This document shows positions 1 to 64,000 of a DNA stretch of 64,000 nucleotides, one piece after another. The translations under genes and the position numbers were made by a program. Source of the DNA: Glutamicibacter arilaitensis Re117 (GTDB lineage: Bacteria; Actinomycetota; Actinomycetes; Actinomycetales; Micrococcaceae); contig NC_014550.1 of the NCBI RefSeq assembly GCF_000197735.1, positions 3,224,001-3,288,000 of the forward strand, read 5' to 3'. The notes beneath the pieces were generated by a model. It was not told the DNA's origin, did no database searches, and saw only the letters and a list, made by a program, of their open reading frames with translations. Each line of letters opens with the position of its first letter. Within the stretch, counting starts at the first letter, position 1.

Positions 1-1
1 C

Positions 2-613
2 CTGTATGTGGGAACCTTCGGCTCCTTCATTGGATTCTCGGCAGTATTCCCCAAGCTGATCGTTGACACTTTCCCCGAATACGCGGCCTTGCCGCTGGGC
101 ACCGCAACCATCACCCTTGCCTTCCTCGGCCCGCTGGTCGCGTCCCTGGCCCGTCCATACGGCGGCAAGATCGCTGACAAGCTCGGCGGCGCACGCATCA
201 CCGTGGCGACCTTCGGAGCCATGGCCTTGATTACCGCTGCGCTAGTGCTCAGCCTGCCACGGGCCAACTTCTGGATGTTTCTATTCCTGTTCTTGCTGCT
301 CTTCACCGCAAGCGGCATCGGCAATGGCTCGACCTACCGGATGATCCCGGTAGTCTTTGCCCTGAGCGGCGAAGGGAAACCGGCGGGCCAGGTGGATTCT
401 TCACGCAAGGCGGCCGCGGCCTTGGGCTTGATCTCGGCCATCGGAGCCTACGGCGGCTTCCTGATTCCCCAGGCCTTGGGCCTGTCCATCTCCAGCACCG
501 GCGCCTACACCACCGCATTCATCATCTTCATCGCTGCCTACCTGATGCTCATGGCCACCGCGTGGTTCACCTACGCACGCCCAGGCACCCGCTTCGCCCA
601 GCACGGAGTCTGA
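2..613 (+). CDS. narK: Nitrate/nitrite MFS transporter, C-terminal part (NarK type)
   Basis: This is the last 203 residues of a major facilitator transporter whose 5' end lies before the window; the reading frame is open from base 2. The first residues (LYVGTFGSFIGFSAVFPKL) match the nitrate-porter segment of NarK/NasA proteins. About six hydrophobic helices follow, with a second conserved GNGSTYRMIPVVF stretch near residue 105. It should carry nitrate in, and perhaps nitrite, across the cytoplasmic membrane. The stop lies one base before the start of the nitrate reductase gene, so the two are surely co-transcribed. The family call is firm; direction and substrate preference are inferred from context. 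Confidence 0.9.
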   Translation: MYVGTFGSFIGFSAVFPKLIVDTFPEYAALPLGTATITLAFLGPLVASLARPYGGKIADKLGGARITVATFGAMALITAALVLSLPRANFWMFLFLFLLLFTASGIGNGSTYRMIPVVFALSGEGKPAGQVDSSRKAAAALGLISAIGAYGGFLIPQALGLSISSTGAYTTAFIIFIAAYLMLMATAWFTYARPGTRFAQHGV

Positions 614-614
614 C

Positions 615-2750
615 ATGACCGACACACACTGTCCATATTGCGCCTTGCAGTGCGGCATCACCTTGGAACCCAACCAGCCAGAGCACAGCACCGAACCGGT
701 GAGCTTGAAGGGACGGGACTTCGAGACCAATGGCGGGGCGCTGTGCCGAAAAGGCTATAGCGCTGCCAAACTGCTGGATCACCCAGAACGCCTGCAAACA
801 CCGCTGCTTCGCCAACCCGACGGAAGCCTTGCACCGATTGATTGGGAGCAAGCGCTGGATCTGGTGGCCAGCAAGGCATTGGGCATCCGCGCTGAATCCG
901 GAGCCGACGCGCTAGCGGTCTTCGGCTCCGGCTCACTGACCAATGAAAAGGCCTACCAGCTGGGCAAGTTCGCACGGCTGGCTCTGGGCACCTCGCGCAT
1001 CGACTATAACGGCCGGTTCTGCATGTCCTCGGCCGCTGCCGGCACCAACCGAGCTTTTGGCTTGGACCGGGGATTGCCCTTCCCGCTGGCCGATCTGGAT
1101 GGGGCCGGGATGATCCTGATGCTCGGTTCCAACGTGGCCGATACGATGCCTCCTTTTGTCCGGCATCTAACCGGAGCCCGGGAAAACGGCGGCTTGATCG
1201 TGGTTGATCCGCGGCGTTCTGCCACAGCCAAGCTCTGTGCCGATAATGCCGGCTGGCACTTGCAGCCGACCCCGGCCACCGATCTTCCGCTGCTGCTGGG
1301 CTTGGCTCACGTACTGGTGGCCGAATCCCTGGCCGACACCAGTTATCTGGCCGCCCGCACCAATGGTTTCGGCTCCTTGAAAGCTTCACTGGCCAGCTGG
1401 TGGCCGGAGCGAACGGCCCGCATCACCGGTGTTCCTGCCGAGCAGATCCGGCACACCGCCAGGGCTCTGGCCCAAGCGGCCAGCGAAGCGAAGGCCGGCG
1501 GCAAACCGGTCTACATACTCACCGGCCGCGGCATCGAGCAGCATTCCAACGGCACCGATACGGTCACCGCCGCCATCAACCTCGCGCTGCTGCTGGGCCT
1601 GCCTGGCACCCTGGCCGGCGGCTACGGCACCATCACCGGCCAGGGCAACGGGCAAGGCGGACGGGAGCACGGGCAAAAGTGCGACCAGCTTCCGGGCTAC
1701 CGCAAGATCACCGACCTAGGACACCGCGCGCATGTAGCCCGTGTCTGGGGTGTTGAGCCCGAGGCCATCCCCGGTCCCGGGCTTCCAGCCGTTGAACTCT
1801 TCGATGCGCTCGGCACCCCTCGCGGTCCGCGCATGATGCTGATCCACGGGGCTAACCCGGTGATCTCCGCACCCGATGCCTCACGCGTGGCCAGCTCCCT
1901 GACCAAACTGGATTTCCTGGTGGTCTGCGACTTCTTCCTCTCAGAGACCGCAGCCCAAGCAGATCTGGTCTTGCCCGTACTGCAATGGGCTGAAGAAGAA
2001 GGCACCATGACCAATTTGGAGGGACGGATCCTGCGCCGCCGCGCAGCCTTGACGGCACCGGAAAATGCGCGCAGTGAACTATGGATCTTCTCCCAGCTCG
2101 CCCAGCGTCTGGATGCCCCAGGCTGCTTCTCCCCCGATGCCCAAGAAGTCTTTGAAGAACTCAAATTAGCTTCGGCCGGCGGACTCTCCGACTACTCGGG
2201 TGTGAACTGGGATGACCTTGATGCCGGGGCAGCGATCTACTGGCCATGTCCTGCAGGCACCGACGTGAAGGCCCAGCCAGGTATCCGCAATGGCACCCCG
2301 AGATTGTTCCTTGAGGGTTTTGCCCATGAAGACCAGCGTGCCGTGCTGGTACCTGTCTATTTCCAACCAGCACCCCGGATGGACAAGTCCTCGGTGTCGC
2401 TGGTGACCGGCCGCCTGCTTGAGCACTACCAATCCGGCGCCCAGACGCGCCGGGTTCCGGAGCTGGCTAAGGCGGCACCGGAACCACTGCTGGAAATCCA
2501 TCCAGCCACAGCCTTGGCCCACCAGATTGCCCAAGGGCAAAAGGTCGTGATCAGCAATGAACGCGGTGAAGTCACCGCCCGCGCACTGCTGAGCTCCGAT
2601 GCCCGGCTGGACACAGTCTTCCTGCCCTTCCACTACCCGGATTCAGGTACCGCAAACCTGCTGACCGAGGCGAAGGTCGATCCGCACAGCAAGATGCCGG
2701 AATTCAAGCACGCCCATGTTTCGCTGAGCGCTGTGAAAGAGGAACAATGA
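615..2750 (+). CDS. Assimilatory nitrate reductase, molybdopterin catalytic subunit
   Basis: This 711-residue protein of the molybdopterin oxidoreductase family is expected to reduce nitrate to nitrite in the cytoplasm. The N-terminus carries a [4Fe-4S] cluster motif with cysteines at about residues 6, 9, 13 and 44. Cys136, in YNGRFCMSSA, sits where the NasA/NarB family places its molybdenum ligand. The C-terminus is a molybdopterin dinucleotide-binding domain (SLVTGRLLEHYQSG near 595). There is no C-terminal [2Fe-2S] BFD-type domain; that domain is instead on the next gene product. It starts one base after the transporter stop and overlaps the next gene by ATGA, so the three form one operon. 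Confidence is high for the class and good for nitrate as substrate, because nirBD lie next to it. Confidence 0.93.
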   Translation: MTDTHCPYCALQCGITLEPNQPEHSTEPVSLKGRDFETNGGALCRKGYSAAKLLDHPERLQTPLLRQPDGSLAPIDWEQALDLVASKALGIRAESGADALAVFGSGSLTNEKAYQLGKFARLALGTSRIDYNGRFCMSSAAAGTNRAFGLDRGLPFPLADLDGAGMILMLGSNVADTMPPFVRHLTGARENGGLIVVDPRRSATAKLCADNAGWHLQPTPATDLPLLLGLAHVLVAESLADTSYLAARTNGFGSLKASLASWWPERTARITGVPAEQIRHTARALAQAASEAKAGGKPVYILTGRGIEQHSNGTDTVTAAINLALLLGLPGTLAGGYGTITGQGNGQGGREHGQKCDQLPGYRKITDLGHRAHVARVWGVEPEAIPGPGLPAVELFDALGTPRGPRMMLIHGANPVISAPDASRVASSLTKLDFLVVCDFFLSETAAQADLVLPVLQWAEEEGTMTNLEGRILRRRAALTAPENARSELWIFSQLAQRLDAPGCFSPDAQEVFEELKLASAGGLSDYSGVNWDDLDAGAAIYWPCPAGTDVKAQPGIRNGTPRLFLEGFAHEDQRAVLVPVYFQPAPRMDKSSVSLVTGRLLEHYQSGAQTRRVPELAKAAPEPLLEIHPATALAHQIAQGQKVVISNERGEVTARALLSSDARLDTVFLPFHYPDSGTANLLTEAKVDPHSKMPEFKHAHVSLSAVKEEQ

Positions 2751-4237
2751 ACGAGCAACGCCCGCAACGCATCGCCATCATCGGATTCGGCCCCGTCGCC
2801 GCTTCCCTCATTGAAGGGCTGCTGCCCGCGGCAGCAGCAGGCCACTGCGAAATAACGGTGATCAGCGCCGAAAACCACCTGGCCTACAACCGCGTGCTGC
2901 TCGCTGAACTGGCAGCCGGAGCCGCCGAGTTCGAACACCTTAGCATGGTGGATCCGCAGCGCTTGGCTGATGCCGGGGTCCAAGTACGCTTGGGCGTGCA
3001 GGCTACCGGCATCGATCGCGCACGGCGCCGGATCCATCTGGGCGGCAACGACTATGTGTCCTACGACCGGCTTGTTTTCGCCACCGGCGCCCGAACCGTG
3101 ATCCCCACGCTCAACGGCCTGAACTTCGATCCGCATGCTGATGCTTCACTGCCAGCCGGAGTCTTTGCCCTGCGTACGGTGGATGACGCCCACCAGCTGC
3201 GCAAATCGATCGAGCTGGGCCAGCGCATTTTGATTCTCGGCGGCGGTGTTCTGGGCATCGAGGCGGCCTTGGCCATTGCGCGTACTGGGGCGCAGGCGGT
3301 GCTGGTGCATCATGGTCCGGCCCCGCTGGGACGCGTCGTGGATGCAGATGGAGGGGCGTTGCTGTCCCGTAATCTGCGTGAAGCAGGTGTCGAGGTGATC
3401 CCGGGTGCGAAGGCCAGTGGCATTCAAAAAGATGCACAAGGTTTCACTGGCCTGATGACTTCCACCCACGGACTGATCCAGGCAGATGCCCTGCTCATTT
3501 CCACGGGCGTGAGAGCCAGAACAGAGCTGGCCTCGGGCTGCGGATTGCCGGTGGGCCGCGGTATTAAGACCGATGAATTCCTCTGCGCCGATACCGAGCA
3601 GCGAATTTTCGCCCTCGGCGACTGTGCCGAAGTTGCCGGACAGCCGCCGGTTGGACTGCTGGCCCCGGGATGGGCTCAGGCCGCATGGTTGTCCCAGCAA
3701 CTGTTGCAGCTTACTGGTTCCGGGGCATCCGAACCGCTTGCTGCCCCGGACTTCTCTGCTTCTAATGTATTGATGCTCAAGGGCCAAGGCATCGAGCTGA
3801 CCGCTGCCGGCGATATCAGCGCCGGTTATTGGGACGATACCGATCTGCAGGCAACAATCTATGCGGATCCTGCGCGCGGACGGTATCTGAAGATCGTCAC
3901 CCGGCAGGATGCGGTCACCGGATTCCTTGCCATGGGACTGCCGCAAACCAGTGCCGAACTTGTGCTGGCTTATGAACGGGCCACCGCCTTGCCTGAAGAC
4001 CGCTCCAGCCTGTTGCGGTTGGATGATCCGGCAACAGAGCAAATCTCGGCGATCCCGAGTGATGAAGACCAGCTGTGCCGGTGTTCCGGTGCCACCTACG
4101 GCGAGGTGGCCCACGCGGTGGGCGCTGGATGCGCAACCGTAGCGCAGGTAGGCGAAAATTGCCGTGCGGGCACCGGTTGCGGCGGGTGCAAATCAAAGAT
4201 TGAAGAGCTGCTGGCCAAGGCTCCTGCCCTGGCGTAA
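2747..4237 (+). CDS. FAD-dependent electron-transfer subunit of nitrate reductase (NasB-like) with BFD [2Fe-2S] domain
   Basis: This is a 496-residue pyridine nucleotide-disulfide oxidoreductase-type protein. It has an N-terminal FAD Rossmann motif (IAIIGFGPVAASLIEG), a second NAD(P)-binding motif near residue 163 (ILILGGGVLGIEAALA) and a FAD-binding FALGDCAEV segment near 290. The last 55 residues form a BFD-like [2Fe-2S] domain with the pattern CRCSG...C...CRAGTGCGGC. It probably passes electrons from NAD(P)H to the nitrate reductase encoded just upstream, with which it overlaps by four bases. It resembles the N-terminal half of NirB, but no sirohaem domain is present, so it is not itself a nitrite reductase. 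A strong hairpin follows the stop. Confidence 0.88.
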   Translation: MNEQRPQRIAIIGFGPVAASLIEGLLPAAAAGHCEITVISAENHLAYNRVLLAELAAGAAEFEHLSMVDPQRLADAGVQVRLGVQATGIDRARRRIHLGGNDYVSYDRLVFATGARTVIPTLNGLNFDPHADASLPAGVFALRTVDDAHQLRKSIELGQRILILGGGVLGIEAALAIARTGAQAVLVHHGPAPLGRVVDADGGALLSRNLREAGVEVIPGAKASGIQKDAQGFTGLMTSTHGLIQADALLISTGVRARTELASGCGLPVGRGIKTDEFLCADTEQRIFALGDCAEVAGQPPVGLLAPGWAQAAWLSQQLLQLTGSGASEPLAAPDFSASNVLMLKGQGIELTAAGDISAGYWDDTDLQATIYADPARGRYLKIVTRQDAVTGFLAMGLPQTSAELVLAYERATALPEDRSSLLRLDDPATEQISAIPSDEDQLCRCSGATYGEVAHAVGAGCATVAQVGENCRAGTGCGGCKSKIEELLAKAPALA

Positions 4238-4247
4238 TGGTTCTGCT

Positions 4248-4276
4248 GGCGGCCGGCTCCTAGCGAGCTGGCCGCC
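4248..4276 (+). terminator. Terminator of the nitrate reductase operon
   Basis: The arms GGCGGCCGGCTC and GAGCTGGCCGCC form a GC-rich hairpin (one mismatch) 10 bases after the stop codon, followed by a short TTT run. The position and structure suit a rho-independent terminator. Confidence 0.75.
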
Positions 4277-4313
4277 TTTCTGCGCGATCGCGCCTGAAAC
4301 GCAAAATCGTAGG
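4277..4313. repeat. 37-bp direct repeat, copy 1
   Basis: This stretch starts TTTCTGCGCGATCGCGCCTG and ends GCAAAATCGTAGG. It recurs at 4963-4999 with two mismatches in 37 bases. The pair brackets the lower-GC orphan gene at 4421-4864. Confidence 0.8.
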
Positions 4314-4420
4314 TGGCATCAAACGTTGGCCAGTGCCGCGATCATGGAGAGCAGAATTATCGGAGCTGCGTATAAGCCTGCTGGTAAGCAACTAGCCTCG
4401 AGCCAGTTGCCCAGCCAACT

Positions 4421-4864
4421 CTATTTAAGGAATTTCGGCGTTTTGGTCCAGCGCTGGAAACGAGTCAACTCGTGTTCGACTTCTGAAACTTCGACATCTG
4501 TATCAGGTGATTCAGCTAGCGGAATGACGCATTCGCCGATGGATTTCGAAATTGCCGCGATCATCTTTTCATAGCAAATTTCGATCGCGCGAATGGCTTT
4601 GTTCTCGGAGCCAGGAACATCGGCAATTGAAAATGAGTAGTTCGTTACCAGAGTCTCTACATATTCGAGCCGGGGTGGCGTAGGCATACCCGCAAATGCT
4701 TTCTGCAAGAAGTTGTCAAAATCTTGTGCGTTATCTGACTTCGCTTCCCAATTCAGATCGCCAACCCAATCATTTTCGGTGCGGGCAACTACGGCGTTCC
4801 ATACCTGCTCGGAAGTCGAATCTTTATGCGCAGCTAGCACTGCTAGGAATTCTTCGTCTGTCAT
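4421..4864 (-). CDS. Hypothetical protein, orphan, lower GC than neighbours
   Basis: This is a 147-residue acidic, probably soluble protein with no signal peptide or membrane segment; I do not recognise the family. It begins MTDEEFLAVLAAHKDSTSEQ, has a middle part rich in aromatic and acidic residues (NDWVGDLNWEAKSDNAQDF) and ends in a short basic tail. A weak AGG lies about nine bases before the ATG. Base composition is visibly poorer in GC than the nitrate genes on either side. A 37-bp direct repeat flanks it on both sides, which suggests it arrived as a cassette. It is read opposite to the nitrate operon and in the same direction as nirD. Confidence 0.6.
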   Translation of the reverse strand: MTDEEFLAVLAAHKDSTSEQVWNAVVARTENDWVGDLNWEAKSDNAQDFDNFLQKAFAGMPTPPRLEYVETLVTNYSFSIADVPGSENKAIRAIEICYEKMIAAISKSIGECVIPLAESPDTDVEVSEVEHELTRFQRWTKTPKFLK

Positions 4865-4962
4865 CGTTTTGACCTACTCATACGCAATTTTTCCAGTACT
4901 TACATCGTAGGTGATGACGACCTTTTCCCTTTTTGCATTTCCAATCTACCGTCGGCACCGCT

Positions 4963-4999
4963 TTTCTGCGCGATTGCGTCTGAAACGCAAAATCGTAGG
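4963..4999. repeat. 37-bp direct repeat, copy 2
   Basis: This is the second copy of the repeat at 4277-4313 (35 of 37 bases identical). Its last bases run into the left arm of the 17-bp hairpin at 4992-5030, so the repeat may derive from a duplicated terminator tail. Confidence 0.8.
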
Positions 5000-5030
5000 G
5001 ACGAAAGCCATGTGCTTTCGTCCCTACGAT
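4992..5030 (-). terminator. Strong hairpin downstream of nirD
   Basis: The arms ATCGTAGGGACGAAAGC and GCTTTCGTCCCTACGAT pair perfectly over 17 bp with a 5-base loop. On the minus strand the stem is followed by TTTTGCGTTT, so it can terminate nirD transcription. The stretch 4865-5187 holds this hairpin and the second repeat; I see no gene in it. Confidence 0.8.
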
Positions 5031-5187
5031 GATTTGATGATGCGAGTTCTATTATTCTTGCACGCCAACGCTGGAAAATGCGGTAACCGGCTCTAGCTCG
5101 CAGCAAGCAGTTCCGTCTCCTCTTGGAGCTCGTACCAGCCCTGCCAGGCCGAATGCTCAACGTCGATGGCTTGATCTGTTTTCAGGC

Positions 5188-5565
5188 TCATTTGGTCTGC
5201 TCCATCCATAGCTGCCCTTCAATTTCCATGAGCCGCTGCACGGGCAACGGCAGCGAATCGGCGTTCAGGCATTCCCCGGTGTCCAGTCGATACACTTCCT
5301 TGTGCAGCGGGCAGGCAACGGTGGCCACGTGGACCGACTCGACCACGGTGTCCCCCAGGATGCCTCGGGCCATGACTTTTGCCCCGGTGCTGGGGCAGCG
5401 GTGCGAGGTTGCGTAGAACGCGTCTTCCTCGGTGCGGAACAGTGCCAGCTGGGTGCCTTCAAGCCAAAGGGCCTCTCCCCATCCGCGTTCCAGCTCTGCG
5501 CTGCGGCAAAGCGGAGCCAGGCTCAAAGTCGCTTCACGAGTTATTTCTGCAATTTGCGTGCTCAT
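5188..5565 (-). CDS. nirD: Nitrite reductase (NADH) small subunit NirD
   Basis: This 125-residue protein has the NirD Rieske-like fold, here used as the small subunit of assimilatory NADH nitrite reductase. The segment YATSHRCPSTGAKVMARGIL and the later VATVACPLHKEVYRLDTGEC are typical of the family. The frame is open further upstream, but the ATG at 5565 has an AAGGA element nine bases before it and places the start at the conserved N-terminus (MSTQIAEITREATL), so I use that. Unusually, it lies upstream of nirB and is transcribed away from it rather than following it. A strong hairpin lies downstream. Confidence 0.88.
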   Translation of the reverse strand: MSTQIAEITREATLSLAPLCRSAELERGWGEALWLEGTQLALFRTEEDAFYATSHRCPSTGAKVMARGILGDTVVESVHVATVACPLHKEVYRLDTGECLNADSLPLPVQRLMEIEGQLWMEQTK

Positions 5566-5923
5566 GACCGTAAGTCCTTCGTGGTTGGGGTTTGCTGATA
5601 TATCGAGCTTAGAAGCGCCATGTTTCGCCGAATGCTTCTGGCGGTTGCCAGTCCGTAAAGCATGTCTAACAGCAAAATTGAGCATGGTGAGCCCGTGATC
5701 CAACCGAGATTCCAATGTTTTTCGTTGGCCATTTGGCTCTTTGCAACGCGCTTTCATTCCAAATAATTCGAGAATGTTTCAGTCGCTTCACTTGGCCTTC
5801 AGCCGGTGGTGGAGAGAATTGCTCAGGTCGAAACACAAGGGTAATTGCTGCGCAAAACGCACTTTCTACAGTGGTCTCATCAGCCTGAAACTCACCGTTT
5901 CCCAGCGAAAGTCGAAATTGATC
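5566..5923. promoter_or_regulatory. Divergent nirD-nirB control region
   Basis: This is a 358-base gap between two divergent nitrite reductase genes that must contain both promoters. The clearest feature is the inverted repeat GAAAC-5 bases-GTTTC at 5887-5901, close to the nirB start. GAAAC is a half-site seen in actinobacterial GlnR boxes, so nitrogen control is plausible but not shown. I could not assign -10 and -35 elements with confidence. Confidence 0.45.
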
Positions 5924-8539
5924 ATGGGTACTCCACACAATGCACGCAACATCCTGGTTATCGGCGGCGGCCCCGCAGCTCACCGCTTCACCGAAGCCTT
6001 GGCCAGCCGCGCTCCTCAAGATTTGCGCATCACGGTCCTGACCGAGGAAACTCATCTTCCCTATGACCGCGTGGCGCTCTCCCAGGCGTTGACTAACCCC
6101 GGGGTCGACCTGACCCTTGGCGATCCGAAGCTGTGGGAAGCGGAGCACGTCACCTTGGAGACCAACGCCAAGGCCGTGGCTATCGACAGTGCCAAGCGCA
6201 CGGTTACCACTGCTGATGGACGCATCTTCAACTATGACGAATTGGTGCTCGCCACCGGTTCCAACGCGGCCACGCTGCCGATTGCCGGCAACGAACATAC
6301 CTTCGTGTACCGCACGCTGGAAGACGTCTGGTCCATCGCGCAGAAGGTCAAGGAACTTTCAGCTTCCTTGGGCCGTACCCCGGTGGTGGCTACCATCGGT
6401 GGTGGGCTGCTCGGGCTGGAAGCGGCCGCTGGGGCGCAGGCATTGGGTGCAGAAGCAGTCGTCATTGATGGCGGCAAATGGCTGATGGGCACCCAGCTGG
6501 ATGAAGGGGCCGGCCAGGCCATGGGCCGGCTCATCGAGCAAACCGGGTTCACCGTCCACAACGGTGTTTTCCCGCAGGAAATCCTCACCAGCCAGGACAA
6601 TGGCGGCACCGCGGTCACCGGCGTGCTGATGGCTGATGAACGCACCATCGATGCGGATATGGTGGTCGTCTCGATCGGCGTGCGTCCTCGCGATGAGCTG
6701 ATTCGGAACTACAACGCGGCCCTCGACGAGGCCGGCAGCCAGGCACCGCGCTTCGGCATGGGGCCTCGCGGCGGCGTGGTCATCGACTCGCATTGTGCCA
6801 CGGACATCGATCACATCTGGGCGATCGGCGAAGTCGCGAACTACGACGGATTCTGCATCGGCCTGGTGGCCCCGGCCAATGCCATGGCGGAAATCGTCGC
6901 CGAGCAGCTAGCTGGCGGACAGGCCGAATTCGCCGGTTTCGATACCGCTACCAAGCTCAAGCTCTCCGGCGTGGATGTAGCCAGCTTCGGCGATGGCTTT
7001 GCCCGCACCGAAGGCGCGCTGGAAGTGGTCTACGCCGATGCTCCGCGCGGCCTGTACCAGAAGCTTGTGGTTTCTGCCGATGCCAAGACCCTGCTCGGCG
7101 GCATCTTCGTTGGCGATGCCACCCCGTACCAGTCCTTGCGTCCGCTGCTCGGCCGCGAACTGCCAGGTGAACCCGGCGCCTACCTCAGCGCGTTGGGCGG
7201 CGAAGCACCCGAGGGCGAACTGCCCGATGACGCGGTGCTGTGTTCTTGCAATTCAGTGACCGCCGGAACAATCCGCGATGCGGTCTCCGGATGCGGCTGC
7301 TTCGAGGACGAAGCGCCGGTGACCACTGTCTCCGGCCTGAAAGCCTGCACCCGGGCTGGCACCCAGTGCGGCTCGTGCGTGCCGATGATCAAGAAGCTCA
7401 TGGAAGCGCAGATGCTCAAGGACGGTGCAGAGGTTTCCACGGCTCTGTGCGAGCACATCTCCTTCTCCCGCCCGGAACTCTACGAAGCCATCCGCGCGGG
7501 CGGACTGCAGACCTTCGGCGAGGTGATGGAGCGCTTTGGCACGGGCAAGGGCTGCGATATCTGCAAGCCGGTCATCGCCAACATCCTCTCCTCCCAGACC
7601 AGTGTGCACCCGATGGATGCAGGACTGGCCGGCGCGCAGGATACCAATGACCGCGTGCTGGCAAATATGCAAAAGGATGGCACCTACTCGGTGGTTCCGC
7701 GCATCCCCGGCGGCGAAATCACCCCGGAAAAGCTCGGCGTGATCGCCGCGGTGGCGCAGAAGTACGGGCTGTACACCAAACTCACCGGCGGCCTGCGCAT
7801 CGACATGTTCGGTGCACGGCTTGAGCAGTTGCCGCAGATCTGGCGGGAACTGGTGGACGCAGGATTCGAGTCCGGACAGGCCTACGGCAAGTCGCTGCGC
7901 AATGTGAAGACCTGTGTCGGTTCATCCTGGTGCCGCTACGGCATGCTCGATTCCACTGCGTTGGGCATCGAGATGGAGCTGCGCTACCGGGGGTTGCGTG
8001 CACCGCACAAGCTGAAGATGGGTGTTTCGGGCTGTGCCCGAGAGTGCGCCGAAGCCCGGGCCAAGGACATTGGCGTGATCGCCACGACCGATGGCTGGAA
8101 CCTTTATGTGGGAGGCAACGGCGGCGCCAACCCGGCCCATGCCCAGCTGCTCGCGGGCGGCTTGGATGAGCAGACGCTGTTCAAGTACATTGACCGCTAT
8201 CTGATGTACTACATCCGCACCGCCGACAAGCTGCAGCGTACCGCGCACTGGCTGCAGGATCTGGATGGCGGATTGGAGCGGGCCAAGCAGGTGGTTATCG
8301 AGGATTCCCTCGGCCTGGCCGAAGAGCTGGAAGCGGCCATGGAAGCCCATGTGGCCAACTACCAGGATGAGTGGGCCGCGACGTTGGCTGACCCGGTGAA
8401 GCTCAAGCGTTTCCGCTCGTTCGTGAATACCGCGGCGCCGGACACCGAGCTGGAATATGTTTCCGAACGCGGACAGCAGCGCCCCGCCGAGCCAGTGGCA
8501 CTAGGTGCCAGCATCCCGGTCGGTGCGCCGCAAAGCTAG
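5924..8539 (+). CDS. nirB: Nitrite reductase (NADH) large subunit NirB
   Basis: This is an 871-residue assimilatory sirohaem nitrite reductase that reduces nitrite to ammonium with NAD(P)H. The order is FAD Rossmann motif (ILVIGGGPAAHRFTEAL), NAD-binding motif near 155 (VVATIGGGLLGLEAAAG), FAD motif near 290, a BFD [2Fe-2S] region from about 440, and a C-terminal sirohaem/[4Fe-4S] domain. The cluster cysteines are in TCVGSSWCRYG (near 664 and 670) and GVSGCARECAEA (near 704 and 708). The frame is open from 5741, but the first 61 codons do not look like NirB. The ATG at 5924 gives MGTPHNARNILVIGGG, the normal family start. All catalytic motifs look intact. Confidence 0.93.
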   Translation: MGTPHNARNILVIGGGPAAHRFTEALASRAPQDLRITVLTEETHLPYDRVALSQALTNPGVDLTLGDPKLWEAEHVTLETNAKAVAIDSAKRTVTTADGRIFNYDELVLATGSNAATLPIAGNEHTFVYRTLEDVWSIAQKVKELSASLGRTPVVATIGGGLLGLEAAAGAQALGAEAVVIDGGKWLMGTQLDEGAGQAMGRLIEQTGFTVHNGVFPQEILTSQDNGGTAVTGVLMADERTIDADMVVVSIGVRPRDELIRNYNAALDEAGSQAPRFGMGPRGGVVIDSHCATDIDHIWAIGEVANYDGFCIGLVAPANAMAEIVAEQLAGGQAEFAGFDTATKLKLSGVDVASFGDGFARTEGALEVVYADAPRGLYQKLVVSADAKTLLGGIFVGDATPYQSLRPLLGRELPGEPGAYLSALGGEAPEGELPDDAVLCSCNSVTAGTIRDAVSGCGCFEDEAPVTTVSGLKACTRAGTQCGSCVPMIKKLMEAQMLKDGAEVSTALCEHISFSRPELYEAIRAGGLQTFGEVMERFGTGKGCDICKPVIANILSSQTSVHPMDAGLAGAQDTNDRVLANMQKDGTYSVVPRIPGGEITPEKLGVIAAVAQKYGLYTKLTGGLRIDMFGARLEQLPQIWRELVDAGFESGQAYGKSLRNVKTCVGSSWCRYGMLDSTALGIEMELRYRGLRAPHKLKMGVSGCARECAEARAKDIGVIATTDGWNLYVGGNGGANPAHAQLLAGGLDEQTLFKYIDRYLMYYIRTADKLQRTAHWLQDLDGGLERAKQVVIEDSLGLAEELEAAMEAHVANYQDEWAATLADPVKLKRFRSFVNTAAPDTELEYVSERGQQRPAEPVALGASIPVGAPQS

Positions 8540-8561
8540 GAACGGATTCCCACCCGCGTTG

Positions 8562-9550
8562 CTACCAGCGTGGGTGGATCTGTTCGCGCAGCTTGGCGTC
8601 GTAGAGATCGCGCACGGACTTGTTGAAACCCTCGCTGATCTTCAGCGAACCGGCGGCCGCGTTGGAGCGAGCCTGCTGTGCGTTGCGGGCTCCAGGGATG
8701 ATGGTGCTCACTCCGTCCTGGGCAGCCAGCCAGGCCAAGGCCACCTGGGCGCTGGTGGCATCGGGGGCTTCAACGGCAGCCAGCTTAGCGAATTCGCCGG
8801 CCGCTTCCAGTCCGGTGGCGTAGTCCACCCCGGAGAAGGTCTCGCCCACGTCGAAGGCCGAGCCGTCGCGGTTGTAGTTGCGGTGATCGTCCTTGGCGAA
8901 CTCGGTGTCCAAGGTGTAGCGGTTGGTCAGCAGGCCGCTGGCCAGCGGTACTCGCGCAATGATGCCCACCCCTGCCTCACGGGCTGCCGGAAGCACGGTT
9001 TCCAGCGGCTTGTGGCGGAAGGCATTGATGATGATCTGCACGGTGGCGATGTTCGGGCGGGCAATCGCGGCCAGGGCCTCGTCTACCGTTTCCACCGAGA
9101 CGCCGTAGTTGGCCATGCGGCCTTCCTCAACCATGGTGTCTAGCGCGTCGTAGATCGCATCGGTGGAATACACCGGGGTCGGAGGGCAGTGCAGCTGGAC
9201 CAGGTCCAGGGTGTCGACTCCCAGGTTCTTGCGGGAGCGGTCGTTCCAGGCGCGGAATGCATCCATGTTGTAGTTTTCCGGCAGCTGTTCCACGCGGCGG
9301 CCCATCTTGGTGGCCACGGTGACCCCGGCATCCGGGTTGGCTTGCAGCCATTTGCCGATCAGCTGCTCGCTGCGGCCATCACCATAGACATCCGCGGTAT
9401 CGAAGAAGGTCACGCCGGATTCATAAGCGGCATCCAGCACTGCAAGTGCGGCTGCTTCATCAACCGAGCCCCAGTCAGCGCCCAGCTGCCAGGTACCCAG
9501 ACCGATGGCCGACACATTGCGGTGGGTACGTCCAAGTTCTGTGTATTCCA
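8562..9550 (-). CDS. Aldo/keto reductase
   Basis: This protein of about 329 residues is an NADPH-dependent aldo/keto reductase of the AKR superfamily. The N-terminus MEYTELGRTHRNVSAIGLGTW is classic for the family. The catalytic set is visible as Asp in FFDTADVYG, Tyr in the same motif, Lys in VTVATKMGRR and His in LVQLHCPP. A second ATG two codons upstream (9556) is an equally possible start. The substrate cannot be told from sequence. It is convergent with nirB, with only 22 bases between stops, and divergent from the SPFH gene. Confidence 0.88.
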
Positions 9551-9684
9551 TACCCATGAGTCTAGTACCCGCGACGCGATAAACCGCGTGATGGCTAATC
9601 AACTCAACGCATTGGCAAGCCCAAGTTGGTTATCTATTATCCAAACGATAGAATATCGGATACCGTCACACTATCGAGGAGATC

Positions 9685-10572
9685 ATGTTTCTCACCATCG
9701 TTGCAGTTCTTTGCGCCATCATCGGACTGATCGTCATGGCCGCAGGCAAAGCCATGAAGCCAGAAAACAAGAACCGCAGTTCCACGCGCTTCACCGGCAT
9801 CAGCATCTTCATCGTTTCACTGATCGTGCTGGCCATCGCATGCACCACCATCGTTCAGCCGCGTACCGTCGGCGTGAAGGTTGCCCTGGGCAAGCCGACG
9901 TCCGTGGTGAGCAACGGATTCCACCTGAAATGGCCATGGGAAAAGGTCGAGAAACTGGACGGCTCGGTGCAGAACGACGTCTACACCGGCGATAGCGCCA
10001 TCCCGGTTCGCCTGGGGAACAACGGACGAGCTGACGTTGACGCCTCGATCCAGTGGCAGCTGAAGACCGACGATGCCATGGACGTATTCTTGGACTACCG
10101 CACCTTTGAGGGCATCCAATCAAACCTGGTTGACCGCAACTTCCGCGCCTCGCTGAACGAAGTCATGGCCACCTATGATCCGCTGGAATACGGCGATTCA
10201 GCCAGCGGCGGGCAGGATCTTGAAGGGCTGGCGAAGTCTGTCCAGGAGAAGATGCAGGCCAAGGTCAAGACCCAGATCGAGATCCGCTCGGTCACCTTGC
10301 CGATCATCAACTTCGATGAGCCTACGCAGAACCGCATCAATGAATTGCAGGCAGAAACGGCTAAGACCCGCGTGGCCCAGCAGCGCAAGCAGACCAGCAC
10401 GGCGGAAGCCGAAGCCAACAAGATCCTGGAACGCTCGCTGACCAACGAGACCTTGACTTCCAAGTGCTTGGATATCGTTGCCGAGTCCGGCCAGAGCCCC
10501 ATCGGCTGCTTCCCGAATTCCGGAGTCCAGCCGATCACCATGACCGGTGATAAGCAAAAAGAATCCAACTAG
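9685..10572 (+). CDS. SPFH/band-7 (prohibitin-like) membrane protein
   Basis: This is a 295-residue protein with two hydrophobic segments at the N-terminus (about residues 1-20 and 35-55), then a prohibitin/stomatin-type domain (TVGVKVALGKPTSVVSNGFH) and an alanine/glutamate-rich coiled-coil tail (ELQAETAKTRVAQQRKQT). Such proteins oligomerise at the membrane and are linked to membrane domains or protease control; the role here is unknown. A good GAGGA ribosome site lies before the ATG. It appears to be a single-gene unit ending at a strong bidirectional hairpin. Confidence 0.85.
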   Translation: MFLTIVAVLCAIIGLIVMAAGKAMKPENKNRSSTRFTGISIFIVSLIVLAIACTTIVQPRTVGVKVALGKPTSVVSNGFHLKWPWEKVEKLDGSVQNDVYTGDSAIPVRLGNNGRADVDASIQWQLKTDDAMDVFLDYRTFEGIQSNLVDRNFRASLNEVMATYDPLEYGDSASGGQDLEGLAKSVQEKMQAKVKTQIEIRSVTLPIINFDEPTQNRINELQAETAKTRVAQQRKQTSTAEAEANKILERSLTNETLTSKCLDIVAESGQSPIGCFPNSGVQPITMTGDKQKESN

Positions 10573-10586
10573 CCTTAGCGCTTAAC

Positions 10587-10623
10587 GCCAAACGCCCCAG
10601 TTCATTGAACGGGGGCGTTTGGC
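10587..10623. terminator. Bidirectional terminator between SPFH gene and permease
   Basis: The arms GCCAAACGCCCC and GGGGCGTTTGGC form a perfect 12-bp stem between two convergent genes. AT-rich bases flank both sides, so it can serve both directions. Confidence 0.8.
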
Positions 10624-10645
10624 TATTCAGAGCGCATCCAGGATG

Positions 10646-12128
10646 CTAGCCCTGCGGCATCGGACGGTCTCCGGCATGCCCTTGCTGCTCGGAAATCACC
10701 TGGATTTCCAGGCCCTTCGAGTCGTACAGCTTGCCGTCGATCAGGCGGTCGCCGTCTTCCAAGCCAGCCAGCTGGTACTTGTAGACGCTGCGCAGCGATG
10801 TCTCCTTCTTGCCCCAGTTCAGCTCATTGAAGATGATGTTCAGCAGGACCGCCATGATGGTGGCCGAGGAGATGGACGACTGGAAGATGGTGCCGAACCA
10901 GGTCGGGAATTGGGCGTAGAAGTCAGGCTTCACCATCGGAATGCAGCCAAAGGCCAGCGAGGTCGCGATGATCAGCATGTTCATGTTGTCATCCTTGGCC
11001 TTGGCCAAAGTGCGGATGCCCGCAGCGGCTACCGAGCCGAACAGCACCACTCCGGCGCCACCGAGGACTGGGGATGGGATGGAAGCGACCACGCGGCCAA
11101 GCACTGGCAGCAGGCCCAGGATGACCAAGATGCCGCCGCCGGCGGCAACCACGAAGCGGCTCTTCACACCGGTAATGGCCACCAGGCCCACGTTCTGCGC
11201 GAACGCGGACTGGGTAAAGGTATTGAAGATCGGAGCAACGGTGGAGGAAAGCATGTCGGCACGCAAGCCATTGGCGATACGGCGCGAGTCCACCTTGGAG
11301 CCGGTGACCTCGGCGACCGCAAGCATGTCTGCAGTGGTTTCGGTATAGGTCACCAGGATGACGATCATCATCGAGATGATGGCGCCGAGCTCGAAGACCG
11401 GGACGCCGAAGGCGAACGGGGTCGGCACGGCGAAAATGTCGCCGGTGAGCACCTGGGAGAAGTCCGCCATGCCCATGAAGACGGCCACCACGGTGCCCAG
11501 CGCAATGGACAGCAGAATCGATAGGCGCGAAAGCGCCGGGATGCCGGATTTGGACAGGGCCAGCAGGATCAGCAAGGTCATGGCGGCCAGCGCAATGTTC
11601 TTCAGCGAACCGTAGGAATCTCCGGCAGCCGCGCCCGCCCATGGCCCAGTCAGCGGTGACCGGGAAAAGCGAGACGCCGATGATGGTGATCACCACGCCG
11701 GTGACCACCGGCGGGAAGAAGCGCAGCAGCTTGGCGAAGAACGGTGCGATCACGATGCCGATGGCTCCGGAGGCCAGCACCGCACCGAAAACCGCAGGCA
11801 TGCCGCCGCCGCCGTTGAGGATCGCGATCATGGTGGCTACCCCGGAGAAGGAGGTGCCCTGGACCAGTGGCAGCTGGGCGCCGAAGAACGGGATGCCCAG
11901 GGTCTGCAGGATAGTGGCCAAGCCGCCGATGAATAGGCAGCTGGCTACGAGCACGCCGATCTGGGCGGTGTTCATGCCCGCGGCGCCTCCCATTACCAGC
12001 GGCGGGGCGATGATTCCGCCGTACATGGTCAGCACATGCTGGAAACCATAGGCGACGGTTTTCGGCGCGGACAGGCGTTCGTCCTCGGGTCTGATGCTCT
12101 CAGCGGGTTGGCTGCGGGCAGCACTCAT
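10646..12128 (-). pseudogene. NCS2 xanthine/uracil permease, frameshifted
   Basis: This is a nucleobase:cation symporter-2 permease, normally about 490 residues with 14 membrane segments. The start MSAARSQPAESIRPEDERLS at 12128 has a GAGGAA ribosome site. The frame runs well through the first half (LTMYGGIIAPPLVMGGAAG, QGTSFSGVATMIAIL). Near 11630 the minus strand reads ATGGGCGGGCGCGGCTGCC, where one surplus base shifts the frame. Skipping it restores GDSYGSLKNIALAAMTLLI and the rest of the protein to the stop at 10646, including VTYTETTADMLAVAEVTG. So the gene is whole except for one base. Either it is newly inactivated or the base is a sequencing error in a GC run. Confidence 0.8.
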
Positions 12129-12279
12129 GGGGAATTTCCTCTTCGGTGGACTGCAGATCGGCGCTCCACAGGGTGTGGTGGGGCGCGCCACTGACAATTC
12201 TCCCGCAAGAGTGCGCCTGGTGAACAACAGGTTGAGCGGTTGCCGCTGCGAGTTGCATTACGTCAAGCGCTTGCCTTCC

Positions 12280-14601
<2,322 letters not shown>

Positions 14602-14658
14602 GAGACCCTCCTCTGGGTTGCGCGGCTGGTACTGATATCCAGCTCACATATTACTAGG

Positions 14659-15489
14659 CTACGCCTTGATCACGCGATGTGCATGCGTATAAATATTCAC
14701 GCTGTGGTTGCGAGAAAATGCTGCCAGTGTCAGGCCCGCTTCCTCGGCCAAATCCACGGCCAGCGAAGAGGGCGCGCTGACCGCGGTCAGCAGCCCGATT
14801 CCGGCCATGGCCGCCTTCTGCACCAGCTCGAAGGAGGCCCGCCCGGAAACCTGGAGCACGGCATCATGCAGTGGCAGCATCCCGGCGCGCAAGGCCGCGC
14901 CGATCACCTTGTCGACCGCATTATGACGCCCCACGTCCTCGCGCAGGATCAGCAATTCGCCGGTGGCGGAAAACAGCCCCGCCGCATGCACTCCCCCGGT
15001 GGAGGAGAACAGCTGCTGCGATTCGCGCAGGGTATCGGGCAAATCCAGCAGGGTTCCCAGCTCGATGATGCCGGTGCCGGAATCCAGTTCGAATCCGGCC
15101 TTCTTGCGCACCTCGTCGATTGAATTGGTGCCGCAGATACCGCAGGCCGAGCTGGTCAGCACATTGCGCGCGGCGGCCAGATCCGGTGGCGTGGCTCCGG
15201 GCCCGAGCTGCACCTCGATGACGTTGAAAGTCTGGTTGCCCTCCTCGTCGGTGCCCGCGCAGTAGCGCATGGAGACCAGCTGGTCGGCCTGCCGGATCAC
15301 TCCCTCGCCTACCAGGAATCCCGCCACCATGTCGAAGTCGTCGCCCGGGGTGCGCATCGAGGTGGTGTACGAGGTGTACCCGAAGCGGATCTCCAAGGGC
15401 TCCTCGCCGGCCAGCCTCTCCTCGCGCGGGCGCCAGCCGCCATCGCGCGTTGCCCGAATTACCCGGCGGCGGATGATCTTACGGCCCAT
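14659..15489 (-). CDS. fdhD: FdhD sulfurtransferase for molybdenum cofactor
   Basis: This 276-residue FdhD-family protein passes sulfur to the bis-molybdopterin guanine dinucleotide cofactor of formate dehydrogenase-like enzymes. The signature CxxC is in LTSSACGICGTNSIDEV (about residues 110-117). RFGYTSYTTSMRTPGDDFDM and LREDVGRHNAVDKVIG are also family-typical. It lies immediately upstream of the YdeP-type molybdoenzyme on the same strand with a 57-base gap, so the two probably work together as enzyme and maturation factor. The stop is followed directly by that gene's ribosome-binding region. Confidence 0.92.
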   Translation of the reverse strand: MGRKIIRRRVIRATRDGGWRPREERLAGEEPLEIRFGYTSYTTSMRTPGDDFDMVAGFLVGEGVIRQADQLVSMRYCAGTDEEGNQTFNVIEVQLGPGATPPDLAAARNVLTSSACGICGTNSIDEVRKKAGFELDSGTGIIELGTLLDLPDTLRESQQLFSSTGGVHAAGLFSATGELLILREDVGRHNAVDKVIGAALRAGMLPLHDAVLQVSGRASFELVQKAAMAGIGLLTAVSAPSSLAVDLAEEAGLTLAAFSRNHSVNIYTHAHRVIKA

Positions 15490-15584
15490 GTACTACTCCT
15501 CGACAGCTACTCAACTCCCCTGAGTGTGGCACCGTTGCCGCCCCTCTGGCAACGCGGGCGGGGTAGTAACCGTAAACTATCCAG

Positions 15585-16424
15585 ATGGACACCACTCTCG
15601 AGCGCTATCTGCGGCTCTACGATGAACAGTTGCGGACCGAGGCCGAGACTTCCAGCGCCCTATCCGTTGACAAGCTGGGTCCGCTGCGCTTGGGAACCTT
15701 TGCCAATGGGCGCGGCTTCATCACCTACCCGCGGTTCACCGGGCGCGAACCGCAGACGCTAGCCCAGCTGGCCGGTCCGGCGCTGGAGCATTTCGCGGCG
15801 CAACCGCAGATCTCCAAGGTGGAATTCAAAACCCGTGGACACGACTACGCACCCGGGCTGGCCGAGCGCCTGCACTCGCTGGGCTTCGTTGCCCAGGAGA
15901 CCGAATCGATCATGATCGGGCCGCTGCAGGCGTTGTTCAGCGATGAAATCTCTCCTGCAGGTGTGGAATTGCGGCGTGCGAGCAGTGCGGATGAGATTGA
16001 AAAAATGTGCCGCGTGGTCGACCGGGCATTCGGCGAACCCTACGATCCGGCGACAACCCAAGCGCTGGTTTCGCGCATGGCGAGAAATGACGGCATGGAA
16101 CTGTGGGTTGCGTGGGCCGATGGGCAGATGGCCGGCGCGGGCCGCCTGGAACCCGTCGCAGAAACCGAATTCGCAGGCCTCTGGGGAGGCGGGGTACTGC
16201 CCGAATACCGCGGCCGCGGCATCTACCGGGCTCTGGTCGATGCACGGGCACGCAGCGCGGCGGCCAGGGGCATCCGGTATGTGCACAGCGACAGCACCGA
16301 GTATTCCCGTCCGATCCTGGAGCGCCAAGGACTGGTAAAGGTTTCCTCCACCACCCCGTATCTGTGGAAGCGCACTGCAACCCGAACCGCGCTGTCGCCA
16401 GCTACTTCTGCGAAGGCTGGATAA
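15585..16424 (+). CDS. GNAT-family N-acetyltransferase
   Basis: This 279-residue protein has its GNAT acetyl-CoA-binding fold in the C-terminal half: ELWVAWADGQMAGAGRLEP and then the motif A-like VLPEYRGRGIYRALVDAR (R/Q-x-x-G-x-G/A). The first 120 residues form a less conserved arm. The acceptor is unknown. The start ATG at 15585 lies on a short leader after the divergent fdhD gene. Its 3' end overlaps the converging VOC gene by 23 bases. Confidence 0.85.
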   Translation: MDTTLERYLRLYDEQLRTEAETSSALSVDKLGPLRLGTFANGRGFITYPRFTGREPQTLAQLAGPALEHFAAQPQISKVEFKTRGHDYAPGLAERLHSLGFVAQETESIMIGPLQALFSDEISPAGVELRRASSADEIEKMCRVVDRAFGEPYDPATTQALVSRMARNDGMELWVAWADGQMAGAGRLEPVAETEFAGLWGGGVLPEYRGRGIYRALVDARARSAAARGIRYVHSDSTEYSRPILERQGLVKVSSTTPYLWKRTATRTALSPATSAKAG

Positions 16425-17187
16425 TGGCGAATTCGGCGCCCGTCAGGTCGCCGAGCACGGCCATGCGGCCAAAGTAGGAATCATGGGCTTCGTGGATGAC
16501 CGTGCCCCCGAGCTTTTCGGCGAGCGCCACAGTTGCATCGGCGTCCTGAACCGCGAAGTAGGCGCGCCATCCGGACTTGGAATCCGGATAGCTGGAGATG
16601 TCGAAGATTCCAGCCACCGCCTCGGATCCCTGGCCGTAGGTATGGTAGCGGAATTCGTCGGTGTCCGAGACCGGGGACAGGCACCAGCCCAAGGCTATCC
16701 GGTAGAAGCGGGCCACAGCCTCGAAGTGCTTGGTATGCAGCTCGCTCCAGATGCGCGTGCCAGGTGCCAGGGTTGCGGCGGTGTCCGCTGATTGGAATGC
16801 CTGGAAGAGCCCGACTCCGGTACCCGCTGGATCCCCGATGATCGCCATGGTTCCCTGGCCGGGAATCTCGATGGGCTTGAGGTAGACCTTGCCGCCGTGC
16901 AGCTTGGTCGCGTAGGCGGCAGCGTGCACATCGGTCACATTCAGGTAGGTGGTCCAGGCGTCATCCACCTCGGAATCCGGGTCATTGGCGATGAAGTCCG
17001 TGACCATTGCCCCGTCAAGGTAGACCTCGGCGAATCCCTCGTCCTCGCTTGGCGCCTCTTGGCGTACTTCCCACCCGAAAAGCTTGGTGTAGAACCGGGC
17101 GGCACCCTGCACGTCGCTGGTGATCAAATCGACCCAGCACGGCTCGGCCCGTGGCTCCCTTGGTGCCGGCATCGCTCCCCATTCCAC
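16402..17187 (-). CDS. VOC (glyoxalase-like) family protein, two-domain
   Basis: This 261-residue protein is made of two tandem vicinal-oxygen-chelate units. The first begins CWVDLITSDVQGAARFYTKLFGWEV and the second IWSELHTKHFEAVARFYRIALGW. Each has the usual FY...GW pattern and a closing MAIIGDP or MAVLGDLTG strand. It resembles proteins annotated as hydroxylase/CFP32-like; no substrate can be given. The frame opens with GTG at 17187. The ATG at 17172 (MPAPREPRAEPCW) is an alternative start, but its GGGAG element is very close to it. Confidence 0.82.
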   Translation of the reverse strand: MEWGAMPAPREPRAEPCWVDLITSDVQGAARFYTKLFGWEVRQEAPSEDEGFAEVYLDGAMVTDFIANDPDSEVDDAWTTYLNVTDVHAAAYATKLHGGKVYLKPIEIPGQGTMAIIGDPAGTGVGLFQAFQSADTAATLAPGTRIWSELHTKHFEAVARFYRIALGWCLSPVSDTDEFRYHTYGQGSEAVAGIFDISSYPDSKSGWRAYFAVQDADATVALAEKLGGTVIHEAHDSYFGRMAVLGDLTGAEFAIIQPSQK

Positions 17188-17316
17188 AGTTCATCCAGCT
17201 CGTTTGGGCTGAGTCTATGTCCTTTTTATTCAGATCAGCAACGGAAATTTTGCTGCTGACCAAGATATTACGAAACTCAATCCCTCGGAATGAACCGTAG
17301 TTCCATTATGCTTTAA

Positions 17317-17330
17317 TGTGATATAGCACA
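17317..17330. promoter_or_regulatory. TGTGATATAGCACA palindrome upstream of acyl-CoA ligase
   Basis: This near-perfect 14-bp palindrome (one non-pairing position) lies 34 bases before the ligase start. It fits the TGTGATATATCACA shape seen for GntR/FadR-type repressors. A related TGTGATATATCA occurs at 38553. It is probably the operator that controls this gene. Confidence 0.5.
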
Positions 17331-17363
17331 CAAATCCCCACTGGCCCATCCGAGGAGTTCCCC

Positions 17364-18923
17364 ATGAGCGTTTCCACATCCAATCTCACTGTTTCAGTAG
17401 CGGCCATCCTTGCCGAAGGGGCTACCCGGTATGGAGACCTGAACGCCATCACCGTCGATGGCCGCAGCACCACCTATGAGCAGCTGTGGGCCCAAGCCCG
17501 GCAATACGCCGGAGCCCTGCAAGCCCGAGGCATCGAGGCGGGCGACCGGGTGGCCTTGCTCATTCCCAACGTCACGGACTTCGCCCGCGCCTACTACGCG
17601 GTTCTGGCCCTGGGCGCCGTGGCGGTACCGGTCCACGCGCTGCTCAAGGCGCGCGAGATCTCCTACATCCTGGAGGATTCCGGAGCCAAGCTGCTGATCT
17701 GCGCCGCACCACTGCTCGCCGAGGGCGCGTCGGGGGCTACCGCTTCCGGGGTGCCGGTGCTCAGCGTGCTGGCCCCGGAGGAAGCGGGCACCATCCGGCT
17801 CGAAGACCTCGCCCGGGAGGCCGAGCCAATTGGGACCTACCTGCCGCGCCGCCCCGAAGACCTGGCCACGATCCTGTACACCTCGGGCACCACCGGCAAG
17901 CCCAAGGGTGCGCTGGGCACGCACCTGGCGTTAATCGAGCAAACCCACACCACGTTGCTGAACACCATGGAATTGCGCCGCGGCGACAAGCTCTTCGGCG
18001 GGTTGCCGCTGTTCCACACCTTCGGCCAGACCTGCGTGCTCAATACCGGGCTGCGGGTGGGGGCCGAGGTCATGCTGTTGCCCAAATTCACCGCCGAAGG
18101 GGCCCTGGAACTGTTGTTGGAGGCTGACATCGACGTCTTCTTCGGGGTGCCCACGATGTATGTGGCTCTGCTCGAAGCGGGCAAGCAGCGCGATGGGATG
18201 CCCGAAAAGCTGCGCTACGCCATTTCCGGAGGGGCCTCGCTTCCGGTATCCATCCTCACCGCCTTCGAGCAGCGCTTCGGCGCACGCATCCACGAGGGCT
18301 ACGGGCTGACCGAGACCTCGCCGGTAGCCTGCTTCAACCATGTAGGCGTCGACCCGCGGCCCGGAACCGTGGGCACCCCGGTCTGGGGCGTGGATGTGGA
18401 AATCGCCGATCCTGCCTGCCCCGATGAAATCCGGCTGCTGCCGCGCGGGGAGCTGGGCGAGCTGGTGGTGCGCGGGCACAACTTGTTCTCCGGCTACCTG
18501 AACCGGCCCGAGGCCACGGCCGAAGCGGTGGTTGATGGCTGGTTCCGCACCGGGGATCTGGGGACCAAGGACGAGGATGGCTACCTGCGCATCCTGGACC
18601 GGACCAAGGACATGATCCTGCGCAACGGCTACAACGTGTACCCGCGCGAAATCGAAGAGGTACTGGTTTCCCATCCGGAGATATCCAATGCCGCCGTGTA
18701 CGGGGTGCCGCACGAAACCCACGGACAGGAGATTGCCGCTTCGGTGACCCTGGAATCTGGCTCCACGCTGTCAGTCCAGGAGCTGGTGGCGTGGGCCAGC
18801 GCGCAGATGGCCGCGTACAAGTACCCGCGGCTCATCGAGATTGTGAAGGAATTCCCGCTGGGCCCCAGCGGTAAGATCCTCAAGCGCGAACTAGTTGCCC
18901 AGTTCACTGCCGAGGATGCCTAG
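17364..18923 (+). CDS. Fatty-acid/acyl-CoA ligase (AMP-binding)
   Basis: This is a 519-residue ANL-superfamily acyl-CoA synthetase. The ATP/AMP motif ILYTSGTTGKPKGA is near residue 172, the GYGLTETSPV motif near 312, the FRTGDLG aspartate near 395, and the C-terminal swivel domain has ILRNGYNVYPREIEEVL and LGPSGKILKRELV with the catalytic lysine. It activates a carboxylic acid, most likely a fatty or aromatic acid, through the adenylate to the CoA thioester. A GAGG ribosome site precedes the ATG. It faces an enoyl-CoA hydratase with only six bases between stops, suggesting a shared acyl-CoA pathway though not a shared transcript. Confidence 0.9.
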   Translation: MSVSTSNLTVSVAAILAEGATRYGDLNAITVDGRSTTYEQLWAQARQYAGALQARGIEAGDRVALLIPNVTDFARAYYAVLALGAVAVPVHALLKAREISYILEDSGAKLLICAAPLLAEGASGATASGVPVLSVLAPEEAGTIRLEDLAREAEPIGTYLPRRPEDLATILYTSGTTGKPKGALGTHLALIEQTHTTLLNTMELRRGDKLFGGLPLFHTFGQTCVLNTGLRVGAEVMLLPKFTAEGALELLLEADIDVFFGVPTMYVALLEAGKQRDGMPEKLRYAISGGASLPVSILTAFEQRFGARIHEGYGLTETSPVACFNHVGVDPRPGTVGTPVWGVDVEIADPACPDEIRLLPRGELGELVVRGHNLFSGYLNRPEATAEAVVDGWFRTGDLGTKDEDGYLRILDRTKDMILRNGYNVYPREIEEVLVSHPEISNAAVYGVPHETHGQEIAASVTLESGSTLSVQELVAWASAQMAAYKYPRLIEIVKEFPLGPSGKILKRELVAQFTAEDA

Positions 18924-18929
18924 AGAACG

Positions 18930-19724
18930 CTATTCGCCCGCACCGCCGTAGTTCGGGGCGCGACGTTCCAAGAACGCGGATCTGCCTTCGGCCAGATCCG
19001 CGTTCTCCCCGTTTTCCTCCCACATCGCTTCCCACCAGCTCTCGGTTGCTTCACCCTGGCTGAGCAGGTTGATCGCTTCCTTGGTGCGGGCAATGGAATA
19101 CGGCGAATTCGCGGCGACCTGCTGGACAAGGGCAGCAACCTCCGCTTCCAATTGCCCGCTGCCGACCACCTTGGTGAACATGCCCCAGCGTTCTGCCTCG
19201 GCAATGGAAATCTTCACTCCGGAGAACAGCAGGTACTTGGCCCGGTGCTCCCCCACGGTACGCACCAAGCGCTCGATGCCCGGACGCGGGAAAACCAGAC
19301 CGATTTTGGCCGGGGTGATCGCGATGCGCACATCATCGGATGCCAGCTGGATGTCGCAGGCCGAGGCCAGCTGCCAGGCCCCGCCAAAGCAATTGCCCTC
19401 CACTACCGCGATGGTGGTTTTCGCGCAGCTGGAAATGGTCTTGTCCAGCAGGTCGAAATGGTTGATCAGCTCCCCTGCAGAATCCCGGTCAAAGAGCACC
19501 TGATCCATGTCATCAATGGCGATGCCAGCACAAAAGTTCGCCCCGGCACCGCGAACCACGATGGTGCGCACCGTTTCGTTGGTCGCCAAGCCCGCAAAGG
19601 CACCCACCAGATGCAGGCACATGTCCTTGGTCAGCGCGTTGAACTGGCGCGGGTTATCCAGCAGTACCGTGGCAACAGATCCGGAAATGCTCACGCCCAC
19701 TTGTGCTTCTTGGTCCTTGCCCAT
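18930..19724 (-). CDS. Enoyl-CoA hydratase/isomerase family protein
   Basis: This 264-residue crotonase-fold protein has the oxyanion-hole segments VVRGAGANFCAGIAIDDM (about 60-75) and EGNCFGGAWQLASACDIQLA (about 105-125). In canonical enoyl-CoA hydratases the two catalytic residues are glutamates. At the second position here I see AITPAKIGLVFPRPG, without the usual glutamate, so it may be an isomerase, hydrolase or other crotonase rather than a true hydratase. It is convergent with the acyl-CoA ligase. Confidence 0.83.
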   Translation of the reverse strand: MGKDQEAQVGVSISGSVATVLLDNPRQFNALTKDMCLHLVGAFAGLATNETVRTIVVRGAGANFCAGIAIDDMDQVLFDRDSAGELINHFDLLDKTISSCAKTTIAVVEGNCFGGAWQLASACDIQLASDDVRIAITPAKIGLVFPRPGIERLVRTVGEHRAKYLLFSGVKISIAEAERWGMFTKVVGSGQLEAEVAALVQQVAANSPYSIARTKEAINLLSQGEATESWWEAMWEENGENADLAEGRSAFLERRAPNYGGAGE

Positions 19725-19796
19725 TCGGATCCTCCCCGATTTTCATGCGTCATTGGCAATCTATCGCGAATCAAGGAGTTTGCAATACCTCCGGAG

Positions 19797-20137
19797 CTAG
19801 GTGCGTCGCAGCGAAAGCACCCGTTGCAGGACCACGAAGATCAGCAGCAGTACGCCGATGACGATCTTGGTCCACCAGGAACTGAGAGTTCCTTCGAAGG
19901 TGATGATGGTTTGGATCAGCCCCAGCACCATTACGCCGATCACCGAGCCAAGGATGAAGCCCATCCCGCCGATCAGCAGTGTTCCGCCGATGACTACCGC
20001 GGCAATTGCATCCAATTCCATGCCCACACCGGTCAGCGCATAGTGCGGCCAGTGGCAACCCCATTACGAATCCGGAGGCCAGCTTGCTCAATGGCGCGCT
20101 GTTGACGGTAGTGATCTGGCCGTTGCCTATCAGCATG
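19797..20137 (-). pseudogene. Sugar ABC transporter permease remnant (YtfT/YjfF type)
   Basis: Only the C-terminal third of a ribose/galactofuranose-type ABC permease remains. One frame gives NGQITTVNSAPLSKLASGF and VMGLPLAALCA. After a one-base shift near 20045, a second frame gives LTGVGMELDAIAAVVIGGTL and a membrane tail ending in SLRRT. Both parts are adjacent pieces of the same family. The N-terminal membrane region, the ATPase and the binding protein are all absent, so this is a decaying leftover. Confidence 0.75.
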
Positions 20138-20229
20138 GCCGATCACCGCACCGGCGAAATTCGACAAGTTTGAATCTGCAGAACATGAACCGGTGGCGAA
20201 ACCTGGAAGATGGGTTTGCGCGAACCTAC

Positions 20230-20748
20230 ATGTGCGAAACTGAGCATGTGGACGCACAAATCATTTACACAATCATCGCTGGGCTCTTGCTGGTCGTTTC
20301 AGCGTTGGGCACCATTTTCCCGGTATTGCCCGGCTCGCTATTAGCCATCGGCGCCTTGCTGGGCTGGGGCTGGCTGCTGGGCTCGGCCGCTTCCTGGTGG
20401 GCAGCCGGACTGGGCATGGCAGTAGCCTTGCTGGGTTGGTCCGCCTCGGCAATTCTGACCGGCAAAAAGCTCAAGGAACATCAGGTTCCCACCGGCTCCA
20501 TACTCTTTGCAGTCCTCGGTGCCATTATCGGCGCGTTCCTCATTCCGATCGTTGGCATGTTCGTCGGATTCGCGGTGGGACTGTTCGCTGGCGAAAGCGT
20601 GCGCCGACGCGACTTCTCCGGCGCGTTCGGCTCTTCCTGGGCTGCGTTGAAGGCCATGGGACTGGGCATCGTGGTTGAATTCGGCTGCGTTCTGCTGGCC
20701 TCATCCATCTGGGTGATCGGATTGATCACCCACTTCGTGACGCGCTAG
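20230..20748 (+). CDS. DUF456 family membrane protein
   Basis: This protein of about 172 residues is almost entirely hydrophobic, with glycine-rich segments (VLPGSLLAIGALLGWGWLLG, LGAIIGAFLIPIVGMFVGFA) typical of DUF456 proteins. Four or five membrane helices are likely. The function of the family is unknown. The start is uncertain: ATG at 20230 or GTG at 20248 (VDAQIIYTIIAG); the frame is open from 20170 but the earliest residues do not look conserved. The stop overlaps the end of the convergent response regulator gene by four bases. Confidence 0.75.
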   Translation: MCETEHVDAQIIYTIIAGLLLVVSALGTIFPVLPGSLLAIGALLGWGWLLGSAASWWAAGLGMAVALLGWSASAILTGKKLKEHQVPTGSILFAVLGAIIGAFLIPIVGMFVGFAVGLFAGESVRRRDFSGAFGSSWAALKAMGLGIVVEFGCVLLASSIWVIGLITHFVTR

Positions 20749-21350
20749 ATCCATCCCATCTCACGGGCCCGGCGGGCCGCTTCTATCCGATTGGCCGTAT
20801 TGGTTTTGCCGATCGCATTAGATAGATGATTGCGTACAGTACCCGCCGACAGATGCACGCCTGAGGCGATCTGCGACACCGGCGCTCCGGCAGCGGCCAA
20901 CCCCAGTATTTCGCGTTCACGCTCAGTCAAGGGGTTTGCTTCGGCGCCTACGCTGCGCATGGCTCGTTGCGGGTCCACTACTTTGTCGCCGGAATGGACC
21001 CTGCGGATGGCAGCGATCAGCTCCGCCGGTGGTGAATCCTTGACCAAAAATCCGTGGGCCCCCGATTCAAAGGCCTGGCGGAAATACCCAGGACGATCAA
21101 AGGTCGTCAAAATCAGGACTTTGACCTCAGGATGGCTGAGTTTAAGTTCTGCTGCCGTGCGCAGGCCATCTTGCCGCGGCATCTGGATATCCAGCAGCGC
21201 GACATCCACTGGGTAGCCGGTCAAGGCCGGTACCACTTCATCCCCATCTGCGCATTCAGCCACTACCTGGATGCCTTCTTCAAGATTCAGCAGGGCAGCC
21301 AGAGCGCTGCGCACCAGGTGCTGGTCATCGGCAATCAGGACCCGGATCAT
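20745..21350 (-). CDS. NarL/FixJ-type response regulator
   Basis: This 201-residue two-domain regulator has a receiver domain with the phospho-acceptor aspartate in VDVALLDIQMPRQDG (near residue 54) and a lysine in HGFLVKDSPP. It is followed by a LuxR-type helix-turn-helix (LTEREREILGLAAAGAPVSQ, then GTVRNHLSNAIGKT). It overlaps the sensor kinase gene by ATGA and is the last gene of a four-gene unit. It probably controls the ABC exporter encoded upstream in the same unit. Confidence 0.92.
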   Translation of the reverse strand: MIRVLIADDQHLVRSALAALLNLEEGIQVVAECADGDEVVPALTGYPVDVALLDIQMPRQDGLRTAAELKLSHPEVKVLILTTFDRPGYFRQAFESGAHGFLVKDSPPAELIAAIRRVHSGDKVVDPQRAMRSVGAEANPLTEREREILGLAAAGAPVSQIASGVHLSAGTVRNHLSNAIGKTNTANRIEAARRAREMGWI

Positions 21351-22501
21351 TGTGTTTTCCCCTTATCGGCAAAGACGACCTGTACGCTGGTTCCGCCGAG
21401 TCGAGAAGCCCCGACGCTGCAGCTGGCATTGAATTGCCGGGCCCTTTCCTGCATCCCGCGAATGCCATGTCCCACAGCATTTGGTTGCAGCCCGTCCCCG
21501 TCGTCATCCACGCTGACTCTAGTTGAACCGATGTGGATCACCACAGTGCTGGCGTGTGCATGGCGCAGCACATTGGTGACTGCTTCACGCAGGATCCACG
21601 CGATATGCGAACGCAATGTCAGGGGAATCTGCTCTGCGGTGCCGGCCACCGTGAATTCAAGATTATTATCCGTGCAGGCCTGCTGCAGTTCGGCCAATTC
21701 CGCTGCAAGGTCCTGACGGCTCAACCCCTGCACCGTAGTTCGCACCGAATCCAGGGCATTCACCGCCAAGGCGCTAAGCTGTTCCAGTTCCCCGCGCACC
21801 TGACCATAGTCTTCTTCATCAAGCAATCGCAGGGCCAGCTGCGCTTTGAGGTTCAGGGCCGTGAGCGAATGCCCAATGCCATCGTGGACATCCCTGGCGA
21901 CGCGTTCTTGTTCTGCCACCAGCAGGTAGTCACTGCGGATCTTCTCGGCCGACGCTGAGCGCGAAATTGCGGCAACAGTAATCGCATAGACCACCATGAG
22001 CACGATGTTCAGGCCAATCAGGAAGATTGCATCGAGGAATCGTCCAAATGCCAATGGCAAGGCAAAGCTGAGTACCAATACAATTGCATACGTGCCAATC
22101 AACCACTTCCTGGTCAGCAAGAACGCCGCATAGGAAGTGATGAACGGGAACAATCCCATGGCGGTCAACCCGGTGACCGGGATGCCTACGAGGATAATGA
22201 CGCAGAGAATCAAAAAATTCACGTGCGCCCGGCGGGTGCTTGTTCCTCCGCGTCCGATGGTCCAGGAGAACTTCGCATAAGACTGCAAGTAGACGCCTGC
22301 AAAGAGGGCTACCATCCCCAGCCCGATAATTCGGGTGGACAACGGATAGTCCTCGACAAGCAAATCCATGATCGGGAAGACCAGGAAGATCACCCAGACA
22401 CCGGCCACCAGCCAACCACGGCGATCCCAGAATTTCTGGTCATCATCCAAGCCGCATGCTTCCTGGCTGGCGCCGTTGCCATCGGGCGGGCATTGGCTCA
22501 T
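21347..22501 (-). CDS. Sensor histidine kinase (HisKA_3, DesK-like)
   Basis: This 384-residue membrane kinase has five or six hydrophobic helices over about the first 150 residues. The phospho-accepting histidine is in VARDVHDGIGHSLTALNLKA, and a HATPase domain follows with N-box ILREAVTNVLRHAHAS and G-box VGHGIRGMQERAR. The start ATG at 22501 (MSQCPPDGNG) overlaps the exporter permease stop as ATGA, which fixes it better than the longer open frame. It signals to the response regulator encoded next. The stimulus is unknown; an exported or membrane-active compound is plausible given the linked exporter. Confidence 0.9.
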   Translation of the reverse strand: MSQCPPDGNGASQEACGLDDDQKFWDRRGWLVAGVWVIFLVFPIMDLLVEDYPLSTRIIGLGMVALFAGVYLQSYAKFSWTIGRGGTSTRRAHVNFLILCVIILVGIPVTGLTAMGLFPFITSYAAFLLTRKWLIGTYAIVLVLSFALPLAFGRFLDAIFLIGLNIVLMVVYAITVAAISRSASAEKIRSDYLLVAEQERVARDVHDGIGHSLTALNLKAQLALRLLDEEDYGQVRGELEQLSALAVNALDSVRTTVQGLSRQDLAAELAELQQACTDNNLEFTVAGTAEQIPLTLRSHIAWILREAVTNVLRHAHASTVVIHIGSTRVSVDDDGDGLQPNAVGHGIRGMQERARQFNASCSVGASRLGGTSVQVVFADKGKTQ

Positions 22502-23253
22502 TGGCGAGCCTTGGCCTTGCGCGTGGCGATCACCGCGAACACGACGAAGATAATTGCCCATGCCACTAGGTTAGTCGCTGGCATCCATAATGGATCCGGC
22601 GCCATCTCAACTCCTTGAGGCATATCTTTCAACAGCGGGTAACGGGCTAAGGCTACATAACCGAACATCGGTGTGAAGCGAGCAGCGTCCAGCATCGCAC
22701 CTTCCAATGGCATGAAGACATTGCCGAAGAAAGCGAAGAACACCATCAGCCCTGAGGCCAAGCCCAACGCTGATTCGGATTTGAACAGCATTCCCACGCC
22801 GATGCCGTAGCAGGCGAAGATCATTGCTCCGAGCAGGATGATCAAGTAGCTTGCAGCCCAGATCCAGTCCTCAACCACTTCGGCGCCGGTAGCCGCACCC
22901 AAGGCGAAGACGATGGCCGCCGAAATTCCGGCGACGGTGGCAGCGACAATCATTTTGCTTCCCACGAACATCGCTGGTGGCATCTTGGTCAGTGCTATCT
23001 GGCGACCCCATCCCTGCATGGTTTCGGTTGCCACGGTGCCTGCGATAGCCACCGTACTGACCGCAGCACCATAGGCTGCCATGGAAATCATCAGATAGAA
23101 CTTGACGTTTCCGGAGCCCAGAGAAAATTCTGTGTAGCTGGGGATATTGCCAAACAGGATATACATGGCAGCCGGCAGCAGTAAGGCAAAAATCAGGTTG
23201 TATCCATCGCGGAAGTGCCGGGCGAATTCCACGCGAATATAGGTGCTCATCAT
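22498..23253 (-). CDS. ABC-2 type exporter permease
   Basis: This 251-residue integral membrane protein has about six helices and the ABC-2 permease layout: MSTYIRVEFARHFRDGYNLI at the start, GTVATETMQGWGRQIALTKM in the cytoplasmic coupling region, and FFGNVFMPLEGAMLDAARFTP before the last helix. It pairs with the ATPase encoded immediately upstream, which it overlaps by four bases. The substrate is unknown; daunorubicin/antibiotic-type exporters have the same layout. Confidence 0.88.
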   Translation of the reverse strand: MMSTYIRVEFARHFRDGYNLIFALLLPAAMYILFGNIPSYTEFSLGSGNVKFYLMISMAAYGAAVSTVAIAGTVATETMQGWGRQIALTKMPPAMFVGSKMIVAATVAGISAAIVFALGAATGAEVVEDWIWAASYLIILLGAMIFACYGIGVGMLFKSESALGLASGLMVFFAFFGNVFMPLEGAMLDAARFTPMFGYVALARYPLLKDMPQGVEMAPDPLWMPATNLVAWAIIFVVFAVIATRKAKARQ

Positions 23254-24167
23254 GATGCGTCCTTGGTCAGCTGTATAAATGCGTCTTCGAGGCTAGGTGC
23301 AGAAATTTCAAGGTCATAGCCTTGATGTTCCTGCAGGATGAAGGAGGCAAGACTGTCGGAATCAAGACATTGGAAGGAGAACCGCGACCCCATGCGCGCG
23401 GCGATCGTTGCTGATGGGTGAGCCCTTGCCACCTGCTCGGCAATTTCTTCCGAGGGGAAGGAGGCGCTGACTGTACGTCCAGAAATCAGCTTGCGCAGTT
23501 CTTCGGTTGCCCCGTCCGCGACGATCTTGCCTTGGCTCATCAGCACAGTACGTTCAGCGAAGTTCTGTGCTTCTTCCAGATAATGAGTTGCAAAAATGAC
23601 TGTCCGGCCGCTAGTCGCTTCACTTCGCATGGTGGACCAGAACTCGCGGCGGGCCATCACATCCATGCCCGCGGTGGGCTCATCGAGGATCAGTACGTCT
23701 GGGTCAGGCAGCAGCGCCAGCGCGAACTTGATGCGTTGCTGCTCGCCACCGGAGCATTTGCCCACACGACGTTTGGCGATCTTGGCCAGTCCGGTTCGTT
23801 CTATCACTGCGTCGACTCGGTCAGATTGCTGGTGCATGGCCGCAATGACTTTGACCGTTTCTTGGACCGTCATGTCTCGAAGCAGGCCACCGGTTTGCAG
23901 CACTGCGGAGACCCGTCCCGAGGAGACAGCCTGGTGTGGCTCCAGCCCGAGGATCTTCACCGATCCCGCGGTGGGCTGGGTCAGTCCAAGGATCATGTCC
24001 ACAGTAGTAGTTTTTCCGGCACCATTCGGACCCAGGAAGGCCACGATTTGCCCCGTTTGAATTTGGAGGTCAATGCCCTTAACGGCTTTGACCTTGTTGC
24101 GCGGAGTAGAGAATGTCTTTTTCAATCCGCTCAGCGAAACTGCGTCGGTTTTGATCAGCGTTTCCAT
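23250..24167 (-). CDS. ABC exporter ATP-binding protein
   Basis: This is a 305-residue ABC ATPase: Walker A LGPNGAGKTTTVDMI, signature CSGGEQQRIKFALALL, Walker B VLILDEPTAGMD and H-loop VIFATHYLEEAQ. The last 80 residues form the C-terminal extension usual in drug-export ATPases. It is the first gene of the unit ATPase-permease-kinase-regulator; all junctions overlap by four bases, so translation is coupled throughout. Confidence 0.92.
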   Translation of the reverse strand: METLIKTDAVSLSGLKKTFSTPRNKVKAVKGIDLQIQTGQIVAFLGPNGAGKTTTVDMILGLTQPTAGSVKILGLEPHQAVSSGRVSAVLQTGGLLRDMTVQETVKVIAAMHQQSDRVDAVIERTGLAKIAKRRVGKCSGGEQQRIKFALALLPDPDVLILDEPTAGMDVMARREFWSTMRSEATSGRTVIFATHYLEEAQNFAERTVLMSQGKIVADGATEELRKLISGRTVSASFPSEEIAEQVARAHPSATIAARMGSRFSFQCLDSDSLASFILQEHQGYDLEISAPSLEDAFIQLTKDAS

Positions 24168-24484
24168 GACTCATAGTCTTCCGTCTTTGCCCGGTGCTCA
24201 GAAGAGCAGAAAGTCATGTATCGCCCATGACCGTTGTCATGGGCGGAAACTAGTTGCACCGAAACAACCATGCCGTTTATTGCGCTGGAACTAGTTGTGA
24301 GCTTGGCAACTGAGGATTTCTCGATGCTAGATCCCCGCTCCGATCCTTTGCTGCGAAAAGCCATGATCCATCCGGGTCAACGAACAAATTGGAAATTTCT
24401 GTCCTTGTGATCGGGTTATCCCCTACCAGACTCTACGGATAGCAATCTGGGAAACTCACAGCGTATTCCCGTAGGATTTTTGCT
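24168..24484. other. Intergenic region between divergent exporter and DedA genes
   Basis: This 317-base gap has no convincing gene; short open frames here lack ribosome sites. It must hold the exporter promoter (reading left) and the DedA promoter (reading right). An AT-richer patch around 24220-24320 is the likeliest promoter zone. No strong hairpin was seen. Confidence 0.4.
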
Positions 24485-25189
24485 GTGCTAGATCATTCTT
24501 TGTTTCTTTCCCTTGTGACCGATTATGCGACCCCGACCATGGGCGCGGCGTTCCTGCCCGACTGGTTGAACCCGGCGGTCTTCCTGAACGACCCTGCGCT
24601 CGGCCCTTGGGTTCTGCTGCTGGTCTGCGGCATCGTCTTCGCCGAGACCGGTCTGCTGGTTGGATTCTTCCTGCCCGGCGATTCAATGCTGTTCACCGTG
24701 GGCATGCTCATCGCCACCGGCACCATCCACATTCCGCTGTGGCTGTTCTGCCTGGCGATCTTCATCTGCGCCTTCGCGGGTGACCAGACCGGCTACATGA
24801 TCGGCAAGAAGACCGGCCCGGCGATCTTCAAGAAGCCCGACTCCCGCTTCTTCTCGCAGGCCAATGTGGAACGCGCCCACGATTTCTTCGAGAAGTTCGG
24901 TGGCCGCGCAGTGATCCTGGCACGCTTCGTTCCAGTTGTTCGCACCTTCGTCCCAGTCATTGCCGGCGTTGCCAAGATGAACCACAAGACCTTCGTGATG
25001 TTCAACCTGATTGGTGCCGCCCTGTGGGGCATTGGCGTGACCCTGCTCGGCTACTGGCTGGGCCAGTTCTCCTGGATCGAGGAGAACATCGACTTGATCT
25101 TTATCTTGATCGTTTTGATCTCGGTCGTCCCAATCGGCATCGAGCTGCTCAAAGCTCGCAAGCCGAAGAAAAATACCATCGAAGACTAG
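24485..25189 (+). CDS. DedA family membrane protein
   Basis: This 234-residue DedA/SNARE-associated family protein is probably a lipid scramblase-like transporter. The conserved FAETGLLVGFFLPGDSMLFT segment lies near residues 52-72, the RFFSQANVERAHDFFEKFGG and RFVPVVRTFVPVIAGVAKM stretches near 115-165, and four to five hydrophobic helices are present. The GTG at 24485 follows an AGGA element; an ATG at 24539 (MGAAFLPDWLNP) is the alternative. The tail is lysine-rich (ARKPKKNTIED). Confidence 0.88.
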   Translation: MLDHSLFLSLVTDYATPTMGAAFLPDWLNPAVFLNDPALGPWVLLLVCGIVFAETGLLVGFFLPGDSMLFTVGMLIATGTIHIPLWLFCLAIFICAFAGDQTGYMIGKKTGPAIFKKPDSRFFSQANVERAHDFFEKFGGRAVILARFVPVVRTFVPVIAGVAKMNHKTFVMFNLIGAALWGIGVTLLGYWLGQFSWIEENIDLIFILIVLISVVPIGIELLKARKPKKNTIED

Positions 25190-25192
25190 AAC

Positions 25193-25549
25193 TCAGGCAC
25201 TGCGGCGGCGGAATTGTCCGCCGCCCCACTGCACGCCGCGGCGCATCAACCAATGTTCACAAGGTTGGGTTGTGCCGCGGCGTACTCCTTTGCAGACAAG
25301 ATCCACGTCATCCTCCAGGGCCTGATTCGCCTCGCGCGTGATCGGTCGGATGGCGTTGGCCAGCACTTCGCAGTCGCAGTATCCGCCCAACAGGCGGACC
25401 TTCCTCTCCAGCGCGGTGGCTCGCGGGGCATTGTGGTCCCGGTAGAACGCCAGCAGGCGCAGGCTCCCGTCGCATTCCTCGGTCTTGGTGCACCGGTAGA
25501 GGTAGCAGGGTAGGCATTCGTGGTCTGCCGGTTGCAGCATCGTTTCCAT
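25193..25549 (-). CDS. DUF2695 domain protein
   Basis: This 118-residue soluble protein begins METMLQPADHECLPCYLYRC. Its centre, CDGSLRLLAFYRDHNAPRAT and then GGYCDCEVLANAIRP, is the DUF2695 pattern. Several cysteines and histidines hint at metal binding, but no function is known. The ATG at 25549 has an AGGAG site five bases away, so I prefer it to the longer open frame. It is divergent from the LuxR-type regulator and convergent with dedA, three bases from its stop. Confidence 0.8.
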   Translation of the reverse strand: METMLQPADHECLPCYLYRCTKTEECDGSLRLLAFYRDHNAPRATALERKVRLLGGYCDCEVLANAIRPITREANQALEDDVDLVCKGVRRGTTQPCEHWLMRRGVQWGGGQFRRRSA

Positions 25550-25754
25550 GGTGGACTCCTCGTCATTTCGTGGTTCTTCGGTCTCAGCGGGTGCCTGCCC
25601 GCCTACCCGATTGCTTCGATCTTCGACCGTTTGACGGCTGTGCTCCCGGCCGCAGAGGCGGAGTGTGGACAACGTCCCCGCCAGCACCGGGGGCAACATG
25701 TGCGATGATTCAACTGACCACGTTGGCCAAGATCACGCCGGGAAGGGCCGCGCC

Positions 25755-26522
25755 ATGGACGCCGAGACGCTCACCACCATTTCGCAACAGCTTGCCGCAC
25801 TGGCCGAAGGCCTGCGGGATGGCAACCTTGCCGGGACCCCACAAGCGGCAACATCAGCGGACCTGCCAGTGCGGTTGATCCATACCCGCGCGGATCTGCT
25901 GCAATCCTTCGATTCCATGATCGACCGTGCCGTGCACTCCATCGATGCATTCGACCGCGGTGAACGGCCCGAGCAGTCCCAGCCGCAATCCGCGGCGCAA
26001 CCGGCCGCGCTGCAGCGAGGGGTGCGTTTCCGCGTCGTCTATGATCCTCTGGTATTCAGCCGCGACGACCTCACCCGCGGCATGCTCAATTCCGTGCGGC
26101 AGGGCGAGCTGGCCCGTGTCTCCACCAACATTTCCGCTCGGCTGCTCATCAGGGACCGCGAGGAATTCATCATCCAGCCGGCGGAGCCGGCAGCGGGGCA
26201 GCCACTGGCGATGCAGTTCAAATCCAGCGAACTGGCCGATTTCATCAATGGCGTATTCTCGACCATCTGGGACACCGCATTGCAGGTGGGCAACCGGCAG
26301 TTCGAGTCCGGGCGGCTGCTGGACGACGACGAGATCCAGATCCTGCGGCTGCTGGCCGCCGGGCAGAAAGACGAAGCGGTGGCCCGGGTCCTGGGGGTGA
26401 GCGTGCGAACGGTGCAACGCAAGGTCCAATCCCTGCAACGCAGCTTCGGCGCTGCCAGCCGGTTCCAGCTCGGTGCCATCAGCGCGCGGCACCTGCTGGT
26501 GGACCAGACGGGGCAGCCCTGA
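25755..26522 (+). CDS. LuxR-type transcriptional regulator with N-terminal sensor region
   Basis: This protein of about 255 residues ends in a LuxR/GerE helix-turn-helix (LDDDEIQILRLLAAGQKDEA, then SVRTVQRKVQSLQRSFGA). The first 180 residues contain an AALQRGVRFRVVYDPLVFS segment like the ligand or phospholipase-D-fold part of TrmB-like regulators. The ATG at 25755 follows an AAGGG element; ATGs further upstream in the same frame (25665, 25698) are possible. Targets are unknown; the divergent DUF2695 gene is a candidate. Confidence 0.78.
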   Translation: MDAETLTTISQQLAALAEGLRDGNLAGTPQAATSADLPVRLIHTRADLLQSFDSMIDRAVHSIDAFDRGERPEQSQPQSAAQPAALQRGVRFRVVYDPLVFSRDDLTRGMLNSVRQGELARVSTNISARLLIRDREEFIIQPAEPAAGQPLAMQFKSSELADFINGVFSTIWDTALQVGNRQFESGRLLDDDEIQILRLLAAGQKDEAVARVLGVSVRTVQRKVQSLQRSFGAASRFQLGAISARHLLVDQTGQP

Positions 26523-26662
26523 CCGGTACAACCCGACGTGTCGGTTTTACGACAGCGTTCTGGCACTTCCCAGGCGGCGACTCATGGCAGGCTGGGAATA
26601 GGGCACCCATGCCCGAACATGCCGCCTAATTTCCGTGCCCAAGGAGCGCCCGTTATGTTGTT

Positions 26663-26771
26663 GACAGCTCCTTAACTCCGAGGAATATAGGAGCTGTCGG
26701 CCGACCAATCTCGGCATGGTGTCTTGCCCCTGCTTATCCAATAGTCCGGGGGGTGTTGCCACCGAGATTGG
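26663..26771 (+). ncRNA. Candidate bridge RNA of the IS110 element
   Basis: Two stem-loops lie in tandem in the non-coding region before the transposase. GACAGCTCCT (26663-26672) pairs perfectly with AGGAGCTGTC (26689-26698). CCAATCTCGG (26705-26714) pairs perfectly with CCGAGATTGG (26762-26771) around a 47-base interior. This layout matches the guide-loop design known for IS110 bridge RNAs (IS621 type). Loop bases 26725-26731 and 26747-26755 are complementary to adjacent stretches at the element's right end (28109-28122), but these are simple G/C runs. The RNA itself is inferred. Confidence 0.5.
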
Positions 26772-26901
26772 GATGGCAGCGAGGTGATTGCTAATTAGGG
26801 GCGCGGCGCCAAAATGGACGCCTGTCATAACGTGGATGTAAGACTTTGCTACCGACGGTTGGTCGACCTTGAACAAAAACTAGTTCAAAGGAGCACTAGT
26901 C

Positions 26902-28098
26902 ATGATCACCACAGACATCGAGATTTTCCTCGGCCTGGACGTCGGGAAAACCGACCACTGGGCCTGCGCTGTCACCCAAGACGGCACCAAAATCTGGAAC
27001 AAAACCCTACCCAACGACGAAGCCAAACTCACCGCCGTGTATCAGAAGCTTTTAGCTCTAGGACATGTCTTGGTGGTCGTGGATCAGCCAGCCACCATCG
27101 GCGCCCTGGCCGTTGCGGTCGCTCAGCACCTCGGCATTCCGGTGGCATACCTGCCTGGGCTCTCGATGCGGCGCATCGCAGATATGTATCCTGGGACGGC
27201 GAAAACAGACGAAAAAGATGCCTTTATCATCGCGGATGCGGCCCGTACCATGCCGCATACCTTGCGTAGCATCCAGGTCTCTGACGAGGACGAAGCCACC
27301 TTAGGCATGCTCACCGGTTTCGACCTGGACCTGGCCCGTCAGATCACTCAGACCAGCAACCGGATCCGCGGGCTATTCACCCAGATCCACCCACCCCTGG
27401 AACGAGTGATCGGACCTTGGCTGGAGCATGATGCTGTTTTGGAGGTCCTCGCCACCTGGCCCACCCCAGCGCAACTGAAGCACGCGGGCAAAGCGCGGAT
27501 CGATGCGAAGCTGAAAAAGCAGGGAGCCCGCCGTCACACTGCTTGGGCCGGAGCCATCATGGATGCACTGGATGAGCAAACAGTGGTCGTGGTCGGCACC
27601 GACGCAGCCGGCCTGGTCCTCCCGCATCTGGCCCGCCAGATGATCTCGTTGCATGCTCAGCGTGTGGACGTGGCCACGCATTTGGAGGCAATGGTGGAGG
27701 CCCACCCTCTTTACCCGGTCCTGACATCCATGCCCGGGGTCGCCGTCAGGACCGCCGCGATCATCATCGCCGAGACCTCCGGCAAGACCTTCGCCAGTGC
27801 CGCATCACTGTCCTCTTACGCTGGGCTTGCGCCAAACACGCGCCAGTCTGGCACCTCGATCAAGTCCGAGCGCGTCAGCCATTCAGGCAACAAACGGCTG
27901 AAGCGAGCGCTCTTCCTCTCGGCGTTTGCCTCGATCAGGTTCGACCCGACCAGCCGGGCCTACTACGACCGGAAACGTGCTCAAGGCAAACGCCATAACC
28001 AAGCACTTATCGCACTGGCCCACCGACGGCTCACAGTCCTGTTCGCCATGATCCGTGACGGGTCACTCTATGACGTGCCAGAGCTGAAAATAGCTTGA
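26902..28098 (+). CDS. IS110-family transposase (DEDD recombinase)
   Basis: This is a 398-residue IS110 transposase. The N-terminal RuvC-like DEDD domain begins FLGLDVGKTDHWACAVTQDG, with the next acidic residues in VVVDQPATIG and KTDEKDAFIIADAART. The C-terminal Tnp domain has LTSMPGVAVRTAAIIIAE, the catalytic-serine region ASAASLSSYAGLAPNTRQSG and GNKRLKRALFLSAFASI. AAAGGAG lies ahead of the ATG. It is intact and full length, so the element may be active. Confidence 0.93.
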   Translation: MITTDIEIFLGLDVGKTDHWACAVTQDGTKIWNKTLPNDEAKLTAVYQKLLALGHVLVVVDQPATIGALAVAVAQHLGIPVAYLPGLSMRRIADMYPGTAKTDEKDAFIIADAARTMPHTLRSIQVSDEDEATLGMLTGFDLDLARQITQTSNRIRGLFTQIHPPLERVIGPWLEHDAVLEVLATWPTPAQLKHAGKARIDAKLKKQGARRHTAWAGAIMDALDEQTVVVVGTDAAGLVLPHLARQMISLHAQRVDVATHLEAMVEAHPLYPVLTSMPGVAVRTAAIIIAETSGKTFASAASLSSYAGLAPNTRQSGTSIKSERVSHSGNKRLKRALFLSAFASIRFDPTSRAYYDRKRAQGKRHNQALIALAHRRLTVLFAMIRDGSLYDVPELKIA

Positions 28099-28122
28099 CT
28101 TTTTACATAGGGGCACCCCCCG

Positions 28123-28446
28123 ACCGCGTGGATCAACCAATCGGTAAAGCTGGAAGAAGGTGAAAAATGTAGGCCGCTTAGCACCCACTCGTCTCACTTG
28201 AATTGAAAATTTGCGACCTCACGGTGAGTGCAAGCTCTTGTTTTTAACCCGGGTTGCATGCCTAAGCCTCCTGCCCGCATGGGCACGAGGACCAAGTTAT
28301 CGATTCTCTACTTCCACATGAACTAATCCCATGATGATTCAAGGCAGTGAAGGAGAACTCTGCGCTGAGGAAAGCTCTCTTGAGATCAAGAGCACTTCAA
28401 ATTGAGCTTAATTCAAGGTATTATGAAAAGCTGATCATAACACTTG
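28123..28446. other. Intergenic leader between IS110 and the SipW-type operon
   Basis: No gene is visible in this stretch of more than 300 bases. It contains a small TGCCC/GGGCA hairpin near 28278 and AT-rich stretches near 28395-28440. These are the likely promoter zone for the operon that starts at 28492. Composition is clearly more AT-rich than the nitrate region. Confidence 0.4.
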
Positions 28447-28487
28447 CCCTCGGCCGGCTTAGCCAGTTGAGGGTTCTAGGCCGGGGG
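28447..28487 (+). promoter_or_regulatory. Ribosome-site hairpin in the operon leader
   Basis: CCCTCGGCC (28447-28455) pairs over nine positions, one G-U, with GGCCGGGGG (28479-28487), the purine-rich stretch four bases before the first ATG. An alternative pairing, CCCTC with GAGGG (28469-28473), would release that stretch. The two folds exclude each other, so translation of the first gene could be switched. This was read from sequence only. Confidence 0.45.
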
Positions 28488-28491
28488 CATA

Positions 28492-29040
28492 ATGAAAAAA
28501 ACAACTAAAGGGGCATTAGCCGCGGCAGCAGCAGGGTTTCTGCTTCTCGGAGGAGCCGGAACTATTGCTTACTGGAGCGATAGCTCCACCATCAGTGGTG
28601 GAACAGTGAATACCGGCAACCTGGCCCTTAGTGATGCCGCTTGTTCCGAGAACTGGCTCTACGCCCCGGGGAATTCTGGCGCTGGCGATCCAGTAAGCTT
28701 GCTGGTCCCGGGAGATGCGATCACTAAGGAATGCACCTTCACGGTTTCCGCAACTGGTGACAACCTCACCGCAACTCTTAACACCCCTGACTCGGCATTG
28801 ATCACGGCCGAGGGTACTGACACTTTCGAAGCCAGCGTCGCCGCTACCTATAACCTCGCTGGAAGTCCTGTAACAGAGGACACTCCGATCACCGACGCCA
28901 ATGATGGCCAGACGCTAACCGCGACCGTTACCGTAACGTTCCCATTCGGCGACGAAGCCGCCGTCAACGCGAACGACACCCAGAACGTCACCGCTTCTTT
29001 GAACGACATCGCAGTCACGCTGGTGCAGACAGAATCCTGA
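28492..29040 (+). CDS. SipW-dependent secreted protein (alternate signal peptide, TasA/camelysin-like)
   Basis: This 182-residue exported protein has a positively charged start (MKKTTKGALAAAAAGFLLLG), then GGAGTIAYWSDSS and ISGGTVNTGNLAL. This is the 'alternate' signal peptide and mature N-terminus of proteins processed by SipW-type peptidases (TasA, camelysin and actinobacterial relatives). The mature part is acidic and threonine-rich with a repeated beta-strand character, like the Ig-like fold of TasA fibres, and has only two cysteines (DAACSENW, TKECTF). It is first in an operon with two SipW-type peptidases. A structural surface or matrix protein is the likely role. Confidence 0.8.
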   Translation: MKKTTKGALAAAAAGFLLLGGAGTIAYWSDSSTISGGTVNTGNLALSDAACSENWLYAPGNSGAGDPVSLLVPGDAITKECTFTVSATGDNLTATLNTPDSALITAEGTDTFEASVAATYNLAGSPVTEDTPITDANDGQTLTATVTVTFPFGDEAAVNANDTQNVTASLNDIAVTLVQTES

Positions 29041-29048
29041 TCTGAGCT

Positions 29049-29612
29049 ATGCACCGTGTGAGAACCGCCGGAAGAGGGGTGATCCGAATCATTTCTTGGG
29101 TCACCATCCTCAGCTTCACCGCAGCTCTTGTGGTTTCTGTGCTCATTCCACGGCTTGCTGATGCCACGCCGTATGCGGTTCTCACTGGCTCCATGCAACC
29201 GCATCACCCGCCAGGTTCGCTAGTTGTGGTTCGTCCGGTGCCAGAGTCGGACATCCACGAAGGCGATATCATCACCTACCAGTTGGAATCGGGAAAGCCG
29301 ACGGTGGTCACCCACCGAGTGATCCATCGCAGTACCAACTTAGAAGGGCAGGTTCTCTTCACCACCCAAGGTGACGCCAATAGTGTCGCCGACGCTAAAC
29401 CAGTCGCCCACGTGCAGATCAAGGGAAAGCTATGGTACTCAGTGCCGTATCTGGGATACGCCAACACGATCATCACGGGCAAGGAGCGCGACATCGCGCT
29501 GGCTATTGTTGTATCGATACTGCTGGGTTACTCGGCTTACATGTTTATCAGTGCAGCCGGTGTAAAGCGGAAAGAAGGCAAGACCTGTAGAACAAACGGG
29601 GCTTCCTCATGA
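29049..29612 (+). CDS. sipW: SipW-type signal peptidase I, first copy
   Basis: This 187-residue membrane peptidase is of the archaeal/ER-like type. One N-terminal helix (about 10-34) is followed by the catalytic serine in AVLTGSMQP (Ser48) and a histidine in VVTHRVIH (His89), which replaces the lysine of ordinary bacterial LepB. FTTQGDANSVADAKPV is the conserved third region, and a second helix lies near 150-172. It should cut the alternate signal peptides of the neighbouring secreted proteins. It starts eight bases after the first substrate gene and overlaps the LPETG gene by four bases. Confidence 0.88.
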   Translation: MHRVRTAGRGVIRIISWVTILSFTAALVVSVLIPRLADATPYAVLTGSMQPHHPPGSLVVVRPVPESDIHEGDIITYQLESGKPTVVTHRVIHRSTNLEGQVLFTTQGDANSVADAKPVAHVQIKGKLWYSVPYLGYANTIITGKERDIALAIVVSILLGYSAYMFISAAGVKRKEGKTCRTNGASS

Positions 29613-30241
29613 GGCGCTACTCTACGATCATGCTGTTGATGCTCATCTTCATGACGGGCACTATGGCTCCAGCTCGAGCCACTGATGGATTTGGAGTCAG
29701 CAGTGATGGCATGAATTGGGGCCGCACTGTAACGGAGCCACTTGTTCATTCTCAGATGCTTTGGGTTCCTGGAGATGAAATGTCTGGGACCTTCTATATC
29801 CGCAATCGACATGATGGGCCTGCTTCGCTCACCGTCGAGGTTATCAGTGCCGATACTGGTTCTCTCATGGACACCGGTGACCTTCACATCAGCGCGATCG
29901 GTACAGAGAATGAATGGAATACAATCTCGCGGCCCGGAACTCACGAAATAGTGAGCTCACCGAAATTAGCGCCCGGTGTGGTGACACCGGTTCAAGTGAA
30001 TGTTTCCTTCGCGGCAGCCTCAGGAAACATCTCGCAACTGCGATCCGCGAAATTACATTTTCGAGTGACCTTAGCAGATACGACTCCGCCCGATTCAGAT
30101 AATGACCGTCCAGGGGGTTGGTTACCGGAGACCGGCATACAGGACTCGATCTGGTTCGCGATCCTAGCAGCGATACTCATCAGCGTCGGATTGCCTCTGA
30201 TCATTTGGCGTAAAAATTCGGAAGAGAATCCTCATGACTAA
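29609..30241 (+). CDS. LPETG wall-anchored surface protein
   Basis: This 210-residue secreted protein has a conventional signal peptide (about 1-24, ending APARA), a 150-residue beta-rich extracellular domain beginning GFGVSSDGMNWGRTVTEP, and a full sortase sorting signal: LPETG at 172-176, a hydrophobic helix (180-200) and a positive tail (WRKNS). It should be fixed to peptidoglycan by a sortase; none is encoded in this window. Its gene overlaps both neighbours (ATGA with the peptidase, eight bases with the next gene). It may be the cell-wall anchor of the secreted proteins made by the same operon. Confidence 0.85.
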   Translation: MRRYSTIMLLMLIFMTGTMAPARATDGFGVSSDGMNWGRTVTEPLVHSQMLWVPGDEMSGTFYIRNRHDGPASLTVEVISADTGSLMDTGDLHISAIGTENEWNTISRPGTHEIVSSPKLAPGVVTPVQVNVSFAAASGNISQLRSAKLHFRVTLADTTPPDSDNDRPGGWLPETGIQDSIWFAILAAILISVGLPLIIWRKNSEENPHD

Positions 30242-30821
30242 AAATACGACACAGCGCGCAGCTCTGGCGCGCAGAACTTCTAGCTCCGGGAAAATCCGCG
30301 CACTTTTATCCCTTGGCATCATTCTGGGAGTCGGAGCTGTCAGTACCATGGCAGCCTGGTCTGATTCCGCGACGGTTCAAGGGGGAACTTTTACCACCGG
30401 CACTCTCGACTTGAAAATCGGCACCCCGCCGGTGGATAACAATCCACCCCAATTCACCACAGACTTCGCCATGAGTAATATGCGTCCAGGAAGCACTACA
30501 GACGCCGTCTTGAAAGTCACGAACAGCGGAAGTATGCCTTTCGGGTTTACTGCTACCGCTTCGGCTACCAACTCAGGAGCCGGCGCTGATCAATTGGGAT
30601 CCGCGTTGACACTCAAGGCTTATAGTAATAGCAGCTCTGGATCATGTACGGGAGAACCGGTTAGCACTGGTAACACGGCAGCTGATTTTGCTTTACCTCC
30701 CCAGCAACTCGCCGTCGCAGCAACACAAAACCTCTGCTTTCGAGCTACCTTACCAACTAACGCGGCGGCCGCACTGCAAGGCAAATCAAGCGTCATCACT
30801 CTGACATTCACTGCTAAGTAA
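30234..30821 (+). CDS. SipW-dependent secreted protein, second
   Basis: This 195-residue protein has a basic 20-residue lead, a hydrophobic stretch (IRALLSLGIILGVGAVSTMA) and the marker AAWSDSATVQGGTFTTGTLD found at the mature start of SipW substrates. The mature chain contains NMRPGSTTDAVLKVTNSGSM, typical of the TasA-like fold, where such loops bind neighbouring subunits. Two cysteines (GSCTGE, NLCFRA) could form a disulfide outside the cell. It overlaps the LPETG gene upstream and joins the second peptidase by TAATG. Confidence 0.8.
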   Translation: MTKNTTQRAALARRTSSSGKIRALLSLGIILGVGAVSTMAAWSDSATVQGGTFTTGTLDLKIGTPPVDNNPPQFTTDFAMSNMRPGSTTDAVLKVTNSGSMPFGFTATASATNSGAGADQLGSALTLKAYSNSSSGSCTGEPVSTGNTAADFALPPQQLAVAATQNLCFRATLPTNAAAALQGKSSVITLTFTAK

Positions 30822-31381
30822 TGCTAATCTCCAAAAACATCGCACTGACCTTGAAGAACGCGCTCAGGTCCAGGTTGATACATATATGCCGTGAAGTCCT
30901 ACTCACCACAGGTGCGATCCTGGGCGCCCTATGCATTCTTCTGACCGTGGCCTCGCTCGTGTGGAACATCAAGCCGCTCGTGTTTCGTTCGGGATCAATG
31001 TCCCCAACCATCGAAACCGGCGCTCTTGCCTTCTCCAAACCCGTCCCTGCCTCGGAACTCGCGGTCGGTGATGTCGTCAGCGTCGAAACCGCCGACGAGA
31101 GCCGTGTCACCCATCGCATCACTCGGATTGAGGTTGAAGGTCCTGACTTCGCACTGACCCTTCGGGGGGATGCCAATAACGTTGATGATGCGGAATCTTA
31201 TGTGGTGGATTCCGCTGACCGGGTCTTCTTCACGGTACCAAAAGCCGGATACGCGGTGTCGTGGCTATCTGGCTCGGCTGGGACGTTCGTTGGAGGAGTG
31301 GTCGTTGGACTCGTAGTTATTGTATTCCTGCGCCGTCCAAGAACTCCTTCAGAGGAAGCCGCCACGAGGGAAGATCTGTGA
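30821..31381 (+). CDS. sipW: SipW-type signal peptidase I, second copy
   Basis: This second archaeal-type signal peptidase, 186 residues, is quite different from the first. An N-terminal helix (about 27-48) is followed by LVFRSGSMSPTIETG with catalytic Ser59, VTHRITRIEV with His98, and LTLRGDANNVDDAESY. A C-terminal helix (about 145-168) is followed by a short basic tail. Having two peptidases in one operon suggests that each serves different substrates. It is coupled to the genes on both sides by overlapping stop and start codons (TAATG and TGATG). Confidence 0.88.
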   Translation: MLISKNIALTLKNALRSRLIHICREVLLTTGAILGALCILLTVASLVWNIKPLVFRSGSMSPTIETGALAFSKPVPASELAVGDVVSVETADESRVTHRITRIEVEGPDFALTLRGDANNVDDAESYVVDSADRVFFTVPKAGYAVSWLSGSAGTFVGGVVVGLVVIVFLRRPRTPSEEAATREDL

Positions 31382-31707
31382 TGTTAGCGCTTTCTAAAAT
31401 TTATCCGCACCACTCCGAAATGCCTGAATCGCTCGTTCCGTCTATCCCGTCAGTAACTACCTCGGAGATTCGAGGTTCCTTCGTTGAGTCCTTACCGATG
31501 ATCCGTTCAGGACGTCGAGACTTCTTGGAATCAGAACCAAGGTTCGGTGGTCGTGTTTTCTGTGTCGATGGGAAATTTCTGACCGCTCTGCCCCTCGCCC
31601 AGAACTCCTGTTGTGCCACGGGCTACGGCCCTTCTGAGATAGCTCCGCCCCAGCGCAACATCGAAATGCTCCGGAAGACCGTCTATAGAAATGGGCAAAC
31701 GCGGTGA
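31381..31707 (+). CDS. Unrecognised small protein inside the SipW operon
   Basis: This is a 108-residue open frame with no known family, signal peptide or membrane helix. It begins MLALSKIYPHHSEMPESLVP and contains three cysteines (RVFCVDGK, NSCCATG). Evidence that it is real is positional: its ATG overlaps the peptidase stop as TGATG and its stop overlaps the next start as GTGA. Against it, the composition is not clearly coding and no ribosome site stands out. It may be a coupling spacer rather than a functional protein. Confidence 0.5.
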   Translation: MLALSKIYPHHSEMPESLVPSIPSVTTSEIRGSFVESLPMIRSGRRDFLESEPRFGGRVFCVDGKFLTALPLAQNSCCATGYGPSEIAPPQRNIEMLRKTVYRNGQTR

Positions 31708-32216
31708 AAACATTAGAGACACTCACTGTTGCTACCCGTATCAAGGTGCTTCTACTTGCTGTTGGGGTCATGCTTCTGGCGTTCAGTCCCGCTCCGGTTC
31801 AGACAGACGCCGCTTGGACCGATACAGCCCAAGCCTCGGCAGGAATGGGCACGATCACCCTTCCGGAAGTCACTGAACCTAAATGCCAAACAGTGGGAAG
31901 CGATGCCGTTATCACTTGGAATCCACCATCGGGAGGGCTACCCGCGGGGATGCGCTACAAAGTCACCCTTGACAATATCCCCGCCAGACCTAATACCCAA
32001 GGGGTCGTGTATACGAAAGATACGACCCACACCTATGCAAAACGTGGCCTCGGTCATCCACACCCTAATGGCACCATTCTGAACGTAAAAATATTCGCTG
32101 TCATCGACACTTCGACCGCGCCACCAGGCGCCGTGGAATGGTCCAGTTCCGGCAAGCCGACTTCTTCCCTAACGATTCAATATGTGCACTGGGGCAAAAA
32201 ATACAGTTGCCAATAA
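31704..32216 (+). CDS. SipW-dependent secreted protein, third
   Basis: This 170-residue exported protein starts with GTG, overlapping the previous stop. A hydrophobic segment (IKVLLLAVGVMLLAFSPAPV) is followed by TDAAWTDTAQASAGMGTITL, the substrate-type mature start seen in the other two secreted proteins. The mature part has CQTVGSDAVITWNPPSGGLP, resembling a fibronectin-III-like strand pattern, and ends in a cysteine. It is the last gene of the operon. It is more divergent than the other two, so it may be a minor or capping component. Confidence 0.72.
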   Translation: MKTLETLTVATRIKVLLLAVGVMLLAFSPAPVQTDAAWTDTAQASAGMGTITLPEVTEPKCQTVGSDAVITWNPPSGGLPAGMRYKVTLDNIPARPNTQGVVYTKDTTHTYAKRGLGHPHPNGTILNVKIFAVIDTSTAPPGAVEWSSSGKPTSSLTIQYVHWGKKYSCQ

Positions 32217-32480
32217 GACCACAAATCCTCCGCTGGAGCAGAATACGATGACTAAGGGGGCCGGACCTTAGCTCCCTGCCCCTTTCGCTCCCATTCTTCA
32301 ACGCCTCAGGGCGACGTTCGGATCTGCGGCAGGGCCTTCGAAGGTAGCGAACTATGCATACTCGTACAAATGCCCCTCTTCGTCTTGGATTCCTAGATAT
32401 ACGTCTTGATTAGCATAGTTCGTGAGTGTCCAGTTCGTCCGAGATAGCTCGGTTCTTCATCGGAGTCACTTCGCTACTCT
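32217..32480. other. Intergenic region after the SipW operon
   Basis: No gene was recognised here. It holds an inverted repeat, CGAACTATGC at 32348-32357 and GCATAGTTCG at 32413-32422, with 55 bases between arms, which may be an old element end or a regulatory site. The stretch runs up to the ISL3 element. Confidence 0.4.
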
Positions 32481-32500
32481 CCAAAAACGGTCGTTTATGG
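32481..32500. repeat. CGGTCGTTT-type motif beside ISL3 element, copy 1
   Basis: CCAAAAACGGTCGTTTATGG directly abuts the left inverted repeat of the ISL3 element. Related copies sit at 56184 and 60153, also just left of ISL3 elements. The core AAACGGTCGTTT is an inverted repeat. Confidence 0.6.
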
Positions 32501-33947
32501 GCTCTTCAGGATTGAGAGTGTAGCCACCTAAAACCAACACCCGGGATCCCGGGCATGTCGCCAAAACGCGAAAAAGTCGAGGTCTTCCAGAAGAATGGAA
32601 GTTACCACACAAACATTCTTGAAAGACCTCGACGTTGCTCAATTCTACCTTCACCGAACCAGACCTCACCACATTCACCGGACTTGATGGCTTAGGACTC
32701 ACCGCAATTGGGCAGTACCTGGGCGCAGCGAAAGCCGAGATCCTCTGCCACGTCACCACCCCGAACCCCTGGTGCCGCACCTGCGGGGGCGAAGGAACAC
32801 CGAGGGATACCGTCACCCGCAGACTTGCCCACCAACCCTTCGGTTGGCGTCCGACCGTCCTGGTCATCAAACACCGACGCTACCGCTGCGGCCACTGCCA
32901 ACGGGTGTGGCGCGAAGATCTGTCCAGAGCTGCACCGGAACGCCAGAAAATCAGCAGGACCGGCCTGGCCTGGGCCTTGAACGGTTTGGTCTGCCAACAC
33001 CTCTCCGTCTCACGGATCGCCGAAGGCCTCGGCGTCACTTGGAATACCGCCAACGACGCAGTGCTGGCTGAAGGCCAACGCCTGCTGATCGATGACCCTG
33101 CACGGTTTTCCGGCGTCAAGGTCTTAGGCGTAGACGAACACGTATGGAGACATACCCGCACCGGCGACAAATACGTCACCGTCATCGTGGATCTCACCGC
33201 CGTGCGCGATGGCACCGGCACCGCACGCCTGCTGGATATGGTTCCAGGAAGGTCCAAAGCCGTATTCAAGACCTGGCTGGCCGGACAAGACGACCAGTGG
33301 AAGCAGGGCATTGACGTGGTCGCGATGGACGGGTTCACCGGCTTCAAAACCGCAGCTGCCGAAGAGCTTCCCCACGCGGTGGAGGTCTTGGATCCGTTCC
33401 ATGTCGTCAAATTGGGTTCCGAGGCCCTGGATCAATCCCGGCAGCGGGTCCAGCGCGAACAGCATGGCCGGCGAGGACGCAAGGATGACCCGCTGTATAA
33501 GTGCCGTCGGACCTTGACCACGGGGCTGTCCTTAGCCACTGACAAGCAGAAAGCCAAGCTTGAAGACCTGTTCAAGGAGCCGGAGTATGAGCCGGTTCAA
33601 CTGGTCTGGAGCGTGTATCAAAAGATGGTGGATGCCTACCGGCAACCGAAGCCCGAGGTCGGACGGTGGGCCTTGGAGCAACTGATCAACGAAGTTGGCA
33701 CGAAGGTACCGAAAGGGTTGCCGGAGCTGAAAAAGCTCGGCGGCACCCTGCGCAGGAGGAAGACGGACATTCTCGCGTACTTTGATCATATTGGTAGTTC
33801 GAATGGTCCTACCGAGGCTTTGAATGGCAGGTTGGAGCATCTGCGAGGTATCGCGTTGGGGTTCAAGAATCTGGCGCACTATATCGCACGGTCGTTGCTG
33901 GAGACTGGCGGGTTTAGGCCTTGGTTACACTCTCAATCCTGAAGAGC
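32501..33947 (+). mobile_element. ISL3-family insertion sequence, copy 1
   Basis: The left end GCTCTTCAGGATTGAGAGTG (32501 on) and the right end (33926-33947) are perfect 22-bp inverted repeats around a transposase gene. Size is 1447 bp, normal for ISL3. I see no target duplication (GTTTATGG against ACGAAAAC), so flanking DNA may have recombined. The right repeat shares its last bases with the terminator hairpin of the next gene. Confidence 0.9.
32635..33942 (+). CDS. ISL3-family transposase
   Basis: This is a 435-residue ISL3 transposase. The N-terminal zinc-finger-like part has CRTCGGEGTPRDTV and YRCGHCQRVW. The DDE domain carries VLGVDEHVWRHTRTGDKYVT, VVAMDGFTGFKTAAAEELPH and, near the C-terminus, SNGPTEALNGRLEHLRGIAL. 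It starts with TTG at 32635 near the left inverted repeat. It is intact to its natural end (FRPWLHSQS), unlike copy 3 of the window. Confidence 0.92.
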   Translation: MLNSTFTEPDLTTFTGLDGLGLTAIGQYLGAAKAEILCHVTTPNPWCRTCGGEGTPRDTVTRRLAHQPFGWRPTVLVIKHRRYRCGHCQRVWREDLSRAAPERQKISRTGLAWALNGLVCQHLSVSRIAEGLGVTWNTANDAVLAEGQRLLIDDPARFSGVKVLGVDEHVWRHTRTGDKYVTVIVDLTAVRDGTGTARLLDMVPGRSKAVFKTWLAGQDDQWKQGIDVVAMDGFTGFKTAAAEELPHAVEVLDPFHVVKLGSEALDQSRQRVQREQHGRRGRKDDPLYKCRRTLTTGLSLATDKQKAKLEDLFKEPEYEPVQLVWSVYQKMVDAYRQPKPEVGRWALEQLINEVGTKVPKGLPELKKLGGTLRRRKTDILAYFDHIGSSNGPTEALNGRLEHLRGIALGFKNLAHYIARSLLETGGFRPWLHSQS

Positions 33948-33998
33948 ACGAAAACAGCAGCCAACCGCGATCAGCGGTTGGCTGCTGTTTTCGTGCTC
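33944..33998 (-). terminator. Long terminator hairpin after the aminotransferase gene
   Basis: A perfect 25-bp stem (33944-33968 with 33974-33998) with a five-base loop lies ten bases after the aminotransferase stop. The outer GAGC of the left arm is also the tip of the ISL3 inverted repeat, so the element sits right against, or inside, the terminator. Confidence 0.85.
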
Positions 33999-34007
33999 TA
34001 CGAAGGA

Positions 34008-35204
34008 CTAATCCGTCGGAAGCGCCTGGCGCAAGAATGCCGCCACGCGTTCCAGCGACTCGGCCACCTGCTCGTATCCTGCGGCGAATGACAGCCGGAT
34101 GAACAGGTGCCCTTCGAACGGGTCGAAGTCGCCGCCCGGGGTCAGGGCCACCTGGGCACATTCCAGCACCTGGCGGCAGTACTCCCCGGCGGTGCCGAAG
34201 CGGTCGAGCACACGCTCGCTGAGCCGCCCGTAGAGGTAGAACGCGCCGTCGGCCGGCGCTGCTTGCTCGATGCCCAGTTTTCCATAGTTGGCCAGCACCA
34301 GGTCACGGGTCTTCGCGAGCTCAGCGACCCGTTGCTCCGCCTCGGCAAGGCTCGACGGCTCAAAGGCAGCTACCACCGCGCGCTGGGCTGGAGCCGGGGC
34401 GCACAAGGCAAGGTTCGAGGCCAGCGCGTCAACCGTTGGCATCAGGTCATCTGGAACGATCATCCAACCCAATCGCCACCCAGTCATCCCCCAATATTTG
34501 GAGAAGGAAGAGACCACGATGGATGAACGGGAGAACTCCCACGAGGTGTGCGCCTTGCGGTCCTCGACGAATTCAATGCCGTGATAGATCTCGTCGCTGA
34601 TCAGCCGCACCTCATTAGCTTCGCACCACGCGGCCAGCTCAGAGAGCTCCTGGGCGCTGAACATGGTTCCGGTGGGATTGTTCGGCGACGCTACTACCAG
34701 TCCGTCAAGGCGCCCATGTTCCTTCTTGGCTTCTTCAAGCAACTGCACCGTGGGTTGGAAACGCTGTGCTGCACCGGTGGGCAGGTCCACAACTTCCAGC
34801 CCCAGGGCGCGAAGAATATTGGCGTAGGCAGGATAGCCCGGGCGGGCCAAGGCCACTACGTCCCCGGCGTCGAAGGCGGCTAGGAACGATAACTGGAATG
34901 CTCCGGAAGATCCCGTGGTCATCACGAAGTTCTCTGCCGGAACCTGCACGCCATAGGTACCGAGGTAGTGCTTGGCCAAAGCCTGGCGGGTTTCGAGCAG
35001 ACCTGCGGTCGAGGTGTAGCCGAAATCCGCGTGCTGGGCATGGAGCGTGGCAGCCAGTTCATTCACCGCCGCTGGTGCACCACCGCCAGGTTCGCCCACG
35101 CACAACGAGATCACGTCGTAGCCGGCAGCTCGCATGGTGGCGACCTGATCAACAATTTGCATCACTTCAAAGGGAGCAACTTGGGAACGCTGGGAGGCTT
35201 GCAC
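34008..35204 (-). CDS. Pyridoxal-phosphate aminotransferase, class I/II
   Basis: This is a 398-residue fold-type I aminotransferase. VISLCVGEPGGGAPAAVNEL gives the N-terminal substrate-binding part, MTTGSSGAFQLSFLAAFDAG the phosphate-binding loop, VASPNNPTGTMFS the conserved NPTG, LISDEIYHGIEF the Asp/Tyr pair, and VVSSFSKYWGMTGWRLGW the Schiff-base lysine. It is likely an aspartate/alanine-type or aromatic aminotransferase; the donor cannot be fixed. It reads towards the ISL3 element and ends at a long hairpin. Confidence 0.9.
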   Translation of the reverse strand: MQASQRSQVAPFEVMQIVDQVATMRAAGYDVISLCVGEPGGGAPAAVNELAATLHAQHADFGYTSTAGLLETRQALAKHYLGTYGVQVPAENFVMTTGSSGAFQLSFLAAFDAGDVVALARPGYPAYANILRALGLEVVDLPTGAAQRFQPTVQLLEEAKKEHGRLDGLVVASPNNPTGTMFSAQELSELAAWCEANEVRLISDEIYHGIEFVEDRKAHTSWEFSRSSIVVSSFSKYWGMTGWRLGWMIVPDDLMPTVDALASNLALCAPAPAQRAVVAAFEPSSLAEAEQRVAELAKTRDLVLANYGKLGIEQAAPADGAFYLYGRLSERVLDRFGTAGEYCRQVLECAQVALTPGGDFDPFEGHLFIRLSFAAGYEQVAESLERVAAFLRQALPTD

Positions 35205-35313
35205 TATCAGTCCTTCGTTTTACTGGCGTGGAAAACCGACGCATCCTTGCCTTGGTCTTCTCAGCTATCTGGTTCAAGGCTATCTGTTCATGCTCGGTAT
35301 TACATTGGCAGGC

Positions 35314-35361
35314 AGCCGGTGAGCAGGCTCACCGGCTCGGTTCACTCTCCGTTTCCCTTGC
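35314..35361 (+). promoter_or_regulatory. Inverted repeat and possible Pho-box before the phosphoesterase gene
   Basis: AGCCGGTGAGC and GCTCACCGGCT (35314-35337) form an 11-bp inverted repeat with two bases between. It is followed by two loosely similar 11-base units, GTTCACTCTCC and GTTTCCCTTGC (35340-35361), resembling actinobacterial PhoP direct repeats. Phosphate control of the phosphoesterase downstream would make sense, but this is inference. Confidence 0.35.
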
Positions 35362-35440
35362 GTGCACTTTCTGGGCATCGGCACCAACCATCCTCGAAGT
35401 ACCCCGTCTTTACCGGCGATACCTCGCACAGGAGACAAAA

Positions 35441-37336
35441 TTGAAGAAGCCTGTTTCGGCTGCCCTGGCCGCGGCCGTATTGATCCCGCTGGTTCTTGCC
35501 CCGACAGCCAGCGCCGTTGCGCGGCCAGGCAAAGCAGCATCCGTGTCACCAGCGTCCGTGGCAAAGGATCCTGAACCCGGTTTCCGTGTTCTGCCCTACT
35601 TGCAGGCCCCCGCATCTGATTCCATGACCATCAACTGGATCAGCGAAACCGACGAGCCGGGTACCGCCACCATCACCGGCCCCGGCGTGGGAAAATCCGG
35701 AACGCTGAGCAGCGAGCCGATGTACCTTGACCTCATGGGATACACGCAAGCCGAACTTGATCAGCAGATCGAAGGTCTTGAGCAGGGTTCTTGGCTGAAA
35801 TCGAGCTCCAATTACAAGCACTCGGTCACTTTCCAAGACCTGTTGCCAGGCAAGACCTACAGCTACACCGTTTCGCAATCCGGGGAAACGCACCGCGCGG
35901 CATTCAAAACAGCTCCCGAGGGTAAATCTTGGAAGAACGTGCGCATCGTTGCGTTCTCTGATTCCGAGACCGAACCCAGTGGCCGCACCGAACACCGCGA
36001 GTGGGAGCTCTCCCCGGTCAACGGATACGCCGCGGATTCCCTGCAGCGCCCAGGCACCGGTTCCCTCTGGGAGCAGAAGTTCGGCATGACCACCCGCTAC
36101 GGGCAGCCGACGCTACGCTACCCGCTGGATCAGTCCACCGCCTTCAACGAGAACCTCAAGCACATCCAAGCCGCAGATCCTGATCTGGTCATGATGGCCG
36201 GGGACCTGACTCAGGGCTCGGGCTACCAGCCGGCCTGGGATGAATTCTTCGGCCACGTGGCCGGCGAGCACTCGGACCTGGCCTCCAACGTGCCGTTGCT
36301 GCCTGCGGTGGGCAACTGGGAAACCTATGCGGCGCTGAACGGCGGCTACGGCTGGGATGCCGACCGTACCCCGGCGGTCATCTCGCCCAACCGCTTCCTG
36401 GACTACTTCTCGCTGCCGCAGGAGCCGGCGCACCCCGAATACAAGGGTTCCTACTACCGGGTGGACCACTGGCCGGTCACCGTACTGACCTTGGACTCAA
36501 CCAATGGCCGCCCGGATGAAGACACCAAGACCGGCACCCTGTCCGGCGAGGTCTTCTCCGGCGATGACACGAATATGACTGCCGAAAACCTCTCCACCGA
36601 CACCCAGGGCGAGTTCACCTTCGAGTCCTACGTCCAGGGCTTCAAGGACCTGTTCCCGGGCTCCGCTGAAGAGGACGTGGACCTGCCGAACATGGATGCC
36701 GCCTCGGCGCAGTGGGATTGGGCCGAGCAGCAGCTGGCCGAGGCCCGCGCCGCCGGCCAGATCGTGCTGGTCCAGTTCCACCACTCGGCCTACTCCAACG
36801 GCGTGCACGGCACCCCGCCGAACCACGAGCATCCGGACAACCAGTCCGGCACCGCGATGCGTGCCTACACCCCGATGTTCGAGAAGCACGGCGTCGCCGC
36901 GGTGATTTCCGGCCACGACGAAATGTTCGAACGTTCCTGGGTGGATGAGGATGGTGACGGCCGTGGCTTCCACTCCTATGACGTGGGTGTGGCCGCAGAC
37001 GGGCTGCGCGGTGAGAAGCTCGTGAAGAATGCTGAGGGCGAGTATGAGCCGCTGCGCTTCAATTCGCATTCAGAGTGGTCCGCACCGGCAGACCAGCCCG
37101 AGACCTGGGCCGAAGATGAGAACGGGGTTCCGCAGCTGGTCTCTGGCGGCTTGCACTACGGGCATCTGCAGATCGACGTGGCCAACACCGCGAAGGGCGC
37201 GGAACTGACGCTGACCCCGGTGCACATTTTCCCGCAGCTGGACTCCGAGTACCAGCTTGAGAAGACCGAGCGTCGCGTCTACGACGACGTGGTTACTTTC
37301 TCGGTGGACGCCGATGGCGTTCCACTGGCGCAGTAG
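35441..37336 (+). CDS. Secreted metallophosphoesterase (purple acid phosphatase-like)
   Basis: This is a 631-residue secreted calcineurin-like phosphoesterase. The TTG start at 35441, six bases after AGGAG, gives a signal peptide (KKPVSAALAAAVLIPLVLAP, cleaved near TASA). A fibronectin-III-like N-terminal domain follows (FRVLPYLQAPASDSMTINWI). The phosphatase domain shows VMMAGDLTQGSG, VPLLPAVGNWETY, LVQFHHSAYSNGVHG and AAVISGHDEMFERS. The usual first DxH motif is not plain; FSDSETEPSG may stand in its place, which would be a real deviation. The long open frame upstream to 34766 is antisense to the aminotransferase and not part of the gene. The protein probably acts outside the membrane on phosphate esters. 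Confidence 0.83.
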   Translation: MKKPVSAALAAAVLIPLVLAPTASAVARPGKAASVSPASVAKDPEPGFRVLPYLQAPASDSMTINWISETDEPGTATITGPGVGKSGTLSSEPMYLDLMGYTQAELDQQIEGLEQGSWLKSSSNYKHSVTFQDLLPGKTYSYTVSQSGETHRAAFKTAPEGKSWKNVRIVAFSDSETEPSGRTEHREWELSPVNGYAADSLQRPGTGSLWEQKFGMTTRYGQPTLRYPLDQSTAFNENLKHIQAADPDLVMMAGDLTQGSGYQPAWDEFFGHVAGEHSDLASNVPLLPAVGNWETYAALNGGYGWDADRTPAVISPNRFLDYFSLPQEPAHPEYKGSYYRVDHWPVTVLTLDSTNGRPDEDTKTGTLSGEVFSGDDTNMTAENLSTDTQGEFTFESYVQGFKDLFPGSAEEDVDLPNMDAASAQWDWAEQQLAEARAAGQIVLVQFHHSAYSNGVHGTPPNHEHPDNQSGTAMRAYTPMFEKHGVAAVISGHDEMFERSWVDEDGDGRGFHSYDVGVAADGLRGEKLVKNAEGEYEPLRFNSHSEWSAPADQPETWAEDENGVPQLVSGGLHYGHLQIDVANTAKGAELTLTPVHIFPQLDSEYQLEKTERRVYDDVVTFSVDADGVPLAQ

Positions 37337-37378
37337 CAGCCCGGAGCGTAGCCAACACTCGGCAATTGCCGGTGCAGC

Positions 37379-38503
37379 TTAGACCGGCTGACGGCGCACG
37401 ACGCGCCTGATAGTTTTGACCATCATCAGCACCAGCAACAAGATGCCTACATAGCCGTTGATGACGTAGACGATATTTACCATCTGTGAGAACGGCAAGA
37501 CCAGACCAATGATGGTGCCAATGACGGCCAAGGCGATGGTCAGGTATTTGAACCGTGGGGTCTTATCAGCGAAGAAGCGCGAAGACACGGTCCACAGCAG
37601 CGGCACCGCGGTGGTGTAAATTCCGGCAAGGACCATTACCGAGATTCCAGCGGCCATAACCGGGCTAATGTCATTGGCCAGCACCAGCATCGGAATTTCG
37701 GTGCCACCGACCTTCGTGATGTTGGCAAGCAGCCCTAACCCGACGACGATGCAGGCCAGCGAGAAAAGCACGGAACCGACGATGCCGCCGGCGACTGCTT
37801 CCTTGCGGTTGCGTGCAGTCTTGCCCAGCGCGGTGAGGAACGCGGCCAACCACAGCATGCAGAACCCGACGTACGACAGACCAGCCATGAACCAGTTAGT
37901 CGAGGCTTGGGTCAGATCCAAGGACGGCAGCAGTGCCTGCCCTTCAGCGATTCCCGCCGGGTTGCGCATGATGCCCAACAGCCCCAAGGCAATGGCGACA
38001 ATCACAATCAGCGGACCAATCTTGCCGATGACATCCACAAGGCTCTTCAGTCCGAACCAGACGCTGATGCCCACGGCCAAGGCCAGACCGATTCCGCCGA
38101 AGTACTTCGACAGTCCGTAGTGCTCCTCGAATACGGCCCCAGCTCCAGCAACCATCACGGTGAAGCTCAGGAAGACGAACAACACAGAGAAGTAGTCGAA
38201 GAAGGTTCCCACATATTTGCCACAGTAGTAGTGGAAAATCCGTGATGGACGTTCAAATTTCTTTGCCTGCCCGACTATGAAGAACTCAACGGCGACGTAG
38301 CTCATGAGCAGCAGGACGAGCAGACCTGTACCGAAGACGCCCCAGTAGCCGTAGGCGGTGAAGTACTGCAGGATTTCCTGTCCGGTGGCGAAGCCTGAAC
38401 CAATGAGGAAGGCAATAATGGCGCCGGCGTAAGTTAGCACCCGCAGGGAGCCTCCCTTTTCTACCGTGTCCAGATGCGCACGGGTTGTGGAATTACTTGA
38501 CAT
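37379..38503 (-). CDS. YkvI-like membrane permease
   Basis: This 374-residue integral membrane protein has about ten helices. AGAIIAFLIGSGFATGQEIL at the start is typical of the YkvI family and the wider amino-acid permease group (LIGSG on helix 1). The substrate is unknown. The ATG at 38503 has AGGAGA just before it, which settles the start against a longer open frame. A TGATATATCA palindrome lies 52 bases upstream and may be its operator. Confidence 0.82.
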   Translation of the reverse strand: MSSNSTTRAHLDTVEKGGSLRVLTYAGAIIAFLIGSGFATGQEILQYFTAYGYWGVFGTGLLVLLLMSYVAVEFFIVGQAKKFERPSRIFHYYCGKYVGTFFDYFSVLFVFLSFTVMVAGAGAVFEEHYGLSKYFGGIGLALAVGISVWFGLKSLVDVIGKIGPLIVIVAIALGLLGIMRNPAGIAEGQALLPSLDLTQASTNWFMAGLSYVGFCMLWLAAFLTALGKTARNRKEAVAGGIVGSVLFSLACIVVGLGLLANITKVGGTEIPMLVLANDISPVMAAGISVMVLAGIYTTAVPLLWTVSSRFFADKTPRFKYLTIALAVIGTIIGLVLPFSQMVNIVYVINGYVGILLLVLMMVKTIRRVVRRQPV

Positions 38504-38554
38504 GAGGTCTCCTGTTGAATGGGTTCTGCTCCCGCACACGACCAACACTCCGTG

Positions 38555-38564
38555 TGATATATCA
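38555..38564. promoter_or_regulatory. TGATATATCA palindrome upstream of permease
   Basis: This perfect 10-bp palindrome, within TGTGATATATCAATATGTGA, resembles the site at 17317-17330 and GntR/FadR-type operators. It lies between the permease start and an AT-rich segment (38560-38640) in which no gene is seen. Confidence 0.45.
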
Positions 38565-38769
38565 ATATGTGATTAAAGATATATTCATGCACGTGATCTG
38601 GTCAACAGATTTTTGCAATGAGTCTTTCCTGCGACGTGAAAAAGCCAGATTCAGCATCAGGCGAATTGCACAGGCCTTACCGCAGGGCGCACTTGTCGGC
38701 ACGGCTGCGGGTAGTGGAGTATTGAAGCGGACGGTATGTCACCAAGCAGGGTAGAGAGTAGGACGACAG

Positions 38770-39027
38770 ATGAGTGAACAGCGCGTTTTCAAGGCAGTAG
38801 TCGGCAAGGAAGCCGGTTGGTGGAACATCTGGGTACCTGAACTGGATCATGTGACTTCCACTCGCAAGTCCCGCAAGATCGCCCTCTACACCCGCTCCCT
38901 GATCGCAGCGGTGCTGGGAGTCGAAGAGTCCTCGTTCCGGGTGGAGCGTGAATTGGTCTCCGCTGAAGAATTCGAGCGCCGCTATACCGAAGCCGTTCGC
39001 GCGGTCAACGTGCAGGAAAAACTGTAG
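38770..39027 (+). CDS. Small hypothetical protein, HicB-like fold possible
   Basis: This 85-residue soluble protein begins SEQRVFKAVVGKEAGWWNIWV. The pattern FKAVV..EAGWWNIWVPELDHVTSTRK is reminiscent of HicB-type antitoxins, but no toxin gene is adjacent. An AGGACGACAG ribosome site precedes the ATG. A strong hairpin follows, so it stands as a single-gene unit. The function is unknown. Confidence 0.65.
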   Translation: MSEQRVFKAVVGKEAGWWNIWVPELDHVTSTRKSRKIALYTRSLIAAVLGVEESSFRVERELVSAEEFERRYTEAVRAVNVQEKL

Positions 39028-39054
39028 GCAATACGCCAAACGCACATTGCCCAC

Positions 39055-39094
39055 CACGGCCGCCGTTTCCCCTTGAGGGAAGCGGCGGCCGTGG
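39055..39094 (+). terminator. Terminator after the small hypothetical gene
   Basis: CACGGCCGCCGTTTCC pairs with GGAAGCGGCGGCCGTG over 16 positions (one T-G), with an eight-base loop, 27 bases after the stop codon. Confidence 0.8.
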
Positions 39095-39104
39095 CCAATT
39101 CAGC

Positions 39105-40052
39105 TCAATCCGCGGAATCCTCCTACGCCTTCGGCATCATCGGGACATTCCTTACGGCCCTGCCCAGCTCGCCGAATCCCCGGGGATGGTCAGTGAACTC
39201 ACCGAGCAAACCGACCTGCGTTTCATTGCGCATGTCGGGGACATCAAAGCTGGCTCCGAACAATGCACCGACGAGCGTTTCGTCGTCGTGAAGGATGACT
39301 TGGACCGCCTAAGGACACCGCTGGTGTAAACGCCCGGCGACAACGAATAGGTTGACTGCCACCGCGCCAACAATGGCGCCTACAATCCGCTGGAGCGCTT
39401 GGATACCCTTCGCGAAATGTTCTTCCCGGTTCAGAACAAGACCTTGGGCGGCAGCATGCGCGTGGAATCGCAGTCCGGCATCGGTCTCCCAGAAAATGTC
39501 CGCTTCACAAAGTACCGGATCGCTTTTTCAGTGGTGATTGTGCAGGGGTCCACCAACTCGCTGGCACTATGGTCCGGACTCGGACTCACCGAGCCAACTG
39601 ATCTGAAACTCCAGGAAGCCCAGTTGCGCACCGAAGCCAAACTCGAGTTGCTCTCCGAGACCTTCGCGGATGCTAAACGTTCCCAGCTCGGGCCGTCGTC
39701 GTGATGACCCAGGCGGACATGCCACCCAGGGTTCGAAGATCAGTCACTGGCCAGCCCCGAGACCGTTTCCGGTTTTAAGCCTATGGTCGAAACTCTGGCC
39801 GAGGAATCGGCCAACTTCACTGGTCCGGTCTACCTAGTCAATGGCGACAGCCACCAGTTCAACGAAGATGCGCCCCTGGCCGCAGAGTCACCATGGCTCG
39901 ATGTCTACTTCGTCGACCCGGTGCCGAATTTGCAACGAATGACTGCGGAGGGTGCCGCGACATCCCGTGAGTGGCTACGCGTGAGCGTCGCACCGAACTC
40001 GGCTCAGGGCGTCGATGTCCTTAGCTGGGAGCGGGTTCCGTTCAGCGAATAG
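39105..40052 (+). pseudogene. Metallophosphoesterase remnant, multiply frameshifted
   Basis: Pieces of one calcineurin-like phosphoesterase are spread over different frames. A start-like AFGIIG lies near 39129. TDLRFIAHVGDIKAGSEQCT follows near 39212 and a metal-site-like PGDNE near 39331. A central part reads LERLDTLREMFFPVQNKTLG near 39392, and the C-terminal part at 39783-40052 has GPVYLVNGDSHQFNEDAPL. At least three frame changes break it, so no full product can be made. It is not closely similar to the intact phosphoesterase at 35441. Confidence 0.75.
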
Positions 40053-40109
40053 ATCCGCTGACCTCCTTTCAGTGCTTCTGGCTTGCACCGCGTTTCTGGC
40101 TCTCCGGAT

Positions 40110-40532
40110 TCAGGACAGTTCGCGTTCCTTGACCGGATGGCGCAAGAGGATGGAAATCCTGTTGAAGGCATTCATGGCAATGGCGATCCATTGGATCGCG
40201 GCCACCTGCTCGTCGCTCAAGACCAGCCGGGCCGAAGCCACCGCCGCAATGCGTTCTTCCGGATTCGGCAGGTCGGTAGCCGCTTCGGCAATGGCCAGCG
40301 CCGCGCATTCTTCCTCGGTGAACAGCCCGCCGCATTCATCCCACGCACGCAGCAGGGTAATGCGCTGCAGGGTTTCGCTGGCTCCCAGCGCCTTGCGCGC
40401 ATGAAGGTCCAAGCAATAAGCGCAGCCATTGATCTGCGATACCCGTAGATTTATCAGTTCTGCGGTGCGGTCGCTGATCCCAGCTGCGCGGTAGGACTTG
40501 GCGATATCTTTGGAGAATCTGCCAATCGAATT
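40110..40532 (-). pseudogene. Carboxymuconolactone decarboxylase/AhpD-like gene, 5' truncated
   Basis: The open frame reads KDIAKSYRAAGISDRTAELI, then the AhpD-type motif SQINGCAYCLDLHARKAL with the CxxC pair, and continues to its natural stop (HPVKERELS). Upstream it meets a stop at 40533 with no start codon, and the sequence there turns into repeats that look like an IS end. The first 30 or so residues are therefore missing. Without them a functional alkylhydroperoxidase-like protein is unlikely, unless an unusual start is used. Confidence 0.7.
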
Positions 40533-40550
40533 TCATAGCTCTGGTGTCAG

Positions 40551-40592
40551 TTTCCGAAGTCCTCAGCACTTTTGTCCGTAGTTCTCAGCACT
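40551..40592. repeat. Tandem 20-bp repeats, likely solo IS end
   Basis: TTTCCGAAGTCCTCAGCACT is followed directly by TTGTCCGTAGTTCTCAGCACT. Repeated end motifs of this kind occur at ends of IS481/IS21-like elements; no transposase remains. It probably marks the event that cut the AhpD-like gene. Confidence 0.55.
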
Positions 40593-40603
40593 GCGCCGAG
40601 TCG

Positions 40604-40627
40604 CCCGCAAGAGGAACGTTCAGCGGG
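40604..40627. repeat. Dispersed GGAAC hairpin repeat, copy A
   Basis: CCCGC-AAGAGGAACGTTCA-GCGGG. First of the hairpin family with a GGAAC-type loop; it lies between the IS-end remnant and the IS481-like element. Confidence 0.6.
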
Positions 40628-40697
40628 ACAGCTAGCCGGGAACGATAGCAGATGGCAAATCCGATAAGTGAAATTCGACGCTAGCTAGTATAGGTGT

Positions 40698-40712
40698 ATG
40701 GAAACTCGAGCT
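40698..40712. repeat. 15-bp target duplication, left copy
   Basis: ATGGAAACTCGAGCT is identical to 42435-42449. It is the original start of the HAD gene (Met-Glu-Thr-Arg-Ala), preceded by the gene's old upstream sequence TAGTATAGGTGT. Confidence 0.85.
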
Positions 40713-42434
40713 TGTCCTCTCTCAGAACATCGCTTACACCCTGACTCACAACATCGCTTACAGGATGTATCAGCACATCGCTGACAGGTAGCAAGACATG
40801 CTGGCAGGCCCCTTCTGGTCAGCGATCAATTTGATAATTAAACGTGTCAAATTCATTATCGGCGTCGATACGCCGCCAAATCATCGAGTTCGATCCGGGC
40901 CTGCCAGACTCCTTGAGTATCTCGCAGTTCTGCAAGGAACTGGGAATCAGCAGACCCTCCTACTACAAAGTCAAAGAGCGATTCGTTGCCGAAGGGAACA
41001 AAGCACTCAACCCGCACTCCAGAGCCCCGAAAACAGACCGGCGCATCTACAGCGACCAAACCAAAACCACGGTCCTACGCATCCGCAAGCGACTGGCCAA
41101 GGACGGGTGGGACAACGGGCCCTTATCTATCTGGTTCGAAAGCCTTGATACTCAGGAGTTCGGTGAGCTACGCCCCTCGGTGGCCACGATCGGCAGGATC
41201 CTTGCCGAGGCCGGAGCTACCAAGCGAAACCCGCGCAAACGCCCCCGTAAATCATGGCTGCGCTTCGCCCGTTCGCATCCGATGGAAATGTGGCAGATCG
41301 ACGGACTGGAATATCGATTGTTCGACCAGGACGCGACCAAGGCGATGATCTATCAGCTCATTGATGACGGCTCCCGATTCGACGTGGGTACGCGGTGCTT
41401 TGAGCAAATGGAGAACGCGCAAGATGCGATGGAAACGCTCAAGGCAGCGTTCGCGGAGTATGGGGTGCCGCAACAACTTCTCAGCGACAATGGTGGTGCT
41501 TTCAATCTTTCTCGGCAGGGCCTGGTGAACCAGACTGAAATATTCTTGGCTAGCGTGGGCTGCGAAGCGATTACGGGCCGGTTCAGTCATCCGCAAACGC
41601 AAGGCAAGAACGAACGCAGCCATAATACGTTGACCCGGTTCCTCGACGCGCATGCACCACATAACCTGGCGGAGCTTTCCACGTTGTTGGAGCAGTATCG
41701 GAATCACTATAACCACCGTCGGCGCCACCAGGCGCTGAAAGTGGGGCACACGTATCTGACGCCTGCTCAAGCGTGGGAAGCCGGTGATCATCGTGGTTCG
41801 GATGGCGTGGCCATCGATATTGCCAGGATACAGGCCAAAGCCCAGTCGTACTTGGACAAGGCTCTGGCCGTGAAAGCCGATTTGGTTCCGGAGGGCGTAG
41901 TGGATGATGGGCTTCAGGTGTTGGGACGTACGAAGGTTGAAAACTACACCGGTAGCCCCAGCGTACTGACGGATCAACGCGATGATGTGATCCAGATTCG
42001 ACGGACGAATCCGCAGATCTATTTTCGTGGCCGTGTTTTCAAGGTGCCAGCTCACCTGATCGGTGAATACCAGCTGGTCTTGAGCAAGGATGCTTATACG
42101 CTTTACAGCACTGTTGATGGTGAGCAATCACTGTCATTTCCGTTACCGGTCAGGCTGCATTCCAGTGCGCGTTTGGTGCCGTTGTGGCAGGTGTATGGAG
42201 CCCGGATCAGGGATCCGAAGCCGGCCTGGACTCAGAAGCGGATCGAGTATGAGGACATCTACTATTCGTCTGACGTCGCCGTTTCCTAGCTAAGGAGATT
42301 CGTTGCGCACGGTGTCAGCGATGTTGTGAGTTTGGTTGTCAGCGATGTGCTGATGCCGCGTGTCTACGATGTCCTGAGTTTGGTTGTAAGCGATGTGGTG
42401 AGTTCGTGTGTAAACAAACTACCGAGTGATTACA
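40713..42434 (+). mobile_element. IS481-like element with multi-repeat ends and 15-bp target duplication
   Basis: The element runs from TGTCCTCTCTC to GATTACA (TG...CA ends), 1722 bp. It is flanked by perfect copies of ATGGAAACTCGAGCT (40698-40712 and 42435-42449). Removing it with one copy restores the start of the HAD gene without a gap. Both ends carry several copies of CATCGCTTACA-type motifs in inverted orientation: three at the left (40727-40790) and four at the right (42310-42405). These are likely transposase-binding sites. Confidence 0.88.
40844..42289 (+). CDS. IS481-like (DDE) transposase
   Basis: This is a 481-residue integrase-core transposase. An N-terminal helix-turn-helix (LSISQFCKELGISRPSYYKV) is followed by the rve domain with MWQIDGLEYRLFDQDATKAM, LLSDNGGAFNLSRQGL and the final glutamate in QTQGKNERSHNTLTRF (D, D, E). 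About 150 further residues extend beyond the usual IS481 length and include a beta-rich tail (IYFRGRVFKVPAHLIGEYQL). It starts with GTG. It appears intact, so transposition is possible. Confidence 0.88.
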   Translation: MSNSLSASIRRQIIEFDPGLPDSLSISQFCKELGISRPSYYKVKERFVAEGNKALNPHSRAPKTDRRIYSDQTKTTVLRIRKRLAKDGWDNGPLSIWFESLDTQEFGELRPSVATIGRILAEAGATKRNPRKRPRKSWLRFARSHPMEMWQIDGLEYRLFDQDATKAMIYQLIDDGSRFDVGTRCFEQMENAQDAMETLKAAFAEYGVPQQLLSDNGGAFNLSRQGLVNQTEIFLASVGCEAITGRFSHPQTQGKNERSHNTLTRFLDAHAPHNLAELSTLLEQYRNHYNHRRRHQALKVGHTYLTPAQAWEAGDHRGSDGVAIDIARIQAKAQSYLDKALAVKADLVPEGVVDDGLQVLGRTKVENYTGSPSVLTDQRDDVIQIRRTNPQIYFRGRVFKVPAHLIGEYQLVLSKDAYTLYSTVDGEQSLSFPLPVRLHSSARLVPLWQVYGARIRDPKPAWTQKRIEYEDIYYSSDVAVS

Positions 42435-43112
42435 ATGGAAACTCGAGCTGTGCTATTCGATCTGGACAACACCCTGTTCGATCACCAGACATCAGCCCGT
42501 AGTGGCCTGAAAACATTCGTTCGAAGTTTCGGGGTGGAACTGACACCCGAACTCTCACGATTGTGGCTCGAGATTGAACATGCCACCTACGATCGGTATC
42601 TCTCGAAAGAGCGCAATTTTCAAGAACAACGCCGCGAACGACTCCGCCAGTTCCTTCCCGTAGTAGGGCATTCGGGAAGGTTCGAGACACTTGAGCTTGA
42701 TGAAATGTTCGCCATTTACCTGCGAAGTTATGAAAATTCCTGGACTGCGTTTCCAGACGCCGTTCCGACCCTGCAGCTGCTAAAAGGCATTGGGATAACG
42801 GTAGGTATCATCACGAACGGTAACCACGAGCAACAGGCAAAAAAGATAAGTAGGATCGGTATCTCGCCACTGCTTGATCTGTTTTTCACTTCTGAACAGA
42901 TGGGCCATGCTAAACCGACACGTTCGGCGTTCATCCTTCCGTGCGAGAAAACAGGGTTTTCCCCGAGCCAGGTACTTTATGTTGGCGACAACTTCCATGT
43001 GGACATCGAAGGAGCGCGAGCCGCGGGTCTTCAGGCCATGCATCTGGACCGCGAGGGTGCTGAGCAGCCGATGACTCTGCGCCACCTGACGGATCTCGTC
43101 CCGTTGCTTTAA
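42435..43112 (+). CDS. HAD-family phosphatase, start displaced by IS insertion
   Basis: This is a 225-residue haloacid dehalogenase-type hydrolase of the YjjG/pyrimidine-nucleotidase-like group. Motif I is VLFDLDNTLFDHQ, motif II VGIITNGNHEQQ, motif III lysine in GHAKPTRSAF, and motif IV VLYVGDNFHVDIEGARAAG. The IS481-like element duplicated the first 15 bases, so the coding sequence is whole but the original upstream region now lies 1.7 kb away. Expression, if any, must come from the element's right end. No good ribosome site is seen before the ATG. Confidence 0.85.
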   Translation: METRAVLFDLDNTLFDHQTSARSGLKTFVRSFGVELTPELSRLWLEIEHATYDRYLSKERNFQEQRRERLRQFLPVVGHSGRFETLELDEMFAIYLRSYENSWTAFPDAVPTLQLLKGIGITVGIITNGNHEQQAKKISRIGISPLLDLFFTSEQMGHAKPTRSAFILPCEKTGFSPSQVLYVGDNFHVDIEGARAAGLQAMHLDREGAEQPMTLRHLTDLVPLL

Positions 43113-43127
43113 GCTCGCAGCGACTGC

Positions 43128-43153
43128 TCCGTATAAGGAACCCTGACTGGGAC
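43128..43153. repeat. Dispersed GGAAC hairpin repeat, copy B
   Basis: TCCGTATAAGGAACCCTGAC followed by TGGGAC. A weaker member of the family with a poorly paired stem, between the two HAD genes. Confidence 0.45.
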
Positions 43154-43201
43154 TGTAATTTCCAGTTTTGTAGGAATCCGAACACTTGGCAGGATGTGAG
43201 C

Positions 43202-43789
43202 ATGATTCGTGCAGTAGTTTTTGACCTTGACGGCGTCATTCGCCACTTCCCGTTCGGCCATTCAGACGAAATTGAACATTGTCACCATCTCGAAAACGGT
43301 ATCCTCGATGCCACCGCGTTCTCCCAGCCACTTCTTACCGAAGTTACGACCGGGCTCATCTCACGTGAGCAATGGATCTGCCGAATAGGACAGATTGTTG
43401 GTTCCTGCGATGCAGCAAATGAATGGGGAGAACAAATTCCCCAGCTCGACCAGTCAATCCTGCAACTTATGGACATTCTGCGAAACCGTGGAATCACAGT
43501 CGCAATCTTGACGAACGGTACAGACACCATCCCGGACGAATTAATAGCTCAGGGCATCCGGAAGCATATCGACCGCGTATTCAACTCCGCTTTTATCGGC
43601 TACATTAAACCTGATCAACGCATATTTCGACATGTTCTTGATGCGCTTGACCTCAAGGGGCCAGAGGTCTTTTTTACAGACGATTCTCGGTCAAAACTTT
43701 GTGGTGCCGCCGAGCTAGGTTTCGTGACCCATCATTTCCAAGGTGTTGCACCTCTGCGGGAGGCACTAACCAATGCGGGCGTTTTATAG
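43202..43789 (+). CDS. HAD-family hydrolase, second
   Basis: This is a 195-residue HAD hydrolase, subfamily IA. Motif I is VVFDLDGVIRHF, motif II VAILTNGTDTIPDEL, a conserved lysine is in GYIKPDQRIFRHV, and motif IV is VFFTDDSRSKLCGAAELG. The ATG at 43202 follows a GGATG element. It is a distant relative of the HAD gene just upstream; both may act on phosphorylated small molecules. Hairpin repeats flank it on both sides. Confidence 0.85.
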   Translation: MIRAVVFDLDGVIRHFPFGHSDEIEHCHHLENGILDATAFSQPLLTEVTTGLISREQWICRIGQIVGSCDAANEWGEQIPQLDQSILQLMDILRNRGITVAILTNGTDTIPDELIAQGIRKHIDRVFNSAFIGYIKPDQRIFRHVLDALDLKGPEVFFTDDSRSKLCGAAELGFVTHHFQGVAPLREALTNAGVL

Positions 43790-43796
43790 CTGAGCG

Positions 43797-43820
43797 CCCG
43801 TAAGCCGAACGCTCTACGGG
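43797..43820. repeat. Dispersed GGAAC hairpin repeat, copy C
   Basis: CCCGTA-AGCCGAACGCTC-TACGGG has a perfect 6-bp stem. GAGCG just before it can also pair with CGCTC in the loop, giving a pseudoknot-like arrangement. It lies 8 bases after the HAD stop. Confidence 0.65.
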
Positions 43821-43892
43821 AAATCAACCGGCACGCGGAGTGATAGCCACATTAGACACAGCGGGGATGAATGATTTTTAAGCTGATGTGAT

Positions 43893-44060
43893 TCAATTTT
43901 CAGATTCCTTGCTTGTCCTGAAGAAGATGTAGCCAAAGGTACCCGCAAACATGGCGGCCCATATGAAACGCACTGCTTCGTCGAGTTCCCATGCACCCAA
44001 AACAGCGAAGAAGGTTACGAATGTGAGCAGGGTGCATGCAGCGTTGACTATCTTTTCCAT
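43893..44060 (-). CDS. Small membrane protein, 55 residues
   Basis: The protein begins MEKIVNAACTLLTFVTFFAV and has a second hydrophobic segment ending in GYIFFRTSKESEN, so two membrane helices joined by an acidic loop (ELDEAV). A GAGG site lies before the ATG at 44060. A longer open frame from 44240 has no family-like or coding character before this start. The function is unknown. It lies downstream of the DUF3887 gene on the same strand. Confidence 0.6.
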   Translation of the reverse strand: MEKIVNAACTLLTFVTFFAVLGAWELDEAVRFIWAAMFAGTFGYIFFRTSKESEN

Positions 44061-44149
44061 TGGAAGCCTCTGTTTGTGATTGGAGTAGTGAGTGAGGCAC
44101 GCCTTTGGCGTCGCCAAGTTGCGCAGTGAACGTGCTTGGACCCAGCTGT

Positions 44150-44818
44150 CTAGAAAGGCAGGTTGTTTGCCTGCATTGGGTGCACGATGAGAATTCCGGT
44201 GACTTTCCCGGCGCCATTGTAGGCAACTCGCCCGAGCCATTCGCCTGCTTCATGATTGATTTGCGTTTGTCCTGTCAGGCCGCCGCCGAGGTACTGGTTC
44301 AGTTTCTGTGCAACAACATTCGTGCCGTCGGCAGTTTGAATGGTGGTGTTGGAACAAGATTCGAACTGTCCACTGTCTGCCACCACTTGGTCCCAGACAT
44401 CCATAACCTTTTTCTTCGTCAGGACGCGGGAACAGGTGAAGGTCATCAGTGATTTCACGGAACCGTAGTCACCTTTGCTGAGGTGCTCAAAGATATTTTC
44501 GGTTCGCGAGGTGAGGTCAATAATTGGGTTAGCCATGGTTTCTTCTCCGATGCCTGTCGTTGAGATGGTTCCGAATCGCTTGAATGCCGCCTGTCGAGTA
44601 ATACCGAATGCGTTGCCTATGGCTTGCCATGACACGCCTCGCGCCCTAGCTACGGCAACGGAGCTCTCCAAATGTGCTTGGGCTGCCTGCTCTATTTCGA
44701 TGCTAAGTGCGACCGCCTTGACGGAGTTCGCCTCATTGGTTGGTAGGGGTCCCAGGCTGGAGGCGACAGTTAGCAATTCAGCAAGCCGCTCAAGTGGGGA
44801 TTCTGCGCTTCCGATCAT
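44150..44818 (-). CDS. Helix-turn-helix plus DUF3887 protein
   Basis: This 222-residue protein has a helix-turn-helix region near residues 45-85 (ARGVSWQAIGNAFGITRQAA). After a linker, a DUF3887-type domain begins TRTENIFEHLSKGDYGSVKS and ends VAYNGAGKVTGILIVHPM. DUF3887 proteins often have NTF2-like folds. A regulator with a small-molecule-binding C-terminal half is a fair guess. It has no signal peptide, so it is cytoplasmic. Confidence 0.75.
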   Translation of the reverse strand: MIGSAESPLERLAELLTVASSLGPLPTNEANSVKAVALSIEIEQAAQAHLESSVAVARARGVSWQAIGNAFGITRQAAFKRFGTISTTGIGEETMANPIIDLTSRTENIFEHLSKGDYGSVKSLMTFTCSRVLTKKKVMDVWDQVVADSGQFESCSNTTIQTADGTNVVAQKLNQYLGGGLTGQTQINHEAGEWLGRVAYNGAGKVTGILIVHPMQANNLPF

Positions 44819-44908
44819 TGCTCAAACATAACGCAATTATGTGAATTGTCAACTCATGGATGACGATTCACTCTATGGAGTAGTTGAGAGATCGAATCAT
44901 ATCTCATA

Positions 44909-44963
44909 GTCCCGCAAGCCGGTCCCCGAGAGGAACGCCCGTAAGAGGAACCTCCTGTGGGAC
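44909..44963. repeat. Dispersed GGAAC hairpin repeat, copy D (double)
   Basis: Two units in tandem: GTCCCGCAAGCCGGTCC...GAGAGGAAC, then CCCGTAAGAGGAACC...TGTGGGAC. The outer arms GTCCCGCA and TGTGGGAC pair with one wobble. It lies between the FGE-like and DUF3887 genes. Confidence 0.6.
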
Positions 44964-45004
44964 ACCCGTCGCCGTGTATATGGGCTGGCCTGCATTGGTC
45001 ACTC

Positions 45005-45751
45005 TCAGTATCGCCGAGGCGTCCACCCGGATGGCAGCATTCCAGTGATCTTTCCCCGTTCATAATCAGCCTCGGCTGACCAGCCTTGCGTTGCCTGTGC
45101 ATCATCGAAGGCACCCCGGGCCATGCGCAGACCAAGGTCTGGGTGGCTCATCCCAGGCGCACCACCGCGACGCGTCGAAGCCCGCACGCTCCACGAGTTA
45201 TCAGCAAAACCTCCCCCACGGAAGACTCGGTAGTCGTCGTAGCGGGCCGGATCGAGTAGATCCCAGCACCATTCCCAGACGTTTCCAAGGGTGTCGTGGA
45301 GCCCGAAGGCATTGGGTAGGTTTTGACCAACTTCTTTCGCGTTCTCTAGCTTGTCGTTCGCTGTCCAAGCAATGGCATCGAGGTGGCCATAATGTGGCCC
45401 CACTGTGCCAGCGCGGCATGCATATTCCCATTCGGCTTCGGTGGGCAGCCGGTACCCCGAGGCGTTCGTCTGCCAAATCACTTCGTCTGCCTCGAAGATG
45501 TATGCAGGGGAAAGGCTTTCGTTCAATGACGCTTCATTGCAAAACTTGATGGCTTCCAACCAATTGATATCTACCAGAGGTGCTTGGGTGCCCGTTTCGC
45601 TATCGCCCATGAGTTGCGAATACTGAGCCACGGTGACGGGAGCAATCCCAATCTCGAATGGTTCCAGATGGACGGTCCAACGGCGTTTTCGTCGTGCGTC
45701 GTGCAATTCCACTTGTCCGCCTGGTAGCGGACGAAGATCAAAGGTAGACAT
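45005..45751 (-). CDS. Formylglycine-generating enzyme-like (SUMF1 domain) protein lacking active cysteines
   Basis: This 248-residue single-domain protein has the FGE-sulfatase fold: NWLEAIKFCNEASLNESLSP, GYRLPTEAEWEYACRAGTVG, NAFGLHDTLGNVWEWCWD and FRGGGFADNSWSVRASTRRG. True formylglycine-generating enzymes have two active cysteines in the final RxxxR region, where here RASTRRGGAPG and LGLRMARG are found instead. It is therefore unlikely to oxidise cysteine to formylglycine; a binding or other non-oxidase role is more likely. The ATG at 45751 has a GGGAG site, so the longer open frame to 45841 is not needed. No sulfatase gene is near. Confidence 0.78.
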   Translation of the reverse strand: MSTFDLRPLPGGQVELHDARRKRRWTVHLEPFEIGIAPVTVAQYSQLMGDSETGTQAPLVDINWLEAIKFCNEASLNESLSPAYIFEADEVIWQTNASGYRLPTEAEWEYACRAGTVGPHYGHLDAIAWTANDKLENAKEVGQNLPNAFGLHDTLGNVWEWCWDLLDPARYDDYRVFRGGGFADNSWSVRASTRRGGAPGMSHPDLGLRMARGAFDDAQATQGWSAEADYERGKITGMLPSGWTPRRY

Positions 45752-45841
45752 TTCACAATGCTCCCATGCCGTCTTGTAAGACGGTCTGTCGGAGGCTGAT
45801 TTCTCCATAGACGGATGTTTGAGGATCAGAGTGTGACACAT

Positions 45842-45863
45842 CCGTAAACGGAACCATCTACGG
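45842..45863. repeat. Dispersed GGAAC hairpin repeat, copy E
   Basis: CCGTA-AACGGAACCATC-TACGG has a perfect 5-bp stem. It lies in the divergent gap between the FGE-like gene and a membrane protein gene. Confidence 0.6.
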
Positions 45864-45933
45864 GCCGCTCATCTCTCCTTTTGAGGCTCCCGCGTCATCC
45901 TTATATCGGGGGCCGCCCGGGACAGTGGATTCT

Positions 45934-46329
45934 ATGCCTTTCACGCTTATGCTCACAGTCGTCCTGGCACTACTGGCGGCCTTCCAATTGGCGCTCGTTT
46001 TCGGTGCTCCGCTCGGCCGCTTCGCGTGGGGTGGCCAGCACCGCGTACTTTCGAAGCGTTTGCGCATTGGCAGCGCGATATCGATCATAATCTACGCGCT
46101 GATCGGCGTGATCTCGTGGGACCGCGTAGGAGCGGTCGATGTGTTCCCCGCGCCGTTCGCCGAGATCGCAATGTGGGTGATCTTCGCCTACTTCGTGCTC
46201 GGCATCCTGATGAATGCCATCTCGCGCAGCAAGCCCGAGCGTTACACGATGGTGCCTGTCACGCTCGTTCTGGCCGTACTGTCGTGCCTTATCGCGATGG
46301 GATATGACATGCTCGCGATGGCGATCTGA
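45934..46329 (+). CDS. Small integral membrane protein
   Basis: This 131-residue protein has four hydrophobic helices (MPFTLMLTVVLALLAAFQLA at the start; LIGVISWDRVGAV; MWVIFAYFVLGILMNAI; LVLAVLSCLIAMGYDMLAM). The layout is common in uncharacterised actinobacterial four-helix proteins. The GTG at 45925 is a possible earlier start. No partner is evident; a GNAT gene converges on it. Confidence 0.7.
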   Translation: MPFTLMLTVVLALLAAFQLALVFGAPLGRFAWGGQHRVLSKRLRIGSAISIIIYALIGVISWDRVGAVDVFPAPFAEIAMWVIFAYFVLGILMNAISRSKPERYTMVPVTLVLAVLSCLIAMGYDMLAMAI

Positions 46330-46376
46330 AGCACATGCACCCCTCCCGGTTGCCCAACCTTCTGTGGGACGGCATT

Positions 46377-46919
46377 CTAGATCTTGAGGTCGTCCCATTC
46401 GAAATGGGTCACGGTTCCGTCTTCCCAGTCTTGGCGCAGGATCGAGTAGGCGATTGAGGCAACGTGCCCGCCGTCGTTGGTTGGCCATCCCAATCGGTAG
46501 TGCGCTTCCTTGAGGAAGCCTGCGCGGAGGAAAGTTTTGCGCATGGCGATGTTGTCTTCTCGCGTTTGTCCCTCGAAACGGAGCATGTTCGGCATCGACT
46601 CGAAAACCAAGTCGCATAGCGCACGCAGCACTTCCACTCCCACGCCTTTGCCGCGTTGGGCTTCGTCCAGGCGCAGGTCGAAGAGCGGAGAATCGCCTTC
46701 TTGCAAATCCTCCAGAACAGCCATACCGATACGATGTTCGTCCCTCAATACCCAATAACCTTGGGTATCTTCGTTCCAGAAATGGCCATTCTCAATCTTC
46801 GTCCGTATGTCCGCGGCCTGGGGCGTTGCCTGAACATGGAACGGGAAACGATTTGAGGTCAGGAAGCCGATGAGATCTTCGGTGTCGGCTGGTGTCATTG
46901 GAACAAAGACGATGGACAT
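46377..46919 (-). CDS. GNAT-family N-acetyltransferase, RimJ/RimL-like
   Basis: This is a 180-residue GNAT protein. The acetyl-CoA loop is LRLDEAQRGKGVGVEVLRAL, followed by RFEGQTREDNIAMRKTFLRA and GFLKEAHYRLGWP, which together give the RimJ/RimL-type layout. An acceptor such as a ribosomal protein N-terminus, polyamine or antibiotic cannot be told apart. It is convergent with the small membrane protein gene. Confidence 0.83.
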   Translation of the reverse strand: MSIVFVPMTPADTEDLIGFLTSNRFPFHVQATPQAADIRTKIENGHFWNEDTQGYWVLRDEHRIGMAVLEDLQEGDSPLFDLRLDEAQRGKGVGVEVLRALCDLVFESMPNMLRFEGQTREDNIAMRKTFLRAGFLKEAHYRLGWPTNDGGHVASIAYSILRQDWEDGTVTHFEWDDLKI

Positions 46920-46947
46920 GATCCTACCCTAGCTGCATCAACGGAAA

Positions 46948-46979
46948 CTGTCCCGAATCAGGAACGCTCTATGGGACAG
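46948..46979. repeat. Dispersed GGAAC hairpin repeat, copy F
   Basis: CTGTCCC (46948-46954) and GGGACAG (46973-46979) pair perfectly around AATCAGGAACGCTCTAT. It lies just upstream of the GNAT gene start. Confidence 0.65.
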
Positions 46980-47154
46980 GAAACAGGTGGTGCCGTGCCT
47001 GCCCGCCAGACCGGCATAGATGAGAAATGGTGGTGCGACCACGTCCCACTTTGTTATCTCGGCGAGCATAATGGGCTGACCCCGTTTGGTAGGTCCGGTG
47101 GTTGTGTGAGTCGTCCTGTTGCCCGGGGGTCCGGGCAGTGAGACTGGTCAGATC

Positions 47155-47439
47155 ATGACGAACAGCAGGAAGCGTCACACCTCGGAGCAGGTCGTCCGTA
47201 AGCTCGGGCAGGCCGACAGGATGCTCGCGGGCGGTAGCGACATCGCCGGGGTGTGTCGAGAGCTCGGAGTGTCCGAGCAGACGTACTACCGGTGGCGGAA
47301 CCAGTACGGCGGGCTGAAGGCCGACGACGCGAAGCGGCTGAAGGAGCTCGAGAAGCAGAACGCCACGCTCAAGCGGCTGCTCGCCGAGGCAGAGCTCGAG
47401 AAGGCCGCGCTCAAGGAGCTGGCTGAGGGAAACTTCTAG
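47155..47439 (+). CDS. IS3 transposase OrfA (helix-turn-helix)
   Basis: This 94-residue OrfA begins MTNSRKRHTSEQVVRKLGQA, has a helix-turn-helix (GVCRELGVSEQTYYRWRNQY) and ends in a leucine-zipper-like stretch (LKELEKQNATLKRLLAEAEL). It binds the element ends and, after a -1 frameshift, forms the N-terminus of the fused OrfAB transposase. The slippery site lies at its last codons. Confidence 0.88.
   Translation: MTNSRKRHTSEQVVRKLGQADRMLAGGSDIAGVCRELGVSEQTYYRWRNQYGGLKADDAKRLKELEKQNATLKRLLAEAELEKAALKELAEGNF
47427..47433 (+). promoter_or_regulatory. Programmed -1 frameshift site GGGAAAC
   Basis: GGGAAAC fits the X-XXY-YYZ slippery heptamer and is read in phase (G-GGA-AAC) in orfA, seven bases before the orfA stop ends. 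A -1 slip enters the orfB frame, which is open through this point. Confidence 0.7.
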
Positions 47440-47489
47440 GCCCGGGCAGGCGCCGCGCCGCCGTCGACCACCTCAAGCGCAAGCTGCGG

Positions 47490-48305
47490 GTGAGCGAACG
47501 AATGGCGTGCCGTCTGGCCGGGCTGAGCAGGTCCGCATACCGTCGCCCGCTCCAGGGTGAGACGACAGCCGACCCGGACCTGGCGTTGCGGGACTGGCTG
47601 CGGGCGTATGCGAAGAAGCACCCGCGGTGGGGATACCGCAGGGCCTACCACGATGCCCGCGGCGAGGGGTGGGTCGTGAACCACAAGAAGATCCAACGGC
47701 TCTGGCGCGAGGAAGGGCTGCGCGTCCCGCAGCGGCGTCGCCGCAAACGCGTTGGGTCTTCGACCGTCGACGCCCCGGCAGCGGTCGCACCGAATCTCGT
47801 GTGGGCGGTGGACTTCCAGTTCGACGCGGACGAGCAGGGCCGTCCGATCAAGATCTGCTCCATCGTCGACGAGCACACCCGCGAGTGCATCGGCGGGCTC
47901 GTCGAACGGTCGATCACCGCGGACCGGCTCACCGCCCACCTCGAGGACCTCGTCGCCGTCCGCGGCGCCCCCGCGGTGCTCCGATCCGACAACGGCCCCG
48001 AGTTCATCAGCGACGCGATGGCCGACTGGGCCGGCACCCGCACCGGCCTGTTCTACATCCCGCCCGGCTCGCCCTGGCACAACGGGTACGTCGAGTCGTT
48101 CAACAGCAGGCTCCGCGACGAGTGCCTGAACATCAACAGCTTCTACTCGCTGCTCCACGCCCAGGTCGTGATCGGCGACTGGAAGACCGAATACAACCAC
48201 GACCGCCGGCATTCATCGCTCGGCTACCTCGCACCCGTCGACTACGCTCGGCAATGCACCCATCAATCGGAAACCGACGACTCGCACAGCGACCGGACCG
48301 AATGA
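47490..48305 (+). CDS. IS3 transposase OrfB (DDE integrase core)
   Basis: This is a 271-residue OrfB; the same frame is open back to the frameshift site. The HTH_21-type region WLRAYAKKHPRWGYRRAYHD is followed by the rve core with the catalytic triad in WAVDFQFDADEQGR (D), RSDNGPEFISDAM (D) and NGYVESFNSRLRDEC (E). It appears complete to its natural end. Downstream, AAGGGGGCGGCCCA forms the right end of the element. Confidence 0.92.
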   Translation: MSERMACRLAGLSRSAYRRPLQGETTADPDLALRDWLRAYAKKHPRWGYRRAYHDARGEGWVVNHKKIQRLWREEGLRVPQRRRRKRVGSSTVDAPAAVAPNLVWAVDFQFDADEQGRPIKICSIVDEHTRECIGGLVERSITADRLTAHLEDLVAVRGAPAVLRSDNGPEFISDAMADWAGTRTGLFYIPPGSPWHNGYVESFNSRLRDECLNINSFYSLLHAQVVIGDWKTEYNHDRRHSSLGYLAPVDYARQCTHQSETDDSHSDRTE

Positions 48306-48318
48306 AGGGGGCGGCCCA

Positions 48319-48595
48319 GCCTCCCCCGGCATCTCGGGGGAACGTTCACAGTGTTCTCACGCGAAGGGACGCTGCTGCACGACGCGGAGAAGAGGTGCCA
48401 GGCCGCCCCGCAACACCGCGCGGGTCCCAGGATCACCGAGAGGCTGCCGCCGAATTCGATGGCCGGGCCGAGTGATTCGACCCATGAGGGCGCCGGTCCC
48501 GGACTCACCCCCGAGGGGCGGAGCCGACATGCGGCGACGGCGCCACCCTCGCAAGGGTGACGCGTCGCTCGGCCGGGCTCGGCGATGCAGGCCCG
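48319..48595. other. GC-rich stretch after the IS3 element
   Basis: No gene with a ribosome site was seen. The composition matches the GC-rich genes at 48641-50549 and not the orphan genes upstream, so the foreign block seems to begin at the IS3 right end. Confidence 0.4.
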
Positions 48596-48636
48596 CCACA
48601 GGTGGGCGTGGTGGTGATGGCCACGCCCACCTGTGG
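48596..48636 (-). terminator. Terminator of the Pro/Thr-rich protein gene
   Basis: CCACAGGTGGGCGTGG and CCACGCCCACCTGTGG form a perfect 16-bp stem with a nine-base loop, five bases after the stop of the minus-strand gene. Confidence 0.82.
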
Positions 48637-48640
48637 TCGC

Positions 48641-49210
48641 TCAGGAGCGGGCGAAGAACATCTGGTTGACGGACTTGTTCGCACCCCAGGCGGAGGTGGG
48701 GCGGGCGCCCTTGCCGAGCTCCCACGCGATCGTCACCGAGCGACCACGCGTGATGGAACGCAGGCGCGAACCGGTGTGCACGTCACCCACACGCGAGGAC
48801 GTCTTGGCGTTGATCACGGCCATGACCTGCGCCTTGCTCGCGTCGGCGGGCACCCGCACCGTCACGAACTGCCAGTTGTTCGCGCCCCAGAGGGCGCGGT
48901 CCTCGCGGTAACGCAGCACGCCGTCGTCGTCGAGGCGCGCCACGACCCGGGCCTGAGCCGCGGTCTTGGGCATGTACCGGTCCACCTGGAAGGTGCGCTG
49001 CACCGCCTTCACTGCGGGGACGCTCGGACGGGTCGTCGGGCGCGTGGTGGGCGTGGTCGTGGGGCGCGTCGTCGGCGCGGGCACCGTAGTCGCGGGCGAC
49101 GTGGGCCGCGGCGTGATCGCCGGGACCGAGGTCGTCGGCGCCGGGCTCGTCGGCCGGGGGGGCCGTCGTCGGGTACACGCAGCACGGGAGCGGGGACGCC
49201 GTTTCTCCAT
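48641..49210 (-). CDS. Hypothetical protein with Pro/Thr-rich linker
   Basis: This 189-residue protein has a very basic start (MEKRRPRSRAACTRRRPPRP), about 45 residues of proline/threonine repeats (TTRPTTTPTTRPTTRPSVP), and a folded C-terminal domain of about 110 residues (FQVDRYMPKTAAQARVVARL, NNWQFVTVRVPADASKAQVM). Linkers like this usually lie outside the cell, but no clear signal helix is seen. I do not recognise the C-terminal domain. GGGAC before the ATG at 49210 supports the start. GC content near 70% marks it as foreign to the neighbourhood. Confidence 0.6.
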   Translation of the reverse strand: MEKRRPRSRAACTRRRPPRPTSPAPTTSVPAITPRPTSPATTVPAPTTRPTTTPTTRPTTRPSVPAVKAVQRTFQVDRYMPKTAAQARVVARLDDDGVLRYREDRALWGANNWQFVTVRVPADASKAQVMAVINAKTSSRVGDVHTGSRLRSITRGRSVTIAWELGKGARPTSAWGANKSVNQMFFARS

Positions 49211-49604
49211 GTGATGTCCCGTGTCGCCTGTCTGATCGACCCCGGCCTCACCTTCCTTAGCCGCGATGCCGAGGCCTGGTCCACGTTCTGCGGGCCGTCC
49301 GGGCGTGGACGGGCACGCCCGGCGCCGGCACAGAGCGTCCGAAGTGCCACGGGGCGGGCCGGCAGGCATGATCCGGGCGGGACGCGGCCCCCCACCGGGG
49401 GTGACCCTGCCGGGCCGCCGGGTCCGGACCCGGTCACGCGGCTCTCGGGACGGGCTGGGCGCGTACCTGCCGCTCTCAGCGCCCGCGGCAGGGAGTTCCG
49501 CGAGTGGGCGACGGAGGTCGGGGGCCGGACATCCCGTTGTCGGCAGGTATGGTAGGGTCATACCGTCGAGCTCCCCGCCCGAGGGGCATGACGAGGAGGT
49601 CAGC
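49211..49604. promoter_or_regulatory. Divergent promoter region in the GC-rich block
   Basis: This 394-base gap lies between divergent genes. GGTATG (49546) and CATACC (49559) form a small inverted repeat around TAGGGT and may mark the hydrolase promoter or operator. No gene is seen. Confidence 0.35.
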
Positions 49605-50549
49605 ATGGCTCTGCGCGAACTCGAGTTCACGTCGCACAACGGCACCGACACCATCCAGGCCTGGGTGTACGAACCGGCGGTCACGCCGGTGGCGGTGGTC
49701 CAGCTCATCCACGGTCTCGGCGAGCACTCCCGCCGGTACCTGCACATGACGGCCGCGCTGGTGGATGCGGGGTTCGTCGTGGTCGCGGACGATCACGCGG
49801 GTCACGGTCGGACGGCGATGCAGTCGGGGACGTGGGGTGACGCCGGTGACGAGTCGGCGACGGTCATCGTGCAGGACGAGGTGACGCTGTACCGGAAGGC
49901 CAAGGAGCTGTTCCCCGACCTGCCGTACGTGGTGTTCGGCCACAGCCTGGGGTCGATGATCGCGCGGGCGCTGGTGCTGCAGCCGGGTGTCGAGGTCGAC
50001 AGGCTCGCGCTGGGCGGTATCGCCGCGGGCATGCGCGGTGTCGAGTCGACGCTGGATCGCGAGGCCCTGAAGGCTGCCGTGGCGGCCGACGGTTCCGCCC
50101 CCGCTGCGGATGCGTTGGTGGGCCAGCTGTTCGACGGCTTCTACGACCGCCTCGGCCCGGACTTCGGCCCGACGGACTGGGTGGCGCGCAACGCGGACGT
50201 CGTCCGTGATCACGGCCGCGACCCTTTCAACAACTTCGGCGCCCCCTTGAGCAACCGGTTCCTGCAGGGCTTCGTCGACGTGTACGACCAGGCCAACGGC
50301 GACGACTTCTTCGACCGCCTTCCGCAGGTTCCCGTCGCGATCTTCGCGGGCGCGGAGGACCCGGTGACCAACTACGGCGAGGGTGCGCGCGAGGTCGCCC
50401 GGCGCCTGGAGGAGAAGGGCCACGACGTCGAACTCCACATCTACCCCGACGTCCGCCACGAGGTTCACAACGAGCCCGAGACCCTCGCCGAGATGGAGAA
50501 CTCCCTCATCGAGTTCGTCCACCGCGCCGCCGGGCGGGACGACGCCTGA
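49605..50549 (+). CDS. Alpha/beta hydrolase (monoacylglycerol lipase-like)
   Basis: This is a 314-residue serine hydrolase. VVQLIHGLGEHSRRYLHMTA gives the oxyanion HG, the nucleophile serine is in VVFGHSLGSMIARA (near 115), the aspartate in FAGAEDPVTNYGEG and the histidine in YPDVRHEVHNEPE. The layout matches lysophospholipase/monoacylglycerol lipase proteins. GAGGAGG seven bases before the ATG is an excellent ribosome site. Very GC-rich codon use agrees with the adjacent Pro/Thr-rich gene, and both lie between IS3 sequences. A strong terminator follows. Confidence 0.9.
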   Translation: MALRELEFTSHNGTDTIQAWVYEPAVTPVAVVQLIHGLGEHSRRYLHMTAALVDAGFVVVADDHAGHGRTAMQSGTWGDAGDESATVIVQDEVTLYRKAKELFPDLPYVVFGHSLGSMIARALVLQPGVEVDRLALGGIAAGMRGVESTLDREALKAAVAADGSAPAADALVGQLFDGFYDRLGPDFGPTDWVARNADVVRDHGRDPFNNFGAPLSNRFLQGFVDVYDQANGDDFFDRLPQVPVAIFAGAEDPVTNYGEGAREVARRLEEKGHDVELHIYPDVRHEVHNEPETLAEMENSLIEFVHRAAGRDDA

Positions 50550-50588
50550 CCCCCGAGGCGCACCCGGCCGCTCGCGCCCAAGCACCGT

Positions 50589-50632
50589 GACGGGGCCCTG
50601 CCGTGAGGATCGTCTCTCGGCAGGGCCCCGTC
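50589..50632 (+). terminator. Terminator of the hydrolase gene
   Basis: GACGGGGCCCTGCCG and CGGCAGGGCCCCGTC form a perfect 15-bp stem, 40 bases after the stop. Beyond it, 50633-50791 holds two imperfect GGTGACCTCGC-type repeats and no gene. Confidence 0.82.
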
Positions 50633-50791
50633 GGTGATGTGAGGTCTCAGGCCATGACGGGACGCACGCGTCGCCCAGCGAGGGGCTCGTCCATGGTGAC
50701 CTCGCGAAGCGGAGGATGTCGCCGGTGGCGCAGCGAGGGCGAGAGGCCTGGCCACGGGTGACCTCGCCGAAGTGAAGGCGAGGATGCCGAG

Positions 50792-51005
50792 AGCAGGCTC
50801 CGCGACGAGTGCCTGAACATCAACAGCTTCTACTCGCTGCTCCACGCCCAGGTCGTGATCGGCGACTGGAAGACCGAATACAGCCACGACCGCCGGCATT
50901 CATCGCTCGGCTACCTCGCACCCGTCGACTACGCTCGGCAATGCACCCATCAATCGGAAACCGACGACTCGCACAGCGACCGGACCGAATGAAGGGGGCG
51001 GCCCA
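50792..51005 (+). mobile_element. 3' fragment of the IS3 element
   Basis: This is 214 bp identical to 48105-48318 but for one base (AAC to AGC in the orfB tail), ending in the same GGGGGCGGCCCA terminus. It is in the same orientation as the full element, so the two copies are direct repeats around 2.5 kb of GC-rich DNA. Confidence 0.88.
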
Positions 51006-51140
51006 ATAACGCGCGGATGCGACCGACCTCGCGGCATGGTGGGCTCCACGAGCCAATCGGTGGGCACGACCTTGTCTGTACCAACTCAGGTGAGTCGATC
51101 ATCAGCGGTTGTAGAGCGCTACAACGGATGGAAGACAGCG

Positions 51141-52156
51141 TCAAACTGTCAGCGAGGCCTGCTCTTCCTCGTCCATGTTGCGCACATCGCCGATCCGCGA
51201 GGCGACGGCCGCCGAGAACGGCAGGCCCGCATGATGGAGTCCATGTACGCCCAGTCCGGCTCCCCGGACGCATCCGCGGGCAGGCGGATCGTGGTCTTCT
51301 TCATGCGCGCCATGTTCCACTTGTAGCCGTAGCTGAATCGGGTCTTCTCGACCCGGATGATCGTCGCCACGAAGAGCAGTGCCCACCGCGTGACTTCTTC
51401 TTTCGGGATGAGAACCTGCACATCGTCTGAAGCGCAGAAGGGACGGTCTTGGTAGAAGGCAAATCCCACTGATCCGTTGTAGGGCACGGTGAGGCAATGA
51501 GAATCAAACATCGGTTCCAGATCACACATGTCTGTGATGCCGTTATTCTTCTCAGACGCCCCAATGAAGCGCGTGGTACCGGGCACGCGCTGCGCCTTCG
51601 TCACCCGCCGCCCCTTCTTCACCGTAAAGAGGTCCTCGAGCACGAATCGCGGCCACTCATGCGGGTCATTGAGGTCGACGTCGGGCGCGATCGCACGTGA
51701 CAGCCCGCTATAGGTAGGGATCTGAGCCGTCGACACCCAATCAGGCAAATCATCTGGAACCTCCAGCGTCCCGAGGGTGCGGTTAGCCTCACGTCCGAAA
51801 GCACTGTACCGAAATGCGTTCGCCCGAATGCACATCGCATAGAAGAGGCGCCCCTTGGTGCTCATCTCTTCGTTACGCGGGGAAAGCACGGCCACGTTCT
51901 GAGCTCTGTAGAACGGCAGCTGTTGGACATAGGTCGACAAGAGCCGCGACCCGCCGAGTGCGACGGTGAGCAGCCCAGGCGAGTAAGGTTTCACACCAGC
52001 GAGAGGCTCGACGAAGCCCGCGATCCCCGACTTCCCATTGAGCCCTCCGATGCGACCGACGAATGCAACACCAGCGAGTCGATCAGTACGGGTCATTTTG
52101 TTCATGTCGAACTTGTTGCCGTACTCGATCTGGAAAAGGTCATTGAGCGTGCTCAC
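51141..52156 (-). pseudogene. hsdS: Restriction-modification specificity subunit (HsdS-like), 3' frameshift
   Basis: This specificity subunit is of type I/BcgI style, about 338 residues. It has two half-repeats as expected for two DNA-recognition domains: LFQIEYGNKFDMNKMTRTDR and GRIGGLNGKSGIAGFVEPL in the first, LFTVKKGRRVTKAQRVPGTT and RFIGASEKNNGITDMCDLEP in the second. Near 51226 one base appears to be missing. The frame as read ends at 51149 with an arginine-rich tail, whereas the shifted frame gives MRGLPFSAAVASRIGDVRNM and ends at 51141, which looks native. The loss affects only the last 30 residues, so the product may still work. Its GTG start overlaps the methyltransferase stop by four bases. 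Confidence 0.75.
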
Positions 52157-54018
52157 TCGCCGACCTCATCCGAGACGTCGTCGATTGAGCTGCCGACTGT
52201 GAACAGCGCGTAGTCGAACAGAACCTTTTCAAAATCTGACTTGTCAAGTTTCGAGTAGTCAGTCTTCATGTAGGCCTCGGCGACCCACTCGTCGTCAGCG
52301 CCGACGCGCTGCATGACAGCCTCGCCGGGGTTAACCTCGCGGTTGCGGTACGTGTCGACCCAGCGGTCGCGGGTTGCTGCCCATGTTCGGTGTCGGTCGA
52401 CGCGCCCGAGATTTTTGACCTTGATGAAGGTGTCGTCGCGCCAGTAACCGAAGCACGTCTTGCGGTCGTTCTTCTCGTGAGACACACCCGCAGTAAACAC
52501 CATGATGCACGTGATCACGCCGACCGGGTAAAAGACCTCGGGAGGCATAGACATGACGGCTTCGAGCGTGTGCTTCTTGAGCAGGTTATTCTCATGGACG
52601 CTCGGAGCAGTCGCGCAGGTCACAGGAACGATGGCGATGCCGGTTCCGCCGGGCGCGAGGCTGTCGAGCATCTGCTCGACGAACCGCAACTCATGAAGAT
52701 CTTCCTTGGTCTTCGCGTACGGCGGGTTGATCATGCCCACGTTCGCCTTGTTCTTCTTCACCGCGGCGCTAATGGCCGTGTCGAAGCACGAGCCTTGGTG
52801 GAGGTTCGCCTTCCCGTCGCCGCGCAGGATCATGTTGGATGCACCTAGCGCGTACATACTCGGGCTCTGCTCGACACCGATCAGGCGGTTCTTCTTGATG
52901 TCTTCGACCTCGGCCTCGGTGGTCGCGGTCTGGATCATCTTGACCATGGACGAGATGAGGAAGCCGCCTGTGCCCGCACAAATGTCCAGGACCTTGTCAT
53001 CCTTGGAGACGTTGGCGATGAGGGCGAACAACTCGGTGACGTGTTTCGGGGTGAGCACGATGCCCAGGCCCTTGCCGTCGCCACCGGTGTACTTCAGGAA
53101 CTCGCCGTAGAACGCGCCGACGACATCGAAGTCTTCGTAGACCGTGAGGAACGGCATCACCTTCTCGGCGAGCAGGGTGACGATCTCGTTGAGCAGGCCC
53201 TTCGGGTAGCCCTTGGTCGGTTTGCGCAGCTCAGGATGCACCTGGATGCCCGTGAAAGGCTGGGTCATGTTTTCGAGCTTCGCGACCGGGAGCTGCGCCT
53301 TGTCGATGACCTTCTTGATCGACTGGATCCAGAACTCCGGCAGATCGCCCGCAGGGTACGAGTCGTACGTCTTGGCGAAGACAGGATCATTCAGTGCGAT
53401 GAGGGTGCCCGCAACGACGAGGGGCTTCTCTTTCTCCTCGAGCTCGGCCTCGTCGCGCATGAACTCGTGCATTTCCATCGCGAACTGGATGAGGTCATGC
53501 TCGCGCTGTTTCTGGACCTGCGGGTCGAACGCAGCAGCGGCGAAGAGGTCGTTCAGGCCGATCATCTGGGTGATCGGAGCACCGGAGGGCGAGACGAGAT
53601 CGCGCTCCTGTGTCGTCCCCTTGGGCGTGACAAAGAACGACCAATCGTTCGTCTGCGGAGTGCCGGAGACGGCGATCGAGATCACTGTGTAGTTCGGCGT
53701 CAGGTGTCGGGCGTAGTGAAGGACTCCGTCCACTGAGTAGTCACGCGGCTGACCGCGGTTCGCAGACTCATGGTACTTGACGTCGGCCTTGCACTCGACG
53801 AGGACGACCATGTCCGGCGTCGCCGGTGAGGTGATGATGAACTCGGGGTAACCGGCCGTGATGCCCTTACCGGTCTTCGACGCCTTCGAGAGCCCCTTAC
53901 GGATGGACTCGATGACCGACTGCTGTTTCTCGACGACGATCGCGTCAGGGTCGGCGTAGTAGGCGAGCGCACGCAGCTGCGCATCGACGAGATCCTCGGT
54001 GATCCGTTCGTTTGCCAT
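52153..54018 (-). CDS. Fused restriction nuclease-N6-adenine methyltransferase subunit
   Basis: This is a 621-residue protein. The N-terminal part (about 1-140) has a PD-(D/E)xK-type nuclease motif: PDMVVLVECKAD (Asp69, Glu75, Lys77), as in HSDR_N domains. The rest is an N6_Mtase domain with the SAM-binding motif VLDICAGTGGFLISSM (near 343) and the catalytic NPPY (near 430, MINPPYAKTKED). The combination of nuclease and methyltransferase in one chain plus a separate S subunit is that of BcgI-like (type IIB/IIG) enzymes rather than classical type I, which needs a separate HsdR helicase. None is present here. The specificity gene follows with a four-base overlap. Confidence 0.82.
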   Translation of the reverse strand: MANERITEDLVDAQLRALAYYADPDAIVVEKQQSVIESIRKGLSKASKTGKGITAGYPEFIITSPATPDMVVLVECKADVKYHESANRGQPRDYSVDGVLHYARHLTPNYTVISIAVSGTPQTNDWSFFVTPKGTTQERDLVSPSGAPITQMIGLNDLFAAAAFDPQVQKQREHDLIQFAMEMHEFMRDEAELEEKEKPLVVAGTLIALNDPVFAKTYDSYPAGDLPEFWIQSIKKVIDKAQLPVAKLENMTQPFTGIQVHPELRKPTKGYPKGLLNEIVTLLAEKVMPFLTVYEDFDVVGAFYGEFLKYTGGDGKGLGIVLTPKHVTELFALIANVSKDDKVLDICAGTGGFLISSMVKMIQTATTEAEVEDIKKNRLIGVEQSPSMYALGASNMILRGDGKANLHQGSCFDTAISAAVKKNKANVGMINPPYAKTKEDLHELRFVEQMLDSLAPGGTGIAIVPVTCATAPSVHENNLLKKHTLEAVMSMPPEVFYPVGVITCIMVFTAGVSHEKNDRKTCFGYWRDDTFIKVKNLGRVDRHRTWAATRDRWVDTYRNREVNPGEAVMQRVGADDEWVAEAYMKTDYSKLDKSDFEKVLFDYALFTVGSSIDDVSDEVGE

Positions 54019-54076
54019 GGCCGACTACTTCCTGCTTCCAGACGTAAGACCCGTGCGGAACTCGACAGAACACTGG

Positions 54077-54331
54077 TTATCCTTTGGCTCGTCGAGGGTT
54101 GAACGCACCGACAAGTATGAATACAAACGAAGCTATGCAGGACCCAGCTAGGATCAACATTCCGCCGTTGGCCAATGACCACAACTTCACTAGGAGAACA
54201 GCAATGGTGATGAGGGCAGCTACAAGGAAAACACCCATGATTGGGTTGTGCTTCATGAGGGTGGAGAACGGCCATATCTTCGGAATAGAGTTCGTGCTGG
54301 CGATCTGTGTGTCATTCGGAGGCATGTTCAT
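54077..54331 (-). CDS. Small membrane protein with two helices
   Basis: This 84-residue protein has a hydrophilic start (MNMPPNDTQIASTNSIPKIW) and two membrane helices (GVFLVAALITIAVLLVKLWS and GGMLILAGSCIASFVFILVG), ending in a basic tail. A second ATG two codons in is an alternative start. The function is unknown. It lies upstream of the restriction-modification genes on the same strand and may be transcribed with them. Confidence 0.6.
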   Translation of the reverse strand: MNMPPNDTQIASTNSIPKIWPFSTLMKHNPIMGVFLVAALITIAVLLVKLWSLANGGMLILAGSCIASFVFILVGAFNPRRAKG

Positions 54332-54369
54332 AGGTCTATTCTGCCTCAGAGCATTTATAGTGCGGTTTA

Positions 54370-54397
54370 CCCGTCCTGGAGGGGAACCCTCTACGGG
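54370..54397. repeat. Dispersed GGAAC hairpin repeat, copy G
   Basis: CCCGT-CCTGGAGGGGAACCCTCT-ACGGG has a 5-bp stem, with a nested GAGGG/CCCTC pair in the loop. It lies between the small membrane gene and the TPR-like gene. Confidence 0.6.
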
Positions 54398-54451
54398 GCA
54401 TGAGGCCGGACCCTCAAACCAGTACCTCTGACTGCGGCTAAGCTTCTAGCC

Positions 54452-55060
54452 ATGTCACAAAATTCTCCCACCGAGGAATCTCGAAAAGCTCGCTACATCA
54501 TAGATCCTGTCTCCCTGCGCGAAGTCGTGAGCAACGAAGCCGCAGTAGAATCCCGGATTGAAGAACTTGAAAATATTGGTGAGCCAGGCGACGCGGAACG
54601 CATCTCTTGGCTTCGGATGCTCGGAAGGCTGCAAGAAGCTGAAGAACTGGGTTGGATCACATTAGTAAAATCGGGCGGAGTGACAGATAACCGGCAAATC
54701 GTCACACCACTTCCATTCCAAGCCGTAGCCGGTGCTTTACGACTGGCTCACGTCCTGCACTGGCAGAAGAGATACAGCCAGGCCGATCGGCTATTCACAG
54801 CGGCGCTGGAATCTGCACAGTCTGAGATCGATAATTCTGAAATGAACCCCGTCGCTGCGCGTTCATTGGCAGCCTTCGCTTGGCAGCATTTAGGCAAGCT
54901 GCACTTCGACCAAGGACAGTTCGCCGATGCTCTACAAAGTTTCGAATCTGCATTGGTCCTGCGCCAAGAACTGAAAAGCCCTGAAGACCAACTCGCATCA
55001 ACCCGACAAGCCATCTGTACTGCCGAAGCCTGTTTGGCGCAGAAAGTAAAGCCTTTATAG
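54452..55060 (+). CDS. TPR-like helical protein
   Basis: This is a 202-residue all-helical soluble protein. The C-terminal half has repeats in the tetratricopeptide style: LRLAHVLHWQKRYSQADRLF, then FAWQHLGKLHFDQGQFADAL and QSFESALVLRQEL. The first 80 residues are acidic and probably helical. TPR domains mediate protein contacts; the partner is not known. It lies in a group of small orphan genes bounded by hairpin repeats. Confidence 0.7.
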   Translation: MSQNSPTEESRKARYIIDPVSLREVVSNEAAVESRIEELENIGEPGDAERISWLRMLGRLQEAEELGWITLVKSGGVTDNRQIVTPLPFQAVAGALRLAHVLHWQKRYSQADRLFTAALESAQSEIDNSEMNPVAARSLAAFAWQHLGKLHFDQGQFADALQSFESALVLRQELKSPEDQLASTRQAICTAEACLAQKVKPL

Positions 55061-55168
55061 ACATGTTTTCATCGACTTGGGTCACGGACGCCTCGAATTT
55101 GCGTAAGAACAACGTCAAATCTTGAATGCCCCACTTGGTGACGGACAACCCTCGAAGATCCATATAGG

Positions 55169-55193
55169 GAACCTCAGCTGGGACGCTGTTTCC
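55169..55193. repeat. Dispersed GGAAC hairpin repeat, copy H
   Basis: TCCATATAGGGAACCTCAGC followed by TGGGA. A weakly paired family member, 108 bases after the TPR-like gene. Confidence 0.4.
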
Positions 55194-55269
55194 GACTCTG
55201 ATAGTCGAAGGTAACTAGGGCGACAGTATTTCCCAGTAACGTACTAGTGCATGCTTGTATATTGGTCCC

Positions 55270-55560
55270 ATGCGCGCCATAGAAACAGTTCACGCGGAAC
55301 CACGCGACTCGGATGATTCGCCCTGTTACCGAGTCAATTTTTGGGAACAACCTCGTCCTGGGTATAGCTGGAACTTAGATGCTTTTGTACTGGTTGAAGT
55401 GCAGGACGTATCAAAGGCACTCCGTTGGGTGGAGGAGCACGCGAATGGACGGCCCTTGGAACTGTTCGCAGAAATGGGCTCCGAGCCCGAGAAACCGCTC
55501 GGTACTCCGCGAAAAGCATCTCTTATACGTTTACTCGGAAACAATCCCAATGCCGGTTAA
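55270..55560 (+). CDS. Orphan protein, paralogue of the 55695-55997 product
   Basis: This 96-residue soluble protein begins MRAIETVHAEPRDSDDSPCY. The core YRVNFWEQPRPGYSWNLDAF and then DVSKALRWVEEHANGRPLEL matches the pattern YRVDFWDENRACYENRIENA ... DVLAWAEANRYGRY of the minus-strand gene at 55695-55997. The two are thus distant copies of one family, arranged convergently. I do not know the family. In other systems, pairs of this kind are often immunity or small-partner proteins, but nothing here proves that. Confidence 0.6.
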   Translation: MRAIETVHAEPRDSDDSPCYRVNFWEQPRPGYSWNLDAFVLVEVQDVSKALRWVEEHANGRPLELFAEMGSEPEKPLGTPRKASLIRLLGNNPNAG

Positions 55561-55694
55561 ACCTGCGAGGGTTATTAACAGTTGACGTTCGGATCGCAGC
55601 GCTGAATAACATTAGGTGCCCTCTCAGCAGAGGAATGCATAGCGGCATGGCATGGAACGCGTTTTGTTCTCCGTATTCTGCAGTCTGTGCCTGA

Positions 55695-55997
55695 TTACTG
55701 CCGGAAATAGGGGTCACTGGCAGAAGGCGAGCCCGCCTCTGTTGGTTCCCACCCGTGGAGACGAGCCATGCCGATTCCGCCTTCATAGATGTACTCAACC
55801 CAGATCACGGCATAGCGGCCGTAGCGGTTTGCTTCTGCCCATGCGAGGACATCAACGATGCTTTTTGCGTTTTCAATGCGGTTCTCGTAGCAGGCACGGT
55901 TTTCGTCCCAGAAATCTACCCGATACACGGGATCTGGATTTTCCTGACTGACGTATCGAGGATCAATGAGAGTTGCCTTGATTTTTTCTGCACTCAT
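55695..55997 (-). CDS. Orphan protein, paralogue of the 55270-55560 product
   Basis: This 100-residue protein begins MSAEKIKATLIDPRYVSQEN, with core YRVDFWDENRACYENRIENA and VIWVEYIYEGGIGMARLHGW. It shares the YRV(N/D)FW opening and the (K)ALRWVEE/VLAWAEA helix with the gene facing it. A GTG at 56003 is an alternative start; the ATG at 55997 has an AGG nine bases ahead. The cytoplasmic role is unknown. Confidence 0.6.
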   Translation of the reverse strand: MSAEKIKATLIDPRYVSQENPDPVYRVDFWDENRACYENRIENAKSIVDVLAWAEANRYGRYAVIWVEYIYEGGIGMARLHGWEPTEAGSPSASDPYFRQ

Positions 55998-56045
55998 GCT
56001 CACAGCCTATCCCGTTCGAGGGTAATCATGCAGGAATTCTCGACC

Positions 56046-56075
56046 TGTCCCGTAAGCCGGTCGCCATACGGGACA
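56046..56075. repeat. Dispersed GGAAC hairpin repeat, copy I (best stem)
   Basis: TGTCCCGTA (56046-56054) and TACGGGACA (56067-56075) form a perfect 9-bp stem. The loop has GGTC in place of GGAAC. It lies upstream of the 55997 gene start. Confidence 0.7.
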
Positions 56076-56183
56076 CTCGATCCGTTGGCTTGTTAAGTTT
56101 TCGAAACTCCGAGTTTTCAACGATTTCAGATTCCCATATACCCCGCTCGAGAAAATGCCCGGTGAAGGGGCCTTATACGGACG

Positions 56184-56203
56184 CCAAGAACGGTCGTTTT
56201 TGA
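56184..56203. repeat. CGGTCGTTT-type motif beside ISL3 element, copy 2
   Basis: CCAAGAACGGTCGTTTTTGA lies 62 bases left of the second ISL3 element. It differs at two of the first 19 positions from the copy at 32481. Confidence 0.55.
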
Positions 56204-56265
56204 CCAGACAACCAAGAACCAGGAATCCCCGGCGTATGACTGTTAGTTTCAATTGGCGGTTTATC

Positions 56266-57681
56266 GGCTCTTCGAGTTTAAGCGTGGTGCAGGATGCTCA
56301 GCACGGCCGTAGCCCCGCCGTGTATAACAATATCCTGACCCGGTAATGACCATGATTCCGATAACCCCGACCGATCCGTTTCAAGTTCTTCGCCGTCAGG
56401 TTCGCCGCCTCGCTCCGAGCATTCGTCAACCGCGTACGAATGAACACCAGCAACTCGCGCCTCCACGCAGTCAGCGTCCGGAACAACGACTTCGCTTCCA
56501 CCATTTTCGTTGTCTTCACCGATTTCTCCAGCACCGCCCACCTCGATTGAAAATCATGGATATCCCTGGTTTTCAACAGCTCCCGCACGTGTTCCTTAAT
56601 CCCATAAATCACGCCCAGCTCAGGATCTGCTTCAAGGATCAACTTCAGCCGCTCAACTTGCCTAATCGACAAGTTCTCCAAATTGCAGGTCAACAGTTTC
56701 CGATACTTGTAGGCCGGATCAGCGGCCCTTCCTCGGCGCTGGAGCACCTCGTGGGAGCGACGCCGGCGCACCTGAGTAATCATGAGATTCGCCCGCTGAA
56801 TGACATGAAAATGGTCCACGCTGATCTTTGCTTTCGGCAGGTTCTCCCGCACCGCTTTGCGGAACTCAGCAGACATGTCAATGGCCACGTACTGTACTCG
56901 TTGACGCCAGTACCGTGGCCGGGACTTCAACCACTTCTTCACCGCTGCACAGCGTCGTCCGTCCACAATATCTAGAATTTTTCCGGTATCCAGGTCGGTG
57001 AAGACAATAGACCACGGCTCAATACGGACCACTTTCCCGGTGCGGCCGCGTGCGTAGCGGACCTTACGAAAACGGTGCTCATCAATACCGAGGCGGCGGA
57101 TGAACATGCGGTCCACGTTGCCTACAAGCTCACCGACCATGTTCACTCTTGCCATCACGGTTGGCCAGGAAACTTGGTACGCAGAAGCGACCCTGGACAC
57201 GGCTCGCAGTTCGCAGCTCATCTCGTCCACGAGCTTTTGAGAGAGCCTGGTAGTGATTCTGGCCCTCAACGGTAGCTGTTCGGTGGTTTGCACGAACGAG
57301 CGGCGTTCGCAGGCGGTCTCTTGGCAGGCCATCCGGCGTTTACGCACCAGGACCTTAATGTCGTTGCCACCGGTTGGGAGGTCTTTGACCCGGTGCACTG
57401 GTCTGGCGTGGATGCGGGTGGTGATCACCCCACAAGTTGGACAGGCTGCCTCTGTGGCTTTGGGCTCGATAAGGACTTGTCGTCCGGCTGGTTCTTGAGT
57501 TGCGTCGATGACGCGGTAGTCAGTGAGGTTGAGAAGAATCGACGCAGCGTCGTTTCCACCGGTATCCTTAAACACGGCTCGTAGTTCCTTGCTGATGGTT
57601 TGTCTAGACAACATCCATTTTCGCAGAGGACTGCGGGCCTTACTTATTTTTCGGGCTCACCACGCTAAAACTTGAAGAGCC
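56266..57681 (-). mobile_element. ISL3-family insertion sequence, copy 2, with perfect target duplication
   Basis: The left end GGCTCTTCGAGTTTAAGCGT and the inverted right end GGCTCTTCAAGTTTTAGCGT are good inverted repeats. GGTTTATC stands on both sides (56258-56265 and 57682-57689), a perfect 8-bp target duplication as expected for ISL3. The element is 1416 bp, intact, and probably a recent insertion. Confidence 0.95.
56298..57614 (-). CDS. ISL3-family transposase, copy 2
   Basis: This 438-residue transposase is only distantly related to copies 1 and 3. The zinc-finger part is EAACPTCGVITTRIHARPVH, with cysteine pairs also in ACQETACERR. The catalytic domain includes LGIDEHRFRKVRYARGRTGK, VQYVAIDMSAEFRKAVRENL and the C-terminal ARSEAANLTAKNLKRIGRGY (glutamate). 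It is uninterrupted and within clean ends, so transposition-competent by appearance. Confidence 0.92.
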   Translation of the reverse strand: MLSRQTISKELRAVFKDTGGNDAASILLNLTDYRVIDATQEPAGRQVLIEPKATEAACPTCGVITTRIHARPVHRVKDLPTGGNDIKVLVRKRRMACQETACERRSFVQTTEQLPLRARITTRLSQKLVDEMSCELRAVSRVASAYQVSWPTVMARVNMVGELVGNVDRMFIRRLGIDEHRFRKVRYARGRTGKVVRIEPWSIVFTDLDTGKILDIVDGRRCAAVKKWLKSRPRYWRQRVQYVAIDMSAEFRKAVRENLPKAKISVDHFHVIQRANLMITQVRRRRSHEVLQRRGRAADPAYKYRKLLTCNLENLSIRQVERLKLILEADPELGVIYGIKEHVRELLKTRDIHDFQSRWAVLEKSVKTTKMVEAKSLFRTLTAWRRELLVFIRTRLTNARSEAANLTAKNLKRIGRGYRNHGHYRVRILLYTAGLRPC

Positions 57682-57740
57682 GGTTTATCACCGTTAAAAA
57701 TGGCGCATCGCACAGCACCACCCTCTTTGGTTTTAGATGG

Positions 57741-57789
57741 TTGAAGGCGGGGCGCTAATTTCCCGGTGGAAATAGTGCCCCGCCTTCAA
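57741..57789 (-). terminator. Terminator of the metal-resistance operon
   Basis: TTGAAGGCGGGGC and GCCCCGCCTTCAA form a perfect 13-bp stem with an inner ATTTCC/GGAAAT pair, 17 bases after the ATPase stop. Confidence 0.82.
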
Positions 57790-57806
57790 CGGCAACGAAA
57801 CCAGCG

Positions 57807-59747
57807 CTAATGCAGGACGTTGCCCGGCTGCTGGGTGAGCTGCTTGCGGTGGATACGGGCAGCACGAAGGCCGTTGGCAATCACGATGACTTCTGCGACC
57901 TCGTGAACCAGCACTACCGCGGCTAATCCAAGCACTCCGGTAATAGCCAAGGGCAGCAGGACAACGATGATCGCCATTGACAGGACGATGTTCTGATTCA
58001 TGATCGCTCGGCCCCGTCGGGCATGGGACAAGGCTTGCGGGATCAGTCTCAAGTCATGGCCGGTGAAGGCTACGTCGGCTGATTCTATGGCGGCATCGGC
58101 ACCGGTAGCGCCCATCGCAATCCCCACGGTAGCGCTAGCCAAGGCAGGGGCATCGTTGATCCCGTCACCGATCATCCCTGTAGGAACCTGCTGCACCGAC
58201 GAAGCGATTTCACGGGCCTTGTCTTCAGGTCGCAGTTCGGCATGAACGGTGTCTATACCGGCGATTGAAGCCAGCGCGTGGGCAGTACGGGAGTTATCGC
58301 CGGTGAGCATCACCACGTCGATTCCCTGGTTATGCAGGTCTCGAATTGCCTCGGCCGCTTCAGGGCGTAGTTCATCGCGCACGCCGATCACGCCAATGAC
58401 CTGCTCTGCACGGGTGACCATGACGCAGGTTTGCCCGGAGGCCTCCATGGATTCAACAGCGGAAGCAAGCGATCCTGGGGCAATCCATCGAGGACTGCCG
58501 ACCCCGACCTGAACACCATCCAGGACGCCGGTAATGCCGTGTCCTGGCTCTTCGTTAACCGCCGCTGCCTCCGGGATCGCGGGTACTGCTGCGGTGATGG
58601 CCGTAGCTAGAGGGTGGGTGCTGTGCTGTTCCAGGGCGGCAGCAACGGCGAGCACCTCTTCGCGAGTCTCATCATCAACGGTCTGGACTTGCGTGACCAC
58701 TGGCTGATTGCGTGTGAGTGTTCCAGTTTTATCTACCGCGATGCGGCGCAGGGAACCAAGCCGTTCGAAGGCTGCTCCGCTTTTGATGATGACACCGAAC
58801 TTGCTGGCAGCTCCGATGGCGGAAACAACGGTGACAGGAACGGCGATGGCCATCGCGCAAGGCGAGGCTGCGACCAGCACGATCAGTGCGCGGGTGATCC
58901 AGGTTTCGGGATCGCCGAAGATCGCTCCAAGCACAGCAACCAGTACGGCCAGTACGATGACACCGGGAACCAGCGGGCGGGCAATGCGGTCAGCGAGCCG
59001 TGCCCGTTCGCCACGTTCCGACTGGGCTTGCTCGACCAGGCTCACCAACGTGGTCAGGGAGTTGTCCGTGCCGTTTGCCGTTGCAGTGACTACTAGCGCG
59101 CCGGATGAATTGATGGAACCAGCAGCAACCTGGTCGCCTACGGTTACTTCCACGGGAATTGATTCCCCCGTGATAGCGGAGGTGTCCAAGCTGCTTGATC
59201 CTTGGCTGACCACGCCATCGGTTGCCAAGCGTTCACCAGGCTTCACGCGCAGGGCATCGCCAATCTTGATCTCTGCTGCACTGACCACGACCGGTGCGTC
59301 GTCACGGATGACGGTGGCCGTTTCCGGGACGAGCTTCAACAAAGAGCGCAGGCCCGAGCGTGCCCTGTCCATGGCTTTGTCTTCCAGGGCTTCGGCAATG
59401 GAATACAGGAATGCCAGGGCTGCGGCTTCTTCGATATATCCGAGGATGACCGCACCGGTGGCGCTGATGGTCATCAGCAGCCCAATGCCGAGTTTCCGTT
59501 TCGTGAACAGGTTTCGCAGGGCGCCGGGCACAAAGGTAAAAGCGCCCAGCAGCAGGCCGATCCAAAACAGCACCAAGGCCACGATGGCGGCGCTTTCGCC
59601 GTGGGTGCTCCATTCAAGGACGAGCCCAGCGAGGAAGAAAACGCCTGAGGCTATGGGAACGAGCACGTGCCAATCCCGCCACCAGGGCAGTTCCTCTTCG
59701 AATTCTTCGGTGGGTTCCGGTGAATCGCAACCGCAGGCGGAACTCAT
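57807..59747 (-). CDS. Heavy-metal P1B-type ATPase (SPC motif)
   Basis: This 646-residue metal-exporting P-type ATPase has an N-terminus with a short cysteine patch (SSACGCDSPEP) but no full metal-binding domain. Phosphatase loop: AITGESIPVEV. The sixth-helix motif is ASPCAMAIAVP (near 294), an SPC instead of CPC, which points to the P1B-4 group (cobalt, zinc, iron or cadmium). The phosphorylation site DKTGTLT is near 336. MLTGDNSRTAHALA and GDGINDAPALASA complete the ATP domain, and VLVHEVAEVIVIANGLRA is in the last helix. The CmtR-like regulator in the same operon suggests cadmium or lead, so the metal is uncertain between these. Confidence 0.9.
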   Translation of the reverse strand: MSSACGCDSPEPTEEFEEELPWWRDWHVLVPIASGVFFLAGLVLEWSTHGESAAIVALVLFWIGLLLGAFTFVPGALRNLFTKRKLGIGLLMTISATGAVILGYIEEAAALAFLYSIAEALEDKAMDRARSGLRSLLKLVPETATVIRDDAPVVVSAAEIKIGDALRVKPGERLATDGVVSQGSSSLDTSAITGESIPVEVTVGDQVAAGSINSSGALVVTATANGTDNSLTTLVSLVEQAQSERGERARLADRIARPLVPGVIVLAVLVAVLGAIFGDPETWITRALIVLVAASPCAMAIAVPVTVVSAIGAASKFGVIIKSGAAFERLGSLRRIAVDKTGTLTRNQPVVTQVQTVDDETREEVLAVAAALEQHSTHPLATAITAAVPAIPEAAAVNEEPGHGITGVLDGVQVGVGSPRWIAPGSLASAVESMEASGQTCVMVTRAEQVIGVIGVRDELRPEAAEAIRDLHNQGIDVVMLTGDNSRTAHALASIAGIDTVHAELRPEDKAREIASSVQQVPTGMIGDGINDAPALASATVGIAMGATGADAAIESADVAFTGHDLRLIPQALSHARRGRAIMNQNIVLSMAIIVVLLPLAITGVLGLAAVVLVHEVAEVIVIANGLRAARIHRKQLTQQPGNVLH

Positions 59748-60112
59748 GCTTGCTCCTCGTGTTCTCGATCGGCGCTGGTGGCGCAGTCAGGGCAGGAAGA
59801 GTCCAGGCAAGGTACTTGATCATCGACGGCCAACGTCACGTCAACCAGGGCGCTCAGGGCGGTGGTGAGGTGAGGATCGGTGATTTCGTACCGGGTTTTG
59901 CGGCCTTCCATTTTCGCCACGACAATTCCGCAGCCGCGCAGGCAGGTCAAATGGTTGGAAACGTTGGCGCGGCTCAGTCCTAGGGCCTGGGCAAGTTCCG
60001 CTGGGTATCCGGGTTCGTGCAACAAGGACAGGAGGATGCGTGACCGGGTGGGGTCGGCCATGGCGCGGCCAAGCCGGTTCATCGCATCGATCCGTGATTC
60101 AATGTTCATCAT
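59744..60112 (-). CDS. cmtR: ArsR/SmtB-family metal repressor, CmtR-like
   Basis: This 122-residue winged-helix repressor has the helix-turn-helix LAQALGLSRANVSNHLTCLR. Cysteines fall at residues 57 and 61 (LTCLRGCG) and 102 (VPCLD), the same positions as the Cd/Pb-binding Cys57, Cys61 and Cys102 of Mycobacterium tuberculosis CmtR. Further C-terminal cysteines (SSCPDCATS) could add ligands. It should release DNA when cadmium or lead binds and so switch on the ATPase gene, which it overlaps by ATGA. Two adjacent ATGs (60112, 60109) are both possible starts. Confidence 0.9.
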   Translation of the reverse strand: MMNIESRIDAMNRLGRAMADPTRSRILLSLLHEPGYPAELAQALGLSRANVSNHLTCLRGCGIVVAKMEGRKTRYEITDPHLTTALSALVDVTLAVDDQVPCLDSSCPDCATSADREHEEQA

Positions 60113-60140
60113 ACGATGTACTGTACAGCACTTGATGTAC
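60113..60140 (-). promoter_or_regulatory. Probable CmtR operator
   Basis: GATGTAC occurs twice (60115-60121 and 60134-60140) with GTACTGTAC in between, directly upstream of the repressor start. Direct and inverted GTAC units in this position are what an autoregulating ArsR-type protein would need. Confidence 0.55.
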
Positions 60141-60152
60141 TAGTGGCACCGC

Positions 60153-60172
60153 CCAAAATCGGTCGTTTATGA
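60153..60172. repeat. CGGTCGTTT-type motif beside ISL3 element, copy 3
   Basis: CCAAAATCGGTCGTTTATGA, 33 bases left of the third ISL3 element, differs by one base over 19 from the copy at 32481. Confidence 0.6.
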
Positions 60173-60205
60173 CACAACTCAACCACCATTTCTCAGAATT
60201 TTTCC

Positions 60206-61640
60206 GGCTCTTCACAATTCGGGGTGTAGGTGTGGTCTGAATCCGCCGGCTTCGAGGAGTGCGCTGGCGATCTAGTTGGTGAGGTTGCGGAAGCCGAGGG
60301 CCAGGCCACGCAGGTGCTCGAGGCGACCGTTCACGGCTTCGGTAGGTCCGTTGCCCTTGCGCGGCCGGTCGAAGTAGGCCAGGACGTCGCAGGCGCGTCT
60401 GGTCAGGGTGCGGCCGAGCTTGCGCAGTTCTACCAACGCCTCAGGCACACTGTCGGCGAGGGCGTCGATCACGGAGCTCATCTCGACGCGGCCGGCTGCC
60501 CGGTCGGGGTGACGGTAGGCGGAGATCATGCGCTGGTAGATCCCCCAGGTGCACTCGACTTGCACGTGCCGGTCCCCAGCGAAGAGCTTGTCAAGGCGCT
60601 CGCGCTGGCGGTCGGTGAGCAGGTCAGCCCCGGTGTGCAGGGTCCGCCGCGCGGTGTAGAGCGGGTCGCCCTTGCGTCCGCGGTGTCCGTGCAGTTCCTG
60701 CTGGACTCGGCGGCGGCACTCATCGAGAGCGTCCCCGGCCAACCGGATGACGTGGAAGGGATCCATAACCGTGACGGCGTCCGGCAGCTCCTCGGTGGTG
60801 GCGGTCTTGAAGCCCGCGAACCCATCCATGGCCACGACCTCGATCCCATCGCGCCAAGCCTGATCCCGCTCGGCCAGCCAGTCCTTGAACGCCTTCTTCG
60901 ACCGACCTTCGACCACGTCCAGCAGGCGTGAGGGCCCGGTGCCGTCCCGGACCGGGGTGAGGTCGATGATCACGGTGACGTACTTGTCACCGCGCCGGGT
61001 GTGCCGCCACACGTGCTCATCGACCCCGACGACCTTGACACCGTCCGGGCGGGTCGGGTCCTCGATGAGCAGACGCCGGCCCTCAGCCAGGACCGCGTCG
61101 TTGGCGGTGTTCCACGCCACGCCCAGTCCTTCGGCAACTCGGGCCATCGACAGGTGGCCGACGACGATCCCGACCAGACCCCACCGCAGGCCGGCGCGGG
61201 AGATCTTGGCCCGCGGCGGCGCCGCAGCGGTGGTGTCCTGACGCCACACGTGCGAGCACTCCTTGCAGCGGTAGCGGCGCACGGTGAGCACCAGCGTGGT
61301 AGGGCGCCACCCGAACGGCTCGTGCGCCAACTCCCTGCTCACCGTGCCACGGGGCACGCCCTGGCAGCCGCACCGCCTGCACCAGTCGTCCGGCTCCACG
61401 ACCCGGCACGCCAGCACGGACCGGTCAGGCTCGAGCAGCTGGCCGGTGACCTCCAGACCGAGGCCGTCGAGGCGGGTGAAGGTAGTCAGGTCAGGGCGCG
61501 TGAAGGTAGCGTCAGGCACGCCGAGGTCTTCCGGACGGGTTGTGTGAGAACTCCCATCATCGGAAGACCTCGGCCCTCACCCCGACACCGACGCGCCGCC
61601 CCAGGTCGCACCACAGCTACACCCTCATCTGTGAAGAGCC
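60206..61640 (-). mobile_element. ISL3-family insertion sequence, copy 3
   Basis: The left end GGCTCTTCACAATTCGGGGT and the inverted right end GGCTCTTCACAGATGAGGGT bracket a transposase gene, 1435 bp. The flanks ATTTTTCC and CCGAAACC do not form a target duplication. It is GC-rich compared with copies 1 and 2. Confidence 0.88.
60272..61519 (-). pseudogene. ISL3 transposase, copy 3, with late nonsense codon
   Basis: This 415-residue product is close to copy 1 (same start pattern TFTRPDLTTFTRLDGLGLEV; CRRCGCQGVPRGTV; VVGVDEHVWRHTRRGDKYVT; VVAMDGFAGFKTATTEELPD). It stops at TAG after GLALGFRNLTN. Past that stop the frame goes on as IASALLEAGGFRPHLHPEL to 60212, which matches the end of copy 1 (YIARSLLETGGFRPWLHSQS). 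The TAG stands where copy 1 reads a different codon, so the last 20 residues are lost. Catalytic residues are upstream of the stop, so activity is not excluded. Confidence 0.82.
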
Positions 61641-61684
61641 CCGAAACCCGGCCCAGCGCGACGTGCGATGGGGCCCAGGGTGGC

Positions 61685-62314
61685 TCAGCTTCGGACCAGT
61701 TTGCGAGCGGGGTTCGGTGCGGTGTAGCGCAGGACGAGGACGACCCCGATGGCACCCATCAGGAGCGGGAGGGCGCTGAGAGGGAGGTTGACTCCGACCG
61801 GGACGCTCCCGCCCGCGATGCCGAACACGATGGCCAGCAGCGAGGAGGCGATCCACGAAGCGGTCAGCAGAACCCGCTGCTGTCCGGTCAGCTCTCTGAC
61901 GAGGAAGGACAGCACGGTCGAGAAGACTCCTGTCATGCTGCCGGCACCGAAGGCGAGCAGGATGAGCATCGGGTGTAGAGCGTATTCGGAGTCATCGTCG
62001 AAGTACGCCGTGAAGCACAGCAGTGCCCCCAGGGCCATGAAGCCTCCCACTGTGGCCACGGCGCTTGCTACGGCAAGCAGCCGCAGCCACCGCGGTGTGC
62101 CGGCCGTCTCTGCCCCGGCTTCCAGGGCGATCTGCTCAGGTGGGCCGAGACTGTCGAGTGCCGCCTGGATCACGCCTCGCTGTTCGGCGTCCCTGAGGTG
62201 TTCCTCGATTCCGGTGAGAAGATCCAGCTGCTCGCTGGAGGGGAGCGATTCGGTCAGGGCAGTGAGGCGCTTGAGGTAGGCCTGGGCGGCGGCGGACGAG
62301 GGCAGAGTGGTCAT
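61685..62314 (-). CDS. HAAS-domain membrane protein
   Basis: This protein of about 209 residues has an N-terminal HAAS-type helical domain (YLKRLTALTESLPSSEQLDL, then GIEEHLRDAEQRGV) followed by four hydrophobic helices. The ATG at 62314 overlaps the PadR stop as ATGA and fixes the start. PadR-HAAS pairs are common in Gram-positive bacteria, where the HAAS protein is a PadR-controlled or PadR-binding membrane partner, often linked to membrane stress. The exact role is unknown. Confidence 0.8.
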   Translation of the reverse strand: MTTLPSSAAAQAYLKRLTALTESLPSSEQLDLLTGIEEHLRDAEQRGVIQAALDSLGPPEQIALEAGAETAGTPRWLRLLAVASAVATVGGFMALGALLCFTAYFDDDSEYALHPMLILLAFGAGSMTGVFSTVLSFLVRELTGQQRVLLTASWIASSLLAIVFGIAGGSVPVGVNLPLSALPLLMGAIGVVLVLRYTAPNPARKLVRS

Positions 62315-62649
62315 GCGTGGTCTCCAATGACGAGGTCGACGGCTTGCCGGAAGCGGCCCCATTCCTGGGTGAATGTAGCAAGTCCGGTCTTGCCTGCCGG
62401 GGTGATGTGGTAGTAGCGGCGCGGGGGTCCACTCGGGGACTCTTGCCAGGCAGTGGTCACGAGGTTGCGTTTTCGGAGTCTCGACAGGAGCGGGTACAGC
62501 GTCCCTTCGCTCTCGAGGAGTCCTCGTTCGCTCAGCGTTCGAGCCAGGTCGAGACCATAGGTCGGTTGCTGGGCGATGACGGCGAGGACACATGGTTCGA
62601 GAGCGCCGCGGCGCAACTGCCCTACGAGGTGAACAGCGTCAGGTTCCAT
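62311..62649 (-). CDS. PadR-family transcriptional regulator
   Basis: This 112-residue winged-helix regulator has RRGALEPCVLAVIAQQPTYG and DLARTLSERGLLESEGTLYP, then LLSRLRKRNLVTTAWQESPS and GPPRRYYHITPAGKTGLATF, the full PadR pattern. It probably represses its own operon together with the overlapping HAAS gene. The signal is unknown. Confidence 0.9.
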   Translation of the reverse strand: MEPDAVHLVGQLRRGALEPCVLAVIAQQPTYGLDLARTLSERGLLESEGTLYPLLSRLRKRNLVTTAWQESPSGPPRRYYHITPAGKTGLATFTQEWGRFRQAVDLVIGDHA

Positions 62650-62767
62650 GCACTACAAGGTAGCACACTCCGCCAGGATCTGTTCGGTGTGGGGTAGTCG
62701 AGGCCAAGGATCCTGCGCGCGGGTGGTCTCCGCCCTGCAAGCCCGCCGTCGCATATCGGGCCGCACT

Positions 62768-63385
62768 GTACGGTGATCATCGACTTGACCACGGTTCGCC
62801 AGGACAGCGGCCCTTCCAGGCTGCTGGACATGGTCGAAGGCCGCTCCAAGGCAGTGTTCAAGACCTGGCTTGCCGCCCGCCCCTAGACTTGGCGCGAGGC
62901 AGTGGAAGTTGTTGCGACAATCGGCTTCACCGGGTTCAAAACCGCCGCAGCCGAGAAATTCCCGGACGCGGTCGCGGTAATGGACCCCTTCCGCGTCGGG
63001 CGGCTCGCCGGGGAAGCGGTCGACGTCTGCCGACGGCGCATCCAGTTACTCCTGCACGGACACCGCGCCGCGCCGGCGACCCGCTCTATTCCTGCCGATG
63101 CACCCTTCACACTGGAGCAGCGCTAATCACAGACCGCCAGGTCGAACGGATCCAGGACCTGTATGCCGACGAGCAACACGTCGAAGTGGAAGCGACCTGG
63201 GGCATCTACCAGCGCATGATCGCCGCCTCCCGGACCGCACACTCGGGAAACCAGAGATGCAGGCCGTCATGGACGTCCTCCGCACGGCTATCCCCGAAGG
63301 CCTCGACGAACAGGCCCGCCTCGGTCGAGCTCTGCGTCGGCGAGCCAGCGACGTGCTGGCATTCTTCGACCTACCCGGCGCCATG
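62768..63385 (+). pseudogene. ISL3 transposase remnant
   Basis: This is a degenerate C-terminal two-thirds of an ISL3 transposase. TVIIDLTTVRQDSGPSRLLD is followed, after an in-frame TAG at 62884, by VEVVATIGFTGFKTAAAEKF, VEATWGIYQRMIAASR and, in yet another frame, LGRALRRRASDVLAFFDLPG. The last acidic-residue region (GPTEALNGRLEH in copy 1) is missing. Several frameshifts make it non-functional. It ends where an IS21-like end begins. Confidence 0.82.
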
Positions 63386-63387
63386 TG

Positions 63388-63680
63388 TGTGATCAACTTT
63401 AAGTAAGCCATCACGGCTGAAGAAATAGGCCATTAAAGCGGCCACATTTGAGCCATTAAAGCGGTAAAAGTAGGCCACCTACGCCACCGGGCCTGCCAAG
63501 AATCCTTCGCAGCCTCGACCGCGGCCACCACGTTGATCACCACACCCAGACAGTTCCCGCCCTTTGCTTGTCGTTCCTGTCACGAAGAAGACAGCAAAGG
63601 ACATGGGCCCGTCTGGCCAGATAAGTTCCTTACGGCGCCCCATTTTTGCCTATGTACGGCGCCGGAAGGTCTGGAAGGAA
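63388..63680 (+). mobile_element. Left end of an IS21-family element (continues past the window)
   Basis: The stretch from about TGTGATCAACTTTAAG (63388) to istA carries two copies of GCCATTAAAGCGG (63428-63440 and 63451-63463). Repeated end motifs of this kind are typical of IS21-type elements. The boundary is put at the end of the ISL3 homology. No separate gene is seen here. Confidence 0.6.
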
Positions 63681-64000
63681 ATGACGGAACCCATGTCCGT
63701 GCAAGAAACTATCAGGAAATTAGACTCAGAGGGTATCTCCGGGCGAAAAATCGCCGTTCAGCTGAACCTCAGCCGAGCCACTGTCGCCAAATACTTGAGC
63801 ATCACTAACTATTCACCGGCCCCACCCAGAACGGGTCAACGTCCCGCGGGCTCAGTCATCACAGGCTTCGAGGAGACTATCAGTACCTGGCTCGAAGGCG
63901 ACAGAGGCCGGCCACGCAAGCAACGCCATACCGCCCAACGCGTCTTTGACCGGCTCGTGGATGAAGAAAACTATCAAGGCACGTATTCACCGGTGCAGCG
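63681..64000 (+). CDS. istA: IS21-family transposase IstA, N-terminal part
   Basis: This is the first 106 residues of an IstA transposase cut by the window end. The ATG at 63681 follows GGAAGGAA. The N-terminal helix-turn-helix is IRKLDSEGISGRKIAVQLNL followed by SRATVAKYLS, and then RPRKQRHTAQRVFDRLVDEE, a typical IstA link to the rve domain. The catalytic core and istB would lie beyond the window. It looks intact as far as seen. Confidence 0.85.
   Translation, partial: MTEPMSVQETIRKLDSEGISGRKIAVQLNLSRATVAKYLSITNYSPAPPRTGQRPAGSVITGFEETISTWLEGDRGRPRKQRHTAQRVFDRLVDEENYQGTYSPVQ

Follow-up and report, generated by a model that had tools for sequence, protein, structure and literature searches.

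Layout of the islet

The window, the whole 64,000-nucleotide stretch of Glutamicibacter arilaitensis Re117 DNA analysed here, contains an islet of seven ORFs, g1 to g7, on the forward strand at positions 28492-32216 (Table 1). All seven frames are open and their junctions are tight. By direct reading, g1 and g2 are separated by an 8-base gap, g2 and g3 overlap by ATGA, and g4/g5, g5/g6 and g6/g7 meet at TAATG, TGATG and GTGA, respectively. The preliminary description of seven joined genes agrees with these coordinates and junctions, but it needs correction at g3/g4, where the two genes have 8 bases in common (ATGACTAA). Rfam gave no match at the gathering threshold over positions 26500-34500.

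The islet is bounded on the left by an IS110-family transposase gene and on the right by an ISL3-family element, the ends of which are 34-nt imperfect inverted repeats. A composite transposon was rejected because the two flanking IS genes belong to different families. The islet site is empty in two of the five congeners compared.

Table 1. Genes of the islet and the insertion sequences at its boundaries.
Feature	Positions	Strand	Assignment and evidence
IS110-family transposase gene	26902-28098	+	left islet boundary; NF033542 246.6 bits
g1	28492-29040	+	sub1, SipW-type substrate; TIGR04089 (NCBIfam) 192.5 bits; sub1 in 13/13 canonical congener loci
g2	29049-29612	+	SipW-type signal peptidase, sipA type; TIGR02228 (NCBIfam) 95.7 bits; tree
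g3	29609-30241	+	anchor, exported, LPETG sorting signal; TIGR01167 (NCBIfam) 20.5 bits; family alignment A8
g4	30234-30821	+	sub3, SipW-type substrate, probable TasA-like beta sandwich; TIGR04088, TasA profile matches, model and fold search
g5	30821-31381	+	SipW-type signal peptidase, sipB type, unfused; TIGR02228 (NCBIfam) 63.7 bits; tree and AU test
g6	31381-31707	+	orphan of 108 aa separating g5 from g7; kin, codon score
g7	31704-32216	+	sub4, exported, TDAAWTD site, probable fibronectin-III-like family; alignment A2, sub4 profile
ISL3-family element	32493-33955		right islet boundary; transposase 32635-33942

Peptidases, putative exported subunits and a probable wall anchor

A Ser/His active site without a Lys general base is a mark of SipW-type (ER-like) signal peptidases. 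Both g2 and g5 scored above the TIGR02228 cut-off, and SEC11 profile matches were obtained for the peptidases. The motifs TGSM, T-H-R and G-D-A-N are present in g2, and SGSM, T-H-R and G-D-x-N are invariant in the alignments of the sipB type. The two proteins share 31% identity over the matched part, and sipB forms a fully supported clade in the peptidase tree. Judged by sequence comparison, g2 (sipA) and g5 (sipB) fall into different SipW-type peptidase families that are deeply divided from each other, which bears out the earlier claim of two dissimilar Ser/His peptidases.

The cleavage motifs of g1 and g4 are IAYWSDSS and MAAWSDSA, respectively, and both proteins scored 33.4 bits with the alternate signal peptide model TIGR04088 (cut-off 19). 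The camelysin model PF12389 (Pfam) was not reached by either g1 (15.7 bits) or g4 (20.2 bits; cut-off 22.5), and it was present in 5 of 49 g4 relatives. g4 has kin of 195-198 aa that are 75-92% identical to it. The g4 family profile matched TasA (E 1.6e-4; structures 5of1 and 8aur), and the top Foldseek hit for the modelled g4 protein was 7ueg, a weak match (E 2.6e-3) in a search in which a family outside the matches listed is not thereby ruled out. The search of the g1 profile against the PDB gave no TasA and no informative solved structure. Most likely, the islet serves to export TasA-like surface proteins and to trim them by means of two dedicated peptidases. g1 and g4 would be exported via their alternate signal peptides, with cleavage at A-x-W by g2 and g5 acting as membrane-bound Ser/His peptidases, and the mature proteins might then assemble as surface or matrix subunits.

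The g3 protein has an LPxTG motif, a hydrophobic stretch and a positive tail. It scored above the cut-off of TIGR01167 (15.9) and below that of the Pfam LPXTG model (13.9 bits; cut-off 20), and its profile matched no informative solved structure. A sortase gene was looked for within the locus and not found; the sortases of the genome, one of class E and one of class C, lie far from the locus. The sorting-signal protein of the preliminary description is upheld by TIGR01167 and by the sortases elsewhere in the genome. A sortase encoded elsewhere would set g3 in the wall, making it a wall-attached partner.

Conservation of the locus and fusion of a peptidase to a probable substrate

The absence of the gene set from every other genome had been named in advance as grounds for abandoning the fibre proposal, and this comparison was run. 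Thirteen of 17 congeners have homologues of g1-g5 and g7 in matching order, arranged as sub1-sub2-sipA-anchor-sub3-sipB::sub4, and the gene set was also conserved in 7 of 9 class-level loci fetched with g4. The set is thus not unique: what the window carries is an IS-flanked variant, divergent and split, of a locus present in several actinobacterial families.

The preliminary description also had the two peptidases divide the substrates. The contents of loci with a single peptidase type are consistent with a division: among 13 sipA-only loci (sipA at least 150 bits), sub1 occurs in 11 and sub3 and sub4 in none, while the three sipB-only loci have sub3 in 3, sub4 in 2 and sub1 in none, in a sample that is phylogenetically non-independent, mostly gathered with a g2 query and scored with profiles partly built from it. 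The separateness of the sipB clade points the same way. However, a strict split, with sipA cutting sub1 and sub2 and sipB cutting sub3 and sub4, is contradicted by two of the nine loci fetched with g4 (L134 and L140, checked by tblastn), in which sub1, sub3 and a sub4-like gene accompany sipA alone; moreover, the three substrate motifs in the window are nearly alike. A division of the substrates has partial support, and we consider the strict split somewhat unlikely.

In 12 of the 13 canonical congener loci, sipB is fused without a break to a g7-like protein. The fused chain comprises, in order, the peptidase, a second membrane helix, a linker, a third hydrophobic helix, T-x-A-A-F/W and an exported domain. 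In 68 of 72 sequences the strict motif T-x-A-A/S-F/W occupies the corresponding alignment position, a count that supersedes that of a looser pattern (67/72 versus 32 +/- 4 in shuffled sequences). The exported part varies, being fibronectin-III-like, LamG (P0086) or, in 9 of 28, of the sorting-signal type. The recurrence of such fusions and this variety would suit a C-terminal domain that stays on the peptidase for sensing or docking outside the cell. Against this stand the conserved site and the occurrence of the sub4 domain as a separate gene in the window, in L044 and L054 and, weakly (24 bits), in Dietzia; a C-terminal sorting signal would also tether the peptidase to the wall if it remained uncut. 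We consider retention of the domain unlikely. The second peptidase is often joined to a probable substrate of its own, which it probably frees; most simply, the sipB-type peptidase, or its neighbour, would cut the internal site and free the exported domain.

The g7 protein had no NCBIfam match, and TIGR04088 did not recognise an alternate signal peptide in it. Its cleavage motif is DAAWTDTA, and alignment A2 places it beside the C-terminal parts of peptidase fusions, at 18-24% identity and with shared Thr, Ala, Cys and Trp columns. The sub4 profile scored 121 bits on g7, the window row itself being part of that profile. Profile A2 matched FN3 proteins (best E 1.9e-4). The fused relative P0005, which was folded rather than g7, matched 1ten in Foldseek (TMt 0.83) and scored 23.7 bits with Pfam fn3, under the cut-off of 25. 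The g7 family appears, on these comparisons, fibronectin-III-like rather than TasA-like, and g7 is a candidate SipW-type substrate by its T-x-A-A-W motif and its homology to the fused sub4 domains. Hence, of the three SipW-type substrates proposed earlier, g1 and g4 stand by TIGR04088 and g7 is placed by cleavage motif and family, with no curated model; a likeness to TasA fibre proteins is probable for g4 (profile, model and fold search) and was not recovered for g1 or g7.

The orphan g6 had no match in NCBIfam, Pfam or PHROGs, and tblastn against the other fetched loci gave no convincing match, the sole strong match (L060) being the window's own stretch. A g6-like gene was present in 1 of 395 family genomes sampled, and three further kin, each 108 aa long, are 86, 82 and 63% identical to g6. 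Its codon score in its own frame was -0.05, near those of g3 and g4, versus -0.33 to -0.55 in the five other frames. g6 is probably a genuine gene, albeit a rare one. Its position, where fused relatives have their linker, suggests that it may derive from that linker.

A further reading is decay, in which the islet would be a remnant trapped between insertion sequences and largely without function. In its favour, IS genes lie on both sides, codon scores are weaker than those of the four flanking genes scored, sipB and sub4 are separate, the orphan is rare, and promoter and terminator scans gave matches at about the shuffled number. Against it, the seven frames are open and tightly joined, the catalytic and cleavage motifs are intact, and g4 and g6 have kin at 75-92% and 63-86% identity, respectively. 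We hold this reading to be very unlikely.

Proposed function and comparison with known systems

We read the islet as a split version of a SipW/TasA-like locus of actinobacteria, one that probably arrived by horizontal transfer. From its gene content, families, conservation, fusion and motif, we infer a membrane topology, cleavage, self-release, assembly and wall attachment in which g1 and g4 would be surface or matrix subunits, g3 a wall partner and g7 an accessory fibronectin-III-like exported protein, with self-release by peptidases of the sipB type. We hold this reading as a whole to be moderately probable. A wider proposal seems to us evenly poised. In it, a second, deeply separate SipW-like peptidase of Actinomycetes would share a polypeptide with an exported protein that it cuts, whether fibronectin-III-like, LamG-like or of the sorting-signal type, and this protein would lie behind an internal signal open to cleavage. 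The one molecule would mature neighbouring TasA-like subunits and release its accessory subunit in a fixed ratio, and the islet of the window would be a mobile variant, split, with the orphan at the break. The conserved two-peptidase locus makes Glutamicibacter a tractable system, and the unusual peptidase-substrate fusions make the old question of how signal peptidases and substrates are matched directly testable.

Research on SipW peptidases and TasA-like fibres comes from Bacillota, and that on related pili from archaea. In the titles and abstract openings retrieved from the open-licence literature, outside which most subscription journals lie, no paper on a locus of this kind in Actinomycetes was found. 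The tapA-sipW-tasA operon of Bacillus subtilis (PMC9674648) pairs a SipW-type peptidase with a TasA-like subunit, uses alternate signal peptides and has an accessory exported partner, as the islet would. However, it is described with one peptidase, whereas the islet has peptidases of two types and adds a sorting-signal protein, an orphan and a fibronectin-III-like candidate substrate. Similarly, the reports on the Bacillus cereus sipW-tasA/calY region (PMC4292775, PMC13082335) describe a SipW peptidase with two TasA-like proteins, TasA and CalY, and with CapP close by; they differ in describing one SipW and sortase-independent assembly. The sipW-bsaA operon of Clostridium perfringens (PMC7395162) likewise combines a SipW-type peptidase with a subunit that is exported and forms a polymer, along with other exported proteins, but it has one peptidase and two-component regulators, and the neighbouring sortase gene is dispensable for the polymer. 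The structure matched by the g4 model, 7ueg, is the bundling pilus subunit of the archaeon P. calidifontis, at 12% identity. The NCBIfam models recognise g1 (TIGR04089 and TIGR04088), g4 (TIGR04088) and g2 and g5 (TIGR02228) above their cut-offs; these models name single proteins, and gene order, the second peptidase type and the fusion lie beyond them. The individual families are known, whereas their arrangement, that is, the order, the second peptidase type and its fusion to a probable substrate, is new.

The seven-gene islet and its relatives

The seven genes on the plus strand of the window (g1 to g7; Table) were confirmed by direct reading of the sequence, with an 8-base gap between g1 and g2 followed by overlaps of 4, 8, 1, 1, and 4 bases. 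The finding of the preliminary description is real, and its core interpretation is reasonable. Above curated NCBIfam cut-offs, g1 matched TIGR04089 and TIGR04088, g4 matched TIGR04088, g2 and g5 both matched the signal peptidase model TIGR02228, and g3 matched the LPXTG anchor model; g6 and g7 had no NCBIfam match. The codon score of g6 in its own frame was well above those of the five other frames and near those of g3 and g4. Among 5.8 billion proteins searched, the matches were g6 itself and three 108-aa proteins with 86, 82, and 63% identity. This makes it very probable that g6 is a genuine gene, but of 395 family genomes the only one with a match was that of the window.

The g2 query matched 36 of 58 genomes; same-genus genomes include Glutamicibacter protophormiae, G. 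soli, G. nicotianae, G. ardleyensis, G. uratoxydans, and four Arthrobacter sp. strains. Among 17 other same-genus genomes (congeners), two peptidases lie about 1.6 kb apart in 13, one has a single peptidase, and three have none. All 13 share the order sub1, sub2, sipA, anchor, sub3, and sipB with sub4, where sub1 to sub4 are putative SipW-type substrates and sipA and sipB are two peptidase types; conservation of the gene set, the absence of which would have counted against the preliminary description, was found in 13 of 17 congeners. In this canonical locus, sipB reads as one chain whose C-terminal part is g7-like and whose length, counted from the first start codon, is 367-456 aa. The chain is unbroken in 12 of the 13, and in the G. 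ardleyensis locus (L030 in genome G010; minus strand near 8020) an in-frame stop lies in the second membrane helix of the fusion. Compared with the canonical locus, the window copy lacks sub2, and its sipB (g5) and sub4 (g7) are separate genes with g6 between them. The gene beside the canonical locus is one that we take to be glutaminase, and at this site the window genome has a second, different SipW-type locus (L044; Table), whose peptidase ORF ends just past a run of G. A full six-gene actinobacterial locus was also present in a Bacillota record titled Sporosarcina beigongshangi (L072, NZ_JADHDY010000011.1). Its peptidases neighbour the congener proteins in the tree, and the record is likely contaminated or mislabelled.

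Table. Coordinates of the islet and of other features in the window genome
Feature	Location	Strand	Description
g1-g7	28492-32216	+	seven genes
Inverted repeat	33943-33999		perfect, 26 nt; overlaps ISL3 element right end, adjoins aminotransferase gene 3' end
IS481-family gene	40844-42289		transposase
IS-rich region	26.9-42.3 kb		IS110, ISL3, IS481
L044	G000:C3:3439000-3456000, 7355-9919		weakly sub3-like gene, sipB, overlapping LPPTG ORF in another frame, sub4-like gene
L057	G000:C3, ~296 kb		class C sortase gene adjoining protein with LPLTG C-terminus

Peptidases and their probable substrates

The most interesting part of our results lies outside the islet first described, namely signal peptidases to which a probable substrate is fused. 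For the fused protein of one congener, 107 homologues were obtained, with scoring confined to the 7992 candidates with most words in common, and 72 of these were aligned (35, chiefly lower-scoring rows, were omitted, one of them, P0052, by oversight). The strict motif T-x-A-A-F/W past residue 180 was present in 64 of the 72, versus 0.9 ± 1.0 in shuffled tails, and T-x-A-A/S-F/W at the aligned place in 68; including the omitted rows, the strict motif was present in 72 of 90 matches of at least 300 aa. Two Cys and two Trp are invariant in the exported part. The predicted structure of one fused protein (mean pLDDT 82, pTM 0.49) begins with a helix and a peptidase fold resembling SEC11C; after a second helix and a linker predicted with low confidence come a third helix and a confidently predicted beta domain that resembles fibronectin type III (1ten, TMt 0.83). 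Across the order, a search with the sipB alignment, which also collects sipA-type proteins, matched 178 of 396 genomes. Among the best 30 loci, 28 were readable; 15 peptidases extend at least 200 residues beyond the active-site motif and 13, including that of the window, do not, a mechanical cut under which not all of the long tails are established exported domains. A sorting-like signal ends 9 of the 15 long-tailed peptidases. Fusion to a LamG-type domain (PF13385) was found in three proteins without a given name (P0080, P0086, P0094).

The proposal that the two peptidases divide the substrates held only in part. In 38 fetched loci and the window, scored with profiles built partly from the same loci, sipA-only loci had sub1 in 11 of 13 and sub3 or sub4 in none; this count excludes four weak-sipA loci (L052, L053, L055, L056), of which L052 and L053 had weak sub3-like matches. 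The sipB-only loci had sub3 in 3/3 and sub1 in 0/3, and all 19 loci with both peptidases, including the window, had sub1 and sub3. However, a g4 search matched 39 of 394 genomes of the class, and among the nine best loci fetched from it, the window's own excluded, two have sipA as their sole peptidase together with sub1, sub3, and a sub4-like gene. A division of labour may exist where both peptidases are present, but it is not required.

Origin of the islet

The peptidase tree covers 60 proteins. Its sipB-type rows formed a clade (22 rows, support 100/100), and the sipA type comprised 26 rows (support 99/95), with more divergent kin outside. Both g2 and g5 grouped with one pair of Nocardioidaceae loci (Marmoricola and Nocardioides) and not with the congeners (supports 95/58 and 87/85, respectively). 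With constraint groups chosen after the tree had been inspected, a grouping of g5 with L070 and the sipB rows of the 13 congeners was rejected (AU p 0.003), and one of g2 with the matching sipA rows was not (AU p 0.20). Fission at g6 is the simpler explanation of the window copy provided that g5 is indeed the sister of the Nocardioidaceae proteins, one of which (L063) is fused, but that branch has only moderate support.

To the left of the islet is an IS110-family transposase gene, and to its right is an ISL3-family element whose inverted repeats are imperfect and 34 nt long. The flanks were compared with stretches of five congeners. In G012 and G015, matches stop at window position 25429 or 25533 and restart at 34026, with about 240 and 140 bases between, and therefore the part of the window that contains a LuxR-like gene, the two IS elements, and the islet is missing there. 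G003 and G017 keep the LuxR-like gene, followed by other genes, and in G008 the two flanks are about 27 kb apart. The GC content of 28500-32500 is 0.52-0.57, and that of flanking 500-base windows is mostly 0.56-0.66; GC alone is weak evidence, since native windows at 22000-24500 have 0.49-0.60. Together, the IS elements, the empty site, and the peptidase tree make it likely, though not proven, that the islet was acquired from outside the genus. The islet is a split and probably mobile variant of a more widespread locus.

Proposed anchoring and assembly

In the 12-row anchor alignment, Pro occurs in three motifs (LPETG in the window, LPNTG, and LPITG) and the rest are L(A/G/S/L)xTG; a congener outside the alignment (L040) has LPETG. 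Class E sortases of Actinobacteria have been described as using LAXTG (PMC5148588). The window genome encodes two sortases, a class E and a class C enzyme, both distant from the locus. L057 (Table) is probably a separate sortase-built pilus locus.

The order of the genes, their families and conservation, the fusions, and the motif are established here. Beyond these, we propose that g1 and g4 may polymerise and that g3 would tie them to the wall. The fused domain could be freed by sipB or sipA, and g7 may be the free counterpart of this C-terminal domain. In published SipW/TasA systems, SipW-type peptidases trim their substrates, and TasA, CalY, and BsaA form polymers (PMC9674648, PMC4292775, PMC13082335, PMC7395162).
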